A stretch of 64,000 bases of DNA from Shinella daejeonensis (GTDB taxonomy: Bacteria; Pseudomonadota; Alphaproteobacteria; Rhizobiales; Rhizobiaceae). The stretch is from positions 1 through 64,000 of the forward strand of contig NZ_JAHWXY010000012.1 of NCBI RefSeq assembly GCF_024281235.1, written 5' to 3'. Shown here piece after piece: positions 1 to 64,000 of the stretch. Both the position numbers and the translations under genes were made by a program. The notes beneath the pieces were generated by a model. The model was not told where the DNA came from and made no database searches. It was given only the letters and a program-made list of their open reading frames with translations. Every line of letters begins with the position of its first letter. Position 1 is the stretch's first letter.

Positions 1-33
1 GTTCGTCGTCTTGCTTGTCATAGACCCTACTTC

Positions 34-525
34 TCACGAGTTGGGGTCTCCGGCAAAGCCGGGGCGGTTCATGAGACCGACATCGGCGATATGCGCATGC
101 ATCATCCGCTCGACACTCGTGGCATCGCCGTCGAACACGCTTACCGCCACACCGGGATAGGCGTTGATGAAGCTTTTCAGCGCGGGAGCGATCACTTGCG
201 CAGCAACACCCTCCGGGCAAGCGATTGTTACGAGGCCGGTCTTGCCTTCGCTGACCTCCACCATTCCCGCGACCGTGCGTTCAAAGTTCTCAACCAACCG
301 CTCCGCCGACGGTAGCAACGCCGCGCCCACCGATGAAAGCTGGACTGCCTTGCGAGCACGGTCGAAAAGTGGTGCGCCCAGTTTGCCTTCCAACTGACGG
401 ATCGCCATCGAGAGGCCGGGTTGTGTCAACAGCAGCACCTCGGCAGCACGCGTAAAGCTTTGAAGGTTTGCAACGAGCACGAATGCACGCATTTCCTGAA
501 TTGTAATGCCGCGCTCTGTCAGCAT
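34..525 (-). pseudogene. LysR-family regulator, truncated
   Basis: The predicted 163-residue protein carries the N-terminal winged helix-turn-helix of LysR regulators (IQEMRAFVLVANLQSFTRAA, then LTQPGLSMAIRQLEGKLGA and LFDRARK) and only the first part of the effector domain. Family members are about 300 residues, and a TGA at 34-36 ends this one early. The ATG at 525 was chosen because it puts the helix-turn-helix at the N-terminus; longer in-frame starts only add non-conserved residues. It is transcribed away from the DddP-like gene, a common arrangement for a LysR regulator and its target. The rest of the gene would lie left of the window, so a frameshift and a true truncation cannot be told apart here. 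Confidence 0.7.
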
Positions 526-621
526 AAGCGGACCTGTTCCCTCATCACGATAACTGATTTTTTCCAAACCCGCTCGGGGTTTAGCGTTGGCTCCCACTGT
601 CATCAAGCACGGAGACCGGCC

Positions 622-1871
622 TTGCACCATCCAGACACAGACCCCGCAACGAAGGCAGGTCCCAGCGAAACGCCGGAAAGGGAATCTCCGGACCTCCAGC
701 GGCTCCGCCGTTATCGATTAGACCAAATCCGTCGCGAACTGAAAGCTGCCGACTATGCCGGCGCGGTTTTTTCGATCCGATCAACGTCCGCTACTGTACG
801 GATAGCCGCAACATGCAGGTCTGGACCCTGCGCAATCCAGCCCGGTATGTGTTCGTCGCGACCGAGGGGCCAGTCGTCATGTTCGAATTTGCGGGTTGTA
901 ACCATCTTCTCGTTGGCTTGGACTGTATCGACGAAATACGCCCTGCGACAAGCTGGTTTTACTTTACGTCTGGCCCCCGCATGGCGGACAAGGCGAAGTC
1001 ATGGGCAGCAGAGATGGCAGACCTTGTCCGTCTCCATGGCGGCGGAAACAAGCGCCTTGCCGCTGACAGGCTGCTTCCGGCAGGCTTCCAGGCCCTAACA
1101 GCCCTGGGTATCGACGTCGTCGATGGCCAAGCCATCGCCGAACGGGCGCGATGCAGGAAATCCGTCGACGAAATCCAATGTATGGTCAATGCCATCGCTG
1201 TCTGCCAGACGGGCGTCGGCGCACTCGAAGCTGCATTACGCCCCGGCGTAACGGAAAACGAGCTATGGTCCGTGCTGCACGCCGCCAACATTGCGCTTGG
1301 CGGCGAGTACATCGAGACCCGGCTCCTGAGCTCAGGCGACCGCACGAATCCATGGTATCAGGAGACGAGTGAAAGGCCTGTCGAGGCCGGCGATCTGGTG
1401 GCATTGGATACCGATCTCATCGGCCCCTATGGGTATTTCGCAGACATGTCGCGGACGTTTCTATGCGGTGACGGCCGGGCAAGCGGACAGCAAAGAACCG
1501 CATATCGGATGTCATACGAGCAAATTCATCACAACATGTCGTTGCTCCGGCCAGGCGTGAGCTTCAAGGAACTTTCCGAGAAGAGTTGGAAGATGCCGGA
1601 GGAATATGTGAAGAACCGTTACATGTCGCTCTTCCATGGGGCGGGCCTCGGCGGCGAATATCCATACATACCCTACTGGCAGGATTATCCGACGAAGGGC
1701 TACGACGGCTTGATCGAGGAGAACATGCTCCTCTGCGTCGAAAGCTTCATCGGAAGTGAACACGGCGGCAAGGGCGTCAAGCTGGAGCAGCTTGTGCGCA
1801 TCACCGAGAACGGCGCGGTTCCGCTGAGCTCGTATCCATTCGACGAGAGGCTTCTTGGCCGCGAGTTCTGA
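622..1871 (+). pseudogene. DddP-like M24 metallopeptidase-fold protein, frameshifted
   Basis: Residues 1-352 from the ATG at 813 form the catalytic fold of M24 (creatinase/aminopeptidase P) proteins. The expected metal ligands are D199, D201, D211, H275, E310 and E325. Their spacing matches that recalled for the DMSP lyase DddP. The N-terminal part is in another frame: RRYRLDQIRRELKAADYAGA is read up to about 770, after which the sequence continues naturally as FDPINVRYCTDSRNMQVW in the frame of the downstream ORF. The switch falls in a run of six T at 767-772, so a single lost base explains it. The start is uncertain; TTG at 622 is a guess. The position that would be the DddP catalytic Asp, six residues after the His, is Gly here, so DMSP lyase activity is doubtful. 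Confidence 0.7.
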
Positions 1872-1918
1872 TCGCGCGCAAACGTCGTCTTTCGCACCGT
1901 TGAGAGGAGCAGTCGTTT

Positions 1919-2872
1919 ATGAAGAACCTGCGCCGCCTTATTCCCTCCACTTGCGAGTTGGTGGCCTTCGAGGCCGCAGCGCGCCTGCAGAGCTTCACGG
2001 CTGCCGGACAGGAACTCGGTATGTCGCAGACCGCGGTCTCGCTGGCGATAAAGCGGCTGGAAGACCAACTCGGTTTCAAGCTCTTTGTCCGAGGTCATCG
2101 TCGTGTCGAACTGACGCAGCGTGGTTGCCTGTTTTTCACCGATGTGTCGATCGGACTCTCTCATATTCAAAAATCAATATTGCGTCACTCCGAACCTACG
2201 GACTGTCGAAAGGTGACCCTCTCCGCTTCAGTTGCGTTTACATCTCTATGGATGGCTCCAAGATTGCAGCGATTTTACGAAGACCTTCCAGATGTGGAAC
2301 TCTGCATCCACACAAGCGACCGCGACGTAGACTTGGCTTCTGAAGGAATGTCACTGGGTATTCGGCGTGGTGACGAAGCCGATTGGCCTCAATATGACCT
2401 GACCATGATCGCGCCAGAGGAAATCTATCCGATCTGTAGTACGGCCTACATTGACTGCTTCGGGACCCCGGATACCGTAGAGAGTCTGCTTGCCCATCGG
2501 CTTATCCATTTTTCAAATCCGAACAAAACGGCATGCACATGGCTGGAATGGTTGAAAGCTGGCGGAGTGAAGGTTGTCTCTCCTCTCTCGGGGCTTACAA
2601 TCAATGACTATGTCTCCGTCATCCAATCCGTTGTTGAGGGCCAGGGGATTGCGCTGGGCTGGGCGCATTTGACCGACCGGCTTGTCGCGTCCGGATCACT
2701 GGTTCGCCTTACGGATTTTTCATTTCACACCGGAAAATCTTTCCACGTTGCCCTTCCCAAGAAGCAAAGCCACTCACGGCACATAGATGCAGTCCGGGAT
2801 TGGCTTGTGAACCAACGTATGGTTCTCTCGCAGGATATACGGTGTGAACCTGTCCGGCTTCGGTCTGCCTGA
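1919..2872 (+). CDS. LysR-family (GcvA-like) transcriptional regulator
   Basis: A 317-residue, full-length LysR regulator. The N-terminal helix-turn-helix covers residues 10-70 (LVAFEAAARLQSFTAAGQEL, then GMSQTAVSLAIKRLEDQLG and LFVRGHRRVELTQRG), followed by a periplasmic-binding-protein-like effector domain. The pattern resembles the GcvA subgroup. It starts 47 bp after the DddP-like gene on the same strand, behind a GAGAGGAGCAG ribosome-binding site, so it may regulate that gene. Its base composition is more AT-rich in places than the core genes to the right, in keeping with accessory DNA. The ligand is unknown. Confidence 0.85.
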   Translation: MKNLRRLIPSTCELVAFEAAARLQSFTAAGQELGMSQTAVSLAIKRLEDQLGFKLFVRGHRRVELTQRGCLFFTDVSIGLSHIQKSILRHSEPTDCRKVTLSASVAFTSLWMAPRLQRFYEDLPDVELCIHTSDRDVDLASEGMSLGIRRGDEADWPQYDLTMIAPEEIYPICSTAYIDCFGTPDTVESLLAHRLIHFSNPNKTACTWLEWLKAGGVKVVSPLSGLTINDYVSVIQSVVEGQGIALGWAHLTDRLVASGSLVRLTDFSFHTGKSFHVALPKKQSHSRHIDAVRDWLVNQRMVLSQDIRCEPVRLRSA

Positions 2873-3054
2873 AACACCCGTTTGCAGTATCAATGATGAC
2901 GGCATTCTGCTTTCGTGGATATGCTGAACGAACATCTGACCACCTGCGGCAAGTCCGCCGCTTCGAGTTATCTGCGTTGCGCTTTAACTTTTTTCACAAG
3001 CAAGAATCGTATTCCGTGGAGCCGGAGCGGCAGGAAGCCTTTTTCACAAGACGT

Positions 3055-3645
3055 AACCATTTTTCACGGTCGCTGGCTGCGGGAGGCCGGAACCCCTGTT
3101 GGCTATGCGGCACTCATCGACGCTTATGATCTGAACGCGCCGATGCCCATCACGCTCTCGGCGATCGGCCAACGTCATAAAGTCTACCAGGCCGATGGGT
3201 GGAACCTCTATACGCCGCGCCACCGGCCGGATGCCGACCTTGAAGGGCATCTTGTCTTTGCCCCGCGGTATGAAGAGCTCGATCTCGCCGTCTTGAAGAC
3301 GCTGTTCCACGCCACCGGCCCGGAACCGATCACCGCAATCGTAAAGGCCTCCCGACCGGAGCCTATGCGCGGCGGCTCTGGTTTCTCTATGAATGGTTGC
3401 TCGATGAGCGGCTGGACCTGCCCGATGCGACCCAGGGCAGCTATGCGCTCGTCGTCGATCCGGCGCGGCAGTGGGCCATCGATGCTACAACGTCACCACG
3501 TCATCGGGTCAAGAACAACCTGCCGGGAACGCCCGCCTTCTGCCCGATGGTCTTTCGCACATCCACGCTCGATGCGTTCGTGGCTCGTGGCCTGGGCGAC
3601 GAGGCACGGCAGCTTGTCGCGGATGTACCGGCAAATTTACTATGA
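3055..3645 (+). pseudogene. Fic-family protein N-terminal region, frameshifted and truncated
   Basis: The reading starts in one frame (FHGRWLREAGTPVGYAALID, then ITLSAIGQRHKVYQADGWNL) and continues in another (ARRLWFLYEWLLDERLDLPD, then RHRVKNNLPGTPAFCPMVFR). Together these resemble the N-terminal half of rhizobial Fic-type proteins of roughly 500 residues. The shift lies at about 3351-3353, where CCC stands in place of an expected CCCC. A stop at 3643-3645 ends the match before any HPFxxGNGR Fic motif. The true start is not clear; 3055 is where similarity begins. The break is only about 60 bp from the tRNA-Pro remnant, so the gene was probably cut by the recombination that formed the island edge. 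Confidence 0.6.
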
Positions 3646-3707
3646 AAAAAGCTCAATTATTTCAATCGTTAGATCGGGCGGCAAGACAACATAGGAGAGC
3701 TTGATGC

Positions 3708-3757
3708 ACCCGTTCGGGACGTGGGGGTCGAGTGTTCGAATCACTCCACTCCGACCA
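3708..3757 (+). other. 3' half of tRNA-Pro(CGG): attachment-site remnant
   Basis: The segment fits tRNA positions 27-76: anticodon loop TTCGGGA at 3713-3719 (anticodon CGG), a 5-nt variable loop, T stem-loop GAGTG-TTCGAAT-CACTC at 3730-3746, 3' acceptor strand CACTCCG, discriminator A and encoded CCA at 3755-3757. The 5' half is missing: where CGGAGTG and a D arm should be there is unrelated sequence, and the anticodon stem has two mismatches. A lone 3' tRNA half at the end of a run of broken genes is what site-specific integration into a tRNA gene leaves at the distal end. The intact gene should lie to the left, outside the window. Confidence 0.75.
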
Positions 3758-4049
3758 GCTAAGTCCTTTTACAACAAGGATTACCGCCATCCCGAAGGCT
3801 GATGGAAAATCGCTTTCGTGCTGTGAAGTCCGATTCGGCAAGCCCTTTGCGGGGAACCGGCCCGCTCTATCAATTCCTGTGCTTCGATCCTGCGCGTGCA
3901 CCGCCGCGCGGGCCGGCGAAAGCCTTGGTGCGGAGCCGCGTCCGGGGTATGCGGCCGCCGCCGACGCGCCGGCGGGCGACAAGATGTGTCACATCGGTGT
4001 CAAGCGAAGGGGATAGGGAGCGGTGAATTTCCCGGAAGGACGCTCTGCC
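3758..4049. other. Intergenic region right of the tRNA remnant
   Basis: This 292-bp stretch separates the island edge from the ABC importer operon. I see no convincing gene in it. It should contain the promoter of the downstream operon, but no clear -35/-10 pair stands out. Confidence 0.5.
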
Positions 4050-5027
4050 ATGAAAACTCTTGTTTCCGCTGCCGCTCTGCTTGCCGCCAGCTTTTCCGCC
4101 ATGCCCGCCCTTGCCGCAAACCTCGTGCTCTATACCAGCCAGCCGAACGAGGATGCGCAGGCAACCGTGGATGGCTTCATGGCCGCCAATCCCGACATCA
4201 AGGTCGATTGGGTGCGCGACGGAACGCCGAAGATCATGGCCAGGCTCCAGGCCGAGATCGCGGCCGGCAACCCGGTCGCCGACGTGCTGCTGATCGCCGA
4301 TACCGTGACGCTCGAACGCCTCAAGCAGGACGGCAAGCTCGTCGCCTACAAGTCGCCTCAAGCCGTCAACTACGATGCGAGCCTCTACGACAAGGACGGC
4401 TACTACTATTCAACCAAGCTGATCACCACCGGCATCGTCTACAACACCGCAGCCGGCATGAAGCCGACAAGCTGGCAGGACCTGACAAAACCGGAAGCCA
4501 GGAACCTCGCCACCATGCCGAGCCCGCTGACCTCGGGCGCAGCCCTCATCCACGCCCAGACGCTGGCCGGCGTCGAAGGCCTCGGCTGGGATTACTACAA
4601 GGCGCTCGGCGAGAACGGCGCGACCGCCGCCGGCGGCAATGGCGCTGTCCTGAAGGCCGTCGCCGCGGGCGAAAAGGCCTATGGCATGGTGGTGGACTAC
4701 ATGCCGATCCGCGAAAAGGCCAAGGGCGCGCCGGTCGAGTTCGTCTTCCCGAGCGAAGGCGTCTCGGCGGTCACCGAGCCGGTCGGCATCCTCGCCTCGT
4801 CGAAGAACATCGAGGCCGCCCAGAAGTTCGTCGACCATGTCCTGTCGGTCGAGGGACAGCAGGGCTTCGTCAAACTCGGCTATATCCCGGCGCGCAACGG
4901 CATCGCCATGCCGGAAGGCTTTCCGGCGCGCGAAACCATCCGCGTCCTGCCGCTCGACGCCGCCACCGCACTGAAGGACACGCAAGCGGACCTGACGTCG
5001 TTCTCCGGCTATTTCAGCGCGAACTGA
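4050..5027 (+). CDS. ABC transporter substrate-binding protein (Fbp/AEP type)
   Basis: A 325-residue periplasmic binding protein of the Fbp-like class. The signal peptide ends about MPALAA, and the mature chain opens with the strand NLVLYTSQPNEDAQATVDGF, typical of iron(III), 2-aminoethylphosphonate and related binding proteins. The start is ATG at 4050, after GGAAGGA at 4034-4040; a GTG at 4023 in the same frame lies before the ribosome-binding site. It is the first gene of a three-gene importer operon. The adjacent Tyr-Tyr iron-binding pair of classical FbpA is not evident, only GMVVDYMPI, so iron is not certain and phosphonate or another anion is possible. Confidence 0.85.
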   Translation: MKTLVSAAALLAASFSAMPALAANLVLYTSQPNEDAQATVDGFMAANPDIKVDWVRDGTPKIMARLQAEIAAGNPVADVLLIADTVTLERLKQDGKLVAYKSPQAVNYDASLYDKDGYYYSTKLITTGIVYNTAAGMKPTSWQDLTKPEARNLATMPSPLTSGAALIHAQTLAGVEGLGWDYYKALGENGATAAGGNGAVLKAVAAGEKAYGMVVDYMPIREKAKGAPVEFVFPSEGVSAVTEPVGILASSKNIEAAQKFVDHVLSVEGQQGFVKLGYIPARNGIAMPEGFPARETIRVLPLDAATALKDTQADLTSFSGYFSAN

Positions 5028-5044
5028 GGCCGGTCGCCGTCTCG

Positions 5045-6739
5045 ATGTCGGGTTACGTTCGACCGGGAAACAGCCAGCCGGCCTTGCTGTTTCCGTTCAT
5101 CGCCGGCGTTGTCGTCGTGCTCAGCGTGCTGCCGCTCGTCCGGCTTGCGATGACCGGCCTTTCCGCGCTGGCCGCCGGCGGAGCCATTTCCGTCCTCGCC
5201 GACCGGGCGCTTTGGGCGGCGGCCTATTACACGCTCGTCACCGCCCTGTGGGGAACGCTGATCTCGGTGGCGATCGGCGCATTCTTCGCCTTCGTGCTGA
5301 CACTCACCGACATTCCCGGCAAGGGGCCGCTCGGCTTTCTCTTCGTATTGCCGATGATGATCCCGCCGCAGGTGACCGCCCTTGCCTGGGTGCAGATGTC
5401 CGGCCCCTCGAGCCCGCTGCTCAAGGCGCTCGGCATGGCCCCGCCGCTCGGCTCGCCGCAGCCGCTCTATTCGGCCGGCGGCATCGCCCTGCTTTACGGC
5501 GTGCAGCACGCGCCGCTCGTCTATCTCGCCCTGCGGGCCGGGCTGATGAGCGTCCCGCGTGACGGCGTCGAGGCGGCGCTGCTTTCCGGCGCCTCGCCCT
5601 TCCGCACGTTCCGCGATATCGTCCTGCCGCTCGCGCTTCCGGGCATGATCGCCGGCGCGGCGATCGCCTTCGTCTCCTGCATCGGCAATTTCGGCATTCC
5701 GGCGATCCTCGGCATCCCCGCCTCGATCTATACGCTATCGACGCTGATCTTCACCAAGTTTTCGGCCTTCACCGATCGCACCTTCGGCGAGGTGGCGCTG
5801 CTCTCCGGCATCATCGCGCTGATTTCGGTCGTGGGACTGGCCGTGCAGGAGCGCGCACTCGGCCGGCGCGACTACCGTATTGCCGGCCAGGCCGGCGCAC
5901 GTGCCACCTTTTCCATCGGCGGATGGAAATTCATCTTCCTGCCCCTGCTCGCCGTTTTACTGTTCTTCATGCTGGTCGCGCCCTTTCTGGCCTTGCTCGC
6001 CGGCTCGCTGGTGCCCGCCTATGGCGTTCCGCTCACGTTCCAGACCCTGTCCTTCCATGCCTTCGAAGAGGTCCTGCTGCGCCAGACGATAACCCGCACG
6101 GCCTTCGCCAATTCCCTGTTCCTCGCCACGGTCACCGCCCTTGGCCTTCTCGCCCTGTCAGTGCTTGCCGGCTATGTGCTGTCGCGCCGGCGCGATGCGG
6201 CGGCGTCTCTCGTGGCGAGCCTCATCGAGATCCCCTACGCGCTGCCCGGCATCGTCGTCGCGGTCGCATTCATCCTCGTCTTCGCGGCTCCCCTGCCGGT
6301 GTTCAACGTCACACTCTACGGGACGATCTGGATCATCCTGATCGCCTATTTCGCCAGCTTCTTCGCCGTCAGCCTGAAGCCGGTCGTCAGCGCCTACCGC
6401 CAGCTCGATCCCGCGCTCGAAGAAGCCGCGCGGCTGGCCGGCGCCGGCTTCTTCACGCGCCTGAAGGACATTCTCGTTCCGCTCATCGCCCCGGCGGCGG
6501 GCGCCTCCGTCATCCTCGTCTTCCTCATTGCCTGCAACGAACTGACGGTCTCGGCGCTGCTCTGGTCCACCGGCACACAGACGCTCGGCGTCGTGATCTA
6601 CAATCTCGACGACAGCGGCAGCTCCGATGTCGCCTCCGCGCTTTCCGTGCTCGTCGTCATGATGGTCGTCATCATGATGCTGCTGCTCGAAGGCATGGCC
6701 AAACACCTTCCGGCAGGGGTGGTCCCGTGGCGAAGCTGA
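5045..6739 (+). CDS. ABC transporter permease, fused two-domain (FbpB/AEP type)
   Basis: A 564-residue inner-membrane protein made of two homologous permease halves with about twelve hydrophobic segments. Each half has an EAA loop for docking the ATPase: EAALLSGASPFRTFRDIVLP near residue 176 and EEAARLAGAGFFTRLKDILV near residue 459. This fused layout is typical of FbpB and of putative aminoethylphosphonate permeases. The start is ATG at 5045, 17 bp after the binding-protein stop; the open frame extends further upstream but overlaps the binding-protein gene. Its end overlaps the ATPase gene by 13 bp, indicating translational coupling. Confidence 0.88.
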   Translation: MSGYVRPGNSQPALLFPFIAGVVVVLSVLPLVRLAMTGLSALAAGGAISVLADRALWAAAYYTLVTALWGTLISVAIGAFFAFVLTLTDIPGKGPLGFLFVLPMMIPPQVTALAWVQMSGPSSPLLKALGMAPPLGSPQPLYSAGGIALLYGVQHAPLVYLALRAGLMSVPRDGVEAALLSGASPFRTFRDIVLPLALPGMIAGAAIAFVSCIGNFGIPAILGIPASIYTLSTLIFTKFSAFTDRTFGEVALLSGIIALISVVGLAVQERALGRRDYRIAGQAGARATFSIGGWKFIFLPLLAVLLFFMLVAPFLALLAGSLVPAYGVPLTFQTLSFHAFEEVLLRQTITRTAFANSLFLATVTALGLLALSVLAGYVLSRRRDAAASLVASLIEIPYALPGIVVAVAFILVFAAPLPVFNVTLYGTIWIILIAYFASFFAVSLKPVVSAYRQLDPALEEAARLAGAGFFTRLKDILVPLIAPAAGASVILVFLIACNELTVSALLWSTGTQTLGVVIYNLDDSGSSDVASALSVLVVMMVVIMMLLLEGMAKHLPAGVVPWRS

Positions 6740-7785
6740 TCCTCAATAACGTCAGCAAGGATTTCGGCACGGGACGGCCGGCCGTCAGCGGGCTTTCGCT
6801 CGATGTGCGCGAAGGCGGCTTCCTCGCGCTGCTCGGTCCGTCGGGCTGCGGCAAGACGACCGTGCTGCGGATGATCGCCGGCTTCGAAACGCCGAGCGAC
6901 GGCGCGATCCTTCTCGGCGAGCGGCTGTTGGCGGATCCCTCCCGGTCCCTGCCGCCGGAGCGGCGCAACATGGCGATGGTGTTCCAGTCCTATGCGCTAT
7001 GGCAGCATATGAGCGTAGCCGACAATGTCGGCTACCCGCTGAAGGTGCGCCGCGTTTCGAAGGATACCTATCAGAGCCGGATCCGCGATGCGCTCGATAC
7101 GGTGCGCCTTGCCGACTATGCCGATCGCCGTCCCGCCGAGCTTTCCGGCGGCCAGCGCCAGCGGGTGGCCCTGGCGCGCTGCCTCGTCACCCGGCCGGAC
7201 GTCGTCCTGCTCGACGAGCCGCTCGCCAATCTCGACCGGCACCTGCGCCAGGAGATGGAGGAAACCTTCCGCGAATTCCATCGGCGTTCCGGCGCAACGA
7301 TGATCTATGTCACCCACGACCAGCGCGAGGCCATGGCGCTCGCCACCGATATCGCGGTCATGTCCCAGGGCAAACTGCTACAGGTCGCCCCGCCCCGCGC
7401 CATCTACGCCCGTCCGGAGGGCCGCACCGTCGGCGGCCTGATCGGCCGCGGCGCGGTGCTTTCGCTCGCAGTCCCCGAACAGATGCCCCGGACCCTCGAA
7501 TGGGACCTGCTGCGTGAGTTGCTGGAAAATCCTCCGCCCGGAAACCGGGCGACGGAGGATATCCTCGTCCGGCCGGAGGACGTGCGGCTCGGCGGCGAGG
7601 GAAGCGCCGCGCGCGTCCGGGCAGCGCTTTATGAAGGAGAGCGCTACAGCGTCACGCTGCAACTGGCGAACGGTCAGACCCTTCAGGCCTTCAGCCGTGA
7701 CGAGCCGAGGCCGGGCGACATTGTCCTTGTGACGATCACCTCCGCCTGGCGGCTTTCGCCGGAGAATACGGCGCGGCCCGCCTGA
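6727..7785 (+). CDS. ABC transporter ATP-binding protein (FbpC/PotA type)
   Basis: A 352-residue ATPase of the CUT1/Fbp class. It shows Walker [10 protein letters not shown] near residue 38, Q-loop [13 protein letters not shown], signature LSGGQRQRV near residue 139, Walker B VVLLDEP, H-loop VTHDQ and a C-terminal TOBE-like region. It starts at GTG 6727 inside the end of the permease gene. It energises import by the fused permease. Its 3' end overlaps the convergent chemoreceptor gene by 103 bp. Confidence 0.9.
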
Positions 7786-10016
7786 TCGTCCTCTTCCCGC
7801 TCCCGGCCGGCGGGTGGCAGGTCGAATTGGCCGACCAGTCCCGCAAGGACCGCCGATTCGTCGGAAAGGCGATGCGTCACGGCGCTGCTTTCCTCGACCA
7901 TCGCCGTATTCTGCTGCGTGACCGTATCGAGCTGGCGGATCGTCGCGTTGATCTCGTGGATGCCGACCGACTGATCGCGGGCGGCGCGGGCGATCTCCTT
8001 GATCTCGGCGTCGATCGCATGGACCTTGCCGGCGATGTCGCGCAGCACGCCGCCGGTCTCGCGCACCAGACCGGCCCCGCGGGCCACCTCATCCGCGGAA
8101 TGGGTGATCAGCGCCTTGACCTCACGGGCAGCGCTTGCGGTGCGTTGCGCCAGTTCCCGCACCTCCTGGGCGACCACGGCGAAGCCCTTGCCCGCCTCGC
8201 CCGCCCGCGCCGCCTCGACGCCGGCATTGAGCGCGAGAAGATTGGTCTGGAAGGCGATGTCGTCGATGACGCCGATGATGTTGCCGATCTCCCGCGAGGA
8301 GGTCTCGATCCTGCCGATCGCGTCGACGACATCGTCGACGACCTGTTCCGAGGCGGCCGAGCTTTTCTTCGTGTCAGCGGCGAGGCGCTCGGCAATCGTC
8401 GTGCGCTCGGCGGCGGATTGCACGGCCTGGGTCATTTCGGCAAGCGCGCCGGCGGCCTCGCCAAGCGACACGGCCTGACGCTCGGTGCGGCCGGAAAGCT
8501 GCAAGAGCGCTTCCTGCATCTCGCTGGCGTCGTCCCGGATGCGATGCGTATTGACATGGACCATGGTCATCGCCTCGGCAAGCCGTTCGACGGAGGCGTT
8601 GTAGTCGGAGCGGATGCGGTCGAGCGAGGCGATGAAGGGCGTGGCGATGCGGCCGCTGAGGTCGCCGCCGGCAAGGCGCTGGAGCGCGCCGGCAAGGGAC
8701 TGGACCGCTTCCTCCGTCCGCGCCTCCTCGGCCTGCCGGGCACGTTCACGCGCGGTTCGCTCCGTCTCCGCATCCTCCCGCAGTGCCGCCGCTTCCGCCC
8801 GCAGACGCTCCTTCTCGATCGCCGCATCCCGGAAGACGACGACCGAGCGCGCCATATCGCCGATCTCGTCCCGGCGATCGCGGCCGCTACAGGCGATGGT
8901 CGTATCGCCGCTGGCAAGGCGGCCCATGTCCGAGACGAGCGCGGTCATGGGACGGGAGAGGCGGCCGGCGAACAGGAATCCGACCCCGGCGGTCACGACG
9001 AGCACGCAGAAAGAAACGAGCAGCGTCCAGTGAACGAGACGCGTGAGGCCGGCGAAGATCTCGTCCGACGTCATGACGGCGGCGACGGTCCAGGTCTGGC
9101 CGAGGAAATCGAAGCTCGCGGCGGCGAGCTTCGCCTCCCGGCCGCGGTGATCGGGCAGCGTCGCCCGGGCGATGGCGGCGCCTTCCGGGGGCGTCGACAG
9201 CGCCGGGGCGATGCGCATGGAGAGGATATCCTCCTCCCCGCCCCGGGCCGTACGGGTCAGGAAATAGCCATCGGCATTCAGCAGCACGGCTTCGCCGGTT
9301 TCGCCGAGGCCGACGGGATTGTTCAGCTTTTCCGTCATGCGCGCCGTCGGCAGGGCGACGACGACCACACCGATCTTGCCGGCGACGGACGCCACGGGGG
9401 CGGCGAGAAAAGCCGCCGCGCGTCCGGCCGGCGCATAGGCCCGGAAGTCGGCGAAGGAGACGATCGCCGTATCCGTCCCGGGCGCGGCTTCGGTAAACAC
9501 GCCGGCAAGGCCGGTCGCGCCGAGCGCCGCGTCACGCGCCACATTGGCGGCAAAATCACCATGCTTTTGCAGCGAATAGACAATATCCCCGCTGAGATTG
9601 ATCAGAAGGATGTCCTCAAACCCCTGCGCTTCGGCATGACGCTGAAAGAAGCCGTGGTAGCGCCCGTGCAACTGGTCGAACTTGTCGATCCCGGCGGACT
9701 TGAGATCGGGCTTGCCGCCATAGCGGCGTTGCAATTCGCCCAGCCGGTCACCTTCGATCGCGCCAAAGGCTCCCGAAAAGGCATCAAGCGCATTGGCGAC
9801 GACCTTCTGGCCGGCGAGGTCGCGCGTTTCCTTGACGATCGATTGCAGATATTGCGCCAGTTCGTTGCGCCGGCCATCGGCAAGGGTCTCGAGCTTGGTC
9901 ATCGCCGTGGCCGTCGACTGGCTGGCGCTCAGATAGAGACTGGCGATACTGGTGGCGGAAATGGCGATGACGGCCAGCAACAGGGCGGCAAGCGACAGCT
10001 TGATGGAAAGACGCAT
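7683..10016 (-). CDS. Methyl-accepting chemotaxis protein
   Basis: A 777-residue chemoreceptor. It has an N-terminal membrane segment (residues 7-29), a periplasmic Cache-like sensor to about 315, a second membrane segment (about 318-345), two HAMP-like regions, and a cytoplasmic signalling hairpin with [20 protein letters not shown] and [20 protein letters not shown] at its tip. The ligand is unknown; the neighbouring ABC importer makes its substrate a candidate but does not prove it. The last 34 codons lie inside the convergent ATPase gene, so the C-terminal tail is not conserved signalling sequence. Confidence 0.92.
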
Positions 10017-10224
10017 GGGAACACGGACTGAAAAGGACGCAACGACTGGTCATGCCGGCACCGGCTGTCAAAAAGCGCATCCTGCGGCCGAAGGCATCTC
10101 CGGTTCTGACGCCGCCACTATGATGCTGCCTCGTGACAGGCTTGTGACACATTCGCGGAAGAGGACCGGCGCGAGCCCTGACGGCCGGGTTTGAAGGCGT
10201 GTTCATGGACCTTCAATTTGTAAA

Positions 10225-10252
10225 TCTTTTGCTTAATCAAATTGACAAAAGT
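10225..10252. promoter_or_regulatory. 28-bp palindromic operator upstream of the E1 gene
   Basis: TCTTTTG, 14 bp, CAAAAGT. It matches the shared pattern ACwwwTG-N3-AAT-N2-ATT-N3-CAwwwGT with two mismatches, and the CTTTTG/CAAAAG arms are identical to the copy at 22438-22465. It ends 51 bp before the E1 start codon, where a SorC-type regulator would control transcription. An overlapping dyad, CAATTTG and CAAATTG with a 17-bp spacer, lies at 10214-10244. Confidence 0.65.
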
Positions 10253-10303
10253 ATCAAACTACGGGAGACATAGGGCAGAGACCTTTTCCGCACTGGAGAA
10301 ACC

Positions 10304-12766
10304 ATGCCCAAAGAAATCCTCGTCGATCCCGACACGCTTTTCCAACCGGGCGAACTCACGTTCGCGACCGTCAGGCTCCACGCCTATGCCACGCCTTTCG
10401 AGGACGAACTGGCGGCCTACGGGGCCGATGCGCTGAAGGACATCCTTCGGCACATGCTCATCATTCGCGAATTCGAATCGATGCTCGGCGCCTTCAAGGC
10501 GACAGGCGCGTATCGCGAAATTCCGTTCAACTACAAAGGACCGGCACACCTGTCGATCGGCCAGGAAGGCGCGGCCGTCGGCGCCGCGCTCGGCCTGGAG
10601 CCGGACGACCACATCTTCGGCTCGCACCGCAGCCATGGCGAATTCATCGCCAAGGGTCTCGCAACCATCCAGAAACTCGACGAGGCGGCGCTCGAAGCGA
10701 TCATGCAGGGGCATATGGGCGGCAGCCTTCGGGACGATGTGGCGAAATTCATCGGCGGCGAAGGAAAGCAGCTTGCCGAGAATTTCCTGCTGTTCGGCCT
10801 GCTGGCGGAAATCTTCATGCGGGCCAACGGCTTCAACGGCGGCATGGGCGGCAGCATGCACGCGTTCTTCCCGCCGTTCGGGGCCTATCCCAACAATGCG
10901 ATCGTCGGCGCTTCGGCCGGCATCGCGACCGGCGCGGCACTGCGCAAGAAGCTCAGGAACGAGGGCGGCATCTGCGTGGCCAACGCGGGCGACGGCTCGA
11001 CGGGTTGCGGCCCGGTCTGGGAGGCCATGAACTTCGCCTCGATGGCGCAATTCAGCACCCTGTGGACGGACGCCCGCAAGGGCGGCCTGCCCGTCCTCTT
11101 CTTCTTCAACAACAATTTCTATGCCATGGGCGGCCAGACCATCGGCGAAACGATGGGGTGGGACCGGCTGTCGCGGATCGGCGCGGCCGTCAACAGCGCC
11201 TCGATGCATGCGGAGACCGTCGACGGATCGAACCCGCTGGCGGTCGCCGACGCGGTCCGGCGGAAACGCGCCCTGCTGCTGGACGGCCAGGGCCCTGCCC
11301 TGCTCGATGTCGAATGCTATCGTTCGACCGGCCATTCCACGACGGACGCCAATGTCTATCGCTCCAGAGACGAGCTGAAGCTTTGGGAAAAGCGCGATCC
11401 GATCCTCTGCTTCCAGGGGCTGCTGATCGAAAAGGGCGTCATGGACGAGGACGAGGTCGCGGCGATGCGCGAGCGCGTCGTGGCGACCATCGAGGCGGTC
11501 ACCCGCGCAGCCGTAAACCCCGAGGCCGCGCCGGTCGTCGACGTGCGCAGCGATCCGACGCTGATCGGCAAGCTGATGTTCTCCAATGAGGAGATCCCGG
11601 TTCCCTCGACCCCCGCCCCGCTGCTTCAGGAGGTCGGGAAATCCGCCGCCCTGCGGCAGCTTGGACGCAAGGCGCGGTTCGGGCTCAACGAAAGCGGCGA
11701 GCCGCTTTCCGGCATGCGGGCGATCACCCTGCGCGACGGCCTGACCGAGGCCACCCTCCATCATATGCTCAACGATCCGTCGTTGATCGCCTATGGCGAG
11801 GAGTGCCGGGAGTGGGGCGGCGCGTTCGGCGTCTATCGCGGGCTTTCCGATATCCTGCCCTATGACCGGCTGTTCAATTCGCCGATTTCCGAAGCGGCGA
11901 TCGTCGCCACCGCCGTCGGCTACGCGCTTGAGGGAGGAAGGGCCCTCGTCGAACTGATGTATGGCGACTTCATCGGCCGCGCCGGCGATGAAATCTTCAA
12001 CCAGATGGCGAAATGGCGCTCGATGTCGAACGGCATCCTCAAGATGCCCGTCGTCCTGCGCTGCTCCGTGGGCAGCAAATACGGCGCGCAGCACTCCCAG
12101 GACTGGACGGCGCTGATCGCCCATATCCCGGGCCTCAAGGTCGTCTATCCGGCAACGCCCTATGACGCCAAGGGGCTTCTGGCCTCGGCGCTCTCCAGCG
12201 ATGACCCGGTGGTCTTCTTCGAAAGCCAGCGGCTCTACGATACGGTCGAACAGTTCCGCGCCGAAGGCGTGCCGGCCGACTATTACCGCATCCCGCTGGG
12301 AGAACCCGACGTCAAGCGCGCCGGCGAAGACGTGACGATCCTGACGATCGGCCCGTCGCTTTACCCCGCCCTCAAGGCCGCCGACGAAATGCAGGAACTC
12401 CACGGCCTTTCCGCCGAGATCATCGACGCCCGCTCGCTTGTCCCCTTCAACTACGACAAGGTGATCGAGTCCGTGAAGAAAACCGGACATCTCCTGATCG
12501 TTTCGGAGGCCTCGGAGCGGGGAAGCTTCGCGATGACGCTATCGTCCAACATGACGCGCTTCGCCTATGAGCATCTCAAGGCCGCGCCGCGTGTCCTTGG
12601 ATCCCCGAACTGGATCGTTCCCGGCGCCGAGATGGAATCCACCTATTTCCCGCAGGCCGGAGACATCATCGATATCGTCACATCGGATTTCTATCCCGCG
12701 AGGAAAGCCAACCGCCGCGGCATCCGCGATTGGGACGATATCGAACTGGCGCGCAACTCCCTCTAG
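10304..12766 (+). CDS. Thiamine diphosphate-dependent dehydrogenase E1, alpha-beta fusion (acetoin/2-oxoacid type)
   Basis: An 820-residue fusion of the E1 alpha and beta chains of the acetoin / 2-oxoacid dehydrogenase family. The alpha half (about 1-460) has GSHRSHGEFIAKG, GMGGSMHAF and the thiamine diphosphate motif GDGSTG (229-234) with a distal NN at 269-270. The beta half (about 470 on) has YGEECREWGGAFGVYRGL and RCSVGSKYGAQHSQDW. Such enzymes bind a keto substrate through thiamine diphosphate and hand the acyl or hydroxyalkyl unit to a lipoyl group. The next two genes give a lipoyl domain and an AcoC-like hydrolase, which favours the acetoin-dehydrogenase class. No E3 gene is in the cluster. 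The start ATG at 10304 follows CACTGGAGAAACC. Confidence 0.88.
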   Translation: MPKEILVDPDTLFQPGELTFATVRLHAYATPFEDELAAYGADALKDILRHMLIIREFESMLGAFKATGAYREIPFNYKGPAHLSIGQEGAAVGAALGLEPDDHIFGSHRSHGEFIAKGLATIQKLDEAALEAIMQGHMGGSLRDDVAKFIGGEGKQLAENFLLFGLLAEIFMRANGFNGGMGGSMHAFFPPFGAYPNNAIVGASAGIATGAALRKKLRNEGGICVANAGDGSTGCGPVWEAMNFASMAQFSTLWTDARKGGLPVLFFFNNNFYAMGGQTIGETMGWDRLSRIGAAVNSASMHAETVDGSNPLAVADAVRRKRALLLDGQGPALLDVECYRSTGHSTTDANVYRSRDELKLWEKRDPILCFQGLLIEKGVMDEDEVAAMRERVVATIEAVTRAAVNPEAAPVVDVRSDPTLIGKLMFSNEEIPVPSTPAPLLQEVGKSAALRQLGRKARFGLNESGEPLSGMRAITLRDGLTEATLHHMLNDPSLIAYGEECREWGGAFGVYRGLSDILPYDRLFNSPISEAAIVATAVGYALEGGRALVELMYGDFIGRAGDEIFNQMAKWRSMSNGILKMPVVLRCSVGSKYGAQHSQDWTALIAHIPGLKVVYPATPYDAKGLLASALSSDDPVVFFESQRLYDTVEQFRAEGVPADYYRIPLGEPDVKRAGEDVTILTIGPSLYPALKAADEMQELHGLSAEIIDARSLVPFNYDKVIESVKKTGHLLIVSEASERGSFAMTLSSNMTRFAYEHLKAAPRVLGSPNWIVPGAEMESTYFPQAGDIIDIVTSDFYPARKANRRGIRDWDDIELARNSL

Positions 12767-12773
12767 AACCAAT

Positions 12774-12795
12774 CCGGTGAAATCCGGCTCACCGG
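12774..12795 (+). terminator. Weak hairpin after the E1 gene
   Basis: CCGGTGA (12774-12780) and TCACCGG (12789-12795) form a 7-bp stem with an 8-nt loop just after the E1 stop codon. There is no T-run, so it may attenuate or stabilise the transcript between E1 and the lipoyl gene rather than terminate it. Confidence 0.35.
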
Positions 12796-12798
12796 AAT

Positions 12799-12864
12799 GG
12801 CTATAATATATTGTCTTCACCGCATGATCCGACGCCGAAGCGATCTCGCTTCGGCTGGAAATGC
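12799..12864 (+). repeat. 66-bp inverted repeat, copy 1
   Basis: This segment matches the reverse complement of 16595-16660 at 55 of 66 positions by eye. Its right part contains a near-perfect hairpin (GCCGAAGCGA, TC, TCGCTTCGGC) and its left part an AT-rich TAATATATTGT. The two copies bracket the lipoyl, hydrolase, SorC and kinase genes. It lies between E1 and the lipoyl gene. Confidence 0.75.
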
Positions 12865-12884
12865 GCCAGTTTCAGGAACAGACC

Positions 12885-13124
12885 ATGACGACACCAATTC
12901 TGATGCCGCAACTCGGCAATGAAATCACCGAAGCGGAAGTCACCGAATGGCTGAAGGCCGAAGGTGACGAAGTGACCGAGGGCGACCTGATCGTCGTCAT
13001 CACCACCACGAAAATGAGCCTGGAGATCGAAGCGCCCGCCACGGGCGTCCTGAAATCCATCGATGTGCCGGAGGGCGAGCTTGCCGAAGTCGGCGCGACA
13101 CTCGCCACGATCGGACAGCCATGA
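12885..13124 (+). CDS. Stand-alone lipoyl-domain protein (E2-type carrier)
   Basis: A 79-residue protein that is almost entirely one biotinyl/lipoyl domain. Its lipoylation site is the Lys in VITTTKMSLEIEAPATG. ATG at 12885 follows AGGAAC at 12874-12879; an upstream ATG at 12861 lies inside the repeat and lacks a good ribosome-binding site. It would carry the acyl group made by the E1 enzyme. In AcoC proteins of some acetoin dehydrogenases the lipoyl domain is fused to an alpha/beta hydrolase; here the hydrolase is the next gene, overlapping by 4 bp (ATGA). The two therefore look like a split AcoC. Confidence 0.88.
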   Translation: MTTPILMPQLGNEITEAEVTEWLKAEGDEVTEGDLIVVITTTKMSLEIEAPATGVLKSIDVPEGELAEVGATLATIGQP

Positions 13125-13897
13125 CGGACGCGACGCAAAGCAACCCGGGGCGCGCGACGCTGCATCGTCTCGGCGGCGAGGACGGCGCGCCCGATCTGCT
13201 GCTGATCCACGGCTTTGCCTCCGACCGGTTCGCCTGGTCGGCGACGGCGCCGGACTTCTTCAGGACGCATCGGGTGTGGGCCGTCGAACTGCCCGGGCAC
13301 ACCGCCGCGCCGATCGACGCCGGCTCCGGCGATCCGGCCGCGATGGCGCTGGCCGTCATCGCGGCGATCGCCCCGCTTCAGGCCCCGATGACGATCGTCG
13401 GCCATTCGCTGGGCGGCGCGGTCGCCGTCGGAATCGCCGCCCGGCGGCCCGACCTCGTCTCCTCCCTGGTCCTCATCGCGCCGGCGGGCGTGGGCGGGAA
13501 AACCCGTTCCGATTTCCTGGAGAATTTCCCGGCCCTCGAAACCGCGGACGACGCCCGGCCGCTGCTGGAGCAACTGGTCGCCCGCCCGAAGCTGATCGGC
13601 CCGCAGATGGTTCAATACGTGCTGGGCTTCCTCGATGCGCCGGGTCGCCGGGAGGCGCTGCGCCGGATCGGCGACAGGCTTTCGGAAATCGGCGACGTCG
13701 GCATTCCGGCCGGCGTTCCGACCGTCGCGGTCTGGGGCGACGCCGACGCGATCAACGTCCCCTCGCCCCGGCTGGCGGAGATCTTCGGCGACCGCCTGCA
13801 TCTTCTGCAAGGCGTCGGCCACATGCCCCATGTGGAACAGGCCCGCGCGACCAACGCCATCATCCGCGCCGCCCTGAAGCCCGCCGATCCGGCCTAG
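13121..13897 (+). CDS. Alpha/beta hydrolase, AcoC C-terminal-domain-like
   Basis: A 258-residue alpha/beta hydrolase-fold protein: HGFASDRFAW for the oxyanion region, nucleophile elbow GHSLGGAV, acid-bearing VWGDADAINVP and catalytic-His region GVGHMPHVE. It overlaps the lipoyl gene by 4 bp, so the two are translationally coupled. The same domain forms the C-terminal part of AcoC-type E2 proteins, where it probably serves in acyl transfer. An independent esterase role cannot be excluded, but the context strongly suggests work with the E1 and lipoyl proteins. Confidence 0.85.
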   Translation: MTDATQSNPGRATLHRLGGEDGAPDLLLIHGFASDRFAWSATAPDFFRTHRVWAVELPGHTAAPIDAGSGDPAAMALAVIAAIAPLQAPMTIVGHSLGGAVAVGIAARRPDLVSSLVLIAPAGVGGKTRSDFLENFPALETADDARPLLEQLVARPKLIGPQMVQYVLGFLDAPGRREALRRIGDRLSEIGDVGIPAGVPTVAVWGDADAINVPSPRLAEIFGDRLHLLQGVGHMPHVEQARATNAIIRAALKPADPA

Positions 13898-14022
13898 CGC
13901 CTCGCTGTGAAAACGGGATTACCAGACATGCGCCATCCCATTGTTTTCCGAGTGGTTCCGGCCCGGCCGCGCCTTCGAAACCTTCGGTCGCACGCGTCGA
14001 TCACCGCGCAGCAGGAGCAGCC

Positions 14023-14994
14023 GTGAGACCGCGATCCGACAACGCGAAAAGCTCCGGCACGGCCGCCCTTCGCGTGCGCGCCGCCTGGCTTTACCACGTC
14101 TATGGCCTGACCCAGAGCGAGGTGGCCGACCGGCTCGAAATAAGCCGCGCCACGACGATCCGCCTTCTCGACGAGGCGAAAAAGCGCAACGAGGTGACGG
14201 TCTGGGTCACCAGCGACGCCAATGGATGCGCCGAACTGTCCCTGGCGGTGCAGGCGGCCTTCGGTCTGCGTCGGGTCATCGTCGTTCCAAGCGCCGGCCG
14301 CAACATGAGCCCGCACAAGGCCGTGGGCGCAGCACTCGGGCGCTTTCTGAGCGAACATGTCGTGGACGGAATGACCGTGGGCGTCGGCTGGGGCAGAACC
14401 CTCAACGCGTCCCTCGACACCTTCCAGCCGATGCGGCGGAACGGTGTCAGCGTCGTCTCGCTGCTGGGCGGCTCGATAAATCCGACGCAAATCAATCCGG
14501 TGGAATATTCCTGGCGGCTTTCCAGCCTCATGGGTGCCGACTGCCTGCTTTTCCTGTCGCCGCTGATCGTCGATTCCCTCGATACGAAAAGACGCCTTCT
14601 CGACAAATGCGGCCTCGACCGGATCGATGCGATCGCCGCGCAACTGGACCTGGCGGTCGTCAGTTGCGGCAGTGTCGATAGCGGTGGCACCTCGCTTGCC
14701 CTTGAGCATATCACCGCACCGGAAATCGCAAGCCTGCGCAAGCAGGGCTGCGTCGGCGATATTTTGTGCAATTTCCTGGACAGGCAGGGGCGGACCGTTG
14801 CGAATTCGATAAGCGAGCGCGTGATGGCCGTCGATCTGGACGTCATGTCCACCGCCCGCCACATCGTGCTTGCAACGGGAGGCGCGGACCGCGCTGCGGC
14901 GCTCGTCGCGGGCATACGCCGCCTGAAACCGGCAACGCTGATCACCGACGAGGCCGCCGCCCGCACCATGCTCACCTTGCAGGACGAGGACTGA
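14023..14994 (+). CDS. SorC/DeoR-type sugar-binding transcriptional regulator (1)
   Basis: A 323-residue SorC-family protein. The N-terminal helix-turn-helix is LTQSEVADRLEISRATTIRL, and the C-terminal sugar-phosphate-binding domain has VGVGWGRTLNASLDTF and VSLLGGSINPTQINPVEYSW. Start GTG at 14023 follows GCAGGAGCAGCC; the open frame upstream overlaps the hydrolase gene in another frame. It is closely similar to the second SorC gene at 16653-17609. SorC proteins usually sense a phosphorylated sugar and bind long palindromes, which fits the 28-bp repeats in this region. It lies 87 bp upstream of the kinase gene and is probably co-transcribed with it. Confidence 0.88.
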   Translation: MRPRSDNAKSSGTAALRVRAAWLYHVYGLTQSEVADRLEISRATTIRLLDEAKKRNEVTVWVTSDANGCAELSLAVQAAFGLRRVIVVPSAGRNMSPHKAVGAALGRFLSEHVVDGMTVGVGWGRTLNASLDTFQPMRRNGVSVVSLLGGSINPTQINPVEYSWRLSSLMGADCLLFLSPLIVDSLDTKRRLLDKCGLDRIDAIAAQLDLAVVSCGSVDSGGTSLALEHITAPEIASLRKQGCVGDILCNFLDRQGRTVANSISERVMAVDLDVMSTARHIVLATGGADRAAALVAGIRRLKPATLITDEAAARTMLTLQDED

Positions 14995-15081
14995 GCCGCA
15001 TCAGGCGGGGCGGCTCGATCGTGACGCCTGTACGCGCATTACCGATCGCCCGGAAAGCGATCCATCGGGGAGGAACACATC

Positions 15082-16566
15082 ATGTATATCGGCCTGGATC
15101 TGGGGACTTCGGCGATGAAGGCATTGCTGGTCGACGACGAGGAACGCCTTGTCGCATCGGCGACGATCCCGGTCGCCACAAACCATCTCCAGCAGGGGTG
15201 GGCCGAGCAACACCCGCTTGTCTGGATCGAAGCCGCAAAGCGCGCCCTTGCGAAAATCCGCCAGGCCGCGCCCGGCGACTATTCGAAGGCCCGCGCCATC
15301 GGACTATCGGGACAGATGCACAGCCTCGTCGTGCTCGACCGTACGAAAGCCGCAATCCGTCCGGCGATCCTGTGGAACGACGTTCGCGGGGACGAGTGGT
15401 GCCGGAAAGTGGTCGCCGACCATCCGGACGTCTCGGCGATCACCGGCGTGCGGCCGATGCCGAGCTTCACCGCGGCAAAGCTTGCATGGCTGCGCGAGAA
15501 CGAGGCAAAGGCGTTTTCCGAAATCGCCCATATCCTTCTGCCGAAGGATTTCGTCCGCCTCTGGCTCACCGGAGAGCTGGCGACCGACGCCTGCGATGCC
15601 GGCGGAACCCAGCTCTTCCATCAGGAGAAACGGCGCTGGTCGCGGGACGTCTGCTCGATCCTCGGTATCGATGAGGCGGTGCTGGCGCCCGTATTGGACG
15701 GCAGCGAGATTGCAGGATACCTGCGGCCCGCCGTGGCGGCCGAACTCGGACTGGATAAGATCGCGGTGATCTGCGGCGGCGGCGATGCGGCGACAAGTTC
15801 GCTCGGGGCCGGTTGCGCGGCCGCCGGCCGCTCCATGCTTTCGCTTGGAACCGGCGCCGTCTATCTCACCATGCAGGACCGTTTCCGCCCCGCGTCGAGC
15901 GACAGCGTGCACAATTTCGCCCATTCGCTGCCGGGGCGCTGGTATCATATGGCGGCGCTCCTGAACTGCGGCAGCGCGCTCGAATGGATTTGCGCGGTCA
16001 CGGGCGGGCAAGCGCCGGCGGAAGCGCTCGGCGAACTTGAACGGCAGGCGGCCTCCCCCTCTCCCGGCCCGTCCCCGGTGATGTTCCTGCCGTATCTCGA
16101 CGGCAACCGGACGCCGCATTGCGACGCCGGCGTGCGAGGCGGCTTTTTCGGGCTGGAACGCGCCACCTCGAAGACCGATCTCGTTCAGGCGGTGATCGAG
16201 GGCATCACCTTCGCGCTTGCCGACGCCGATCAGGTGCTGCTCGATTCCGGCAATACGATCGGCGCGCCGATCCTGATCGGCGGCGGTGCGAAAAGCCTTT
16301 ACTGGACGCGCCTGATCGCGACGGTTTTCCAGCGGCCGCTGAAACGCGTTGTCGCGGCCGAGACCGGCTCGGCGCTGGGCGCGACGCGACTGGCAATGAT
16401 CGGCCTCAACAAGGCCGATCCCGACGCCGTGGCGACGGAACCGCCAACCGAAACGGTGGAGCCGGACAGCCGGCTGGTTTCGGCCTATCAGGACAGGCTT
16501 GCGGTCTTCCGGCAGATGTATTCGTCGGCCGACCTTTACGCGAGAGCGGGCGGCGGCGCGCGATAG
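15082..16566 (+). CDS. FGGY-family carbohydrate kinase (xylulokinase-like)
   Basis: A 494-residue FGGY kinase of the XylB branch. It has the N-terminal phosphate loop DLGTSAMKALLVD, the substrate-side motif GLSGQMHSLVVLD and the C-terminal FGGY-type region IGAPILIGGGAKSLYWTRL. Xylulokinase and its relatives phosphorylate ketoses such as D-xylulose at C5 and can accept deoxy analogues. The start ATG at 15082 follows GGGAGGAACACATC. In this cluster it would act on the ketose made by the polyol dehydrogenase, giving the substrate for the E1 enzyme. The exact sugar is not known. Confidence 0.9.
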   Translation: MYIGLDLGTSAMKALLVDDEERLVASATIPVATNHLQQGWAEQHPLVWIEAAKRALAKIRQAAPGDYSKARAIGLSGQMHSLVVLDRTKAAIRPAILWNDVRGDEWCRKVVADHPDVSAITGVRPMPSFTAAKLAWLRENEAKAFSEIAHILLPKDFVRLWLTGELATDACDAGGTQLFHQEKRRWSRDVCSILGIDEAVLAPVLDGSEIAGYLRPAVAAELGLDKIAVICGGGDAATSSLGAGCAAAGRSMLSLGTGAVYLTMQDRFRPASSDSVHNFAHSLPGRWYHMAALLNCGSALEWICAVTGGQAPAEALGELERQAASPSPGPSPVMFLPYLDGNRTPHCDAGVRGGFFGLERATSKTDLVQAVIEGITFALADADQVLLDSGNTIGAPILIGGGAKSLYWTRLIATVFQRPLKRVVAAETGSALGATRLAMIGLNKADPDAVATEPPTETVEPDSRLVSAYQDRLAVFRQMYSSADLYARAGGGAR

Positions 16567-16594
16567 GCCCCCGTCCCGGCGGAACGGCGCCAGG

Positions 16595-16660
16595 GCATCT
16601 CCAGCCGAAGCGAGACTACCTCGGCGTCGGATAATGCTGTAAAAACAATATATTACAGCA
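16595..16660 (-). repeat. 66-bp inverted repeat, copy 2
   Basis: This is the reverse-complement partner of 12799-12864. It lies between the convergent kinase and second SorC genes and runs over the SorC stop codon (16653-16655). Its right end adds a local dyad, TGCTGTAA (16634-16641) and TTACAGCA (16653-16660), that could act as a weak bidirectional transcription stop. Confidence 0.75.
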
Positions 16661-17609
16661 ATTCCCGCGCCGCGGCTTCATCCGTCACGAGCGTGTGGCA
16701 TTTCGTGCGCAGCATGGTCGCCCGGATCGCGGTGGCGCGGGCCTTTCCGCCCGAGGCGAGGATGATATGCTTCGCCTTCGAGACGACATCGAGATCGACC
16801 GACATGACACGATCATGGATCGGATGGTCGACGGTCCGGCCGTTCTCGTCGAGGAACTGGCAGAGCGCATCGGAAACCGCACCTGCGGCGGTCAACGACG
16901 CCTGATCCTCCTTCGACAGGAAATTCCTCGACAGCGAACTGCCGGCGGCGCCGATATCGCCGCAACTGATGATCGCCAGATCGAGCGTCTGCGCGGTCTC
17001 GAACAGCTTTTGCAGGCCGCATTTTTCGATCAGCCGTTTCTTGGTGTCATGGGAATCGACAACCAGCGGCGCGAGCAGCAGGAGGCAATCCGCGCCGACC
17101 GAGCTTGCGACCCTCCAGGAATATTCGATGGGATTGATCGGCGTGGCTTCCAGCAGGCCGCCGAGCAGCGACACCACCTGCACGTTCTGGCGGATGGCGG
17201 GCTTGAACGTGGTCAGGGAGGCGTTCAGCGTCCGGCCCCAACCGACGCCGATGCTGCTATTGTCGGCGATGACGTCAGACAGGAACCTGCCGAGGGCGGC
17301 GCCGACATCGCGCGCGGTGTCCTCGGCATTTCCTTCCCCCGGCACGACGATCGCTTCGTCCAGCCCGTATTTCTCTTCCAGTCGCAGTTCGAGTTCCGTG
17401 CATTCGTCCGGAGCCTCGTTGATCCAGATCTGGACCTCGCCCCGCTTCTGCGCCTCGTCCAGCATGCGGATGATCGTGGATCGGCTGATCCCCAGCGTCT
17501 CCGCGATGTCCTTCTGCGTCAGCCCCCTGTTGTAATAGAGCCATGCGGCGCGGATACGGAGGGACCTGGTGTCCAGCAGACCGGGATTACTTCGAGTGAG
17601 CTTGGCCAA
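16653..17609 (-). CDS. SorC/DeoR-type sugar-binding transcriptional regulator (2)
   Basis: A 318-residue paralogue of the SorC protein at 14023-14994, with the same plan: helix-turn-helix LTQKDIAETLGISRSTIIRM and sugar-binding domain IGVGWGRTLNASLTTF and VSLLGGLLEATPINPIEYSW. The start is uncertain. TTG at 17609, six bases after GGAG, gives an N-terminus aligned with the paralogue; the frame is open further upstream but that extension is low in similarity. It is convergent with the kinase gene and sits just downstream of the SDR gene on the same strand. The two regulators may respond to different intermediates or bind as hetero-oligomers. Confidence 0.85.
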   Translation of the reverse strand: MAKLTRSNPGLLDTRSLRIRAAWLYYNRGLTQKDIAETLGISRSTIIRMLDEAQKRGEVQIWINEAPDECTELELRLEEKYGLDEAIVVPGEGNAEDTARDVGAALGRFLSDVIADNSSIGVGWGRTLNASLTTFKPAIRQNVQVVSLLGGLLEATPINPIEYSWRVASSVGADCLLLLAPLVVDSHDTKKRLIEKCGLQKLFETAQTLDLAIISCGDIGAAGSSLSRNFLSKEDQASLTAAGAVSDALCQFLDENGRTVDHPIHDRVMSVDLDVVSKAKHIILASGGKARATAIRATMLRTKCHTLVTDEAAARELL

Positions 17610-17782
17610 CGAATACTCCAAAACAGGCTTCCGGGAACGGCACGCCGCCGCGACAGGCCGTCGGCGGCGGGACATGCAGCCAGACAGGCCGTCGATGTCG
17701 TGGAACCCCCACGGCAACCTATCGCGGCTTGCCCGATGGAACAAGCGCGCCGCATGCCGGCGGAAGACGGTTCCGCCGGCGG

Positions 17783-18553
17783 TCAACTCATCCAGTTGCC
17801 GCCGTCGACATTGAGCGTCTGGGCGACGACATAGGCGGAATCGTCCGAGGCGAGGAAAACGGCCGGGCCGACGAAGTCCGAGGTCAATCCCATGCGCCCG
17901 AAGGGAACGGCCTTGCCGACACGTTTCTTCTTCTCACCCGGCGGCAACCCTTCGTATTTCGCAAAAAGCGCGTCGACCCGGTCCCACATCGGCGTATCGA
18001 TGACCCCCGGCGCGATCGCGTTCACCCGGATGCCATCGCGGATCAGTTCGAGCGCCATCGACTGCGTGATGCTGATGACCGCCGCCTTCGCCGCGCAATA
18101 GAGGATGACGTTGGCTTCGCCGCGCCGGCCCGCCTGCGAGGACATATTGATCACCACGCCGCCCTGCCCGCGGGCGCGCATCCGCTCCGCGACCGCCTGG
18201 GTCATGAAGATCAGGCCGCCGACATTGACGTCGAACTGGCGGCGATACATCTCGACGGTGATCTCGTCGAGCGGAGCCATGTCGAACACGCCCGCATTGT
18301 TCACGAGAATATCGATCCGTCCGAAGTGCGCCTCCGCCGCGTCGACGGCCCGGCCGATGGACTCCCTGTCCCGCACGTCGAGCGACAGGGCCAGCGCCTT
18401 CTCTCCGAGCGCGGAGGCCAGCGCCAGGCCCGCCTCCTTCTCGACGTCGGCGATCACCACATTGGCACCCTCTGCCGCATAGGCCCTGACGATCGCCTCG
18501 CCGATGCCTCTGGCGCCGCCCGTGACGATGGCCACCTTCCCCTCAAGCTTCAT
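17783..18553 (-). CDS. Short-chain dehydrogenase, sorbitol dehydrogenase (SmoS/PolS)-like
   Basis: A 256-residue classical SDR. It shows NAD-binding TGGARGIG (11-18), NNAG (85-88), catalytic Ser138/139, Tyr152 and Lys156 (YCAAK). The C-terminal part, with YEGLPPGEKKKRVGKAVPFG and a terminal VDGGNWMS, closely resembles alphaproteobacterial sorbitol/galactitol dehydrogenases SmoS and PolS. The start ATG at 18553 opens directly into MKLEGKVAIVTGG; the longer frame to 18622 was rejected. It probably oxidises a polyol to a ketose with NAD. It is divergent from a second SDR, with a shared operator palindrome between them. Confidence 0.87.
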   Translation of the reverse strand: MKLEGKVAIVTGGARGIGEAIVRAYAAEGANVVIADVEKEAGLALASALGEKALALSLDVRDRESIGRAVDAAEAHFGRIDILVNNAGVFDMAPLDEITVEMYRRQFDVNVGGLIFMTQAVAERMRARGQGGVVINMSSQAGRRGEANVILYCAAKAAVISITQSMALELIRDGIRVNAIAPGVIDTPMWDRVDALFAKYEGLPPGEKKKRVGKAVPFGRMGLTSDFVGPAVFLASDDSAYVVAQTLNVDGGNWMS

Positions 18554-18618
18554 GTGCCGCTCCCGCGCTGGTCTGTCGATGACGCCATTTCTAATCCTCG
18601 CGAATCGACCGGTCAACG

Positions 18619-18646
18619 ACAAATGTCTAATTGATTTATCATATGT
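18619..18646. promoter_or_regulatory. 28-bp palindromic operator between the divergent SDR genes
   Basis: ACAAATG, 14 bp, CATATGT, with AAT and ATT at the symmetric inner positions. It lies 66 bp upstream of the SmoS-like gene and 104 bp upstream of the second SDR gene, so it could control both. It matches the pattern of the sites at 10225, 22438 and 22493. Confidence 0.65.
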
Positions 18647-18750
18647 TGCACACTAAACTCCCTTGCGCCGCCCGCCCATCGTCTTGACGACGAAGCGTCG
18701 GGCGGCCGGATCCCCCGTTACCAACCCGTTTTCCCCGAGGAGGAGAATGC

Positions 18751-19530
18751 ATGTCCATCAGCAACGCCCTGTCGCCTTTCCGAAAAGACCTGTTCCAGGG
18801 CAAGACCGTGCTCGTCTCCGGCGCCACGAGCGGTATCGGCATCGAGCTTGCACGGGGGTTTGCGGCCCTGTCCGCCACCGTCATCGCGACCGGAACGTCT
18901 AGGGAGAAGCTGGATCGCGAGAGCGGCCGGCCGGAAAATGCCGGGATCGAATTCCGCCAACTGGACGTGCGCGACGAAAGCACCGTGAATGCGCTCATGT
19001 CGGACCTCGACCGTCTCGACGTGCTGGTGAATTGCGCCGGCATCAGCCATGGAGGCGCCGAACTCGACGACATGACCAGATTCGCCGATGTGATCGACGT
19101 AAACCTCGTCGCCATGATGCGCATGGCGCAGGCCGGCCGCAAGCTGTTGTCCGCCTCCCGGGGAACGATCATCAACATCTCGTCGATGCTGAGCTACCTC
19201 GTCGAGGGGAAATCCAACGTGGTGGGCTATACCGCCAGCAAGACGGGCGTGCTCGGGCTGACGCGGGCTCTTGCGCATTCCTACGGGCAGGACGGCATCC
19301 GCGTGAACGCGATCTCGCCGGGATACCACAAGACGGACATGACGAAGCCGCTGTGGAGCAGGCCGGAAAGCGAGGCGCTGGTCGCCGGCCGAACGGCGCT
19401 CCAGCGCTGGGGCACCACCGCCGATCTGGTTGGTTATGCGGTGTTTCTCGCTTCGCCGGCGGCGGAATATATCACGGCGACCGATCTTCCAGTCGATGGC
19501 GGCTACGTCGTCGGCAATGTCGTCTTCTGA
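18751..19530 (+). CDS. Short-chain dehydrogenase/reductase
   Basis: A 259-residue classical SDR with cofactor loop SGATSGIG (23-30), NCAG in place of the usual NNAG (95-98), catalytic Ser144/145, Tyr160 and Lys164 (YTASK) and a C-terminal DLPVDGGYVVG. A strong ribosome-binding site, AGGAGGAG, precedes ATG at 18751. It is distinct from the divergent SmoS-like enzyme, so the pathway may need two oxidoreductase steps or an alternative substrate isomer. The substrate is not recognisable from the sequence. Confidence 0.85.
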   Translation: MSISNALSPFRKDLFQGKTVLVSGATSGIGIELARGFAALSATVIATGTSREKLDRESGRPENAGIEFRQLDVRDESTVNALMSDLDRLDVLVNCAGISHGGAELDDMTRFADVIDVNLVAMMRMAQAGRKLLSASRGTIINISSMLSYLVEGKSNVVGYTASKTGVLGLTRALAHSYGQDGIRVNAISPGYHKTDMTKPLWSRPESEALVAGRTALQRWGTTADLVGYAVFLASPAAEYITATDLPVDGGYVVGNVVF

Positions 19531-19542
19531 CCCGGCGAAGGA

Positions 19543-19570
19543 AACCGGCCGGGTCATGGCCCGGCCGGTT
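19543..19570. terminator. Hairpin between convergent SDR and permease genes
   Basis: AACCGGCCGGG and CCCGGCCGGTT form a perfect 11-bp stem with a 6-nt loop, 13 bp after the SDR stop codon and 23 bp after the permease stop codon on the other strand. There is no clear T-run on either strand, but the position and symmetry suit a bidirectional terminator. Confidence 0.6.
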
Positions 19571-19592
19571 CCGATCCACAAGCGACCCGATA

Positions 19593-20615
19593 TCAGGTGC
19601 GCGCGCCGGCCACCCGGTAGCGGTCGAGGGCCACCGCGCCGATGATGACGAACCCCTTGATGATGAACTGCCAGATATCGCTGACGCCGGTCAGGATGAG
19701 ACCGTTGGACAGGGCGGCGATGATCATCGCCCCGACGAGCGTTCCCCAGATCGAGCCCACGCCTCCGACAAAGCTCGTGCCGCCGAGGATGACGGCAGCG
19801 ATCGCGTCCAGTTCGTAGGACTGGCCCAGTTGAAGGCCGTTGGCGGCGTAGAGCCTGGCCGCCGACATCGCCCCGCCAAGGCCGGCAAGCAGGCCGGAAA
19901 CGCCGTAAACGAAAAGCAGGACCCACCAGACCTTGATGCCGGATAGCCGCGCGGCATCCGGATTTCCCCCCACCGCATAGATCCGCACGCCAAGCACGGT
20001 CCGCCGCAGGACGATCCAGGACACGACGACCGTCGCCAGCGCGATGACCATGAGCCACGGCACGCCGAACAGTGTCCCGTTGCCGATGAACGCGAACGAA
20101 AGGTCCGAGTTGAAGACGGTGTTATCACTGCCGAGGAAACGGGCGAAACCTCGCACCGCCGTCATCGAACCCAGCGTAACGATGAACGGAGGGAGCTTCG
20201 CGAAGGCGATCAGCGCGCCATTGACCGCGCCGAGCGCCAGACCGATCAGCAGGGCCGCCGGCAATCCCAGATGCTCCAGGCCGGGCATCAGCGACACCAG
20301 CAGGGCGGACATGGCCGATGCGGCGAGGATGGAGCCGACGGAAAGATCGATGCCGCCGGTCAGAATGACGAATGTCATGCCTGCGGCGAGCACCGTGTTG
20401 ATCGAGGCCTGCTGGGCGACGATGGACAGGTTTCCGATGGAAAGAAACCGGCCGGCCGCCCATGACAGCTCGCCCGTCTCCACATAGGAAGAGAGCACCT
20501 GGAAGAGCAATACGATCAGGATAAGGACGGGAAGCATGCCCGCCGCCTGGATCGTCGCCCCGACCGAGCGCTTCCGGATTTCAATCTGTTGTGTCGAAGT
20601 GTCTAGCGGTGTCAT
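19593..20615 (-). CDS. Sugar ABC transporter permease (RbsC-like)
   Basis: A 340-residue membrane protein of the ribose/xylose ABC permease family. It has about nine hydrophobic segments and the family signatures GGIDLSVGSILAASAMSALL, GLALGAVNGALIAFAKLPPF and YAVGGNPDAARLSG. It is the second gene after the ATPase gene on the minus strand, separated by 58 bp. Together with the divergent binding protein it forms a CUT2-type importer, a class that usually carries pentoses, hexoses or polyols without phosphorylation. Confidence 0.92.
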   Translation of the reverse strand: MTPLDTSTQQIEIRKRSVGATIQAAGMLPVLILIVLLFQVLSSYVETGELSWAAGRFLSIGNLSIVAQQASINTVLAAGMTFVILTGGIDLSVGSILAASAMSALLVSLMPGLEHLGLPAALLIGLALGAVNGALIAFAKLPPFIVTLGSMTAVRGFARFLGSDNTVFNSDLSFAFIGNGTLFGVPWLMVIALATVVVSWIVLRRTVLGVRIYAVGGNPDAARLSGIKVWWVLLFVYGVSGLLAGLGGAMSAARLYAANGLQLGQSYELDAIAAVILGGTSFVGGVGSIWGTLVGAMIIAALSNGLILTGVSDIWQFIIKGFVIIGAVALDRYRVAGART

Positions 20616-20673
20616 GTCGTTCCCATCGGATATGAATTCAGGCTAGCCTCATGATCGAGGTCCGGCGGCAAGT

Positions 20674-22179
20674 TCAGGCGGCGGTGGCGATCGCCATGAT
20701 GTTTTCCTGCGTGATTTCGGAGCCCTTGAGCGACCCGGCGACGCGCCCCTCGCGCATGACGATCACGCGGTCGCAAATCCCCACGATTTCCGCCAGTTCG
20801 GAGGAGATGACGGCCACCGCCATTCCCGATTTCGCGACTTCGTCGATAAGCTTGTAGATTTCGGACTTGGCGCCGATATCCACGCCGCGCGTCGGCTCAT
20901 CGAGGATCAGGAAGCGCGGGCCCGTTTCGAGCAGGCGCGCCAGAAGGACCTTCTGCTGGTTTCCGCCCGACAGGCCGCCGACGGCGGCATCGGAAGAGGC
21001 CGCCTTGATGTTGAGGGCGGCCGTCGCCTTCCGGCTGCGCCGGCGCGCCATGATCCGATCGAGGAATCCGAATTTCGAATCCTTCTCGATCACCCCGAGA
21101 TTGAGATTCTCCGAGACGCTCATGTCGAGGAACAGGCCAAGCTGCTTTCTATCCTCGGTGAGATAGGCGATGCCGGCTTTCTGCGCGTCGAGAGGGGTAC
21201 GGATATCGAGTGCCCGGCCCTCCAGTTCTATGGTTCCGCCCGCGCGGTGGTCGGCGCCATAGACGAGGCGGGCAAGTTCCGTCCGTCCCGCCCCGACCAG
21301 CCCGGCGATACCAAGCACTTCGCCATGGTGAACATCGAAGCTGCATCCATGGATCCGCCGTCCGTCGCCGACATCGCGGACGCGGACCGCAACCGTTCCC
21401 GGCCCCCCGCCGACGGAATGGGCCTTCTTGTAGAAAGAGCCGAGGTCGCGGCCGACCATCATCCGCACGACCGTTTCAGGCGCGATTTCCGGGCGATCGA
21501 GCGTTCCGACATACGCACCGTCCCGCAGGACCGAGACCCGGTCGGCGAGTTCGTAGACTTCGCTCATGCGATGGCTGATATATACGATCGCCATGCCCTC
21601 GGAGCGCAACTGACGCATCAGCTGGAACAACCGCTCCGTCTCCCGCTCCGACAGCGTGGTGGTCGGTTCGTCCATCACCAGTATCCGGCATTTGAAGTTC
21701 AGCGCGCGGGCGATCTCCACGAGTTGCCGCTCGGCGATCGAAAGCCGGGCGACCTTGTCACGGGGACCGAAGCTCGCGTTGAGCCGCCTCAGGATGTCGG
21801 CAGCCCCCGCTTCCATCGCCGAACGGCTGACGAAGCGATTTCGCGCGATCTCCCGGCCGAGATAGATGTTCTCGGCAACGGTCAGGTTGGGCGCCAGCGA
21901 CAGCTCCTGGTAGATGATGGAGATGCCGAGGGTCTGGGCCGACTGGGGACCGGTGATCGAAACGCGGTTTCGGTCGATGAAGATCGCGGAACCCGGATCG
22001 GGCAGATAGGCTCCCGACAGGATTTTCATGAGCGTGGACTTGCCCGCTCCATTTTCCCCCATGAGGGCATGGATTTCCCCCAGGCGAACATCGAGCGAGA
22101 CATTCGACAATGCCTGTATTCGCCCAAAGGTCTTGGAGACATTCTCCATCCGCAGATATGCGGTGTCGGCAGTGGTCAT
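20674..22179 (-). CDS. Sugar ABC transporter ATP-binding protein (RbsA-like)
   Basis: A 501-residue protein with two ABC domains, as in RbsA, XylG and MglA. The first has Walker [11 protein letters not shown]-loop [20 protein letters not shown] and Walker B ILVMDEP. The second has the degenerate Walker [10 protein letters not shown] and signature LSGGNQQKV. The start is ATG at 22179 after AAGGTGATCCCG; the open frame extends to 22425 without similarity. It leads a two-gene operon with the permease and is divergent from the binding-protein gene, sharing the operator-containing control region. Confidence 0.92.
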
Positions 22180-22437
22180 CGGGATCACCTTGTCAGATAA
22201 GGCTTCTATCGGGCTTCGCGGCTTTCCGTTCCGCGACGGAACCCGGCGGCCAGCGCCTCCCGGCCTTTCGATGCGACACGAAAAACAGATGCGGATGTCA
22301 TAGGCGCTCACTCCTCCAGCGACACGACGCAGGACCCCGCCTCTCATCCCGCCATCAGTCCTCCCCGATAGCGGATCCTTGAGGCCGGCCCTTCGCCCGA
22401 TGACGAAACTATCCGTCAGCGGCAATCACTGTCAACG

Positions 22438-22465
22438 ACTTTTGATGAATAGATTTTACAAAAGT
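22438..22465. promoter_or_regulatory. 28-bp palindromic operator A of the ABC importer
   Basis: ACTTTTG, 14 bp, CAAAAGT, with perfect 7-bp arms. The arms match those of the site upstream of the E1 gene except for the first base. Its centre is 55 bp from that of operator B, so both sites face nearly the same side of the helix, as expected for a tetrameric SorC-type protein. Confidence 0.68.
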
Positions 22466-22492
22466 TGCATTTCACGCAATTCATCAATTGAA

Positions 22493-22520
22493 ACATTTGT
22501 CGATTAGATTACGCATATGT
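22493..22520. promoter_or_regulatory. 28-bp palindromic operator B of the ABC importer
   Basis: ACATTTG, 14 bp, CATATGT, with inner ATT/ATT symmetry. It ends one base before the TTGACT element of the likely promoter of the binding-protein gene, so binding there should affect that promoter directly. Confidence 0.65.
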
Positions 22521-22612
22521 CTTGACTCTCTGTGACCAGCGCCCATAGCTTGCGCACGGGAGTCCGGACAGGCCGCATCCTGCGGGCCTGCCAAGCCAGG
22601 AGGAGCCAGCCC

Positions 22613-23548
22613 ATGAAACTGAAATTGCTTTTCGCCGCAGCGCTCGCAGCCACCGCCATCGTCTCGCCAGCGCATGCGAAGACCCTGTCCAAGATCGGCG
22701 TTTCCGTCGGCTCGCTGGGCAATCCCTTCTTCACCGCCATTTCCCGTGGCGTCGAAACGGAAGCGAAAAAGATCAACCCGGACGTCAAGGTCACCGTGGT
22801 CGCCTCCGACTACGACCTGTCGAAGCAGATGCAGCAGATCGACAGCTTCGTGGCGGCGGGTGTCGATTTCATCGTTCTTGACGCGGTCGATCCGCGCGCC
22901 CTTGGCGCCGCCATCAAGCGCGCCCAGGCGGCCGGCATCTTCGTCGTCGGCGTCGACGAGGAAGCGGAAGGCGAAGACGCCATCTTCATGACGGACAATG
23001 TCGCAGCCGGAGAAATGTCCTGCCAGTACATCGTCGACCGGCTCAACGGCGAAGGCAATGTGGTGATCATCAACGGTCCGCAGGTTTCGTCCGTCGTCGC
23101 CCGGATCAAGGGCTGCAACCAGGCATTCGAGAAAGCCCCCGGCATCAAGGTGCTTTCCAGCGATCAGGACGGAAAGGGATCGCGCGACGGCGGCCTTGCG
23201 GTCATGCAGGCCCTCATGGTGCGCTTCCCGAAGATCGACGCGGTTTTCGGCATCAACGACCCCTCCTCGATCGGCGCCTCGCTGGCGATGCGGCAGGTCA
23301 ATCGCGACGACTTCTTCATCACCAGCGTCGACGGCTCCCCCGACGTCGAGGAGGCGATCAAGGACCCGGCCACGAAGATCCACGCCTCGGCATCCCAGGA
23401 CCCTTACGAAATGGCGGTGCGGGCCGTGCGGGCAGGAAACGACCTGTTGAACGGCAAGCAGCCGGAACAGGTGAAGACACTGCTCACACCGGTTCTCATC
23501 ACCCCGGACAATGTGTCCGGTCACAAGGGCTGGAACGCCGCCGAGTAA
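22613..23548 (+). CDS. Sugar ABC transporter substrate-binding protein (RbsB-like)
   Basis: A 311-residue periplasmic sugar-binding protein of the ribose-binding (Peripla_BP_4) family. The signal peptide MKLKLLFAAALAATAIVSPA is followed by SKIGVSVGSLGNPFFTAISR; the ligand-binding ADYDL-type strand appears as ASDYDLSKQMQQIDSFVAAG. The start is ATG at 22613 behind CCAGGAGGAGCC; the open frame to 22532 was rejected. It delivers the substrate to the RbsA/RbsC-like pair encoded divergently. The sequence does not name the sugar. Confidence 0.92.
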   Translation: MKLKLLFAAALAATAIVSPAHAKTLSKIGVSVGSLGNPFFTAISRGVETEAKKINPDVKVTVVASDYDLSKQMQQIDSFVAAGVDFIVLDAVDPRALGAAIKRAQAAGIFVVGVDEEAEGEDAIFMTDNVAAGEMSCQYIVDRLNGEGNVVIINGPQVSSVVARIKGCNQAFEKAPGIKVLSSDQDGKGSRDGGLAVMQALMVRFPKIDAVFGINDPSSIGASLAMRQVNRDDFFITSVDGSPDVEEAIKDPATKIHASASQDPYEMAVRAVRAGNDLLNGKQPEQVKTLLTPVLITPDNVSGHKGWNAAE

Positions 23549-23556
23549 CCGCTTCC

Positions 23557-23581
23557 GCCGGCGGGGGAAGGCCCCGCCGGC
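23557..23581 (+). terminator. Hairpin after the sugar-binding-protein gene
   Basis: GCCGGCGGGG and CCCCGCCGGC form a 10-bp GC stem with a 5-nt loop, 8 bp after the stop codon. The T-run is missing, so this is a plausible but imperfect intrinsic terminator. Confidence 0.55.
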
Positions 23582-23803
23582 ACCCCTTGCGGCCGCAAGC
23601 CGGCGCGGCCCCTTCACCCGGCCCACCGGCCGGTCTGCCCGCCACTGTTGCAAATCCGCAAGATTTCCCGCGCTTCGATCCCGCAAGCCGGCAAAGATCG
23701 GCGCAAGCCGATTCCCCTTTCCGGCGGGCTGCGCTATGGCCTTTGCGAACCCGGCGCAAGGCATTTCCCCGCCGCCGCATCGAAGCCCGAGGATAAGACG
23801 TCC

Positions 23804-24139
23804 ATGAAGTCCCGCATTGCAATCCTGGCAGGCCTCGCGCTTGCCGCCGCAGGCTGCACCACCGCCTCCGTTGCCTCCAATCCGCTCCAGGCGCGCTGGA
23901 ACGGCAAGACGGCCGGCAGTTTCTTCGCCGCCTATGGTCCGCCGCTGTCGGACATGGAAGGCCCCGGCGGGACGACGCTCTACAAATGGCGCGGGGGCTA
24001 TGCCAAGGGCCGCTCCTGCCAGGTGGACCTCACCGTCGACGGCGACTATCGCATTCGCACCATCCGCGCGGCCGTCGACCGCCCGGACCCCAAAGGCGGC
24101 CCCTCCCATTGCGAGAAAGTGCTGGACGCCGCCGGCTGA
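23804..24139 (+). CDS. Small lipoprotein of unknown function
   Basis: A 111-residue protein with a lipoprotein signal, MKSRIAILAGLALAAAGC, so it should be lipid-anchored in the envelope. The mature part, with TAGSFFAAYGPPLSDMEGPG and GTTLYKWRGGYA, resembles short uncharacterised lipoproteins of alphaproteobacteria that carry a YGxP...YxW signature. The start is ATG at 23804 (GAGGATAAGACGTCC before it); the longer frame from 23648 adds no lipobox context. A strong terminator follows at once, so it is probably a single-gene unit. Confidence 0.7.
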   Translation: MKSRIAILAGLALAAAGCTTASVASNPLQARWNGKTAGSFFAAYGPPLSDMEGPGGTTLYKWRGGYAKGRSCQVDLTVDGDYRIRTIRAAVDRPDPKGGPSHCEKVLDAAG

Positions 24140-24165
24140 CCGGACATGCCGCACGAAAGACGCAG

Positions 24166-24191
24166 GACCGCGCCAATCCGCGCGGTCTTTT
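24166..24191 (+). terminator. Rho-independent terminator after the small lipoprotein gene
   Basis: GACCGCGC and GCGCGGTC form an 8-bp stem with a 6-nt loop, followed directly by TTTTC. Confidence 0.8.
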
Positions 24192-24257
24192 CATTTGCGC
24201 CACGGCCGGACGGGCGGCAGGCAAGCGCAAAGACAATATTCCGGCGGGGAAAACGGA

Positions 24258-24332
24258 TGGCTGGGGCGCCTGGATTCGAACCAGGGAATGGCGGTACCAA
24301 AAACCGCTGCCTTACCGCTTGGCTACGCCCCA
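24258..24332 (-). tRNA. tRNA-Gln(TTG)
   Basis: On the minus strand the sequence folds as a full 75-nt tRNA: acceptor TGGGGCG/CGCCCCA, discriminator G, CCA encoded at 24258-24260, T stem-loop CTGG-TTCGAAT-CCAG and anticodon stem GCGGT/ACCGC around the loop TTTTGGT, which gives anticodon TTG. Anticodon and discriminator base both fit glutamine. Confidence 0.95.
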
Positions 24333-24731
24333 ACGCGGCGCGGGCGGCGCGAGCGGCCCGGGCGGGAAGCTGATAGCAAAGCCGAACGCATCGGACAACG
24401 GCTAAGTTACCCCCTCTAACGATTCCGGTTCTCACAGAAGCGGTAGAACCGCCCTATCTATTTGTTTTTGCTTTATTTTCGGAAGAAAAACCGCTGCACA
24501 CTTTTGCTGGAAATGCTCTCGGACACAGTCTTCCACAGGCGCCGGCCCTTGCGGCAATGTCTGCGGACGCCGGAACGGCGGCCGGGACGTCTGGCGGGCG
24601 CCGCCCCGCTTTCCGGCCGCTCCCTCTTTGGCATGCGAGTTCCGACAAATGCGCTTGGCAGGCGGGAACGGCGCCGATAGGGTCCCGTGAAACCGGCCAT
24701 CGTGGCCGGAACCATCCTCCAGGAGCCTGCC
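24333..24731. other. Intergenic region between tRNA-Gln and the cupin gene
   Basis: This 399-bp stretch has no supported gene. It holds one copy of the dispersed palindromic repeat (24474-24519) and a small dyad, GGTTCT/AGAACC, near 24426-24450. The right 200 bp are GC-rich and show nothing recognisable. Confidence 0.5.
24474..24519 (+). repeat. Dispersed rhizobial intergenic repeat (copy 1)
   Basis: The segment contains AAAACCGCTGCACACTTTTG and CTGGAAATGCTCT, the core of a family also present at 26924, 27518, 30991, 49481, 49536 and 51436. Confidence 0.7.
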
Positions 24732-25028
24732 ATGCCCCCGTTTCGCGCGCGTCCGCCAGCCGTTTCCACCGTCCTTCTCGACGATGCGATGGTGCGCGTG
24801 ACGCGCTGGGATTTCGAGCCGGGGGCCGACACCGGCCATCACGTCCACGGCCTGGGCTATGTCGTCGTGCCGATGACGGATTGCGAGTTCCTCATCGAGG
24901 AGGAAACGGGCGAAAGGCGGGTGCATACGAAGGCCGGCGCGGTCTACCGGCGAGAGGCCGGCGTGGCGCATAACGTCGTCAACGGCGGCAAACAGCCGAT
25001 GAGCTTCATCGAAATCGAATACAAGTGA
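24732..25028 (+). CDS. Cupin-domain protein
   Basis: A 98-residue single-domain cupin. The first metal motif is GADTGHHVHGLGYVVVPMTD and the second AGVAHNVVNGG. ATG at 24732 was chosen for the CAGGAGCCTGCC site in front of it. Such small cupins bind a metal and act as enzymes or sensors; the substrate is unknown. It lies 7 bp before the metallo-beta-lactamase-fold gene on the same strand, so the two are likely co-transcribed. Confidence 0.8.
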   Translation: MPPFRARPPAVSTVLLDDAMVRVTRWDFEPGADTGHHVHGLGYVVVPMTDCEFLIEEETGERRVHTKAGAVYRREAGVAHNVVNGGKQPMSFIEIEYK

Positions 25029-25035
25029 GCCGGCC

Positions 25036-25971
25036 GTGAGCGACGACAGCGAAAACAGACCGCATTTCGACCTCGACTTCCGCCCGGCCCATGGCGAGAG
25101 CGTGCCGGTGGCCCCGAACGTCGAGCGCATCACGGTCAACAACCCCGGCCCCTTCACCTTCCATGGCACCAACAGCTATATCGTCGGCGACCGGTCCGTG
25201 GCGGTCATCGACCCCGGGCCGGAGGACGACGCGCATTTTTCCGCGCTGATGGCGGCGCTTGCGGGCCGCGAGGTCACCCATATCCTCGTCAGCCATACCC
25301 ATCGCGACCATGCGCCGCTCGCCCGCCGGCTCAAGGCGGAGACCGGCGCGCTGATCGTCGCCGAAGGTCCCCATCGCGCATCGCGCGAATTGCATGCCGG
25401 CGAGACGAACCCGTTTGCCGAAAGCTCCGATACCGGCTTTTCTCCCGACCGGGCGATCCGCCATGGCGAAAAGGTGGAAGGCGACGGCTGGGCGATGACG
25501 GCGCTGCTGACGCCCGGCCATACCGCCAATCACGCCGCCTTCGCCCTCGACGGGCCGGAGGGCATCCTGTTTTCCGCCGATCACGTCATGGCCTGGGCGA
25601 CGACGATCGTCGCCCCGCCGGACGGCTCGATGGCGGACTATATGGCCTCTCTCGACATGCTGCTCCTGCGTGACGACCGCCTGTATCTTCCCGGTCACGG
25701 CGGGCCGGTGCGCCAGCCGTCCGCTTTCCTGCGCGGACTGCGCACCCACCGGCGCATGCGCGAACGGGCGGTGCGCGAGCGCATCCGCGCCGGCGACCGG
25801 AAGATCCCCGACATGGTGCGGGCCATCTACCGCGACACGGACCCGCGCCTGCATGGGGCGGCCGCCCTTTCGGTGCTCGCGCATCTGGAGGATCTCGTCG
25901 CCCGCGGCGACGTCGTGACCGAGGGGCCGCCCGCGCTCGGCGGGCTCTATTTCCCCGCAGCCGGCGGCTGA
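25036..25971 (+). CDS. Metallo-beta-lactamase-fold hydrolase (LACTB2-like)
   Basis: A 311-residue protein with the MBL motif SHTHRDH (86-92), downstream metal-site regions LLTPGHTANHAAF and SADHVMAW, and a C-terminal winged-helix-like segment. This plan matches the LACTB2/RNase Z-related family, whose members hydrolyse thioesters, phosphodiesters or RNA. Start GTG at 25036, 7 bp after the cupin stop. The role here is unknown. Confidence 0.85.
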   Translation: MSDDSENRPHFDLDFRPAHGESVPVAPNVERITVNNPGPFTFHGTNSYIVGDRSVAVIDPGPEDDAHFSALMAALAGREVTHILVSHTHRDHAPLARRLKAETGALIVAEGPHRASRELHAGETNPFAESSDTGFSPDRAIRHGEKVEGDGWAMTALLTPGHTANHAAFALDGPEGILFSADHVMAWATTIVAPPDGSMADYMASLDMLLLRDDRLYLPGHGGPVRQPSAFLRGLRTHRRMRERAVRERIRAGDRKIPDMVRAIYRDTDPRLHGAAALSVLAHLEDLVARGDVVTEGPPALGGLYFPAAGG

Positions 25972-26883
25972 TCAGCCGCCGGCGATGCCCAGAAGCTCGG
26001 CGTCGAGCGCCTTCAGATAATCCTCGACGAACGCATCGCCGAGGCCAAGGTCATGCGGACCGTAGCGGGAGGCCGCGCGCATATCGACCAGCGTCGTCTC
26101 CGCCTCTTCCCGGAGGCGGATGACGAGATCGAAGCGGAAGCCGGCGACAGGCGAGCGCCATTCCCCCTGGAGGAGAACGTCGTTCGGGCCTTCGACCCGG
26201 GGGCCGAGCGGCATCTCCAGCGGGCGCGCCTCCGGGATCGGCACCTCCGCCAGCAGATCCGCACCGGGGCGGACCTCGCCCGACGGCACGACGAGGTCCT
26301 CCAGATCGGTCAGGATATTGTCGAGCCCTTCCTCGCGGGCGATCGTGACGCCATAGGCGGCGGCGACCTTGCGCACCCCCTGGTAGACGCGGTCGAGCGC
26401 GCCATCATAGCGCCGGCCGGCCAGCCCCGGATAGGCCGCCGCCTGCACGGCGCGGTCGCGCGCGGTCACCGCATGGCGCGGCGGCAGCCAGTCCTGATCG
26501 GCGGCGGGCTCCTGAAGCCAGCGGGGCGGCGCGGCGACGTCCGTCGTCACATCGTAGAGCGGCGGGCGCTGCTGATAGGCCAGCGTGAAAATTCCGGTGG
26601 CGCCGAGCGGCAGCAGCGACAATAGCAGCGCGGTAAAGGCCGCCTTGCCGCCGCGCGCGCCGACCTGCCACAGCTGCACCAGCCCGATCACGGCCAGCAG
26701 CGCCGCGACGGCGGCCAAACCGGCGGAAAACAGCGCAAGCGCCAGGAAATGCGGCGTCGTCAGCGGCCCGAAGCGATGCGAGAGGCCTGCCGCAAGAAAG
26801 AGCAGGCAGGCGATCAGCGCCATCCGGCGCGACCAATGCGCCGCGTGGGAAAAGGGCCTTTCGTACCGGATGGTGATCGTCAT
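25972..26883 (-). CDS. DUF1499 membrane protein
   Basis: A 303-residue protein. Residues 20-105 contain three hydrophobic segments; the C-terminal half has the DUF1499 pattern QRPPLYDVTTDVAAPPRWLQ and VDMRAASRYGPHDLGLGDAF. The family is widespread in alphaproteobacteria and lacks a known function. It is convergent with the MBL-fold gene, whose stop codon it abuts. Confidence 0.82.
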   Translation of the reverse strand: MTITIRYERPFSHAAHWSRRMALIACLLFLAAGLSHRFGPLTTPHFLALALFSAGLAAVAALLAVIGLVQLWQVGARGGKAAFTALLLSLLPLGATGIFTLAYQQRPPLYDVTTDVAAPPRWLQEPAADQDWLPPRHAVTARDRAVQAAAYPGLAGRRYDGALDRVYQGVRKVAAAYGVTIAREEGLDNILTDLEDLVVPSGEVRPGADLLAEVPIPEARPLEMPLGPRVEGPNDVLLQGEWRSPVAGFRFDLVIRLREEAETTLVDMRAASRYGPHDLGLGDAFVEDYLKALDAELLGIAGG

Positions 26884-26923
26884 CGCCTCGCCGTCCTTCC
26901 CGCCTCCGTTTCCTTGTTTTACG

Positions 26924-26970
26924 CCATTCCGGACGGAAAGCCGCTTCGCACTTTTCCTGGAATTGCTTTA
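26924..26970 (+). repeat. Dispersed rhizobial intergenic repeat (copy 2)
   Basis: Contains GGACGGAAAGCCGCTTCGCA and CTTTTCCTGGAATTGCTTTA, between the DUF1499 gene and the next plus-strand gene. Confidence 0.7.
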
Positions 26971-27127
26971 GCGCAGGATGGCGCGCATTTCCATCCGGCC
27001 GACGCCGGCCCCCTCCTTCATGCGCCCGCCGAAGGCCGCCCTTCGGCGCTTCTGCGACCGGTTGCCGCAAAAATGCCATGCTCGTTAACAAATCTTTCCG
27101 AATCCGGGGGACAAAAAGGAGACGAAG

Positions 27128-27520
27128 ATGTTGCAGCCGCAAGACGCTTCCGACCAGCACGCCCCGGCGACGACAGCGGCCGCCGGCCGCGAAGCGGCCC
27201 TGCCGCTCGATCTGGTCGAACTGGAACTGGCGCTGGACGGTCTCGACCCCGGCGAAAGCGATTTTGCCGAAATCCTGCGCGTGGCCGCAAAGCGTCTTAA
27301 CGGCGAGTTCCTGTTCGAACTGCCCGCCTCCGATCTTGCCGACAATTGCACCCGGATCGCCGCCTTGCGCGTACCCGATCCGCAGTCGGAGGACGCGCGG
27401 GTGGTGCTCGCCCTGCTCGACGCCGAAGGCCGGACGATCCGGGTCGAATATCCCGACGAGCGCACGGAAGGACTGAAACGGTTCGCGCAGGCCTTTATCG
27501 GCCTTCTGGAGCGCCTCTAG
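27128..27520 (+). CDS. Conserved hypothetical protein
   Basis: A 130-residue soluble, acidic protein with no signal peptide or membrane segment. Its middle, ALDGLDPGESDFAEILRVAA, and end, RFAQAFIGLLERL, look helical. A good site, AAGGAGACGAAG, precedes ATG at 27128. I do not recognise a family. Repeats flank the gene on both sides, at 26924 and 27518, which suggests a single-gene unit. Confidence 0.6.
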   Translation: MLQPQDASDQHAPATTAAAGREAALPLDLVELELALDGLDPGESDFAEILRVAAKRLNGEFLFELPASDLADNCTRIAALRVPDPQSEDARVVLALLDAEGRTIRVEYPDERTEGLKRFAQAFIGLLERL

Positions 27521-27565
27521 AGCATTTCCAGCAAAAGTGTGAAACGGTTTTGCGTCCGGAAATGC
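27518..27565 (-). repeat. Dispersed rhizobial intergenic repeat (copy 3)
   Basis: The minus strand reads GCATTTCCGGACGCAAAACC, then CACACTTTTGCTGGAAATGC. It starts on the stop codon of the hypothetical gene and ends before the lipoprotein gene, in inverse orientation to copies 1 and 2. Confidence 0.75.
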
Positions 27566-27654
27566 GGCTAGAATAAAGAGATAGAGCAATTCCTTGCCGA
27601 ACGGGCGGCGCTCCTCTATTTCAATGCGCATCCTTCCTCATCCGGGGCACGATC

Positions 27655-27963
27655 ATGACCATCCTTCGCATCACCGCCTTCGCCCTTGTCGCCCTGCTTG
27701 CGGCCGGCTGCCAGAGCGTTGCCGAGCGTCGGGCCGCAGACGAGGAGAAATGCCTCTCCTACGGTTTCCGGCAGGGCACCACGGCCTTCGCGGAATGCCT
27801 CCAGCGCATCGACCTCAACCGGTCCGCCAATGTCCGCAGCATGCGCTACTACGACACGCATCTGGCCTTTGGCCATGAGCCGAGGGTCTACGTGGTGCGG
27901 GAGCGCGAAAGGCGGCGCGACACCCACCGCCCCCGCGATTGCAAGGTCAGGCCCTGCCGTTGA
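27655..27963 (+). CDS. Small lipoprotein
   Basis: A 102-residue protein with a lipoprotein signal ending in LLAAGC. The mature part, EKCLSYGFRQGTTAFAECLQ, is the pattern of short conserved rhizobial lipoproteins; the C-terminus is very basic (RERERRRDTHRPRD). Its last 17 bp overlap the end of the convergent ppdK gene. The function is unknown. Confidence 0.72.
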   Translation: MTILRITAFALVALLAAGCQSVAERRAADEEKCLSYGFRQGTTAFAECLQRIDLNRSANVRSMRYYDTHLAFGHEPRVYVVRERERRRDTHRPRDCKVRPCR

Positions 27964-30613
27964 AAGCCGCCTGCGCCGCCGCGAGCCGGGCGATCGGCAC
28001 GCGGAAAGGCGAACAGGACACATAGTCCAGTCCCGCATCCTCGCAGAAGCGGATCGAGGCGGGATCGCCGCCATGCTCACCGCAGATGCCGAGCTTGAGA
28101 TCGTCCCGCGTCCTGCGGCCGCGTTCGGCGGCGATGCGGATCAACTCCCCGACACCGTCGAAATCCAGCTGCACGAACGGGTCCTGCTCGACAATTCCCT
28201 TCTGGATATAGGTCGTCAGGAAGGCCGAGGCGTCGTCGCGCGAAATGCCGAAGGTGGTCTGCGTCAGGTCGTTGGTGCCGAAGGAGAAGAATTCCGCCGA
28301 TTCGGCGATGACATGGGCGCGCAACGCCGCGCGCGGCAGTTCGATCATCGTGCCGACGAGATAGTCGATCGTCACGCCCGTCCCGGCGACGACAGAGCGG
28401 GCGACGGCGTCGATGCGCGCCTTCACATAATCCAGCTCCTCCTTGAGCCCGACCAGCGGCACCATGATTTCCGGCACCACGGCAGCGCCGGTCTTGCGCG
28501 CGGCGACGGCCGCCGCCTCGAAGATCGCGCGGGCCTGCATCTCGGCGATCTCGGGATAGGAGATCGCCAGACGGCAACCGCGATGGCCGAGCATCGGATT
28601 GAACTCGTGCAGCGCGTCGACGCGCTGGCGCAACGCCGCCTCGTCGATCGAAAGCGCGGCGGCGACCTCGACGATCTCCGCGTCCGTCTTGGGCAGGAAT
28701 TCATGCAGCGGCGGATCGAGCAGGCGGATCGTCACCGGCAGGCCGTGCATGATCTCGAAGAGTTCCGAAAAATCCGCGCATTGCATGGGCAGCAGCTTCT
28801 GGAGCGCCGCCCGGCGCCCCGCTTCGTCTCCGGCGAGGATCATCTCACGCATGACATTGATGCGGCTGCCTTCGAAGAACATATGCTCGGTGCGGCAAAG
28901 GCCGATGCCTTCCGCGCCGAAGGCACGGGCGGCGCGCGCATCCGCCGGCGTCTCGGCATTGGTGCGCACCTTCATGCGCCGCGTCCGGTCGGCCCACTCC
29001 ATGATGCGGCCGAAATCGCCGGAAAGCTCGGGCTGAAGCATCGGGATCTCGCCCTTCAGCACCTGGCCGGAAGAGCCGTCGATGGTGATGACATCGCCCG
29101 CCTTCAGCGTCAGTCCCTGGGCGATCAGCAGATGATCGCGCAGATCGACGCGCAGGGTTCCCGCGCCGGAGACGCAAGGGATGCCCATGCCGCGCGCGAC
29201 GACGGCGGCGTGGCTGGTCATGCCGCCGCGGGTCGTCAGGATGCCCTCGGCGGCATGCATGCCGTGAATATCCTCCGGGCTGGTCTCGACGCGCACGAGG
29301 ATGACCTTCCGTCCCTCCCCTTCCGCCTGCACGGCTTCTTCCGAGGTGAAGACGATTTCGCCTGTCGCGGCACCCGGCGAGGCGGGCAGACCCGAGCCGA
29401 TCACCTGACGGCTGGCGCGCGGATCGATGGTCGGATGGAGGAGCTGGTCGAGGGAGGCGGGATCGATGCGCGATACGGCCTCGCCCTCGCTGATCAGTCC
29501 CTCGTCGGCCATATCGACCGCGATCTTCAGCGCGGCCCGGGCGGTGCGCTTGCCGGAGCGGGTCTGAAGCATCCACAGCTTGCCGCGCTCAATGGTGAAT
29601 TCCAGATCCTGCATGTCGCGATAGTGCCGTTCAAGCCGGTCGCAGATCGCGCAGAACTCGGCGAAGGCCTCCGGCATCAGCTTTTCCAGCGACGGCCGGT
29701 CGGAGCCGGAGGAAAGGCGCGCCACCTCGGTAATATTCTGCGGCGTGCGGATGCCGGCAACGACATCCTCGCCCTGCGCATTGACGAGGAACTCGCCGTA
29801 AAGCGCCTTCTCGCCGGTGGAGGGATTGCGCGTGAAGGCGACACCCGTCGCAGAGGAATTGCCGAGATTGCCGAAGACCATCGCCTGCACGTTGACGGCG
29901 GTGCCCCAGACGGCCGGGATATTGTGCAGCATCCGATAGGTGACGGCGCGGGCGTTCATCCAGCTTGCGAAGACCGCGCCGATGGCCCCCCAGAGCTGGA
30001 CCTCCGGATCCTGCGGGAAGGGTTCGCCCAGTTCCTCGACGATCATCGCCTTGTAGCGGGCGATCACCTCCTGCCATTCGGCGGCGGAAAGCTCGGTGTC
30101 GTGCTCATGGCCGAAATGGGCCTTCTCATCCTCGAGGATATCCTCGAAGACCTCATGATCGAGCCCCATGACGACATCGCCATACATCTGGATGAAGCGG
30201 CGGTAGCTATCCCAGGCGAAGCGCGCGTCGCCGGCGTCATGGCCGAGCGCCTCGACCGTCCGGTCGTTGAGGCCGAGGTTCAGCACCGTATCCATCATGC
30301 CCGGCATGGAAGCGCGCGAGCCGGAGCGGACGGACAAGAGGAGAGGCTTGCCGGTATCGCCGAAGACGCGGCCGGTGATCGCCTCCATCTGGCGCAAGCC
30401 CTGCCGGACCTGCTCCTTCAGCCCGTCGGGAAAGGCGCGGCCGTTTTCATAATAATGGTTGCAGGCGGCAGTGACGATGGTGAGGCCCGGCGGCACCGCA
30501 AGGCCGAGATTGCACATCTCCGCCAGATTCGCGCCCTTCCCGCCCAGGAGATTGCGCTCGCCCGCGCCTCCCTCGGCACGGCCCGCCCCGAAGGTATAGA
30601 CCCACTTCTCCAT
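27947..30613 (-). CDS. ppdK: Pyruvate, phosphate dikinase
   Basis: An 888-residue enzyme that interconverts pyruvate, ATP and phosphate with phosphoenolpyruvate, AMP and diphosphate. The N-terminal nucleotide-binding domain begins KWVYTFGAGRAEGGAG; the swivelling phosphohistidine domain has RGGMTSHAAVVARGMG with the catalytic His; the PEP/pyruvate barrel at the C-terminus ends with CGEHGGDPASIRFCEDAGLD. ATG at 30613 follows GGGAGGCGGTA. The length is usual for alphaproteobacteria. In rhizobia it links the TCA cycle with gluconeogenesis. Confidence 0.96.
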   Translation of the reverse strand: MEKWVYTFGAGRAEGGAGERNLLGGKGANLAEMCNLGLAVPPGLTIVTAACNHYYENGRAFPDGLKEQVRQGLRQMEAITGRVFGDTGKPLLLSVRSGSRASMPGMMDTVLNLGLNDRTVEALGHDAGDARFAWDSYRRFIQMYGDVVMGLDHEVFEDILEDEKAHFGHEHDTELSAAEWQEVIARYKAMIVEELGEPFPQDPEVQLWGAIGAVFASWMNARAVTYRMLHNIPAVWGTAVNVQAMVFGNLGNSSATGVAFTRNPSTGEKALYGEFLVNAQGEDVVAGIRTPQNITEVARLSSGSDRPSLEKLMPEAFAEFCAICDRLERHYRDMQDLEFTIERGKLWMLQTRSGKRTARAALKIAVDMADEGLISEGEAVSRIDPASLDQLLHPTIDPRASRQVIGSGLPASPGAATGEIVFTSEEAVQAEGEGRKVILVRVETSPEDIHGMHAAEGILTTRGGMTSHAAVVARGMGIPCVSGAGTLRVDLRDHLLIAQGLTLKAGDVITIDGSSGQVLKGEIPMLQPELSGDFGRIMEWADRTRRMKVRTNAETPADARAARAFGAEGIGLCRTEHMFFEGSRINVMREMILAGDEAGRRAALQKLLPMQCADFSELFEIMHGLPVTIRLLDPPLHEFLPKTDAEIVEVAAALSIDEAALRQRVDALHEFNPMLGHRGCRLAISYPEIAEMQARAIFEAAAVAARKTGAAVVPEIMVPLVGLKEELDYVKARIDAVARSVVAGTGVTIDYLVGTMIELPRAALRAHVIAESAEFFSFGTNDLTQTTFGISRDDASAFLTTYIQKGIVEQDPFVQLDFDGVGELIRIAAERGRRTRDDLKLGICGEHGGDPASIRFCEDAGLDYVSCSPFRVPIARLAAAQAAFNGRA

Positions 30614-30747
30614 TACCGCCTCCCAAATGCAGCCCGGGAGCCTACAGGAAGTGAAATCCGTTGGAAATCCGCTGACGCAAGAATTTTGCTGCAATGCACC
30701 AATTTATTGAGCGCATTGCAGCATCCGGAAGCGTCATCCGCCGCCCG

Positions 30748-30894
30748 TCAGTTCCCCTCGATGGAAAGCCCGTCCTCGCCGAGGCGGATCTCGACGCCGT
30801 CCGGCTTCTTCTCCTGCTGATAGGCATAATAGGAAAACCCGGCGACCACCACGATAAGCGCGCCGATAATCATGTAAAGTGCGTTTCTGTTCAC
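30748..30894 (-). CDS. Small single-span membrane protein (48 aa)
   Basis: The frame starts at GTG 30894 and encodes 48 residues: a short N-terminus, a hydrophobic span (about residues 7-24, IIGALIVVVAGFSYYAY) and an acidic tail, KPDGVEIRLGEDGLSIEGN. GGGGA lies 5-6 bp upstream. The pattern of a membrane span followed by a xxGVEIRxGExGxSxE tail is familiar from small uncharacterised rhizobial proteins. It sits between smc and ppdK on the same strand. The function is unknown. Confidence 0.65.
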   Translation of the reverse strand: MNRNALYMIIGALIVVVAGFSYYAYQQEKKPDGVEIRLGEDGLSIEGN

Positions 30895-30990
30895 GAAAAT
30901 CCCCATGTCTCGAAATCCGCCTGTTCGGGCGAACGGCGATGAAACGATTGGCAGCCTGTTTTGTTCCGGTAGCGGGCTCGTATCGGCGTC

Positions 30991-31037
30991 AAAGCAATTC
31001 CGGACGCAAAGCCGGTTCCGGTTTTCGGAACCGCTCT
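30991..31037 (+). repeat. Dispersed rhizobial intergenic repeat (copy 4, divergent)
   Basis: AAAGCAATTCCGGACGCAAA followed by GCCGGTTCCGGTTTTCGGAA. The left arm fits the family; the right part differs. Its end touches the smc stop codon. Confidence 0.55.
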
Positions 31038-34000
31038 ACGACGCCTCGCGCAGGCGCTCGGCCGCCTGGAGATCCACCGATACGAGTTGGGAGACGCCCT
31101 GCTCGGCCATGGTGACGCCGAACAGACGGTCCATGCGCGCCATGGTGATGGGGTTATGGGTGATGATGACGAAACGGGTCTCGGTGGAGGCGGCCATCTC
31201 GTCCATCAGGTTGCAGAACCGCTCGACGTTGTGATCGTCGAGCGGCGCGTCGACCTCGTCGAGCACGCAAATCGGCGCGGGATTGGTGAGAAAGACGGCG
31301 AAGATCAGCGCCATGGCCGTCAGCGCCTGCTCGCCGCCGGACAACAGCGTCATGGTCTGCGGCTTCTTGCCCGGCGGGCGGGCGAGGATTTCGAGGCCGG
31401 CATCCAGCGGGTCGTCGCTCTCGATCAGTTGCAGTTCCGCCGTGCCGCCCCCGAAGAGATGGGTGAAAAGACGCTGGAATTGCACGTTGACGACATCGAA
31501 GGCGGCCAGCAGCCGCTCGCGCCCCTCGCGATTGAGGCTCTGGATGGCCGAGCGCAGCTTGCGGATCGCCTCGATGATATCCTCCCGCTCGGCAACCAGC
31601 GCGGCGAGGCGCTCGGAAAGCTCCTTCTGCTCCTCCTCCGCCCGGAGATTGACCGCGCCGAGACGCTCGCGCTCGATTTTCAGCCGCTCGAGTTCCCGCT
31701 CGCGTTCGCGCGGATCGGGAAGCGGCGCGTCGGCCGGGTGATCGGCGAGCCGCAGCGCCTCATGCGGGCCGCAGGCCAAGGCCTCGCGGATGCGCGCCTC
31801 GCCCTCCAGCCGCCGTTCGCGGGCCGAAACGAGGCGTTCCTCCGTCCGGCCGCGCGTCTCGCGCGATTCGGCGAGCTGCGACAGCGCCGTCACGGCGACG
31901 CGGTCGGCCTCGCGCTGGCGGTTTTCCGCCTCCTGAAGCGCATCGGCGGCCTCCCGCCGGGCGGTTTCGGCATTGGCGAGGCCGGTCAGCAGCGCCTGGC
32001 GCTTGTCCTCGATCTCCTCCGGGGCCTCGGCCAGCCGCTCCATCTCGCCGGCGGCTTCCGCCTCGCGCTCGCGAAGCGTCGCTATGTGGCTTTCCGCATT
32101 GGCGGCCCGGCTGGTCCAGGTCTCGCGTTCGGCGGAGATCGTCATCAGGCGGCGGCGGCGATCCGCCATCTCGCGGGAAAGCCCGTCATGACCGGCGCGC
32201 GCCTCGGCCACCGTCGCCCGGTCGGTCGCAACCTCCATGGCCAGCGCCGCAAGGCGCGTATCGAGATCGGCAAGGTCGGGGCCCTCCTCCAGCGCGGCGC
32301 GGGCGTCCTCCAGACCGACGGCGGCCTCCTCCGCCTGCGCCTCGATCTGAATGCGGGTTTCCGACAGGACGGCGCGGCGGCGGATGAGGTCGCCGGAGGC
32401 CCGCTCGGCCTCTTCCAGAGCCTCGCGCGCTTCGCCGAGCGCGCGAGCGGCCCCACGCTGGGCCTCGCGCGCGGCCTGCTGACGCTGCATCTCGGCGCGG
32501 ATCGTCTCGCCGGCGCGGACAAGCCCGGCTTCGGCGGCGGAAAGCGCGCCGCGCGCCTCTTCCAGTTCGGCCTCCAGTTCGCCGAGCCGGTTCTTCTGCT
32601 CCAGCCGCAGCGCCGCAGCACTTGGCGCATCGGCGCCGGTGATATGACCGTCCCAGCGGACGACCGCGCCGTCGCGGGTCACCAGCCGCTGGCCGGCTTT
32701 CAGTTGCGGCAGAAGGGCAAGCGCTTCCCCGACATCCGCCGCAACGCCGATCTGGGCCAGCCGCCGCCGCAGCACGGCGGGCGCGCGGACATGCTCGATC
32801 AGCGCCGTGACGCCCGCCGGCAGGCCGGGATCGCCCGCCCCGTCGCCAGCGAGCCGCCAATGGGCGGGAGCCTCGGGATCGGCGGGCGAGTCGAGATCGT
32901 CGCCGAACGCCGCGCCGAGCGCCGTCTCATAGCCGCGATCCACATGCACGTCCTCGACGACGGGCGCGAAGGAGCCACCGGCCGCACCGGCCTCCAGCAT
33001 GCGGCGGATGGTGCGCGCTTCGGTCTCGATGCCGCCAAGCCGCGCACGCGCGGCGTCGACAGGGCCGCGCAGGGCCGATTCGGCAAAGCGGGCTTCCTCC
33101 AGCGCTTCCTCCACGAGGGCCAGCATCTCGCCGGCTTCCTCCAGCGCCGCCCCGGCCGCCTGGACGGCGGCGCGGCGTTCTTCCGGATCGGGAAGCGCGG
33201 CGATGCGGACGTCCATCTCCTGAAGTTCGCGGGCCTGCGCATCGAGCTGCTGGCCAAGCCGCAGGCGACGGTCGGAAAGGTCGCGGATCGCCTTTTCAAG
33301 CTGGTTGCGAAGCGCCAGCGCCTCGGCGCGCCGGGCGGTGACATCGGCAAGGGCCTGCTCGCTTGCGGCAAGCCTGGCGGCGGCCGCCTCCATCGTCTCC
33401 CGCGCGGCCTCGGCGCGCTCGTCGGCCTCGGCGAGGATCTCGCCGATCTCCGCTTCCTCCGCCTCCAGCCGTTCCAGCACGGCGGCATTGTCGGCCACCA
33501 TGCGCTCTTCGCGGGAAATATCCTCCGCAAGCTGCACCATGCGGCGGGAAAGCTCGTCACGGCGGCGCGCGAGCCGGACGGAATCCTCTTCCAGTTGCGC
33601 GCGGGCGATCTGAAGCCGTTGCAGCGCGGCCGCGAGCTTCGCCTCGTTTTCGCGCAATTCCGGCAGCTTGAGGCTGGCGACCGCCTGCTCCTTCGCCGCC
33701 TCCATCTGCGCCTGCGCCCGCGCGGCGACGAGGGAGGTCGCGTTGTTGAGCTGGCTTTCGGCCTCCGCCTCCGCCTCCTTCGCCTGCGTCCAGCGGATAT
33801 GCAGCAGCATCGCCTCATGGCGGCGGATATCGGCCGACAGCATCCTGAAGCGGTTCGCCTGGCGCGACTGCCGTTTCAGGCTCTCGATCTGACTCTCCAG
33901 CTGCGAGGTGACGTCATCCAGCCGTTCGAGATTGGTTTCGGCGGCGCGCAGCCGCAGTTCCGCCTCGTGGCGGCGGGAATGCAGGCCGGAGATGCCGGCC

Positions 34001-34500
34001 GCCTCTTCCAGCAGCTGCCGGCGGGCCTGGGGCTTGGCCTGGATCAGTTCGCCGATGCGCCCCTGCCCGACCATGGAGGGCGAGCGCGCTCCGGTGGAGG
34101 CATCGGCGAAGAGAAGCTGCACATCCCTGGCGCGCGCTTCCTTGCCGTTGATGCGGTAGACCGAGCCGTTCTCGCGCTCGATGCGGCGCGTCACCTGGAT
34201 CTCGTCGGCATCGTTGAAGGCGGCGGGGGCGGTGCGGTCCGAATTGTCGAGATAGAGGCCGACCTCGGCGGTGTTGCGCGCGGGCCGGTTGCCGGAGCCG
34301 GAGAAGATGACGTCGTCCATGCCGGACGCGCGCATGTTCTTGTAGGAATTCTCCCCCATCACCCAGCGCAGCGCCTCGACGAGGTTCGACTTGCCGCAGC
34401 CGTTCGGACCGACGACGCCGGTCAGCCCCCGTTCGATGGAGAATTCCGTGGGCTCGACGAAGGATTTGAAACCGAGAAGGCGGAGCCTGGTGAACCTCAT
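31036..34500 (-). CDS. smc: Chromosome segregation protein SMC
   Basis: A 1154-residue SMC ATPase. Walker A is GPNGCGKSN (31-39). Two long Ala/Glu/Arg-rich coiled coils flank a hinge around residues 510-620, and the C-terminal head has the signature LLSGGEQALTAMAL and Walker B CVLDEVDAPLDDHN. It compacts and helps segregate the chromosome with ScpA and ScpB, which are not in this window. It is followed by a DsbA-like lipoprotein, DUF721 and mutY, an order conserved in rhizobia. Confidence 0.97.
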   Translation of the reverse strand: MRFTRLRLLGFKSFVEPTEFSIERGLTGVVGPNGCGKSNLVEALRWVMGENSYKNMRASGMDDVIFSGSGNRPARNTAEVGLYLDNSDRTAPAAFNDADEIQVTRRIERENGSVYRINGKEARARDVQLLFADASTGARSPSMVGQGRIGELIQAKPQARRQLLEEAAGISGLHSRRHEAELRLRAAETNLERLDDVTSQLESQIESLKRQSRQANRFRMLSADIRRHEAMLLHIRWTQAKEAEAEAESQLNNATSLVAARAQAQMEAAKEQAVASLKLPELRENEAKLAAALQRLQIARAQLEEDSVRLARRRDELSRRMVQLAEDISREERMVADNAAVLERLEAEEAEIGEILAEADERAEAARETMEAAAARLAASEQALADVTARRAEALALRNQLEKAIRDLSDRRLRLGQQLDAQARELQEMDVRIAALPDPEERRAAVQAAGAALEEAGEMLALVEEALEEARFAESALRGPVDAARARLGGIETEARTIRRMLEAGAAGGSFAPVVEDVHVDRGYETALGAAFGDDLDSPADPEAPAHWRLAGDGAGDPGLPAGVTALIEHVRAPAVLRRRLAQIGVAADVGEALALLPQLKAGQRLVTRDGAVVRWDGHITGADAPSAAALRLEQKNRLGELEAELEEARGALSAAEAGLVRAGETIRAEMQRQQAAREAQRGAARALGEAREALEEAERASGDLIRRRAVLSETRIQIEAQAEEAAVGLEDARAALEEGPDLADLDTRLAALAMEVATDRATVAEARAGHDGLSREMADRRRRLMTISAERETWTSRAANAESHIATLREREAEAAGEMERLAEAPEEIEDKRQALLTGLANAETARREAADALQEAENRQREADRVAVTALSQLAESRETRGRTEERLVSARERRLEGEARIREALACGPHEALRLADHPADAPLPDPRERERELERLKIERERLGAVNLRAEEEQKELSERLAALVAEREDIIEAIRKLRSAIQSLNREGRERLLAAFDVVNVQFQRLFTHLFGGGTAELQLIESDDPLDAGLEILARPPGKKPQTMTLLSGGEQALTAMALIFAVFLTNPAPICVLDEVDAPLDDHNVERFCNLMDEMAASTETRFVIITHNPITMARMDRLFGVTMAEQGVSQLVSVDLQAAERLREAS

Positions 34501-34596
34501 GGGCCGGCCGGGCGGCCAGCGCCCCCCTCTTCCGCCGCCGGATGAAAAGCGGGCGTGCGGCTTCCGCCGCCGCCCGCTGCAAGTCCGGCCGGACGA

Positions 34597-35331
34597 TCAG
34601 AGCATGCTGTCGATGAGGGCCGACATGGTGTCAACCGACATGGCTCCCGTATAACGCTTGCCGTTGATCAGGAACGTCGGCGTCGAATTGACGCCGAATT
34701 CCTTGGCACCCCGTTCGCGTACCGTGTTCACATCATCCAGAAGCTTCTGGTTCGTCAAGCACGCTTTGAAACTATCCTCGGTAAAACCGGCGAGCTTCGA
34801 CATTTGCAGCAGCGCCGCGCGGCCGTCCTCGGCCGCCGCCCAGGTTTCCTGCTGCTTCATCAGCATGGCGATCATCGGGAAATACTGCTCCGGCGGCGCG
34901 CAGCGCGCCAGCATGAAGGCCGCCGCGGCGCGCGGGTCGAACGGAAATTCGCGCAGGATGAAACGCACCTTGCCGGAGTCGATGTATTTCTCCTTGATCG
35001 GCTCCAGCGTCTCATTGTGGAAGACGGCGCAATGCGGGCAGGTCGCCGACATATATTCGACGATGGTGACCGGCGCATCGTCCTGGCCGAGCGCCATTTC
35101 GGGCAAGGGTCCGGGCTTCAGCACCTCGGCCATGTCGACATTGCCGTCGGAAGCCGGCAATTCCGCGGCGCTCGCCGTCGAGGCCGTGGTCTCGGAGGAC
35201 ACCTGGCCGGCCTCGGGAGCCGCGGCGGTCTCCTTCGTCTCGTCGCTGCAAGCGGCCAGCGTCAGGGCGAGCGTTGCGACGGCGACGCCGGAGAAAAGGC
35301 GCTTCATGAGGCGCGGTTCGGAAGGGGACAT
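34597..35331 (-). CDS. DsbA-family thioredoxin-like lipoprotein
   Basis: A 244-residue protein with a lipobox (LALTLAACSDE, Cys28) and a DsbA-type thioredoxin fold with active site SATCPHC (98-101) and cis-Pro region STPTFLINGKRY. It should act in the periplasm, anchored to a membrane, oxidising or reducing disulfides. ATG at 35331 is preferred because of the GGAGA site in front of it; ATG at 35307 is an alternative. It lies just upstream of smc on the same strand. Confidence 0.9.
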   Translation of the reverse strand: MSPSEPRLMKRLFSGVAVATLALTLAACSDETKETAAAPEAGQVSSETTASTASAAELPASDGNVDMAEVLKPGPLPEMALGQDDAPVTIVEYMSATCPHCAVFHNETLEPIKEKYIDSGKVRFILREFPFDPRAAAAFMLARCAPPEQYFPMIAMLMKQQETWAAAEDGRAALLQMSKLAGFTEDSFKACLTNQKLLDDVNTVRERGAKEFGVNSTPTFLINGKRYTGAMSVDTMSALIDSML

Positions 35332-35478
35332 GATCTCTCCTGTCGGAAGGAATGCAGGTTGTGGCGCGATCACCCGTTATACCCGCTTTCGGGCGGGAAC
35401 AAGCATGGCCGCCGCCAGACACTTCAAAGAATTGTGACCGCACGATGGTTGCACGCGGGGCGATTGCGCAAGCAGCCT

Positions 35479-35991
35479 TCAACGCGGCGTTTTCCGCCGG
35501 CCGAGCACGCCCGTTCCGAGCCGGCGCAGAGCGGCCTTCAGCGCATCGCCCTCGATGCCGGAAACCAGATCGTCGAGATGGCGGGCGGCCTCGCCGGTCA
35601 GCGGGCGCGGCTTCGGGCGGTGGCGCTGCCCGGCCGTCACGGGTTTCTGCACGATGCGCAGCTGGCCGATCGCCGGAAATCCGAAAAACCCGTTGATGCG
35701 CTGGACGATCTCACCCTGCCTATGGCTGAGGAAGAGGGCGCGCGCGCCCTCGCAGGCGACGGTGAGGACGCCCGACTGATGGCCGCCGCCCTCGCCGGTC
35801 ATCTCCGAGGCGCGGCGCGGCCAGGCGATGCGTTCCGGCCGGGTGCATTCGGCGAATTCCGCTCCCGCGATCTCCTCCCAGGAACCCAGCAGCATGGTGT
35901 TGATGCCGGCGCGCCGGGCCAGCACCGGATCGATGAGCGCGTTGGCCACTTCGCTGATCTGGACAATGCCGCGCCGGGACGTAGCTTTCAT
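35479..35991 (-). CDS. DUF721 domain protein
   Basis: A 170-residue protein of the DUF721 (DciA-like) family. The N-terminal KH-like part has VANALIDPVLARRAGINTML, and the pattern LTVACEGARALFLSHRQGEI is the conserved core. Relatives of this family load the replicative helicase in bacteria that lack DnaC; that role is family knowledge, not seen here. ATG at 35991 gives the usual N-terminus. It is divergent from mutY. Confidence 0.85.
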   Translation of the reverse strand: MKATSRRGIVQISEVANALIDPVLARRAGINTMLLGSWEEIAGAEFAECTRPERIAWPRRASEMTGEGGGHQSGVLTVACEGARALFLSHRQGEIVQRINGFFGFPAIGQLRIVQKPVTAGQRHRPKPRPLTGEAARHLDDLVSGIEGDALKAALRRLGTGVLGRRKTPR

Positions 35992-36093
35992 CGCGTCGTC
36001 TTTCGAACCTCTGTCTGCCGTTCTTCCGGCCGCGGCTTGAAGATCGCCGCCGGGTCGGCCAGTTATAGGACCGGATATTCCATCAGGCAAATC

Positions 36094-37188
36094 ATGACCG
36101 CTACCCCTTCCGCCGAACGCCTTCTTTCCTGGTATGACCGGCATCACCGGGACCTGCCCTGGCGGGTGAGCCCGTCCATGGCGGCGCGCGGCGCGCGGGC
36201 CGACCCCTATCGGGTCTGGCTTTCCGAAGTGATGCTGCAACAGACCACCGTTCAGGCGGTGAAACGCTATTTCATCGCCTTCACCACGCGCTGGCCGACC
36301 GTTTTCGATCTTGCCCGCGCCGAAAGCGAGGAGGTGATGAAGGCCTGGGCGGGGCTCGGCTATTACGCCCGGGCGCGCAATCTCAAGAAATGCGCCGAGG
36401 CCGTCGCCTTCGAACATGGCGGCGTCTTCCCCGATACCGAGACGGCGCTGAAGGCGCTGCCGGGCATCGGCGACTATACGGCGGCGGCGATCGCCGCCAT
36501 CGCCTTCGATCGGCAAAGCGCGGTGCTCGACGGCAATGTCGAGCGGGTCATCGCGCGGCTCCATGCGGTCGAGACGCCGCTTCCGGCCGCCAAACCCGCC
36601 ATGCGCGCCCTCGTCGCGGCGATGACGCCGGCGTCACGGCCCGGTGATTTCGCTCAGGCGATGATGGATCTCGGCGCGACGATCTGCACGCCGCGGCGGC
36701 CCGCCTGCGCGCTCTGTCCGCTCAACACCGATTGCCGCGTGTCGGGCCGGCAGGACCCGGAGCTTTTCCCGCGCAAGGCGGAAAAGAAGGCCCGGCCGGT
36801 GCGCCTCGGCGCGGCCTTCGTCGCCGAGACCGCCGAGGGCGCGATCTATCTGCGCAAGCGCCGGGCAAGCGGCCTGCTCGGCGGCATGACGGAGGTCCCC
36901 GGCACCGGCTGGACCGCACGCCAGGACGGCGAAACCGGCGCAGAGGCCGCCCCCTTCCCGGCGGCCTGGCGGGCCTGCGGCGTCATCACCCATGTCTTCA
37001 CCCATTTCGAACTGCGCCTGAGCGTCTATCACGCGCGCGCGCCGCAGGCCGCCCCGGACGGCGACGGCGATGGCGACGGCTGGTGGCAGCCGCGCGAGAC
37101 GCTTTCCGGCGAGGCCTTGCCCACCGTCATGAAGAAGGCAATAAGGCAGGCTGTTCCCGAAGCATTTGTGAAAGCGAGGTTTCCATGA
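36094..37188 (+). CDS. mutY: A/G-specific adenine glycosylase
   Basis: A 364-residue MutY: it removes adenine opposite 8-oxoguanine. It shows the catalytic Glu region EVMLQQTTV, helix-hairpin-helix LPGIGDYTAAAIAAIAFD with catalytic Asp, the four-Cys iron-sulfur loop CTPRRPACALCPLNTDC (6-2-5 spacing) and a C-terminal NUDIX-like domain. Its stop overlaps the HAD gene by 4 bp (ATGA). An Asp/Gly-rich insert, DGDGDGDG, near the C-terminus is unusual but lies in a loop. Confidence 0.96.
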   Translation: MTATPSAERLLSWYDRHHRDLPWRVSPSMAARGARADPYRVWLSEVMLQQTTVQAVKRYFIAFTTRWPTVFDLARAESEEVMKAWAGLGYYARARNLKKCAEAVAFEHGGVFPDTETALKALPGIGDYTAAAIAAIAFDRQSAVLDGNVERVIARLHAVETPLPAAKPAMRALVAAMTPASRPGDFAQAMMDLGATICTPRRPACALCPLNTDCRVSGRQDPELFPRKAEKKARPVRLGAAFVAETAEGAIYLRKRRASGLLGGMTEVPGTGWTARQDGETGAEAAPFPAAWRACGVITHVFTHFELRLSVYHARAPQAAPDGDGDGDGWWQPRETLSGEALPTVMKKAIRQAVPEAFVKARFP

Positions 37189-37802
37189 GCAATGTCGATA
37201 TCCGGCACATCGTCTTCGACATCGGCAAGGTGCTGATCCATTACGATCCCCACCTGCCCTTCAGCCGGATCATCCCGGACACGGCGGAACGCGAATGGTT
37301 CTTCGCCAACCTCTGCACCCATGAGTGGAACATGGAGCAGGATCGCGGCCGCAGCTGGGAGGAAGCCGAGACGCTGCTGATCGCCGATCATCCGGAGCGC
37401 CAGGATCATATCCGCGCCTTCCGCAAGCACTGGCGCGAGATGGTGCCGCACGCCTATGACGACAGCGTCGCCATCATGACGGCGCTGATCGATGAGGGCC
37501 GCGACGTGACGATGCTGACGAATTTCGCCGCCGACACCTTCAGGGAAGCGCGGGTCATGTATCCCTTCCTCGAGCTGCCGCGCGGCGTGACGGTCTCCGG
37601 CGAAGTGAAGCTGATCAAGCCGGATCGCGCGATCTACGAAAAGCACGCCGGCGACTTCGATCTTGATCCCGCCCATACGCTGTTCATCGACGACACGCCG
37701 ATAAACGTCGAGGCGGCGCGCGATGCCGGCTGGCAGGCCGTGCATTTTTCCGGCGCGGACAAACTGCGGAGCGATCTGGCCGCATACGGCCTGGCGATCT
37801 GA
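37185..37802 (+). CDS. HAD-family hydrolase (YihX-like)
   Basis: A 205-residue haloacid dehalogenase-type phosphatase. It has motif I VFDIGKVLI (the second Asp replaced by Gly, as in several phosphonatase/dehalogenase relatives), motif II MLTNFA, and motifs III/IV with Lys-Pro-Asp in LIKPDRAIYEKH and FIDDTPINVEAARDAG. It is coupled to mutY by an ATGA overlap. The substrate is unknown. Confidence 0.87.
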   Translation: MSNVDIRHIVFDIGKVLIHYDPHLPFSRIIPDTAEREWFFANLCTHEWNMEQDRGRSWEEAETLLIADHPERQDHIRAFRKHWREMVPHAYDDSVAIMTALIDEGRDVTMLTNFAADTFREARVMYPFLELPRGVTVSGEVKLIKPDRAIYEKHAGDFDLDPAHTLFIDDTPINVEAARDAGWQAVHFSGADKLRSDLAAYGLAI

Positions 37803-37821
37803 CGCTTTCGCCCTCAAAACG

Positions 37822-37856
37822 AAACGCCCGGGGTCCGACGGACCCCGGGCGTTTTC
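37822..37856 (+). terminator. Rho-independent terminator of the mutY-HAD operon
   Basis: A perfect 15-bp stem (37822-37836 with 37840-37854; core CGCCCGGGGTCC) with a 3-nt loop, ending in TTTTC. The A-rich left edge makes it usable on the other strand as well. Confidence 0.9.
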
Positions 37857-38051
37857 GCATTTCCGGGACTGAAGGTACGAAAACCGGAAAGGCGATTTCA
37901 GCGCATCGACCCCGACCCCGCGCCTTGCGTGGCCGGCTGATGTCTCTGGACGAAAGACTAGGCCGGCGATGGTTAACATCGATTGAACGCGAGGCCCGCC
38001 GGACACGAATTTCCGGCCGACGCCGCAGCCCGGAAAACCGATGCGCAAACA

Positions 38052-38089
38052 GCCACAGCCCCCGGTGCAGGGACACCGGAGGCCGCGGC
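38052..38089 (-). terminator. Hairpin after ccrM
   Basis: Arms 38052-38067 and 38074-38089 pair over 16 positions. On the minus strand all pairs form, three of them G-U, while the plus strand would have mismatches. This points to an RNA structure at the 3' end of the ccrM transcript. The T-run (TGTTTGC) is weak. Confidence 0.6.
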
Positions 38090-38119
38090 TGGAGAAAAGC
38101 GAAAGACAGGTCCGGCGGC

Positions 38120-39436
<1,317 letters not shown>

Positions 39437-39474
39437 TTACGGGCGCGGTCGCCCTTTGGAAAGACGGCAGGGAC

Positions 39475-40164
39475 ATGGACGGTTTCGATCTCATCATCTT
39501 CGACTGCGACGGGGTTCTCGTCGATTCGGAAATCATCGCGGCGGAAGTGGAATCGCGGCTTCTGACCGGAGCCGGCTATCCGATCGGCGTCGAGGAGATG
39601 GGCGAGCGCTTCTCCGGCATGACCTGGCACAATATCCTGCTGACCATCGAACGGGAGGCGGCGATCCCCCTTTCCGCCTCGCTGCTCGACCAGTCGGAAA
39701 AGCTGCTCGACGCGCGGCTCGCCGCCGAGGTCGAGGCGATCGACGGCGTCAAGGCGGCGCTGTCGCGGCTGCGCAAGCCCTATTGCGTCTGCTCCAATTC
39801 CTCCTCCGACCGGCTGGCGATGATGCTCGGCAAGGTCGGGCTCCGGGAGGTCTTCGCGCCGCATATCTATTCGGCCAAGGATCTCGGCCCGGACCGCGTG
39901 AAGCCGAAGCCGGACATCTTCCTGCACGGCGCAAGGCAGTTCAACGCCAATCCGGCCAACACGCTGGTGGTCGAGGATTCCGTGCACGGCATCCATGGCG
40001 CGCGCGCCGCCGGCATGCGCGTCGTCGGCTTCACCGGCGCGTCGCACAGCTATCCCTCCCATGCCGACCAGTTGACCGAAGCGGGTGCGGAAACGGTGAT
40101 TTCGCGCATGAGCGAGCTGCCGGACGTCATCGCCGCGCTGGCCGAATGGCAGGACGCGATCTGA
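39475..40164 (+). CDS. HAD-IA family phosphatase (Gph/beta-PGM-like)
   Basis: A 229-residue HAD hydrolase with motif I FDCDGVLVDSE, motif II VCSNSS, and motifs III/IV KPKPDIFLHGA and VEDSVHGIHGARAAG, as in phosphoglycolate phosphatases and beta-phosphoglucomutases. ATG at 39475 was chosen because the conserved core begins at once; the ribosome-binding site is weak (GGCAGGGAC). A strong terminator follows. The substrate is unknown. Confidence 0.9.
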   Translation: MDGFDLIIFDCDGVLVDSEIIAAEVESRLLTGAGYPIGVEEMGERFSGMTWHNILLTIEREAAIPLSASLLDQSEKLLDARLAAEVEAIDGVKAALSRLRKPYCVCSNSSSDRLAMMLGKVGLREVFAPHIYSAKDLGPDRVKPKPDIFLHGARQFNANPANTLVVEDSVHGIHGARAAGMRVVGFTGASHSYPSHADQLTEAGAETVISRMSELPDVIAALAEWQDAI

Positions 40165-40186
40165 CACGGCGATCCCGTCGAACGGA

Positions 40187-40222
40187 AAAGACCGCGGCAA
40201 CGATCGTTCCGCGGTCTTTTTT
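40187..40222 (+). terminator. Rho-independent terminator after the HAD-IA gene
   Basis: AAAAGACCGCGG (40187-40198) and CCGCGGTCTTTT (40209-40220) form a 12-bp stem ending in T6. The convergent lipoprotein gene may use it too. Confidence 0.92.
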
Positions 40223-40243
40223 CCTGTCTGCGGCCGGGGCGGC

Positions 40244-40810
40244 CTATTTCGTGTTGTAGGGACCCTCGTCGAAGCCGACATAGACCTTCACGAAGCCGCC
40301 GGAACCGCCCGGCAGATCGACATTGGCCTGCGTGAAAATGAACTGGCCGGTGCCGGAATCGGCCGGGATCGTCACCTCGAACTGGACGAGTTGCGAATAG
40401 AGCGTCTGGGCGCCATCGGTGGCGGCCACGCGGATCGGCAACTTGACGGTCTGCGGCGAGCCGGCCGGCCCGGTCACGATGCGGCCCTGCGCCATCACGG
40501 TCATGCGCAGCCCGTTCTCGCTCAGCACGCATTGGCGCGTGGTGTCGGCAAGCGTCGCCTGATAGAGCAGGTTTTCCGCGTCCTCCTTCGCGCGGCCGGC
40601 ATATTTGCGATGGACGGCGGTGCCCTCGCGCAGATAGACCGGCGGGCAGGCTCCCTGGATGACCGCCGTCTGCTGTTGCTGGCCGGCGGCCGGGCGGGCG
40701 CCATCCGATGCCGTCACACCGAGATCGGCGGCACTGTCCGTCTGGTTGCAGCCGGCGGCGAGGACGAGGAGGGAGACGCCGGCGAAGCGGCGGATGATCG
40801 TTCCAAACAC
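40244..40810 (-). CDS. Conserved rhizobial lipoprotein
   Basis: A 188-residue protein with a lipobox at LLVLAAGC (Cys21). The mature part has the pattern GACPPVYLREGTAVHRKYAG and QFIFTQANVDLPGGSGGF, known in uncharacterised envelope lipoproteins of rhizobia. Start GTG at 40810, preceded by AGGGGTTACAGTAAC. It is divergent from thrC. The function is unknown. Confidence 0.78.
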   Translation of the reverse strand: MFGTIIRRFAGVSLLVLAAGCNQTDSAADLGVTASDGARPAAGQQQQTAVIQGACPPVYLREGTAVHRKYAGRAKEDAENLLYQATLADTTRQCVLSENGLRMTVMAQGRIVTGPAGSPQTVKLPIRVAATDGAQTLYSQLVQFEVTIPADSGTGQFIFTQANVDLPGGSGGFVKVYVGFDEGPYNTK

Positions 40811-41011
40811 GTTACTGTAACCCCTGCGACTCTGAGGCCCGCCCTGACGGACCGGCGGCCTTTCGGAACTCTCCTTGCGGGTCTTTTCACGACCCCCGGC
40901 GATGGTCTATAGCAGCGGCGCGGCGAAAAATCGATTGTCGAATGACGCCGCCGGCACAATTTCGGATACGCCCCGGCAGGCGGCCTACCCCTGCCCCCAT
41001 CGCAAGGACGT

Positions 41012-42415
41012 ATGGATATGGACTATGTTTCGACGCGGGGCGAGGCCCCCTCCCTCGGGTTTTCCGACGCGCTTCTGGCGGGCCTTGCACGCGACGGCGG
41101 GCTTTATGTGCCGCGCGAATGGCCGGTCTTCTCGAAGAAGGACATCCGGCGGCTGCGCGGAAAATCCTATCAGGAAATCGCCTTCACCGTCCTCCTCCCC
41201 TTCGTCGAGGGCGACATTCCGGCCGACCGCTTCCGCACGATGATCGACGAGGCCTATGCGACCTTCCGCCATCCGGCCGTCGCCCCCCTCGTCCAGACCG
41301 GCGCGAATGCCTTCGTGCTGGAGCTTTTCCACGGCACCACGCTTGCCTTCAAGGACGTGGCGATGCAGCTTCTCGCCCGGCTGATGGACCATGCGCTCGC
41401 CGCCCGCAACGCGCGCGCGACCATCGTCGGCGCCACCTCGGGCGACACCGGCGGCGCGGCGATCGACGCCTTCGCCGGACGCGAACGCACCGACATCTTC
41501 ATTCTCTTTCCGGAAGGCAAGGTTTCGCCGGTGCAGCAGCGCCAGATGACCACCTCGCCGGAGAAGAACGTCCACGCACTGGCGATCCGGGGCAATTTCG
41601 ACGATTGCCAGGATCTCGTGAAGGCGATGTTCAATCACACGGGCTTCCGCGACCGGATGAAGCTTTCCGGCGTCAACTCGATCAACTGGGCGCGCATCAT
41701 GGCCCAGATCGTCTATTACTTCACCAGCGCCGTGGCGCTCGGCGGGCCGGACCGGAAGGTCTCCTTCACCGTGCCGACCGGCAACTTCGGCGATATTTTC
41801 GCCGGCTACGCCGCCAGGCGCATGGGGTTGCCGATCGACAAGCTGGTGATCGCCACCAATGAGAACGACATTCTCGCCCGCACGCTGAAGACCGGCCGCT
41901 ACGAGATGAAGGAGGTCAAGGCCACCACCTCGCCCTCCATGGATATCCAGATCTCCTCCAATTTCGAACGCCTGCTGTTCGAGGCCCACGATCGCGACGC
42001 GGACGCCGTGCGGCGCGCCATGGCGAGCCTCCGGCAATCCGGCAGCTTCGACATCGGGGAAGGCGCGCTGAAAGCGATCCGCAAGGATTTCCGCGCCGGC
42101 CGCGCCTCGGAGCGTCAGGTGGCGCAGACGATCCGCACGACGCTTGCCGAAACCGGGTATCTGCTCGATCCGCATTCGGCCGTCGGCGTCTTCGTGGCGG
42201 CCAGGCACCAGAAGCCGCTGGCGCCCATGGTGACGCTCGCCACCGCGCATCCGGCGAAATTCCCCGCCGCGGTAAAATCCGCCAGCGGTATTGACCCCGC
42301 GCTTCCGGCGTGGCTTGCTGGAATGATGCAAAGGGAGGAGCGCTTCGACATCCTGGACGCCGATCTCGACAAAGTGGAAACCTTCATCGGCGACCGCGCC
42401 CGGATCCGGGATTAG
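41012..42415 (+). CDS. thrC: Threonine synthase
   Basis: A 467-residue PLP enzyme that converts O-phosphohomoserine to threonine. The N-terminus (MDYVSTRGEAPSLGFSDALL) and the PLP lysine in LAFKDVAMQLL are typical; SGDTGGAAIDAFAGR binds the phosphate. Either ATG at 41012 or the one at 41018 could be the start; AAGGACGT lies close before the first, so the second has the better spacing. It is 13 bp upstream of the M16 peptidase gene, an order conserved in rhizobia. Confidence 0.96.
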   Translation: MDMDYVSTRGEAPSLGFSDALLAGLARDGGLYVPREWPVFSKKDIRRLRGKSYQEIAFTVLLPFVEGDIPADRFRTMIDEAYATFRHPAVAPLVQTGANAFVLELFHGTTLAFKDVAMQLLARLMDHALAARNARATIVGATSGDTGGAAIDAFAGRERTDIFILFPEGKVSPVQQRQMTTSPEKNVHALAIRGNFDDCQDLVKAMFNHTGFRDRMKLSGVNSINWARIMAQIVYYFTSAVALGGPDRKVSFTVPTGNFGDIFAGYAARRMGLPIDKLVIATNENDILARTLKTGRYEMKEVKATTSPSMDIQISSNFERLLFEAHDRDADAVRRAMASLRQSGSFDIGEGALKAIRKDFRAGRASERQVAQTIRTTLAETGYLLDPHSAVGVFVAARHQKPLAPMVTLATAHPAKFPAAVKSASGIDPALPAWLAGMMQREERFDILDADLDKVETFIGDRARIRD

Positions 42416-42428
42416 CGAAACGCAGAAA

Positions 42429-43736
42429 GTGCGGATGATGACAGTTGACTGCACCCGGCTTGCGTCCGGGTTGACCGTGGTGACCCAATCGATGCCCCAT
42501 CTGGAGAGCGTGGCTCTCGGCGTGTGGATCAAATCCGGGTCGCGCAACGAAACCACGGACGAGCATGGCATCGCCCATCTTCTCGAGCATATGGCCTTCA
42601 AGGGCACCGGCCGCCGCTCCGCCCGGCAGATCGCCGAGGAGATCGAGAACGTCGGCGGCGAGGTCAATGCCGCCACCTCCACGGAAACCACCTCCTATTA
42701 CGCCCGCGTCCTCAAGGACCATACCTCGCTCGCCGTCGACATCCTCGCCGACATCCTCACGGAATCGGCCTTCGACGAGGAAGAGCTGAGGCGGGAAAAA
42801 CAGGTCATCCTGCAAGAGATCGGCGCGGCCAACGACACGCCCGACGACGTGGTCTTCGACCGGTTCTCCGAAGTCGCCTATCGCGACCAGATCATCGGCC
42901 GGGCCATTCTCGGCACGCCGGAAACCGTGCTCTCCTTCTCGCCGGGCGAGATCCGCACCTATCTCGACCGCAATTACACCACCGACCGCATGTTCGTCGT
43001 GGCGGCCGGCGCGGTCGATCATGACGAATTCGTGCGCGAGGTGGAAAGCCGTTTCTCGACGCTGCCGACCGCACCGGGCACGCCGCCGAGCTTCGAGGCC
43101 GCGACCTATACCGGCGGCGACGTGCGCGAGACGCGCGACCTGATGGATGCACAGGTGCTGCTCGGCTTCGAAGGCAAGGCCTATCACGCCCGCGACTTCT
43201 ACTGTTCGCAGATCCTCGCCAATATCCTCGGCGGCGGCATGTCCTCGCGGCTCTTCCAGGAAGTGCGCGAGCATCGCGGCCTGTGCTATTCCATCTACGC
43301 CTTCCACTGGGGCTTTTCCGATACCGGCATCTTCGGCATCCATGCCGCGACCGGCGGCGAGAACCTGCCGGAGCTGATGCCGGTCATCTTCCAGGAGCTG
43401 CGCCGCGCCTCCGAAGAGATCGACCAGCAGGAAATCGAGCGCGCGCGCGCGCAGATCCGCGCGCAGCTGCTGATGGGGCAGGAAAGCCCGGCCGCCCGCG
43501 CCGGCCAGATCGCCCGGCAGATGATGCTCTACGGACGCCCCATCCCCAACGAGGAGATGATGGAGCGCCTCGAAGGCATCACCATCTCCAGGCTCACCGA
43601 CCTTGCCGGCCGGCTGTTCTTCGACACGGTTCCCACCCTGTCGGCCATCGGCCCCGTGGAACGGCTCATTCCGACCACCGACATCACCCGCTCCCTTTCG
43701 CGCCAGCCGGCGCGGCAGCAGCGCGCGGCAAGCTGA
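42429..43736 (+). CDS. M16B-family zinc peptidase (mitochondrial processing peptidase-like)
   Basis: A 435-residue M16 peptidase with the inverted zinc motif HLLEH (50-54), the downstream metal Glu in EELRREKQVILQEIGAAND and the C-terminal R/Y region REHRGLCYSIYAFHWGF. The family resembles mitochondrial processing peptidase beta and is conserved after thrC in rhizobia. GTG at 42429, with ATGs at 42435 and 42438 as alternatives. The natural substrate is unknown. Confidence 0.93.
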   Translation: MRMMTVDCTRLASGLTVVTQSMPHLESVALGVWIKSGSRNETTDEHGIAHLLEHMAFKGTGRRSARQIAEEIENVGGEVNAATSTETTSYYARVLKDHTSLAVDILADILTESAFDEEELRREKQVILQEIGAANDTPDDVVFDRFSEVAYRDQIIGRAILGTPETVLSFSPGEIRTYLDRNYTTDRMFVVAAGAVDHDEFVREVESRFSTLPTAPGTPPSFEAATYTGGDVRETRDLMDAQVLLGFEGKAYHARDFYCSQILANILGGGMSSRLFQEVREHRGLCYSIYAFHWGFSDTGIFGIHAATGGENLPELMPVIFQELRRASEEIDQQEIERARAQIRAQLLMGQESPAARAGQIARQMMLYGRPIPNEEMMERLEGITISRLTDLAGRLFFDTVPTLSAIGPVERLIPTTDITRSLSRQPARQQRAAS

Positions 43737-43845
43737 ACGCCCGCAACGCCCAGGCCGGCATTTGACGCCGGCGGGACGGCGGCCTAGTCTTTTCCGGGAC
43801 GCCGGCGCGGCGTTCCGGCATCATCATCTCCGCGCGGAGGCACGC

Positions 43846-44478
43846 ATGACACGGTCGGTCTTTCGGTTCCTGTCGCGGCAGTCCGATTCCGTCGAGCTTG
43901 CCGGCCCGCGCCATCTTCTCCGTCTTCCCCGTTTCCAGGATTACCGGCAGTGGCATGCGCTGCGCAGCGAAAGCCGCGCCTTCCTCGAGCCCTGGGAGCC
44001 GCGCTGGCGGGCCGACGACCTGTCCGAAAGCGCCTTCCGCGCCCGTGTGGTCCGTAACGAACAGGAATACGCCTCGGGCCAGGCCGTGCCGCTCCTAATC
44101 TTCTCCCGGCCGGACGAATGCCTGCTCGGCGGGATCACCATCGGCTATATCCGGCGCGGCGCGGCGCAATGCGGCATGATCGGGTACTGGATGGGCGAGC
44201 GGCATGCCGGCCAGGGACACATGTTTTCCGCCCTCAATCTGGTCATACCCCATATCTTTTCACGCCTTCAGTTGCACCGTATCGAGGCAGCCTGTATTCC
44301 AGACAACGCAAGAAGCATCCGTCTCCTTGAAAAGGCCGGCTTTCAACGGGAAGGCTACCTCAGGGAATACTTGAAGATAAACGGGGAGTGGCGCGACCAT
44401 CTGATGTATTCGCTTCTGGCCACCGATCGGCGGCCCCAGGTAGTAAGCAGCCGGACGGAAACGGCCGGCACCGCGTGA
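43846..44478 (+). CDS. GNAT N-acetyltransferase (RimJ-like)
   Basis: A 210-residue GNAT protein of the RimJ/RimL group: GGITIGYIRRG and IGYWMGERHAGQGHMFSALN form the acetyl-CoA-binding strand and loop, and ACIPDNARSIRLLEKAGFQ the C-terminal part. ATG at 43846 follows GCGGAGGCACGC. Relatives acetylate the N-terminus of ribosomal proteins; whether this one does is unknown. It is third in the thrC-M16-GNAT row, after a 109-bp gap. Confidence 0.9.
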   Translation: MTRSVFRFLSRQSDSVELAGPRHLLRLPRFQDYRQWHALRSESRAFLEPWEPRWRADDLSESAFRARVVRNEQEYASGQAVPLLIFSRPDECLLGGITIGYIRRGAAQCGMIGYWMGERHAGQGHMFSALNLVIPHIFSRLQLHRIEAACIPDNARSIRLLEKAGFQREGYLREYLKINGEWRDHLMYSLLATDRRPQVVSSRTETAGTA

Positions 44479-44590
44479 AGGCGGCGAAGACAGAAGGGAT
44501 AGAGCGGCAGCCCGGCCTTGCGCCGGATAGCCGCCGCTCTGGCAAGAACGGCCGCGCTCTGCTGGGGCAACCAGGGATCATGCAGTTTCC

Positions 44591-47503
44591 ATGACGTCTT
44601 CTTTCACGCCGCAAGGGCTTCGGGCCAACCGTCTTATCGCCTTCCTGCTGCTTGCGGCCGTCCTGTTCGTCACTGGCCTGGCGGGACAGGCCGACGCCAT
44701 GGAGCCGGTGCGCATTTCCCGCGACGACACCGCGCTCGACCTGACCGCCACGACGGAGATCTACAGCGGCAGGGGCGAAGCCTTCCAGGTCTCCACAGCG
44801 CCCGGCACCGACGGCATCGTGCGGCGCATCGAGGTTCGCGCCACCTCCGAGCAGCATCAGGGCGACTGGGCCGTCTTCGCGCTCGCCAACGTCTCCGACG
44901 AACAGATCGACCGACTGATCGTCGCGCCGCATTTCCGGCTGGTGCAATCCAAGCTGTTCTGGCCGGACCTCGGCTCCAAGCGCATCTACTCGATCACCCC
45001 GAGCGAGGGTTTCGCGCTCGACCGGCAACAAAGCGACGAGGCCGACGTCTTCCGGATCACGCTCAATCCCGGCTCGGTCGTCACCTTCGTCGCCGAACTG
45101 GCGACACCCGAGCTGCCGCAGATCTATCTCTGGGAACCGGACGCCTACAAGGACACGGTCAACGCCTTCACCCTCTATCGCGGCATCGTGCTCGGCATCG
45201 CCGGCCTGCTTGCCGTCTTCCTCACGATCCTCTTCGTGGTCAAGGGCACCTCGATGCTGCCGGCCACCGCCGCGCTCGCCTGGGCGGTGCTCGGCTATAT
45301 CTGCGTCGATTTCGGCTTCCTGTCGAAGCTCATCAGCATCACCGCAGGCGACGAACGCATCTGGCGGGCGGGAACGGAGGTGTTCCTCGCCGCCGGCCTC
45401 GTCGTCTTTCTCTTCACCTATCTCAATCTCAATCGCTGGCACGCCCATCTTTCCTATGCGACGCTCGCCTGGATTCTCGGCCTCGGCCTGCTGTTCGGCG
45501 TGGCGATCTACGATCCCCCGATCGCCTCGGGCATCGCCCGGCTTTCCTTCGCGCTCACCGGCACCGTCGGCATCGCGCTCATCGCCTATCTCGGCTTCAA
45601 CCGCTACGACCGCGCGATCCTGCTGGTGCCGGCCTGGGCGCTGATCCTCGTCTGGCTGTTCGGCGCCTGGCTGACGGTGACGGGCCAGCTCAACAACGAC
45701 ATCATCCAGCCGGCGCTCGGCGGCGGCCTGGTGCTGATCGTGCTCCTCATCGGCTTCACGGTGATGCAGCACGCCTTCGCCGGCGGCGCCTATAGCCAGG
45801 GCCTGTTTTCCGACCTCGAACGCCAGTCGCTGGCGCTCACCGGTTGCGGCGACATCGTCTGGGACTGGGACGTGGCGCGCGACCGGGTCGTCACCATTCC
45901 CGACATCTCCATCCAGCTCGGCCTTGCCCCCGGGGTCATGCACGGACCGGCCCGCAACTGGCTGCCGCGTCTCCACCCCGACGACCGCGACCGTTTCCGC
46001 GCCACGCTCGACGTGCTGCTCGAACATCGCAAGGGGCGGCTCAACCACCAGTTCCGGGTGCGCGCCGAAGACGGGCATTATCACTGGCTGTCGATCCGGG
46101 CCCGGCCGGTGCTGGGCGCCAACGGCGAGATCATCCGCTGCGTCGGCACGATCATCGACATCACGGAGCAGCGCAATTCCGTCGACCGGCTGCTCCAGGA
46201 CGCGCTGCACGACAATCTTACCGGCCTTCCCAACCATCAGGTCTTCCTCGACCGCTTGCAGGCGATCCTGTCGCTGACGGAGAGCGCGCAGGAGGTCCGT
46301 CCGACCGTCCTGACCATCGACATCGATCGCTTCAAGCAGGTCAACGACGCGCTCGGCATCGCCGCCGGCGACAATATCCTGATCGCCCTCACCCGCCGGC
46401 TGCGCCGCCTCCTGAAGCCGCAGGATACGCTGGCGCGGCTTTCCGGCGACCAGTTCGGCCTCATCCTGATGTCCGAGCGCGATCCGACCAAGGTGGCGGA
46501 CTTCGCCGACGCCGTCAGCAAGGCGATCATGCTGCCGATCAATTTCGGCGGCCGCGAAATCATCCTCACCGCCTCCATCGGCCTCGTCTCCTGGGTCGAC
46601 CAGCAGCAGGACGCCGGCGGCCTGCTCAACGACGCGGAACTGGCCATGTATCGGGCCAAGAAGGCCGGCGGCAATCGCGTGGAGCCTTTCCGCCCGGCGT
46701 TCCGCACCTTCGGCGCCGATCGCCTCCAGATCGAGACGGATCTGCGCCGCGCCATCGAACGCAAGGAACTGTCCCTCGTCTATCAGCCCATCGTCAGGCT
46801 ACAGGATGCCGAAATCGCCGGCTTCGAGGCGCTGATGCGCTGGGATCATCCCAAGCGCGGCAATATTCCGCCGTCCGAATTCATCCCCATCGCCGAAAGC
46901 TCCGATCTCATCGGACAGCTCGGGCTCTTCGCCTTCGACCGGGCGGCAAGCGATCTCATGGACTGGCAGATCCAGACGGGCGACCTTCCGGTCTTCGTTT
47001 CCGTCAACCTGTCGAGCGCCCAGCTGCTCAACAACGAACTCTATAACGACGTGCGCGCCGTTCTCGCCAAGACGCGCTGCCCGGCCAGGAAACTGAAGCT
47101 GGAACTGACCGAATCCGTCGTCATGGAAAACCCGGAACAGGCGCGGCTCATCCTCACCAAGCTGAAGGAGAGCGGCCTCGGGCTGGCGCTCGACGATTTC
47201 GGCACCGGTCATTCCTCACTCGCCTATCTCACCCGGTTCCCCTTCGACATGATCAAGATCGACAAGGCGCTGGTGCGCAATGCATCCGACAAGCGCACCG
47301 TGCTGCTGCGATCCGTCATCTCGATGACCCGGGATCTGGACATGCAGGTGGTGGCGGAGGGCATCGAGTCCGAGGAGGAGGCCATCGAACTCGGCGGCAT
47401 GGGCTGCGACTATGGCCAGAGCTATCTGTTCGGCCCGCCGATCGGCTGCGAATCCGTGCAGCGCCTGCTCAAGGAGCGCTTTCCGCTGATGAAGCGCGCC
47501 TGA
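44591..47503 (+). CDS. 7TM-PAS-GGDEF-EAL cyclic-di-GMP signalling protein
   Basis: A 970-residue membrane protein. A signal segment leads into a periplasmic domain (to about 185), about seven membrane spans (185-400), a PAS domain (about 425-535), GGDEF (about 540-700) and EAL (about 715-965). The GGDEF signature is LSGDQF, so cyclase activity is probably lost. The EAL domain keeps EALMRW, NLSSAQLL, LELTES, DDFGTGHSSL and VAEGIES and looks active. The protein probably degrades cyclic-di-GMP, with the GGDEF domain as a possible GTP sensor. The ligand is unknown. Confidence 0.92.
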   Translation: MTSSFTPQGLRANRLIAFLLLAAVLFVTGLAGQADAMEPVRISRDDTALDLTATTEIYSGRGEAFQVSTAPGTDGIVRRIEVRATSEQHQGDWAVFALANVSDEQIDRLIVAPHFRLVQSKLFWPDLGSKRIYSITPSEGFALDRQQSDEADVFRITLNPGSVVTFVAELATPELPQIYLWEPDAYKDTVNAFTLYRGIVLGIAGLLAVFLTILFVVKGTSMLPATAALAWAVLGYICVDFGFLSKLISITAGDERIWRAGTEVFLAAGLVVFLFTYLNLNRWHAHLSYATLAWILGLGLLFGVAIYDPPIASGIARLSFALTGTVGIALIAYLGFNRYDRAILLVPAWALILVWLFGAWLTVTGQLNNDIIQPALGGGLVLIVLLIGFTVMQHAFAGGAYSQGLFSDLERQSLALTGCGDIVWDWDVARDRVVTIPDISIQLGLAPGVMHGPARNWLPRLHPDDRDRFRATLDVLLEHRKGRLNHQFRVRAEDGHYHWLSIRARPVLGANGEIIRCVGTIIDITEQRNSVDRLLQDALHDNLTGLPNHQVFLDRLQAILSLTESAQEVRPTVLTIDIDRFKQVNDALGIAAGDNILIALTRRLRRLLKPQDTLARLSGDQFGLILMSERDPTKVADFADAVSKAIMLPINFGGREIILTASIGLVSWVDQQQDAGGLLNDAELAMYRAKKAGGNRVEPFRPAFRTFGADRLQIETDLRRAIERKELSLVYQPIVRLQDAEIAGFEALMRWDHPKRGNIPPSEFIPIAESSDLIGQLGLFAFDRAASDLMDWQIQTGDLPVFVSVNLSSAQLLNNELYNDVRAVLAKTRCPARKLKLELTESVVMENPEQARLILTKLKESGLGLALDDFGTGHSSLAYLTRFPFDMIKIDKALVRNASDKRTVLLRSVISMTRDLDMQVVAEGIESEEEAIELGGMGCDYGQSYLFGPPIGCESVQRLLKERFPLMKRA

Positions 47504-47514
47504 GGCAACGAAAA

Positions 47515-47547
47515 CACCCGCACCGGCCTTTGCCGATGCGGGCGTAA
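47515..47547 (+). terminator. Hairpin after the EAL-protein gene
   Basis: CCCGCA-C-CGGC and GCCG-A-TGCGGG pair with one central mismatch around a short CTTT loop. There is no T-run on the plus strand, so it is only a possible terminator. Confidence 0.45.
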
Positions 47548-47614
47548 ATCCCGGCGGTCTTCCGCCGCCTTCACGCCACGTGGAGCCTGCCGGCCCCCGT
47601 CCATCGCTTCCGGC

Positions 47615-47806
47615 TTACAGGCGGTCGACCGCGCCTTTCACGGCATCCTTCGCCTTGCCGACAGCCTTCTGGGTCTTGCCCTTGGCTTCCTGGCCGGCGC
47701 CTTCGGCGCGCAGCTTCGGATTGTCGGTGGCCTTGCCCACCGCCTTCTTGGCCTTGCCGGCCATCTCGTTGGCGGCGCCCTTTACCTTGTCGCTCGTGCT
47801 TCCCAT
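47615..47806 (-). CDS. CsbD-family stress protein
   Basis: A 63-residue, Lys/Ala-rich, highly hydrophilic protein with the CsbD repeat pattern [20 protein letters not shown] and [23 protein letters not shown] at 47806 follows CGGAGTGGACCGAA; the upstream ATG at 47833 gives nine extra residues. Members are made under general stress in many bacteria; the mechanism is unknown. It is downstream of algH on the same strand. Confidence 0.85.
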
Positions 47807-47899
47807 TTCGGTCCACTCCGTTGTTGACGACATGATCGTTCATGCCCGCCATCAACGGGGCGAAGCGGCAGATGTTCCGGAGACAGGAAAAAATCCGCT

Positions 47900-48505
47900 T
47901 CAGGCGTGGCCGGCGTCCGCCGACAGCATGCCGGGGGAAATTCCCATCAGCGCCAGCGCGCGCTCGTATTTTTCCTCAAGATTGGTATCGAAGATCAATT
48001 CTTCCTGGGCGGGGCAGCTGAGCCAGCCGTTCGCCCCGATCTCGCTTTCGATCTGCCCAGCGCTCCAGCCGGCATAGCCGAGCATCATCATGCCCTGACG
48101 CGGGCCGTCGCCGCGGGAAATGGCCTTGACGATATCGAGCGTCGCCGTCAGGCAAATATCGTCGCTGACCGGGATGCTCGATTCCGACATGTAGTCGTCG
48201 GAATGCAGCACGAAGCCGCGGCCGCTTTCGACCGGACCGCCGCTGCGGATGGGAAATTCCCGCGTCTCGCCGGGAAGCCGGATCAGTTCGTCCTCCTCAA
48301 GGAGCTGAAGATGCAGGAGAACGTCGGAAAAACTCAATTGCTGCGGCCGGTTGATGACGAAACCCATGGCCCCGTCCGCCGAATGGGCGCAGATATAGAC
48401 CACCGTCCGGGCAAAATTGGAGTCGGCCATATTCGGCATGGCGATCAGGAAATGACCGTCAAGAAAACCGCGTTCCCGTTTGTTTTTCAGCACCGAAATC
48501 GTCAT
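47900..48505 (-). CDS. algH: YqgE/AlgH family protein
   Basis: A 201-residue member of the AlgH/YqgE (DUF179) family, with [20 protein letters not shown] at the N-terminus, [11 protein letters not shown] and [17 protein letters not shown]. The family folds as one domain; a role in transcription regulation was proposed in Pseudomonas, but the biochemical function is open. It is divergent from the DsbD-like gene. Confidence 0.9.
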
Positions 48506-48650
48506 AGCCCCATCAGCCTATCAATTCGCAGCCAAATGAAAAGCGTCAATTTCGCCTTGCCGCCCGTCGCGGCGGCGATCAAGCATTTATGATCGCAGCA
48601 GGACGAGGGAGGTCTGGAAAGCAATCGCCGGCAGCGCTAGACCAAAGGGC

Positions 48651-49451
48651 ATGAAGTGCCGCACTCTCCTTGCCACCGCCCTCCTGTCCCTCCTGGCGCT
48701 GCCGCTGCCGGCGGCGCTCGCCGCAAGCTCCGACTGGACACGGACACCCGGCGGCGATCTGCGCCTCGTGGCGCTGCCGCCCGATCGCGACGGCGCCGTG
48801 CGGGCTGTCCTCGACATTCGCCTCAACGCGGGCTGGACCACCTATTGGCGCGATCCCGGCGGCGCAGGCGTGCCTCCGTCGCTGACCGTCAGCGGCGCGA
48901 CGCTGGAGACGATCGGCTTTCCCGTGCCGAAGCGGCTCGGCACCGACGACCTGCACTACGCCGGCTATGACGCGCCGGTCGGCCTGCCGCTTCGGCTGCG
49001 GGCCGCCACCGGACCGATCACCGCCGCCGTTTTTCTCGGCGTGTGCAAGGAAATCTGCATTCCGGTCCAGACGGAACTGACCGTCGATCCCGGCCGCGAA
49101 CGTTCCGCCGATCCGCTGGAGGAAACCATCGTCGCCGCCGCGGAGGCAGCCCTGCCCGCCGCCGCTTCCGCCGGGCTCGAACCGGTCTCCGGGCGGTGGT
49201 CGGCGGACGGCAAGACACTTTTCGTCCGTTTTCGCGCACCGGCGGGAACGCCGCCGCCGGAGGTCTATGTCTCCGGCCCCGCCGGCGTACAGTTCGGCCT
49301 TGCCGAAGCCATGACCCGAAAGGGCGACGGCTATCTGGCCGAAGTGCCCGTGCTTTTCCGGTCGAAGCACGCCGATCTTTCGCGCACGCCGCTCCTGCTG
49401 GCGCTGCGCGCCGGCGCACGCACGATGGAAGCCCCCCTTCCCCTCGAATAG
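48651..49451 (+). CDS. DsbD-like N-terminal (periplasmic) domain protein
   Basis: A 266-residue secreted protein. The signal peptide ends near AALAAS. The body matches the DsbD alpha domain: LNAGWTTYWRDPGGAGVPPS and a redox motif, GVCKEICIPVQTEL, with two Cys three residues apart. Full DsbD has a membrane domain and a C-terminal thioredoxin domain; neither is in this gene or next to it. The stand-alone form is common in alphaproteobacteria and may serve copper handling or cytochrome maturation. Confidence 0.85.
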   Translation: MKCRTLLATALLSLLALPLPAALAASSDWTRTPGGDLRLVALPPDRDGAVRAVLDIRLNAGWTTYWRDPGGAGVPPSLTVSGATLETIGFPVPKRLGTDDLHYAGYDAPVGLPLRLRAATGPITAAVFLGVCKEICIPVQTELTVDPGRERSADPLEETIVAAAEAALPAAASAGLEPVSGRWSADGKTLFVRFRAPAGTPPPEVYVSGPAGVQFGLAEAMTRKGDGYLAEVPVLFRSKHADLSRTPLLLALRAGARTMEAPLPLE

Positions 49452-49480
49452 GGACCGGCGGAAAACGAGGCTTCCGCCTC

Positions 49481-49524
49481 GCAGTTCCCGGGCGGAAAAC
49501 CGCTTCGCACTTTTCCTGGAACCG
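49481..49524 (+). repeat. Dispersed rhizobial repeat (copy 5, tandem unit 1)
   Basis: GCAGTTCCCGGGCGGAAAAC followed by CGCTTCGCACTTTTCCTGGA. It is nearly identical to the unit at 49536-49580. Confidence 0.8.
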
Positions 49525-49535
49525 GTTTATCTCAC

Positions 49536-49580
49536 GCAGTTCCCGGGCGGAAAACCGCTTCGCACTTTTCCTGGAACTGC
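49536..49580 (+). repeat. Dispersed rhizobial repeat (copy 6, tandem unit 2)
   Basis: The first 42 bases are identical to those of the unit at 49481-49524, with a 55-bp period. The tandem pair fills most of the gap between the DsbD-like and peroxiredoxin genes and points to a recent local duplication. Confidence 0.8.
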
Positions 49581-49615
49581 TTATAGTCCGCCGGACTCAA
49601 GACAGGGAGATACCC

Positions 49616-50101
49616 ATGACCATTGCCGTTGGAGACACGCTGCCCGAACTGACGCTCAAGGAGCGCACGCCGGACGGCCCGGCCGACATCACCACCGCGG
49701 ACCTCTTCAAGGGCAAGCGCATCGTTCTGTTCGCCGTGCCGGGGGCCTTCACGCCCACCTGCTCGCTCAACCACCTTCCCGGCTATCTGGAAAACCGCGA
49801 TGCGATCCTCGGACGGGGCGTGGACGACATCGTCGTCGTCGCCGTCAACGACCATCACGTCATGGGCGCCTGGGCGAAGTCGACCGGCGCGGCCGGCAAG
49901 CTGCGCTTCGTTTCCGACTGGGATGCGGCGTTCACCCGGGCGCTTGGCCTCGACGTCGACCTTTCCGCCGGCGGCCTCGGCCTGCGCTCCAGGCGCTATT
50001 CCATGCTGGTGGAAGACGGTGTGGTGAAGACGCTCAACATCGAGGAAAGCCCCGGACAGGCGACCGTTTCCGCCGCCGCCACGATGATCGGACAACTCTG
50101 A
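49616..50101 (+). CDS. Peroxiredoxin (Prx5-type)
   Basis: A 161-residue thiol peroxidase of the AhpC/TSA Prx5 group, with peroxidatic Cys in VPGAFTPTCS (Cys49) and the GLGLRSRRYSMLVEDG segment typical of Prx5. ATG at 49616 follows CAGGGAGATACCC. It reduces hydroperoxides in the cytoplasm, probably with glutathione or glutaredoxin. Confidence 0.93.
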   Translation: MTIAVGDTLPELTLKERTPDGPADITTADLFKGKRIVLFAVPGAFTPTCSLNHLPGYLENRDAILGRGVDDIVVVAVNDHHVMGAWAKSTGAAGKLRFVSDWDAAFTRALGLDVDLSAGGLGLRSRRYSMLVEDGVVKTLNIEESPGQATVSAAATMIGQL

Positions 50102-50126
50102 GCGACCGCTCGCACGCGCCCGCCGA

Positions 50127-51335
50127 TCAGCGCGGCGCGTGCTCCTCCCCGCGCCAGCCGTCCAGATAGCTGACGCTCTCCACCCCGGTGAATTTCGCCA
50201 TGCGGGCAAGCTCCGCCTCCAGCCGCGCCATGCGGCCGGCCGAGGCCCTCACCTTCGGCTCCCACCACAGCCGCCTGACGGCGAGCGTTCCGGCCCGGCG
50301 ATCCGCCTTCATGTCGATACGCCCGACAAGCCGGTCGCCTTCCAGCAGCGGAAAGACATAATAGCCATATTGCCGTTGCGGGCCGGGCACGAAAATCTCG
50401 ATACGGTAGGAGAAGCCGAACAGCCGCTCGGTGCGGTTGCGGTCGCGGATCAGTGGATCGAAGGGCGAGAGCACGCGAAGCCGGGCGGGCGGCGCGGGCG
50501 CCTCGCCGAAAACCTCCGGAAAGCCGGCAAACGCATGCGCGGCGCGCGGCCTGCCGCCATCGGCCGGCGAAACGAGGACGGGACGCAGTTCCGCACGGTG
50601 GGCCTCCACCCAGGCCCGCGCCTCGCCGGGCGTCACCAGATCCCAGAAGGCGGCGATCTCGCCATGGGTGGCGAAGCCCAGCCGCTCCAGCGCGCTGCGG
50701 CAGGCCCAGTCTATGAATCCGTCATGCCCGACATCCGGCGCATGATGGCGGGCCGGCAGCACGCGCTCCGTCAGATCGTAGACCTTCTGGAAATTCTCCC
50801 GCCGGGCGATCGCCACCTTGCCGGTGCGCCAGAGATATTCGAGCGCCGTCTTGTTGGGATGCCAGTTCCACCATCCGCCGGATTGATGCCCGGCCGCCTT
50901 GAGGTCGCGCGACAGCACCGCGCCGCCGTTCCTGATGCGCTCGAACGTTTCGTCGAAGGCCGACTCGAAACCCTCGCCGCGCCATTTGCGCCAGCGCTCG
51001 ACGATCGCCGCCTCCTCGCGGCGGAAGCGGTGTTTCCAGTAACGGAAGAACGCGCTCGGAATGATCGACGCGTCATGCGTCCAGTTCTCGAAGAGATCGC
51101 CGTCGACCTCCAGCAGTTCGGCCAGATGCGCGCGGCGATAGGTCTGGTTGCGCGAAAACAGGATCTGGTGATGCGCCCGCTCGACAGTGGCGATACTGTC
51201 CACCTGCACGAAGCCGATGTCATGGATGAGACGCAGCAGGCCCGCCTTGTCGAGAGCCCCGCCGGGCGGCGCACTCAATCCCTGCCGGGCGAGGAAGATA
51301 CGGCGGGCTTCGGCATTGGACAAAAGAATCGTCAT
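50127..51335 (-). CDS. YcaQ-family winged-helix DNA glycosylase
   Basis: A 402-residue protein of the YcaQ/AlkX family, which excises DNA interstrand crosslinks or bulky N-alkyl adducts. It shows the N-terminal LSNAEARRIFLARQGL, the HIDFVQVDS-like IGFVQVDSIATVERAHHQIL, and RRAHLAELLEVDGDLFENW. The catalytic Q-x-D motif is present as QVDS. ATG at 51335; the ribosome-binding site is weak. It is convergent with the peroxiredoxin gene. Confidence 0.87.
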   Translation of the reverse strand: MTILLSNAEARRIFLARQGLSAPPGGALDKAGLLRLIHDIGFVQVDSIATVERAHHQILFSRNQTYRRAHLAELLEVDGDLFENWTHDASIIPSAFFRYWKHRFRREEAAIVERWRKWRGEGFESAFDETFERIRNGGAVLSRDLKAAGHQSGGWWNWHPNKTALEYLWRTGKVAIARRENFQKVYDLTERVLPARHHAPDVGHDGFIDWACRSALERLGFATHGEIAAFWDLVTPGEARAWVEAHRAELRPVLVSPADGGRPRAAHAFAGFPEVFGEAPAPPARLRVLSPFDPLIRDRNRTERLFGFSYRIEIFVPGPQRQYGYYVFPLLEGDRLVGRIDMKADRRAGTLAVRRLWWEPKVRASAGRMARLEAELARMAKFTGVESVSYLDGWRGEEHAPR

Positions 51336-51435
51336 CCCGGATGATAGGCATATATTCTTGTTTTGTTCCAGAGCTGCCGGCATCCCGCTCGCCCTTTTTC
51401 GGGCGGCAGGCGAACGCGGCCGAAGAAGGGCTGCC

Positions 51436-51488
51436 GGAAGCGCCGCGCAGAAAACCGCTTCACACCCTTCGCGCATTTGCTCTATAGC
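51436..51488 (+). repeat. Dispersed rhizobial intergenic repeat (copy 7, degraded)
   Basis: GCAGAAAACCGCTTCACACC followed by CTTCGCGCATTTGCTCTATA. It lies just before the bioM gene and is more diverged than the others. Confidence 0.6.
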
Positions 51489-51521
51489 TCCCCCACCCTC
51501 TTAACCGGGATATCTGCCGCC

Positions 51522-52202
51522 TTGGATATCGTCTTCTCCGCCGCCACGATGCATTATGCCGGGCGCGTCGCCCTCCACCCGCTTTCGCTTTCGCTTTGCG
51601 AAAGGCGCATCGGCGTCGTGGGGCTCAACGGCTCCGGCAAGACGACCATGGCGCGGATGATCAACGGGCTGGTGAAGCCGACGGACGGACGGGTGACGGT
51701 CGACGGACTGGACACGATTACCGACGAGGACGCGGCGCGCGGGAAGACCGGCCTGATCTTCCAGAACCCGCAGCATCAGATGATTCTGCCGGTGCTTGCC
51801 GACGACATCGCCTTCGGGTTGAAGAACCGCGGCCTCGACAAGGTCGAGATCGAAAGCCGCACACAGGCGATTCTCGAACGCTTCGGCATCGCGCATCTGG
51901 CGCGCCGCCGCGTGCACGAGCTTTCCGGCGGCGAAAGCCAGCTCGGCGCGATCGCCAGTGTCCTGGTGACCGGACCGGAGCTTTTGATCCTCGACGAGCC
52001 GACCAACCAGCTCGACCTGAAAAACCGGGCGATGATCGAACGCACGCTGGCCGCCCTGCCGGAGCAGGTGCTGGTCATCACCCACGATCTGCCGCTGCTG
52101 GACGGCTTCGACCGGGTGCTGGTGTTCCACGAGGGCCGGCTTGCCGCCGACGAGCGCCCGCAGACCGCAATTTCCGCCTACAAGCGGATCGCATCGTGCT
52201 GA
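51522..52202 (+). CDS. bioM: Biotin ECF transporter ATPase BioM
   Basis: A 226-residue energy-coupling-factor ATPase with Walker A GLNGSGKTT, Q-loop LIFQNPQHQMILPVLADD, signature ELSGGESQLGAIASVL and Walker B LLILDEPTNQLDL. The order with bioN and bioY shows it powers biotin uptake. The start is uncertain: TTG at 51522 restores the first beta strand (LDIVFSAATMHYAGRVAL), while ATG at 51549 would cut it. Its stop overlaps bioN by 7 bp. Confidence 0.9.
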   Translation: MDIVFSAATMHYAGRVALHPLSLSLCERRIGVVGLNGSGKTTMARMINGLVKPTDGRVTVDGLDTITDEDAARGKTGLIFQNPQHQMILPVLADDIAFGLKNRGLDKVEIESRTQAILERFGIAHLARRRVHELSGGESQLGAIASVLVTGPELLILDEPTNQLDLKNRAMIERTLAALPEQVLVITHDLPLLDGFDRVLVFHEGRLAADERPQTAISAYKRIASC

Positions 52203-52801
52203 ACGGGCTCGACATCGAGGGCGACAGCCTCCTGCACCGCCTGCCGGTGCGGCTGAAGCTCGCGCTGCTTTTCGCGGCGGCGATCCTGCTTTTCCTGACC
52301 TCCGACCTGCGGTTCCTCCTGCCGGCGCTTTCGCTTGCGCTCGTCCTTCTGCTGTCCACCGGGCTCGGCCCGCGCGAGGCGTTCCGCCGGGTGCGATTCG
52401 TGCTCTTCACCGTGCTGCTGGTGGCGCTCGCCAACTTCTTGTTCGTCTCGGCGGCCGAGGGAGCGGCCGTCTTCTGCCGGCTGGCGGCGCTCGTTCTGCT
52501 GGCCGCCGCCGTAACCGCCACGACCGGCATTTCCGCCTTCATGGACGAGATTACGCGGCTGCTTCTGCCCTTCGAGCGGCTGGGACTGGTGCGGGCGGCG
52601 GACGTCAGCCTCGCGGTCGGCCTCGTCATCCGTTTCGTGCCCGAGATCCTCGCCCGCTATGGCGAGATCGCCGCCGCCCACAAGGCGCGCGGCCTGCCGG
52701 TCCGGCCGCTGACACTGCTCATTCCGCTCATCATCCTGACGCTGAAGGACGCCGACACCATCGCCATGGCGATTGACGCACGCGGCTTTCGGCGGCATTG
52801 A
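52196..52801 (+). CDS. bioN: Biotin ECF transporter transmembrane protein BioN
   Basis: A 201-residue T-component of an ECF importer: several hydrophobic segments, then the coupling helix IAAAHKARGLPV and the C-terminal TLKDADTIAMAIDARGFRRH, which contacts the ATPase. GTG at 52196 overlaps the end of bioM, indicating coupled translation. It works with BioM and BioY. Confidence 0.9.
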   Translation: MLNGLDIEGDSLLHRLPVRLKLALLFAAAILLFLTSDLRFLLPALSLALVLLLSTGLGPREAFRRVRFVLFTVLLVALANFLFVSAAEGAAVFCRLAALVLLAAAVTATTGISAFMDEITRLLLPFERLGLVRAADVSLAVGLVIRFVPEILARYGEIAAAHKARGLPVRPLTLLIPLIILTLKDADTIAMAIDARGFRRH

Positions 52802-52829
52802 ACGTCACCATCGACAAAGGGAACCCGAG

Positions 52830-53393
52830 ATGACCACCAGAGACATCGTCCTCACCGCACTTTTCACCGCCATCATGATCGTTCTCGGCCTGATGCCGCC
52901 GGTGACGCTCGGCTTCATTCCCGTTCCCATCACCGCGCAGTCGCTCGGCGTCATGCTGGCCGGCGGCATTCTCGGCGCGCGGCGCGGCGCGGCCGCCATC
53001 GCGCTGCTGCTGCTCCTCGTCGCCATCGGCCTGCCGGTGCTTTCCGGCGGACGCGGCGGCCTCGGCGTCTTCGCCGGCCCGACGGCGGGTTACCTCGTCG
53101 GCTGGGTCGCCGGCGCCTATGTCTGCGGCCTCATCGCCGAACGTTTCGTGCGCGAGGGACAAAACGAGATCGCCCAGCTTGCCGCCTTCGTCGGAGCGGC
53201 GTTCATCGGCGGTATCGTCGTCGTCTACCTCTTCGGCCTCGCCTGGCTGAGCTACATGAGCGGCAACGCCTTCCTGCCGGCCGTCGTCGCCTCGGCCGCC
53301 TTCCTGCCCGGCGACCTGATCAAGGTCGCCATCGCAGCCCTTGCCGGCCGGGCGGTGCTCGCCGGCTACCCGCTGCTGCCGCATCGCGCATAG
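52830..53393 (+). CDS. bioY: Biotin transporter BioY
   Basis: A 187-residue substrate-binding S-component with six hydrophobic segments and the BioY signatures PITAQSLGVMLAGGILGARR and GRGGLGVFAGPTAGYLVGW. ATG at 52830, 29 bp after bioN. It binds biotin at high affinity and, with BioMN, imports it. Confidence 0.93.
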   Translation: MTTRDIVLTALFTAIMIVLGLMPPVTLGFIPVPITAQSLGVMLAGGILGARRGAAAIALLLLLVAIGLPVLSGGRGGLGVFAGPTAGYLVGWVAGAYVCGLIAERFVREGQNEIAQLAAFVGAAFIGGIVVVYLFGLAWLSYMSGNAFLPAVVASAAFLPGDLIKVAIAALAGRAVLAGYPLLPHRA

Positions 53394-53495
53394 GACGCAG
53401 CGGCAAGCGACCGGTCGCGCCTTGACTGTTGACAAGCCGGAGGGGGCCGGGCGTTTGCCGTGGACCTCACCGGCCGCAAAGGGTAGCCTTGGCGC

Positions 53496-54425
<930 letters not shown>

Positions 54426-54427
54426 TC

Positions 54428-54682
54428 ATGACCAATCCCGCCCCCGCCCCCGATGTTTCCGCCCTCACCTTCGAACAGGCCGTCGAGGAACTGGAGAAGA
54501 TCGTCGCGGCGCTGGAGCGCGGCGACGTGCCGCTCGATCGTTCCATCGAGATCTACGAACGCGGCGAGGCGCTGAAAAAGCATTGCGACGCGCTGCTTTC
54601 GGCCGCGGAAAGCCGCATCGAGAAAATCCGCCTCGACCGGGCCGGCCAGCCGCAAGGCACGGAGCCGCTCGACGGCGCGTGA
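54428..54682 (+). CDS. xseB: Exodeoxyribonuclease VII small subunit
   Basis: An 84-residue coiled protein with the XseB pattern [20 protein letters not shown] and [18 protein letters not shown]. It joins XseA to degrade single-stranded DNA. It starts 2 bp after the deacetylase-like gene. Confidence 0.95.
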
Positions 54683-54775
54683 CGCGCCCGGCGACACACC
54701 GTCAACACCGGCGGCCTATCCACGCCCTTTTCCGCCCGCTAGCATGTGGCCATCGACAAACCACAGGAGAGCGCA

Positions 54776-55699
54776 ATGAGCTTCTTTCCCGGAAAAGACC
54801 CGCTGGCCGGCGATGCGGCGGCCTGCGACGCGCTGGAGCACCTGATCATTCCGCGCACCAGCGACATCGGCGGCTTCGAGGTGCGCCGCGCCCTGCCGAC
54901 CGCCAGACGCCGCCTTGTCGGCCCCTTCATCTTCTTCGACCGCATGGGGCCGGCGCTGCTGCGCGCCGGCGAGGCGATCGACGTCAAGCCGCATCCCCAT
55001 ATCGGGCTTTCCACCGTCACCTATCTTTTCGACGGCGAGATCAAGCACCGCGACAGCCTCGGCACCGAGATGGTGATCCGGCCGGGCGACGTGAACCTGA
55101 TGACGGCCGGCCGCGGCATCGTCCATTCCGAACGCTCGCCGGAGAACCTGCGCGGGCAGCCGCAATCGATCTCCGGCCTCCAGACCTGGCTGGCGCTGCC
55201 CGACAGCCATGAGGAAATGGCCCCGCTCTTCGCCCATACGACGGCGCAGGAGCTGCCGGCCTTTTCGGCGGACGGCGTGACGGGACGCGTCATCATCGGC
55301 CGCTACGAGGGCCAGTCCTCGCCGGTCGCCGTGCCGACGGACACGCTCTATACCGACCTGCGGCTGGCGCCCGGCGCATCGGCGCCGCTTGCCGCCGACT
55401 GGGAGGAACGCGCCGTCTACGTGCTCTCCGGCAGCCTCGACGTCGCCGGCGACGTCTTTGCGGCCGACCGGCTGCTGGTCTTCCGCCCCGGTGACGACAT
55501 CACCCTCAAGGCCGGCCCGGACGGCTGTCACATCATGGTCTTCGGCGGCGCGGCGCTCGGCTCGAAACGCCATATCTGGTGGAATTTCGTATCCTCCTCC
55601 AAGGAGCGGATCGAGCAGGCGAAAGAGGAATGGCGCACCGGCCGTTTCGACATCGTTCCCGGCGACGAGGAGGAATTCGTGCCGCTTCCGGCCGGATGA
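54776..55699 (+). CDS. Pirin-family protein
   Basis: A 307-residue bicupin of the pirin family, with GPFIFFDRMGPALLRAGEAI, the metal motif HPHIGLSTVTYLFDGEIKHR and DVNLMTAGRGIVHSERSPE. ATG at 54776 follows CAGGAGAGCGCA; an upstream GTG at 54746 has no such site. Pirins are iron proteins, some with quercetinase activity. It sits between xseB and dxs, which are often nearer neighbours in rhizobia. Confidence 0.92.
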   Translation: MSFFPGKDPLAGDAAACDALEHLIIPRTSDIGGFEVRRALPTARRRLVGPFIFFDRMGPALLRAGEAIDVKPHPHIGLSTVTYLFDGEIKHRDSLGTEMVIRPGDVNLMTAGRGIVHSERSPENLRGQPQSISGLQTWLALPDSHEEMAPLFAHTTAQELPAFSADGVTGRVIIGRYEGQSSPVAVPTDTLYTDLRLAPGASAPLAADWEERAVYVLSGSLDVAGDVFAADRLLVFRPGDDITLKAGPDGCHIMVFGGAALGSKRHIWWNFVSSSKERIEQAKEEWRTGRFDIVPGDEEEFVPLPAG

Positions 55700-55762
55700 C
55701 CGTAAAAATGCCCGCCGGCTCTGCTTGAAGGCCGCAGGACGCCCTATCGGGAGGTGAAGGCG

Positions 55763-56224
55763 ATGGCGAGGAAGACGACGACAACGACGGGCAAGGGCAA
55801 GGGCAAGGCCGGGGCCGGAGAGGCCCCGGTCCTGCTGTCCGGCGGCAATCCGCAAATTCCCAAAGGGTACGGCGACGGGCCGGTGCAGGCCTATATCGCG
55901 GCGATGCCGGGCTGGAAAAGCGACGTCGGCCGCCGTCTCGACGCGCTGGTTGAAAAAACCGTGCCCGGCGTCCGCAAGGCGGTGAAGTGGAACTCGCCAT
56001 TCTACGGCATTGCCGACGACAACTGGTTTTTGAGCCTGCATTGCTTCGCAAAATACATCAAGCTGGCGTTCTTTCGCGGTGCAGCGCTCGATCCGCCGCC
56101 GCCGGTCGCTTCCAAAACGGCGGAAACACGTTATTTCCATATTCATGAAGACGACACCTTCGATGAAGCCCGGCTGGCCGAATGGATCCGGCAGGCAAGC
56201 CGGCTTCCGGGCGAGCGCATGTGA
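55763..56224 (+). CDS. DUF1801 domain protein
   Basis: A 153-residue protein with a Lys/Thr-rich N-terminus, RKTTTTTGKGKGKAGAG, and a DUF1801 domain with VRKAVKWNSPFYGIADDNWF and LAFFRGAALDPPPP. ATG at 55763 follows GGGAGGTGAAGGCG. The family is widespread and lacks a settled function; the basic tail could bind nucleic acid. It is downstream of the pirin gene. Confidence 0.85.
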   Translation: MARKTTTTTGKGKGKAGAGEAPVLLSGGNPQIPKGYGDGPVQAYIAAMPGWKSDVGRRLDALVEKTVPGVRKAVKWNSPFYGIADDNWFLSLHCFAKYIKLAFFRGAALDPPPPVASKTAETRYFHIHEDDTFDEARLAEWIRQASRLPGERM

Positions 56225-56394
56225 CGGCGAAACGGGCGTTTGCATGGTATCAATCCGGCGAAATACGCTTTAGACTTGTCGAAACGGTTGAAATCACGCG
56301 CCGCATTCTGCATGTGACAGGAACGCGCGACCAAAGCCGCAAGCCCTGACCGCCTCCGCACCGGAGAACCCGGCCGCGGGCGTCAACATGAGGC

Positions 56395-58320
56395 ATGAGA
56401 GTGACACAAGCCCCCGCCACACCCCTGCTCGACAAGGTGCATTATCCCGCCGACCTGAAGAAGCTGGAGGACCGCGACCTGCCGCAACTTGCCGCCGAAC
56501 TGCGCGCCGAGATGGTCGACGCGGTCTCGCGCACGGGCGGGCATCTGGGCGCCGGCCTCGGCGTGGTGGAACTTACCATCGCCATCCACAAGGTCTTCGA
56601 CACGCCGCAAGACCGGCTGATCTTCGACGTCGGCCACCAGTGCTATCCGCACAAGATCCTGACCGGCCGGCGCGACCGCATCCGCACGCTGCGCCAGGAA
56701 AACGGCCTTTCGGGCTTCACCCGCCGGGCCGAGAGCGAATACGACCCCTTCGGCGCGGCCCATTCCTCGACCTCGATCTCCGCCGGTCTCGGCATGGCGG
56801 TGGCGACCGATCTGGCCGGCGAAAACCGCAACGTCATCGCGGTGATCGGCGACGGGGCGATGTCGGCCGGCATGGCCTATGAAGCGCTGAACAACGCCGG
56901 CGCGCTCGACGCGCGGCTCATCGTCATCCTCAACGACAACGACATGTCGATCGCCCCGCCGACCGGGGCGATGAGCGCCTATCTGGCGCGGCTGGCCTCC
57001 GGCCGCACCTATATGGGTTTCCGGGAATTCGGCAAGAAGCTGACGGCCTATCTCGGCAAGACGGTCGACCGGGCGATCACCCGCGCCGTCGAACATGCGC
57101 GCGGCTATGTCACCGGCGGCACGCTGTTCGAGGAGATGGGCTTCTACCACATCGGCCCGATCGACGGTCATTCCTTCGAGCACCTGCTTCCCGTGCTGCG
57201 CAACGTGCGCGACAATTCCAAAGGGCCGGTGCTGATCCACGTCGTCACCCAGAAGGGCAAGGGCTATCCGCCGGCCGAAGCGGCGGCCGACAAATATCAT
57301 GGCGTCAACACGTTCGACGTCATCACCGGCGCGCAGGCCAAGGCCAAGCCCAATGCGCCGGCCTATACCGCCGTCTTCGCCGATGCGCTGGTGCAGGAGG
57401 CCGGCTTCGACGAGAAGATCGTCGGCGTCACCGCCGCCATGCCGTCCGGCACCGGCCTCGACAAGCTCGCCAACGCCTATCCGATGCGCACCTTCGACGT
57501 CGGCATCGCCGAGCAGCATGCCGTGACCTTTGCCGCCGGCCTCGCCTCGGAGGGCTACAAGCCGTTCTGCGCGCTCTACTCCACCTTCCTGCAACGCGGC
57601 TACGACCAGGTCGTGCACGACGTGGCGATCCAGGGGCTGCCGGTGCGCTTTCCCATCGACCGCGCCGGCTTCGTCGGCGCGGACGGGCCGACGCACGCCG
57701 GCTCCTTCGACACGACCTATCTCGCCACCCTCCCCGGCTTCGTGGTGATGGCCGCCGCCGACGAGGCGGAACTGAAGCACATGGTGCGCACCGCCGCCGC
57801 CTATGACGAAGGCCCGATCTCCTTTCGCTATCCGCGCGGCGAAGGGGTCGGCGTCGAGATGCCGGAACGCGGCGAAATCCTCGAGATCGGCCGGGGCCGC
57901 ATCATCCGGCAGGGCACCCGGGTCGCACTGCTCTCCTTCGGCACACGGCTTGCCGACTGTCTGCTGGCGGCCGAGGATCTCGATGCGGCGGGACTGTCGA
58001 CGACCGTCGCCGACGCGCGTTTCGCCAAGCCGCTCGACCACGACCTGATCCGCCAGCTCGCCCGCCACCACGACGTGCTGATCACCATCGAGGAAGGCGC
58101 CATCGGCGGCTTTGGCAGCCATGTGCTGCAATTCCTCGCGCTCGAAGGGCTGCTCGATCAGGGATTGAAGGTGCGGCCGATGGTTCTGCCGGACCTCTGG
58201 ATGGAACAGGCCAAGCCCGAGGCGATGTATGCCCGGGCCGGCCTCGACCGCGCCGGCATCGTTTCCACCGTCTTCCAGGCGCTCGGCCAGAAAGCGGTGG
58301 GCGTGGGCGCGGCAGGCTGA
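56395..58320 (+). CDS. dxs: 1-deoxy-D-xylulose-5-phosphate synthase
   Basis: A 641-residue thiamine diphosphate enzyme that joins pyruvate and glyceraldehyde 3-phosphate at the start of the MEP isoprenoid pathway. It has [37 protein letters not shown], the cofactor motif [18 protein letters not shown] and the catalytic Glu in [16 protein letters not shown]. The start at 56395 is taken from family length. It precedes tlyA, as in other rhizobia. Confidence 0.97.
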
Positions 58321-58490
58321 GGCAGCGGACCAGGAGCGGCGGTCCTTCCGGCGTGGCCCACAGCAAGGGCCGCGCTCACCTTTCCTCAACCATGCCGCTT
58401 TGCGCGATCCTAACCACATCCCTTGGCTGTTGAGAAACCGGCGACCCCTATCCTGTCGGCAACAACAAAAGGCCGACAGGGAAGAATTCC

Positions 58491-58766
58491 ATGCGTTTCG
58501 CCTCGCAGGCGGTGGCGGTCATCATGCTCGCCACCGCAACCATTCCGGCTTTTCCGGCGACCGCCGGCAAGCGGCCGGGCCACGACCCCGCCATCGAGGC
58601 GGCGGCGATCGCCATCCTGCAACGCAAGCTGCCCGAGATGCGGCCGTCGTTCGGCCTCGCGGGTGCGACGGTGGTCCGACGCGACCCGACGGGAAACAGC
58701 GGAGCCACCCTGCTGTTCAACGCCGGCGGGCGAACATCGCCACCGGCGCGCATCAACTGGCTGTGA
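58491..58766 (+). CDS. Small secreted protein of unknown function
   Basis: A 91-residue protein with a signal peptide (cleavage near FPATAG) and a mature chain of about 65 residues, including AIEAAAIAILQRKLPEMRPS. There is an AGGGAAGAATTCC site before ATG at 58491. It lies between dxs and tlyA on the same strand. I do not recognise a family. Confidence 0.6.
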   Translation: MRFASQAVAVIMLATATIPAFPATAGKRPGHDPAIEAAAIAILQRKLPEMRPSFGLAGATVVRRDPTGNSGATLLFNAGGRTSPPARINWL

Positions 58767-58814
58767 GCCCGCATCGGCTCTTGCAAGCGGGCCTGCGAAC
58801 CGTCATGAGAGGCG

Positions 58815-59564
58815 ATGCCTGACGCCAACACCTCCCGCCTCGACCAGCTTCTGCTTGCCGCCGGCCTCGTTTCCAGCCGTTCGCGGGCGCGCGACGCCAT
58901 CCTGCGCGGCGCGGTCAGCGTGGACGGACGCGTCGTCACGCGGCCCGGCGCGACCTTTTCCATGAACGCAAAACTGGCCATCGACGATCCCGCACAGGCC
59001 TATGTGTCGCGCGCGGCGCTGAAGCTCGTCGCGGCCCTCGACGGCTTCGGCCTCGATCCGCGAGGGCTCGACTGTCTCGATATCGGCGCCTCCACCGGCG
59101 GCTTCACGCAGGTGCTGCTTGCGCGCGGGGCGCACCATGTCGTCGCCGTGGATGTGGGCCATGACCAGCTTCACGGCTCGCTTCGCGACGATCCCCGCAT
59201 CACGAGCCACGAGGGGCTGAACGCCCGGACGCTCGACGCCTCCCATCTCAGCGGGCGGGAGATCGGCGCGGTGGTCTCGGACGTCTCCTTCATTTCGCTG
59301 AAGCTCGCCCTGCCGCCGGCGCTCACGCTTGCACGGCCGGGGGCGTTCTGCGCCCTGCTGGTAAAGCCGCAATTCGAGGCCGGCCGCGAGGCGATCAGCA
59401 AGGCAGGACTGCTGAAGGACCCGGAAAGCGCCCCTGCCGTCGCGGCGGAACTGGAACGCTGGCTGACACAGGACATCGGCTGGCGGAGCCTCGGGCTCCT
59501 CGCCTCGCCGATCGCCGGCGGCGACGGCAATGTCGAATTTCTTCTCGGAGGCCGCAAGCCATGA
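58815..59564 (+). CDS. tlyA: TlyA-family rRNA methyltransferase
   Basis: A 249-residue protein: an N-terminal S4 RNA-binding domain (RLDQLLLAAGLVSSRSRARD) and an FtsJ-like methyltransferase domain with SAM motif CLDIGASTGGFTQVLLARGA. TlyA 2'-O-methylates 16S/23S rRNA in mycobacteria; the shorter forms act on one of them. Its stop overlaps the next gene by 4 bp (ATGA). Confidence 0.93.
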   Translation: MPDANTSRLDQLLLAAGLVSSRSRARDAILRGAVSVDGRVVTRPGATFSMNAKLAIDDPAQAYVSRAALKLVAALDGFGLDPRGLDCLDIGASTGGFTQVLLARGAHHVVAVDVGHDQLHGSLRDDPRITSHEGLNARTLDASHLSGREIGAVVSDVSFISLKLALPPALTLARPGAFCALLVKPQFEAGREAISKAGLLKDPESAPAVAAELERWLTQDIGWRSLGLLASPIAGGDGNVEFLLGGRKP

Positions 59565-60811
59565 CCACGGAAACGCTCACCATCGCACGGCTCGGCAGCG
59601 GCGGCGACGGCATCGCCGACACGCCGGCCGGCCCCGTCTATGTGCCCTTCTCGCTGCCCGGCGAGGTGGTGGCGGTCGCGCGGGTGAAGAACCACGGCAC
59701 CATCATGTCGATAGCCGGGACGTCGCCGGAGCGGGTGACGCCGCCCTGCGCGCATTTCGGCCCGGATGGCAGGAACGGCACCTGCGGCGGCTGCACGCTG
59801 CAACATGCCGGCGACACGCTTTATCACGCCTTCAAGCGCGATCTCGTCGTCAACGCCCTGAAATCGAAGGGACTGACGCCGGAGGTCGCGGCCCTGGTGA
59901 TCGCCCGGCCCGGCGAGCGGCGGCGTGTCGTCTTCACGGTCCGCAGGACCGAAAAGGGCATGCTGCTCGGCTTCAATCAGGCCGGCAGCCACCACATCGT
60001 CTCCATCGACCACTGTCCGATCAGCAGCCCCGGCATCATCCTGCGTCTGGACGCGCTGCGGCGCGTCGCAGACGCGGTCGCCACCTCCGCCGAACCGTTC
60101 CGCCTCACCGTGCTGGAGACGCTGACCGGCCTCGATCTCGCCTTCGAGGGCGTGAAGAAGATCGGCAACCGCGAGCGTCAGGCGGTGACGGAATGCGTGC
60201 TGTCGCTCGGCGGCATCGCTCGCGTCTCGAATGACGGCGAGATCCTCATCGAGCCGGATCGACCGGAAATCGACTTTAATGGCGTGCGCGTCTCGCCGCC
60301 GGCCGGCGGCTTTACGCAGGCGACGAAACCGGCGGAAGAAACCATGGCCGAACTGGTTCTCGCCGCGCTCGGCAAGGCGAAGCGGGTGGCCGATCTGTTC
60401 TCAGGCTCGGGAACCTTCGCGCTGCGCATCGCGCGGCGGGCCAAGGTGCATGCGGTGGAAGGCGAGGAAAAGTCGCTTGCCGCACTCGACCGCGCCGCAC
60501 GCCATACCCAGGGGCTGAAGCCGGTCACCGTCGAAAGGCGCGACCTCTTCCGCCGCCCGCTGATGGCCTCGGAACTCAAGCCCTATGACGCCGTCGTCTT
60601 CGATCCGCCCCGCGCGGGGGCCGAAGACCAGTGTCGCGAGATTGCCCGTTCGGGGGTGAAGACGGTCGTCGCGGTGTCCTGCAATCCGCTGTCGCTCGCC
60701 CGCGACCTCGCCATCCTCACCGCCGCCGGCTACCGCATCCGGCAGGTGACGCCTATCGACCAGTTCCTGTGGTCCGCCCATGTCGAAGCCGTGGCGGTGC
60801 TGGAGAAATAG
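59561..60811 (+). CDS. RumA/RlmD-like 23S rRNA (uracil-5-)-methyltransferase
   Basis: A 416-residue class I RNA methyltransferase with an N-terminal TRAM-like domain, iron-sulfur cysteines in CAHFGPDGRNGTCGGC, SAM motif ADLFSGSGTFALRIARRAK and the catalytic region VFDPPRAGAEDQC and SCNPLSLARDL. It is coupled to tlyA by ATGA. It should methylate uridine in rRNA or tRNA; the exact position is not known. Confidence 0.92.
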   Translation: MTTETLTIARLGSGGDGIADTPAGPVYVPFSLPGEVVAVARVKNHGTIMSIAGTSPERVTPPCAHFGPDGRNGTCGGCTLQHAGDTLYHAFKRDLVVNALKSKGLTPEVAALVIARPGERRRVVFTVRRTEKGMLLGFNQAGSHHIVSIDHCPISSPGIILRLDALRRVADAVATSAEPFRLTVLETLTGLDLAFEGVKKIGNRERQAVTECVLSLGGIARVSNDGEILIEPDRPEIDFNGVRVSPPAGGFTQATKPAEETMAELVLAALGKAKRVADLFSGSGTFALRIARRAKVHAVEGEEKSLAALDRAARHTQGLKPVTVERRDLFRRPLMASELKPYDAVVFDPPRAGAEDQCREIARSGVKTVVAVSCNPLSLARDLAILTAAGYRIRQVTPIDQFLWSAHVEAVAVLEK

Positions 60812-60846
60812 AGCAGTTCCGGCCGAAGCGAAAGGCCGGCAAGCGA

Positions 60847-60879
60847 CAGGCCCGGGATCGCTCCCGGGCCTGCTTTCTT
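60847..60879 (+). terminator. Rho-independent terminator of the tlyA-rumA-like operon
   Basis: CAGGCCCGGG and CCCGGGCCTG form a 10-bp stem with a 6-nt loop, followed by CTTTCTT. The convergent chemoreceptor gene may share it. Confidence 0.85.
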
Positions 60880-60893
60880 GAGAGCGGTTCCGG

Positions 60894-62990
60894 TCAGGCC
60901 GCGCGGCGTGACGACGGGGCGGCCCGAACGGCCGCTTCCCGCTCCAGCCTGAACTGCTCCAGCAAGGTGTTGAGCGCCGCGGCCTCCATCGCGAGACTGT
61001 GGCTGGCGGCCGTCTGCTCCTCGACCATGGCGGCATTCTGCTGCGTACCCTGATCCATGGTGTTGACGGCGGCGTTGATCTCCTGAAGCCCGGTCGACTG
61101 TTCGCGCGTCGCCGTGACGATGGCGTTCACATGACCGCTGATCTCCTGCACCTCGCGCACGATGGTTTGCAGCGCCGCACCCGTCTCGTCGACAAGGGTG
61201 ACGCCGGAGCGCACCTGATCGCCGGAAGCGGTGATCAGCGTCTTGATTTCCTTGGCGGCGTTGGCCGAACGCTGGGCGAGTTCGCGCACCTCCTGCGCCA
61301 CGACGGCGAACCCCTTGCCGGCCTCGCCGGCCCGCGCCGCCTCGACGCCCGCGTTGAGCGCCAGAAGGTTGGTCTGGAAGGCGATATCGTCGATGACGCC
61401 GATGATGTTGGAGATTTCCCGCGACGAGCTTTCGATGGCCTGCATGGCATCGACCGCGCGACGGACGACCTCGCCCGATTTCTCCGCGCCGGAGCGCGTG
61501 CGCGAGACGAGCCCGCCGACCTCTTCGGCGCGATGGGCGGAGTCTCTGACGGTGGTGGTGATCTCCTCCAGCGCCGCCGCCGTCTCCTCGACCGAGGCGG
61601 CCTGCTGCTCGGTGCGCCGGGCGAGATCGTCGGCGGAAGAGCGGATTTCCGTGGCGCCCGAATCGATTGCCCGGGCATTCTCGCCGACCGTCATCATCGC
61701 CGCATGCAGCCGTGTGACGGAATTGTTGAAATCGTTGCGCAGGCGATCGAGATGGCCGGTGAAGGGCGTTTCGATACGATACGCAAGATCGCCTTCGGCA
61801 AGCCGGCCGAGACCGTCGCCGAGCGCGTCGACGGCGTGCTGGACCTCGGCGGCCTCACGCAGCTTGGCGGCTTCGCGTTCGCGCCGCTCGCGCTCCGTCA
61901 GGTCGCGGCCGTCCTCGGCCTCCTGCTCCAGACGGTTGCGCTCGATGGCGTTGGCGCGGAACACCGCCACGGCGGCGGCCATGCGGCCGATCTCGTCGCT
62001 CCGCTCCTGGCCGGGGATTTCGGCCGTCACATCGCCGTCGGCGAGCCTGTCCATGGCCGCGGTCATCTCGGTGACCGGCCGCACGACGAGGCGTGACAGC
62101 AGCGTGGCGAGGAAGCCCAGCATGATCACGACCGCAAGCACGGTGGCGACCGTCGCGGCAAGGCGGAATTCGCCGATCGCCGCATAGGCCTTATCGCTAT
62201 CGATGGTGAAGCCGACATACCACTCCACCGAGGGAAGCCCGGTGACCGGCACGAACGACACGAGAGCCGGCTTGCCGCCGTAGGTCGTATGCGCAACCCC
62301 GCCGCCGCCGACGACGGGCGTCTTTTCGGGGAAGGCGTCGGCCAGGGTCTTCGTGACCAGCGCCTGATCCTGATGGACGAGGATCTCGCCGTTCCTGTCG
62401 ACGAGGAAGGCGAAACCCGCGCCGCCGAGATCGACGGAACCGATCATGTCGACGAGCGACTTCAGCGAGAAGTCGCTGCCGGCCACGGCCAGCAACCTGC
62501 CCTCATGGCGGACCGGCACGGCGGCGGTGATGATCAGTTCGTTGCTGGAGGCGTCGAGATAAGGGGCCGTCAGCACGGCTGCATTCGCCTTGACGGCATC
62601 CTGATACCACGGACGCTTGCGCGGGTCGTAATCGGCCGGCATTTCCGAGGCCGGCCAGGCTGTGAAGACGCCGGCTTCGTCGCCGACGTAGGTGGAGATG
62701 AATTCCCGGGTCAGCACCTCATTCACCAGCCCCGCCTCTATGCCGGCGGCATCGACTGCGGTGGCGGACATATTGGCGACCATTTCCGTCAGCGCGACGC
62801 GGGCGTTCAGCCAGTTGGCGATGCTCTGCGCGGCCTGATCGCCGGAAGAGCGGATATTGTCTTCCACGGACTGGGTCAGCACCTTGCGCTGGAGACTGTC
62901 GATATAAAGGGAAAAGCCGGCGAAGGCGGCTATGACGACGAGGGAGGCGACGAGCAGGATGCGCGCCATGAGATTGGATTTTCTGGACAC
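60894..62990 (-). CDS. Methyl-accepting chemotaxis protein with dCache sensor
   Basis: A 698-residue chemoreceptor: membrane segment (residues 8-30), a double-Cache periplasmic domain to about 280 with [20 protein letters not shown], a second membrane segment, HAMP, and a signalling tip, [20 protein letters not shown]. The R/W/Y pattern of the Cache domain often binds amino acids or amines. GTG at 62990 was chosen because of the GAGGAACACC site in front; the open frame runs to 63083. The ligand is unknown. Confidence 0.92.
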
Positions 62991-63172
62991 GAAACGGTGT
63001 TCCTCGTGAACGCCGGGCTCCGCTTGGCAAACGGAAGGCGAAAACTGCAAAGCATGCCGGAGGCTTGGAAACAGCCGCATCATGCGGCCGCCGGCATGGC
63101 CGGGATGGGGCGCATCCTAGTCTTGCGTATTTAAGGCACCCTTAAAGTTTGCGGATAACAATCAGGAGGGGT

Positions 63173-63943
63173 TCAGCGCCGGTCGAGAAAGGCCGCCAGA
63201 GCCGCCCGGGCCTCTGGGCTTTGCAATTGCCGGGCAAAATGGGCCGCCTCCAGGTCGATCCGGTCGGCGACCGCCTGCCGCTCGTCCCGCAGCAGATCAC
63301 GCGCGATGGCAAGTGCGGCGGCGGGCCTCGCGGCAAGGCCTGCGGCGGCGGCAAGCGTCGCCTCTTCCAGCATGTCCGGCGCGACCACCGCATAGATCAG
63401 CCCCGCCTCGCGGGCCGCCGCCGCCGAAAAGGTCTCACCGGCGGCCAGCAGCGCGAAGGCGCGCTGATGGCCCATGACGCGCGGCGCAAGCAGGCTGGAC
63501 GCCGCCTCCGGCACCAGCCCCAGATCGACGAAGGGCGTGCGGAAGACGGCACGATCCGAGGCATAGGTCAGGTCGCAATGCAGGTGGATCGTCGTACCGA
63601 TGCCGATGGCCAGCCCGTCGACACCCGAAAGCAGCGGCTTGCGATGGGCGGCAAGCGCATGCAGGAACGCCAGCACCTCGGCCCCCATCACACCATCCTC
63701 GGCCGCCGCCATGAAGTCGGCGAGATCGTTGCCGGCCGAAAAGCAGCCCTCCATCCCGAGAAAGACGGTCGCGCGGACCGCCTCGTCGTCATCGCCCGCC
63801 GTCAGGGCCCCGGTCATCGCCGCATACATGGCGCGGGTGATGGCGTTCTTCTTCTCCGGGCGATCGAGACGGATCACCTGCACGCCGGGAGCAGCGGCGG
63901 GGCGCTCGATACGGATGTGCGGGCTCATGGCGTTGGTCCTCAT
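63173..63943 (-). CDS. Enoyl-CoA hydratase/isomerase family protein
   Basis: A 256-residue crotonase-fold protein with VIRLDRPEKKNAITRAMYAA and the oxyanion-hole segment GCFSAGNDLADF, then DGLAIGIGTTIHLHCDLTYA. One of the two catalytic Glu of true hydratases is not obvious, so isomerase or other crotonase activity is possible. ATG at 63943 follows AGGAGACGCGA; ATG at 63928 is also well placed. It is upstream of the chemoreceptor gene on the same strand. Confidence 0.88.
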   Translation of the reverse strand: MRTNAMSPHIRIERPAAAPGVQVIRLDRPEKKNAITRAMYAAMTGALTAGDDDEAVRATVFLGMEGCFSAGNDLADFMAAAEDGVMGAEVLAFLHALAAHRKPLLSGVDGLAIGIGTTIHLHCDLTYASDRAVFRTPFVDLGLVPEAASSLLAPRVMGHQRAFALLAAGETFSAAAAREAGLIYAVVAPDMLEEATLAAAAGLAARPAAALAIARDLLRDERQAVADRIDLEAAHFARQLQSPEARAALAAFLDRR

Positions 63944-64000
63944 TCGCGTCTCCTGCCGGATAGGGTACGGCCCCCAAAGAGGGCGGCCCTATTCCAGCAT

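What the first reader, a model, noticed from the sequence alone, without database searches (positions are those of the whole stretch)
10225..23548. A candidate pathway joining polyol oxidation, ketose phosphorylation and lipoate-dependent cleavage
One region holds a ribose-type importer, a SmoS/PolS-like polyol dehydrogenase, a second SDR, a xylulokinase-like kinase, two SorC regulators and an acetoin-dehydrogenase-like set (fused E1, lipoyl protein, AcoC-like hydrolase). Kinase plus acetoin-type cleavage is an unusual combination. It would allow a route polyol to ketose to ketose phosphate, then split to an acyl-CoA and an aldose phosphate: acetyl-CoA plus glyceraldehyde 3-phosphate if the ketose is a 1-deoxyketose such as 1-deoxyxylulose, glycolyl-CoA if it is an ordinary ketose. 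I know of no described pathway with exactly this gene set, but I could not search.
Basis: partly seen in the sequence, partly recalled or inferred. Interest (0 to 1): 0.82.

Follow-up and report, generated by a model that had tools for sequence, protein, structure and literature searches.

The report
Sugar-phosphate cleavage by acetoin-type enzyme
A group of genes found in many soil and marine bacteria pairs a sugar kinase with a relative of the acetoin-splitting enzyme, which suggests an undescribed way of breaking an unusual sugar into an activated two-carbon unit and a small sugar phosphate; the sugar itself is not yet known.

Summary
In detail: fused E1, lipoyl carrier, AcoC-like hydrolase, SorC and xylulokinase-like kinase lie in one co-directional run, beside a polyol dehydrogenase with a second SorC, a second SDR and a ribose-type importer. 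The pairing of this E1 with a sugar kinase is not chance: a PfkB or FGGY kinase lies within 2.5 kb in 34 of 61 proteobacterial loci (36 within 5 kb), against 1 of 20 acetoin-dehydrogenase loci and about 0.06-0.07 expected. Seven E1-linked FGGY kinases form their own branch beside ordinary XylB (99/98.8) with a changed motif. Transaldolase adjoins E1 in three other loci. Best reading: oxidative, lipoate- and CoA-coupled, transketolase-like cleavage of a ketose phosphate, most likely a 1-deoxyketose phosphate giving acetyl-CoA. Substrate, order and products are inferred, not shown. Against it: 25 of 61 loci show no kinase within 5 kb; six FGGY genes 3.7-7.6 kb from E1 are not of the linked branch; 18 of 19 distant relatives have no kinase and 14 of those 19 loci have an E2-like gene. 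Nine literature searches (listings) showed no such pathway.

The parts
10304..12766 (+). Fused E1 alpha/beta (820 aa), TPP-dependent, acetoin-type
   Evidence: Pfam E1_dh, Transket_pyr, Transketolase_C; 490 relatives in genome contigs, best 80 fetched; beta half 35-42% to AcoB-like proteins of 20 acetoin loci vs 33.5% to own PDH beta; model pLDDT 88, pTM 0.90
12885..13124 (+). Stand-alone lipoyl carrier (79 aa)
   Evidence: PF00364; best NCBIfam AcoC, 70 bits; Lys43 in 50 of 50 carrier ORFs aligned
13121..13897 (+). AcoC-like alpha/beta hydrolase, likely acyl transfer or release
   Evidence: NF011457 164 bits, cut-off 307; Ser96, Asp209, His234 in 55 of 55 hydrolase ORFs aligned
13987..14994 (+). 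SorC/DeoR-type sugar-binding regulator 1 (start uncertain)
   Evidence: PF04198 157.8 bits
15082..16566 (+). FGGY kinase, E1-linked branch of the xylulokinases
   Evidence: XylB TIGR01312 over cut-off; E1-linked clade support 99/98.8; MHS motif
16653..17621 (-). SorC/DeoR-type sugar-binding regulator 2 (start uncertain)
   Evidence: PF04198 192 bits
17783..18553 (-). SDR1, L-iditol 2-dehydrogenase (SmoS/PolS type)
   Evidence: NF005472 400 bits, cut-off 338; 60% relative beside E1, transaldolase and PfkB in L046
18751..19530 (+). SDR2, short-chain dehydrogenase of unclear specificity
   Evidence: adh_short families; no NCBIfam model over its cut-off among the 25 shown of 228
19593..20615 (-). 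Ribose-type (CUT2) importer permease
   Evidence: RbsC-like 223 bits, below the 398-bit cut-off
20674..22179 (-). CUT2 importer ATPase (two ABC domains; start inferred)
   Evidence: PF00005, two stretches
22613..23548 (+). CUT2 importer substrate-binding protein (start inferred)
   Evidence: PF13407; RbsB-like 118.6 bits, below the 337-bit cut-off

Best explanation
The cluster imports a polyol or sugar, SDR1 oxidises the polyol at C2 to a 2-ketose, the FGGY kinase phosphorylates the far end (C5 or C6), and the fused E1 attacks the C2 carbonyl with TPP and splits C2-C3, as transketolase does. Instead of passing the two-carbon unit to another sugar, E1 oxidises it onto the small lipoyl carrier; the AcoC-like alpha/beta hydrolase passes the acyl group to CoA (or releases it), and the cell's dihydrolipoamide dehydrogenase reoxidises the carrier. 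The other product is an aldose phosphate (glyceraldehyde 3-phosphate or erythrose 4-phosphate). The most likely substrate is a 1-deoxyketose phosphate, so that the acyl product is acetyl-CoA. Shown: gene content, recurrent kinase linkage, separate kinase branch, retained residues. Inferred: order of steps, substrate, products, role of the hydrolase.
For: Kinase within 2.5 kb of E1 in 34 and within 5 kb in 36 of 61 proteobacterial loci vs 1 of 20 acetoin-DH loci (Fisher p 1.1e-5 at 5 kb, not corrected for kinship); 79 FGGY + 137 PfkB matches in about 45.6 Mb of 9 genomes predict about 0.06-0.07 per span. Two unrelated kinase families fill the slot, interleaved on the E1 tree (17 changes); they resemble XylB (over cut-off) and, below cut-off, fructokinase (7 of 7 PfkB tested), both kinases of a ketose's far end (recalled). 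Seven E1-linked FGGY are one clade, 99/98.8, MHS in 7 of 7 vs MHG in 8 of 8 ordinary XylB. Plasmids: of the 30 records listed of 106, four exceed 45% kinase identity and all four carry the E1. Transaldolase 0.13-0.8 kb from E1 in L018, L030, L046 and in none of 20 acetoin loci; transketolase beside FGGY in L014. LipA 2.1 kb from E1 in L091. A GlcD-like gene found in only 2 of 61 (one query). Precedent, passages of PMC3424233: purified PDH forms 1-deoxyxylulose from pyruvate and glyceraldehyde; aceE mutants restore DXP supply by an unidentified reaction; XylB phosphorylates 1-deoxyxylulose.
Against: 25 of 61 proteobacterial loci show no kinase within 5 kb (of the 40 with full 5-kb flanks, 22 have one). 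Not every nearby kinase is of the linked kind: FGGY genes 3.7-7.6 kb from E1 in L012, L027, L028, L035, L040 and L070 fall outside the clade, and the L050 kinase is an ordinary ribokinase type. 18 of 19 distant relatives have no kinase; 14 of the 19 loci have an E2-like and 13 an E3-like gene, so the family as a whole need not use phosphates. The kinase queries came from the E1 loci, which favours finding them there. The transaldolase is the only one in the genomes of L018, L030 and L046, so it may be the housekeeping gene, and L018 and L030 are near each other on the E1 tree. 8 of 61 have no ABH detected within 5 kb. The other fates of a glycolyl product were not searched. No activity data.
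Confidence: 0.5

Rival explanations
1. Same complex, but the substrate is an ordinary or rare ketose phosphate, so the acyl product is glycolyl-CoA or glycolate, with the hydrolase acting as a thioesterase.
For: SDR1 is a hexitol dehydrogenase of the iditol/sorbitol kind and the kinase scores as a xylulokinase; a GlcD-like gene lies near E1 in L054 and L057, and a 2-hydroxyacid dehydrogenase in L052 and L057, with weaker matches in L019, L039 and L053; intact Ser-Asp-His in the hydrolase. The pRL8 cluster has an epimerase and kinase but no dehydrogenase beside E1, which suits a sugar that is already a ketose or is isomerised.
Against: GlcD-like gene in only 2 of 61 loci; xylulose 5-P or fructose 6-P need no such enzyme; the kinase branch has departed from ordinary XylB.
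Confidence: 0.17
2. E1 cleaves an unphosphorylated alpha-hydroxyketone (acetoin or a free 1-deoxyketose) first, and the kinase acts on another intermediate or on the released aldose.
For: E1 beta half closest to acetoin AcoB among those compared; carrier and hydrolase closest to AcoC; 25 of 61 loci without a kinase within 5 kb.
Against: The kinases resemble ketose kinases rather than aldose kinases, L050 excepted; 19 of 20 acetoin loci have no kinase.
Confidence: 0.15
3. E1 is an alternative pyruvate or other 2-oxo acid dehydrogenase that happens to be regulated with sugar genes.
For: Histidines aligned with those of PDH; partial matches to PDH E1 models; distant relatives sit with PDH-type E2 and E3.
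Against: Below the PDH cut-offs (226 vs 321, 199 vs 394 bits); AcoC-type carrier and hydrolase; does not explain the kinase linkage.
Confidence: 0.08
4. A normal polyol operon (SmoS + XylB) lies beside an acetoin module by chance.
For: A plain L-iditol 2-DH + mannitol DH + XylB run with importer, and no E1 in the 13.4 kb shown, exists on Rhodovulum plasmid pRGUI02.
Against: E1-linked kinase clade across several genera, recurrent linkage, plasmid co-occurrence.
Confidence: 0.05
5. The substrate is an AI-2-like phosphorylated dione; E1 replaces the LsrF step.
For: Importer type, SorC regulators with LsrR as second match and an FGGY kinase resemble the Lsr layout (Lsr biochemistry recalled).
Against: Binding protein nearer RbsB than LsrB (118.6 vs 38.2 bits), kinase nearer XylB than LsrK (472 vs 79 bits).
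Confidence: 0.03

Closest known systems
Acetoin dehydrogenase complex (AcoA/AcoB/AcoC with alpha/beta-hydrolase-type AcoC)
   Same: TPP E1 of the alpha/beta type, lipoyl carrier, AcoC-like hydrolase with Ser-Asp-His, acyl product expected on CoA
   Different: E1 fused in one 820-aa chain with about 40 extra residues (around 122-165) without counterpart in the PDH alpha alignment, AcoC split into two genes, sugar kinase, SorC and sugar importer around it. Arg502 is in 36 of 36 fused E1 (Asp in 16 and Gly in 4 of 20 AcoB); Lys592 in at least 34 of 36 (Gly in 20 of 20 AcoB)
Transketolase / DXP synthase
   Same: TPP chemistry at a ketose C2-C3 bond; DXP synthase makes the bond that this enzyme may break (recalled)
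   Different: Different family by score; lipoate instead of a sugar or pyruvate partner
Phosphoketolase pathway
   Same: Splits a ketose phosphate into a two-carbon unit and an aldose phosphate (recalled)
   Different: Phosphoketolase makes acetyl phosphate without oxidation (recalled); this would be oxidative and make an acyl-CoA
Polyol operon with L-iditol 2-DH, mannitol DH and XylB
   Same: L-iditol 2-dehydrogenase + xylulokinase + sugar importer; seen in Rhodovulum pRGUI02
   Different: No E1, carrier, hydrolase or SorC in the stretch shown; kinase has the ordinary MHG motif

Membership tests
Acetoin dehydrogenase complex | E1 active-site His/Glu set retained | tested here: met
   His82, His344, Glu530, His597 invariant in 36 of 36 fused E1; roles recalled from PDH/BCKDH
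Acetoin dehydrogenase complex | AcoC equivalog NF011457 over its cut-off | tested here: not met
   70 bits (carrier) and 164 bits (hydrolase) vs 307; split into two genes
Acetoin dehydrogenase complex | Cleaves acetoin | not testable with these tools
   needs enzyme assay
Pyruvate dehydrogenase E1 | NCBIfam PDH E1 cut-offs | tested here: not met
   226 vs 321; 199 vs 393.85 bits
DXP synthase / transketolase | NCBIfam cut-offs | tested here: not met
   60.6 vs 465.95; 70.3 vs 488 bits
Xylulokinase XylB | TIGR01312 over cut-off | tested here: met
   471.7 vs 380.25 bits
Xylulokinase XylB | Groups with ordinary XylB and keeps the MHG motif | tested here: not met
   separate clade 99/98.8; MHS in 7 of 7 E1-linked kinases, MHG in 8 of 8 ordinary ones kept
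L-iditol 2-dehydrogenase (SmoS/PolS) | NF005472 over cut-off (SDR1) | tested here: met
   400.1 vs 338 bits

The most novel reading that the evidence does not exclude
A widespread, undescribed catabolic module: an oxidative, lipoate-dependent, CoA-acylating counterpart of transketolase that splits phosphorylated (1-deoxy)ketoses into acetyl-CoA and an aldose phosphate, fed by exchangeable importers, dehydrogenases and two unrelated kinase families.
Probability: 0.35. Interest if true: 0.9.

Novelty: new variant of a known kind. Interest (0 to 1): 0.72.

Why it matters
If true, a 2-oxo-acid-dehydrogenase-type machine takes part in sugar catabolism directly, linking ketose phosphates to acetyl-CoA in one oxidative step. 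It would give a catabolic route for 1-deoxy sugars and deoxy-polyols, some of which occur in nature (rhamnitol in apples, passages of PMC7912530), and would correct genes now named as acetoin or 2-oxo acid dehydrogenases (names). The module lies on plasmids of Agrobacterium and Rhizobium as well as, in this window, beside smc, thrC and dxs.

Tried and rejected
AI-2 catabolism was considered and set low (scores). The 6-deoxyhexose oxidative pathway was considered because L018, L054 and L061 carry relatives of 2,4-didehydro-3-deoxy-L-rhamnonate hydrolase (402 bits in L061, cut-off 500), enolase-family and amidohydrolase_2 genes, but that route ends in pyruvate and lactate (recalled) and needs no E1, and the hydrolase relative was found in only these 3 of 61 loci. 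Phosphate-site prediction from the E1 model was not possible: no coordinates were in the script box; Lys592, Arg502, Arg512 and Arg643 are only sequence differences. pRL8 expression: the passages of PMC3333776 seen describe pea-rhizosphere genes on pRL8 but none of them names this E1 region. In one search one control (L186) was an antisense frame and was dropped (8 of 9 kept). In one search, L092 and L094 (duplicates), L046 (E1 cut by the contig end) and L081 were left out, and 7 of 81 rows had no kinase state because flanks were short. Only the best 80 of 490 relatives were fetched. In samples drawn evenly, E1 is rare at E <= 1e-150: 2 of 199 genomes of the family and 1 of 385 of the class, own genome included.
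Full report
Observation. E1, lipoyl carrier, hydrolase, SorC1 and FGGY kinase run in one direction from 10304 to 16566; the carrier and hydrolase genes overlap by four bases. SDR1 and SorC2 follow on the minus strand, SDR2 stands divergent to SDR1, and the importer has one permease, one ATPase and a divergent binding protein. The window also holds smc, thrC and dxs, so the setting looks chromosomal.

What the E1 is. The 820-residue protein fuses alpha and beta halves. It is below the PDH, transketolase and DXP synthase cut-offs it was scored against. The beta half is 35-42% identical to AcoB-like proteins from 20 acetoin loci and 33.5% to the genome's own PDH beta; the alpha half does not separate the two (27-33% vs 28%). 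The carrier and hydrolase match AcoC best. Residues that match the catalytic histidines and glutamate of PDH/BCKDH (roles recalled) are invariant in 36 of 36 fused E1 aligned. The structure model is confident (pLDDT 88, pTM 0.90); its nearest solved folds are PDH and BCKDH beta chains, then transketolases and 2-oxoglutarate-type E1. Carrier Lys43 is kept in 50 of 50 and hydrolase Ser96, Asp209, His234 in 55 of 55 ORFs aligned, the window and two duplicate records included.

Conserved neighbourhood. 490 relatives were found in genome contigs and the best 80 fetched; 16 plasmid records carry it at E <= 1e-100. Of 61 proteobacterial loci (L011-L070, L076), 59 have the carrier, 53 the hydrolase and 36 a SorC gene within 5 kb. 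A PfkB or FGGY kinase lies within 2.5 kb in 34 and within 5 kb in 36 of 61 (22 of the 40 with full 5-kb flanks); PfkB in 30, FGGY in 8, both in 2. In 20 acetoin loci taken from the order one has a kinase and one a SorC gene. Pfam searches of 9 genomes, all E1-bearing, gave 79 FGGY and 137 PfkB matches in about 45.6 Mb, which predicts about 0.06-0.07 per span. The kinase queries were taken from the E1 loci, which favours the E1 set; the density estimate does not share that bias. Loci are related, so p-values are only indicative; on the E1 tree the kinase state changes 15-17 times and both families are interleaved. Of 19 distant loci (Clostridia, Chloroflexi, Verrucomicrobia and others) one has a kinase, the Chloroflexi locus L073; 14 have an E2-like and 13 an E3-like gene (identified on L082), and 3 share a lipoate ligase.

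Kinase branch. Seven E1-linked FGGY kinases (this genome, Agrobacterium, Kaistia, Pleomorphomonas, Aureimonas, Bauldia and a Hyphomicrobiales MAG) form one clade, support 99/98.8, sister to ordinary XylB that includes a second copy in this same genome, 40.7% identical. The Agrobacterium kinase lies 9 kb from its E1. They share MHS where 8 of 8 ordinary XylB kept have MHG. Six other FGGY genes 3.7-7.6 kb from E1 (L012, L027, L028, L035, L040, L070) are not in the clade, so two of the 36 loci (L027, L035) rest on a kinase of another kind. Of 106 plasmid records with a match, 30 were listed; the four above 45% identity also carry the E1. E1-linked PfkB kinases fall mostly in one group of 33 rows, with two other genes nested in it; the L050 kinase groups with ribokinases instead. 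The 7 PfkB kinases scored resemble fructokinase, below its cut-off.

Companions. Transaldolase lies 0.13-0.8 kb from E1 in L018, L030 and L046, and 6 kb away in L023, and in none of the 20 acetoin loci; in the first three genomes it is the only transaldolase, so it may be the housekeeping copy, and L018 and L030 are near each other on the E1 tree. In L046 the order is transaldolase, L-iditol 2-dehydrogenase (60% to SDR1, 422 bits), E1, with a PfkB kinase 1.9 kb from E1. L014 has transketolase after the kinase. L091 adds lipoyl synthase, a mannitol-dehydrogenase-family gene and importers. pRL8 carries E1-carrier-hydrolase-PfkB-SorC with an epimerase and importer. A GlcD-like gene was found in 2 of 61 with one query; other glycolyl-handling genes were not searched.

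Mechanism. The linkage to ketose-type kinases, the acetoin-type complex and the transaldolase neighbours fit cleavage of a ketose phosphate between C2 and C3 into an acyl-CoA and an aldose phosphate. The lack of a recurrent gene for glycolate favours an acetyl unit, hence a 1-deoxyketose phosphate. Chemistry has a precedent: passages of PMC3424233 state that purified PDH forms 1-deoxyxylulose from pyruvate and glyceraldehyde, that aceE mutations restore DXP supply through a reaction not identified, and that XylB phosphorylates 1-deoxyxylulose. Substrate, order and products remain inference.

Novelty. Nine searches of the held library returned no listing that describes such a pathway; the lists were capped (for example 15 of 267, 12 of 102), the terms narrow, and subscription journals are mostly missing. 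The parts are known families; the combination and the proposed reaction appear new.

Noticed in passing
L092 14001-16462 and 17672-19137: In Rhizobium sp. RCAM05350 both the E1 and the FGGY kinase are annotated in two pieces; the cluster may be decaying or the assembly may hold frameshifts.
   Followed up: no
window 813-1868: A 352-aa protein resembling DMSP lyase DddP (331 bits, below the 600-bit cut-off).
   Followed up: no
window 56395-58317: The genome's dxs lies about 44 kb from the cluster's E1; probably unrelated.
   Followed up: no
L054, L018, L061: E1 clusters that also carry relatives of 2,4-didehydro-3-deoxy-L-rhamnonate hydrolase, enolase-family and amidohydrolase_2 genes, as in 6-deoxyhexose oxidation.
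   Followed up: partly
L074, L080, L084: Clostridial E2-E3-E1 clusters preceded by an IolM-like dehydrogenase and a RhaD-like aldolase/SDR fusion (scored on L074, below both cut-offs; the other two by similarity).
   Followed up: partly
L133: The one acetoin-type control locus with a PfkB kinase also has an RbsD-like gene (70%) and an aldo-keto reductase-like gene.
   Followed up: no
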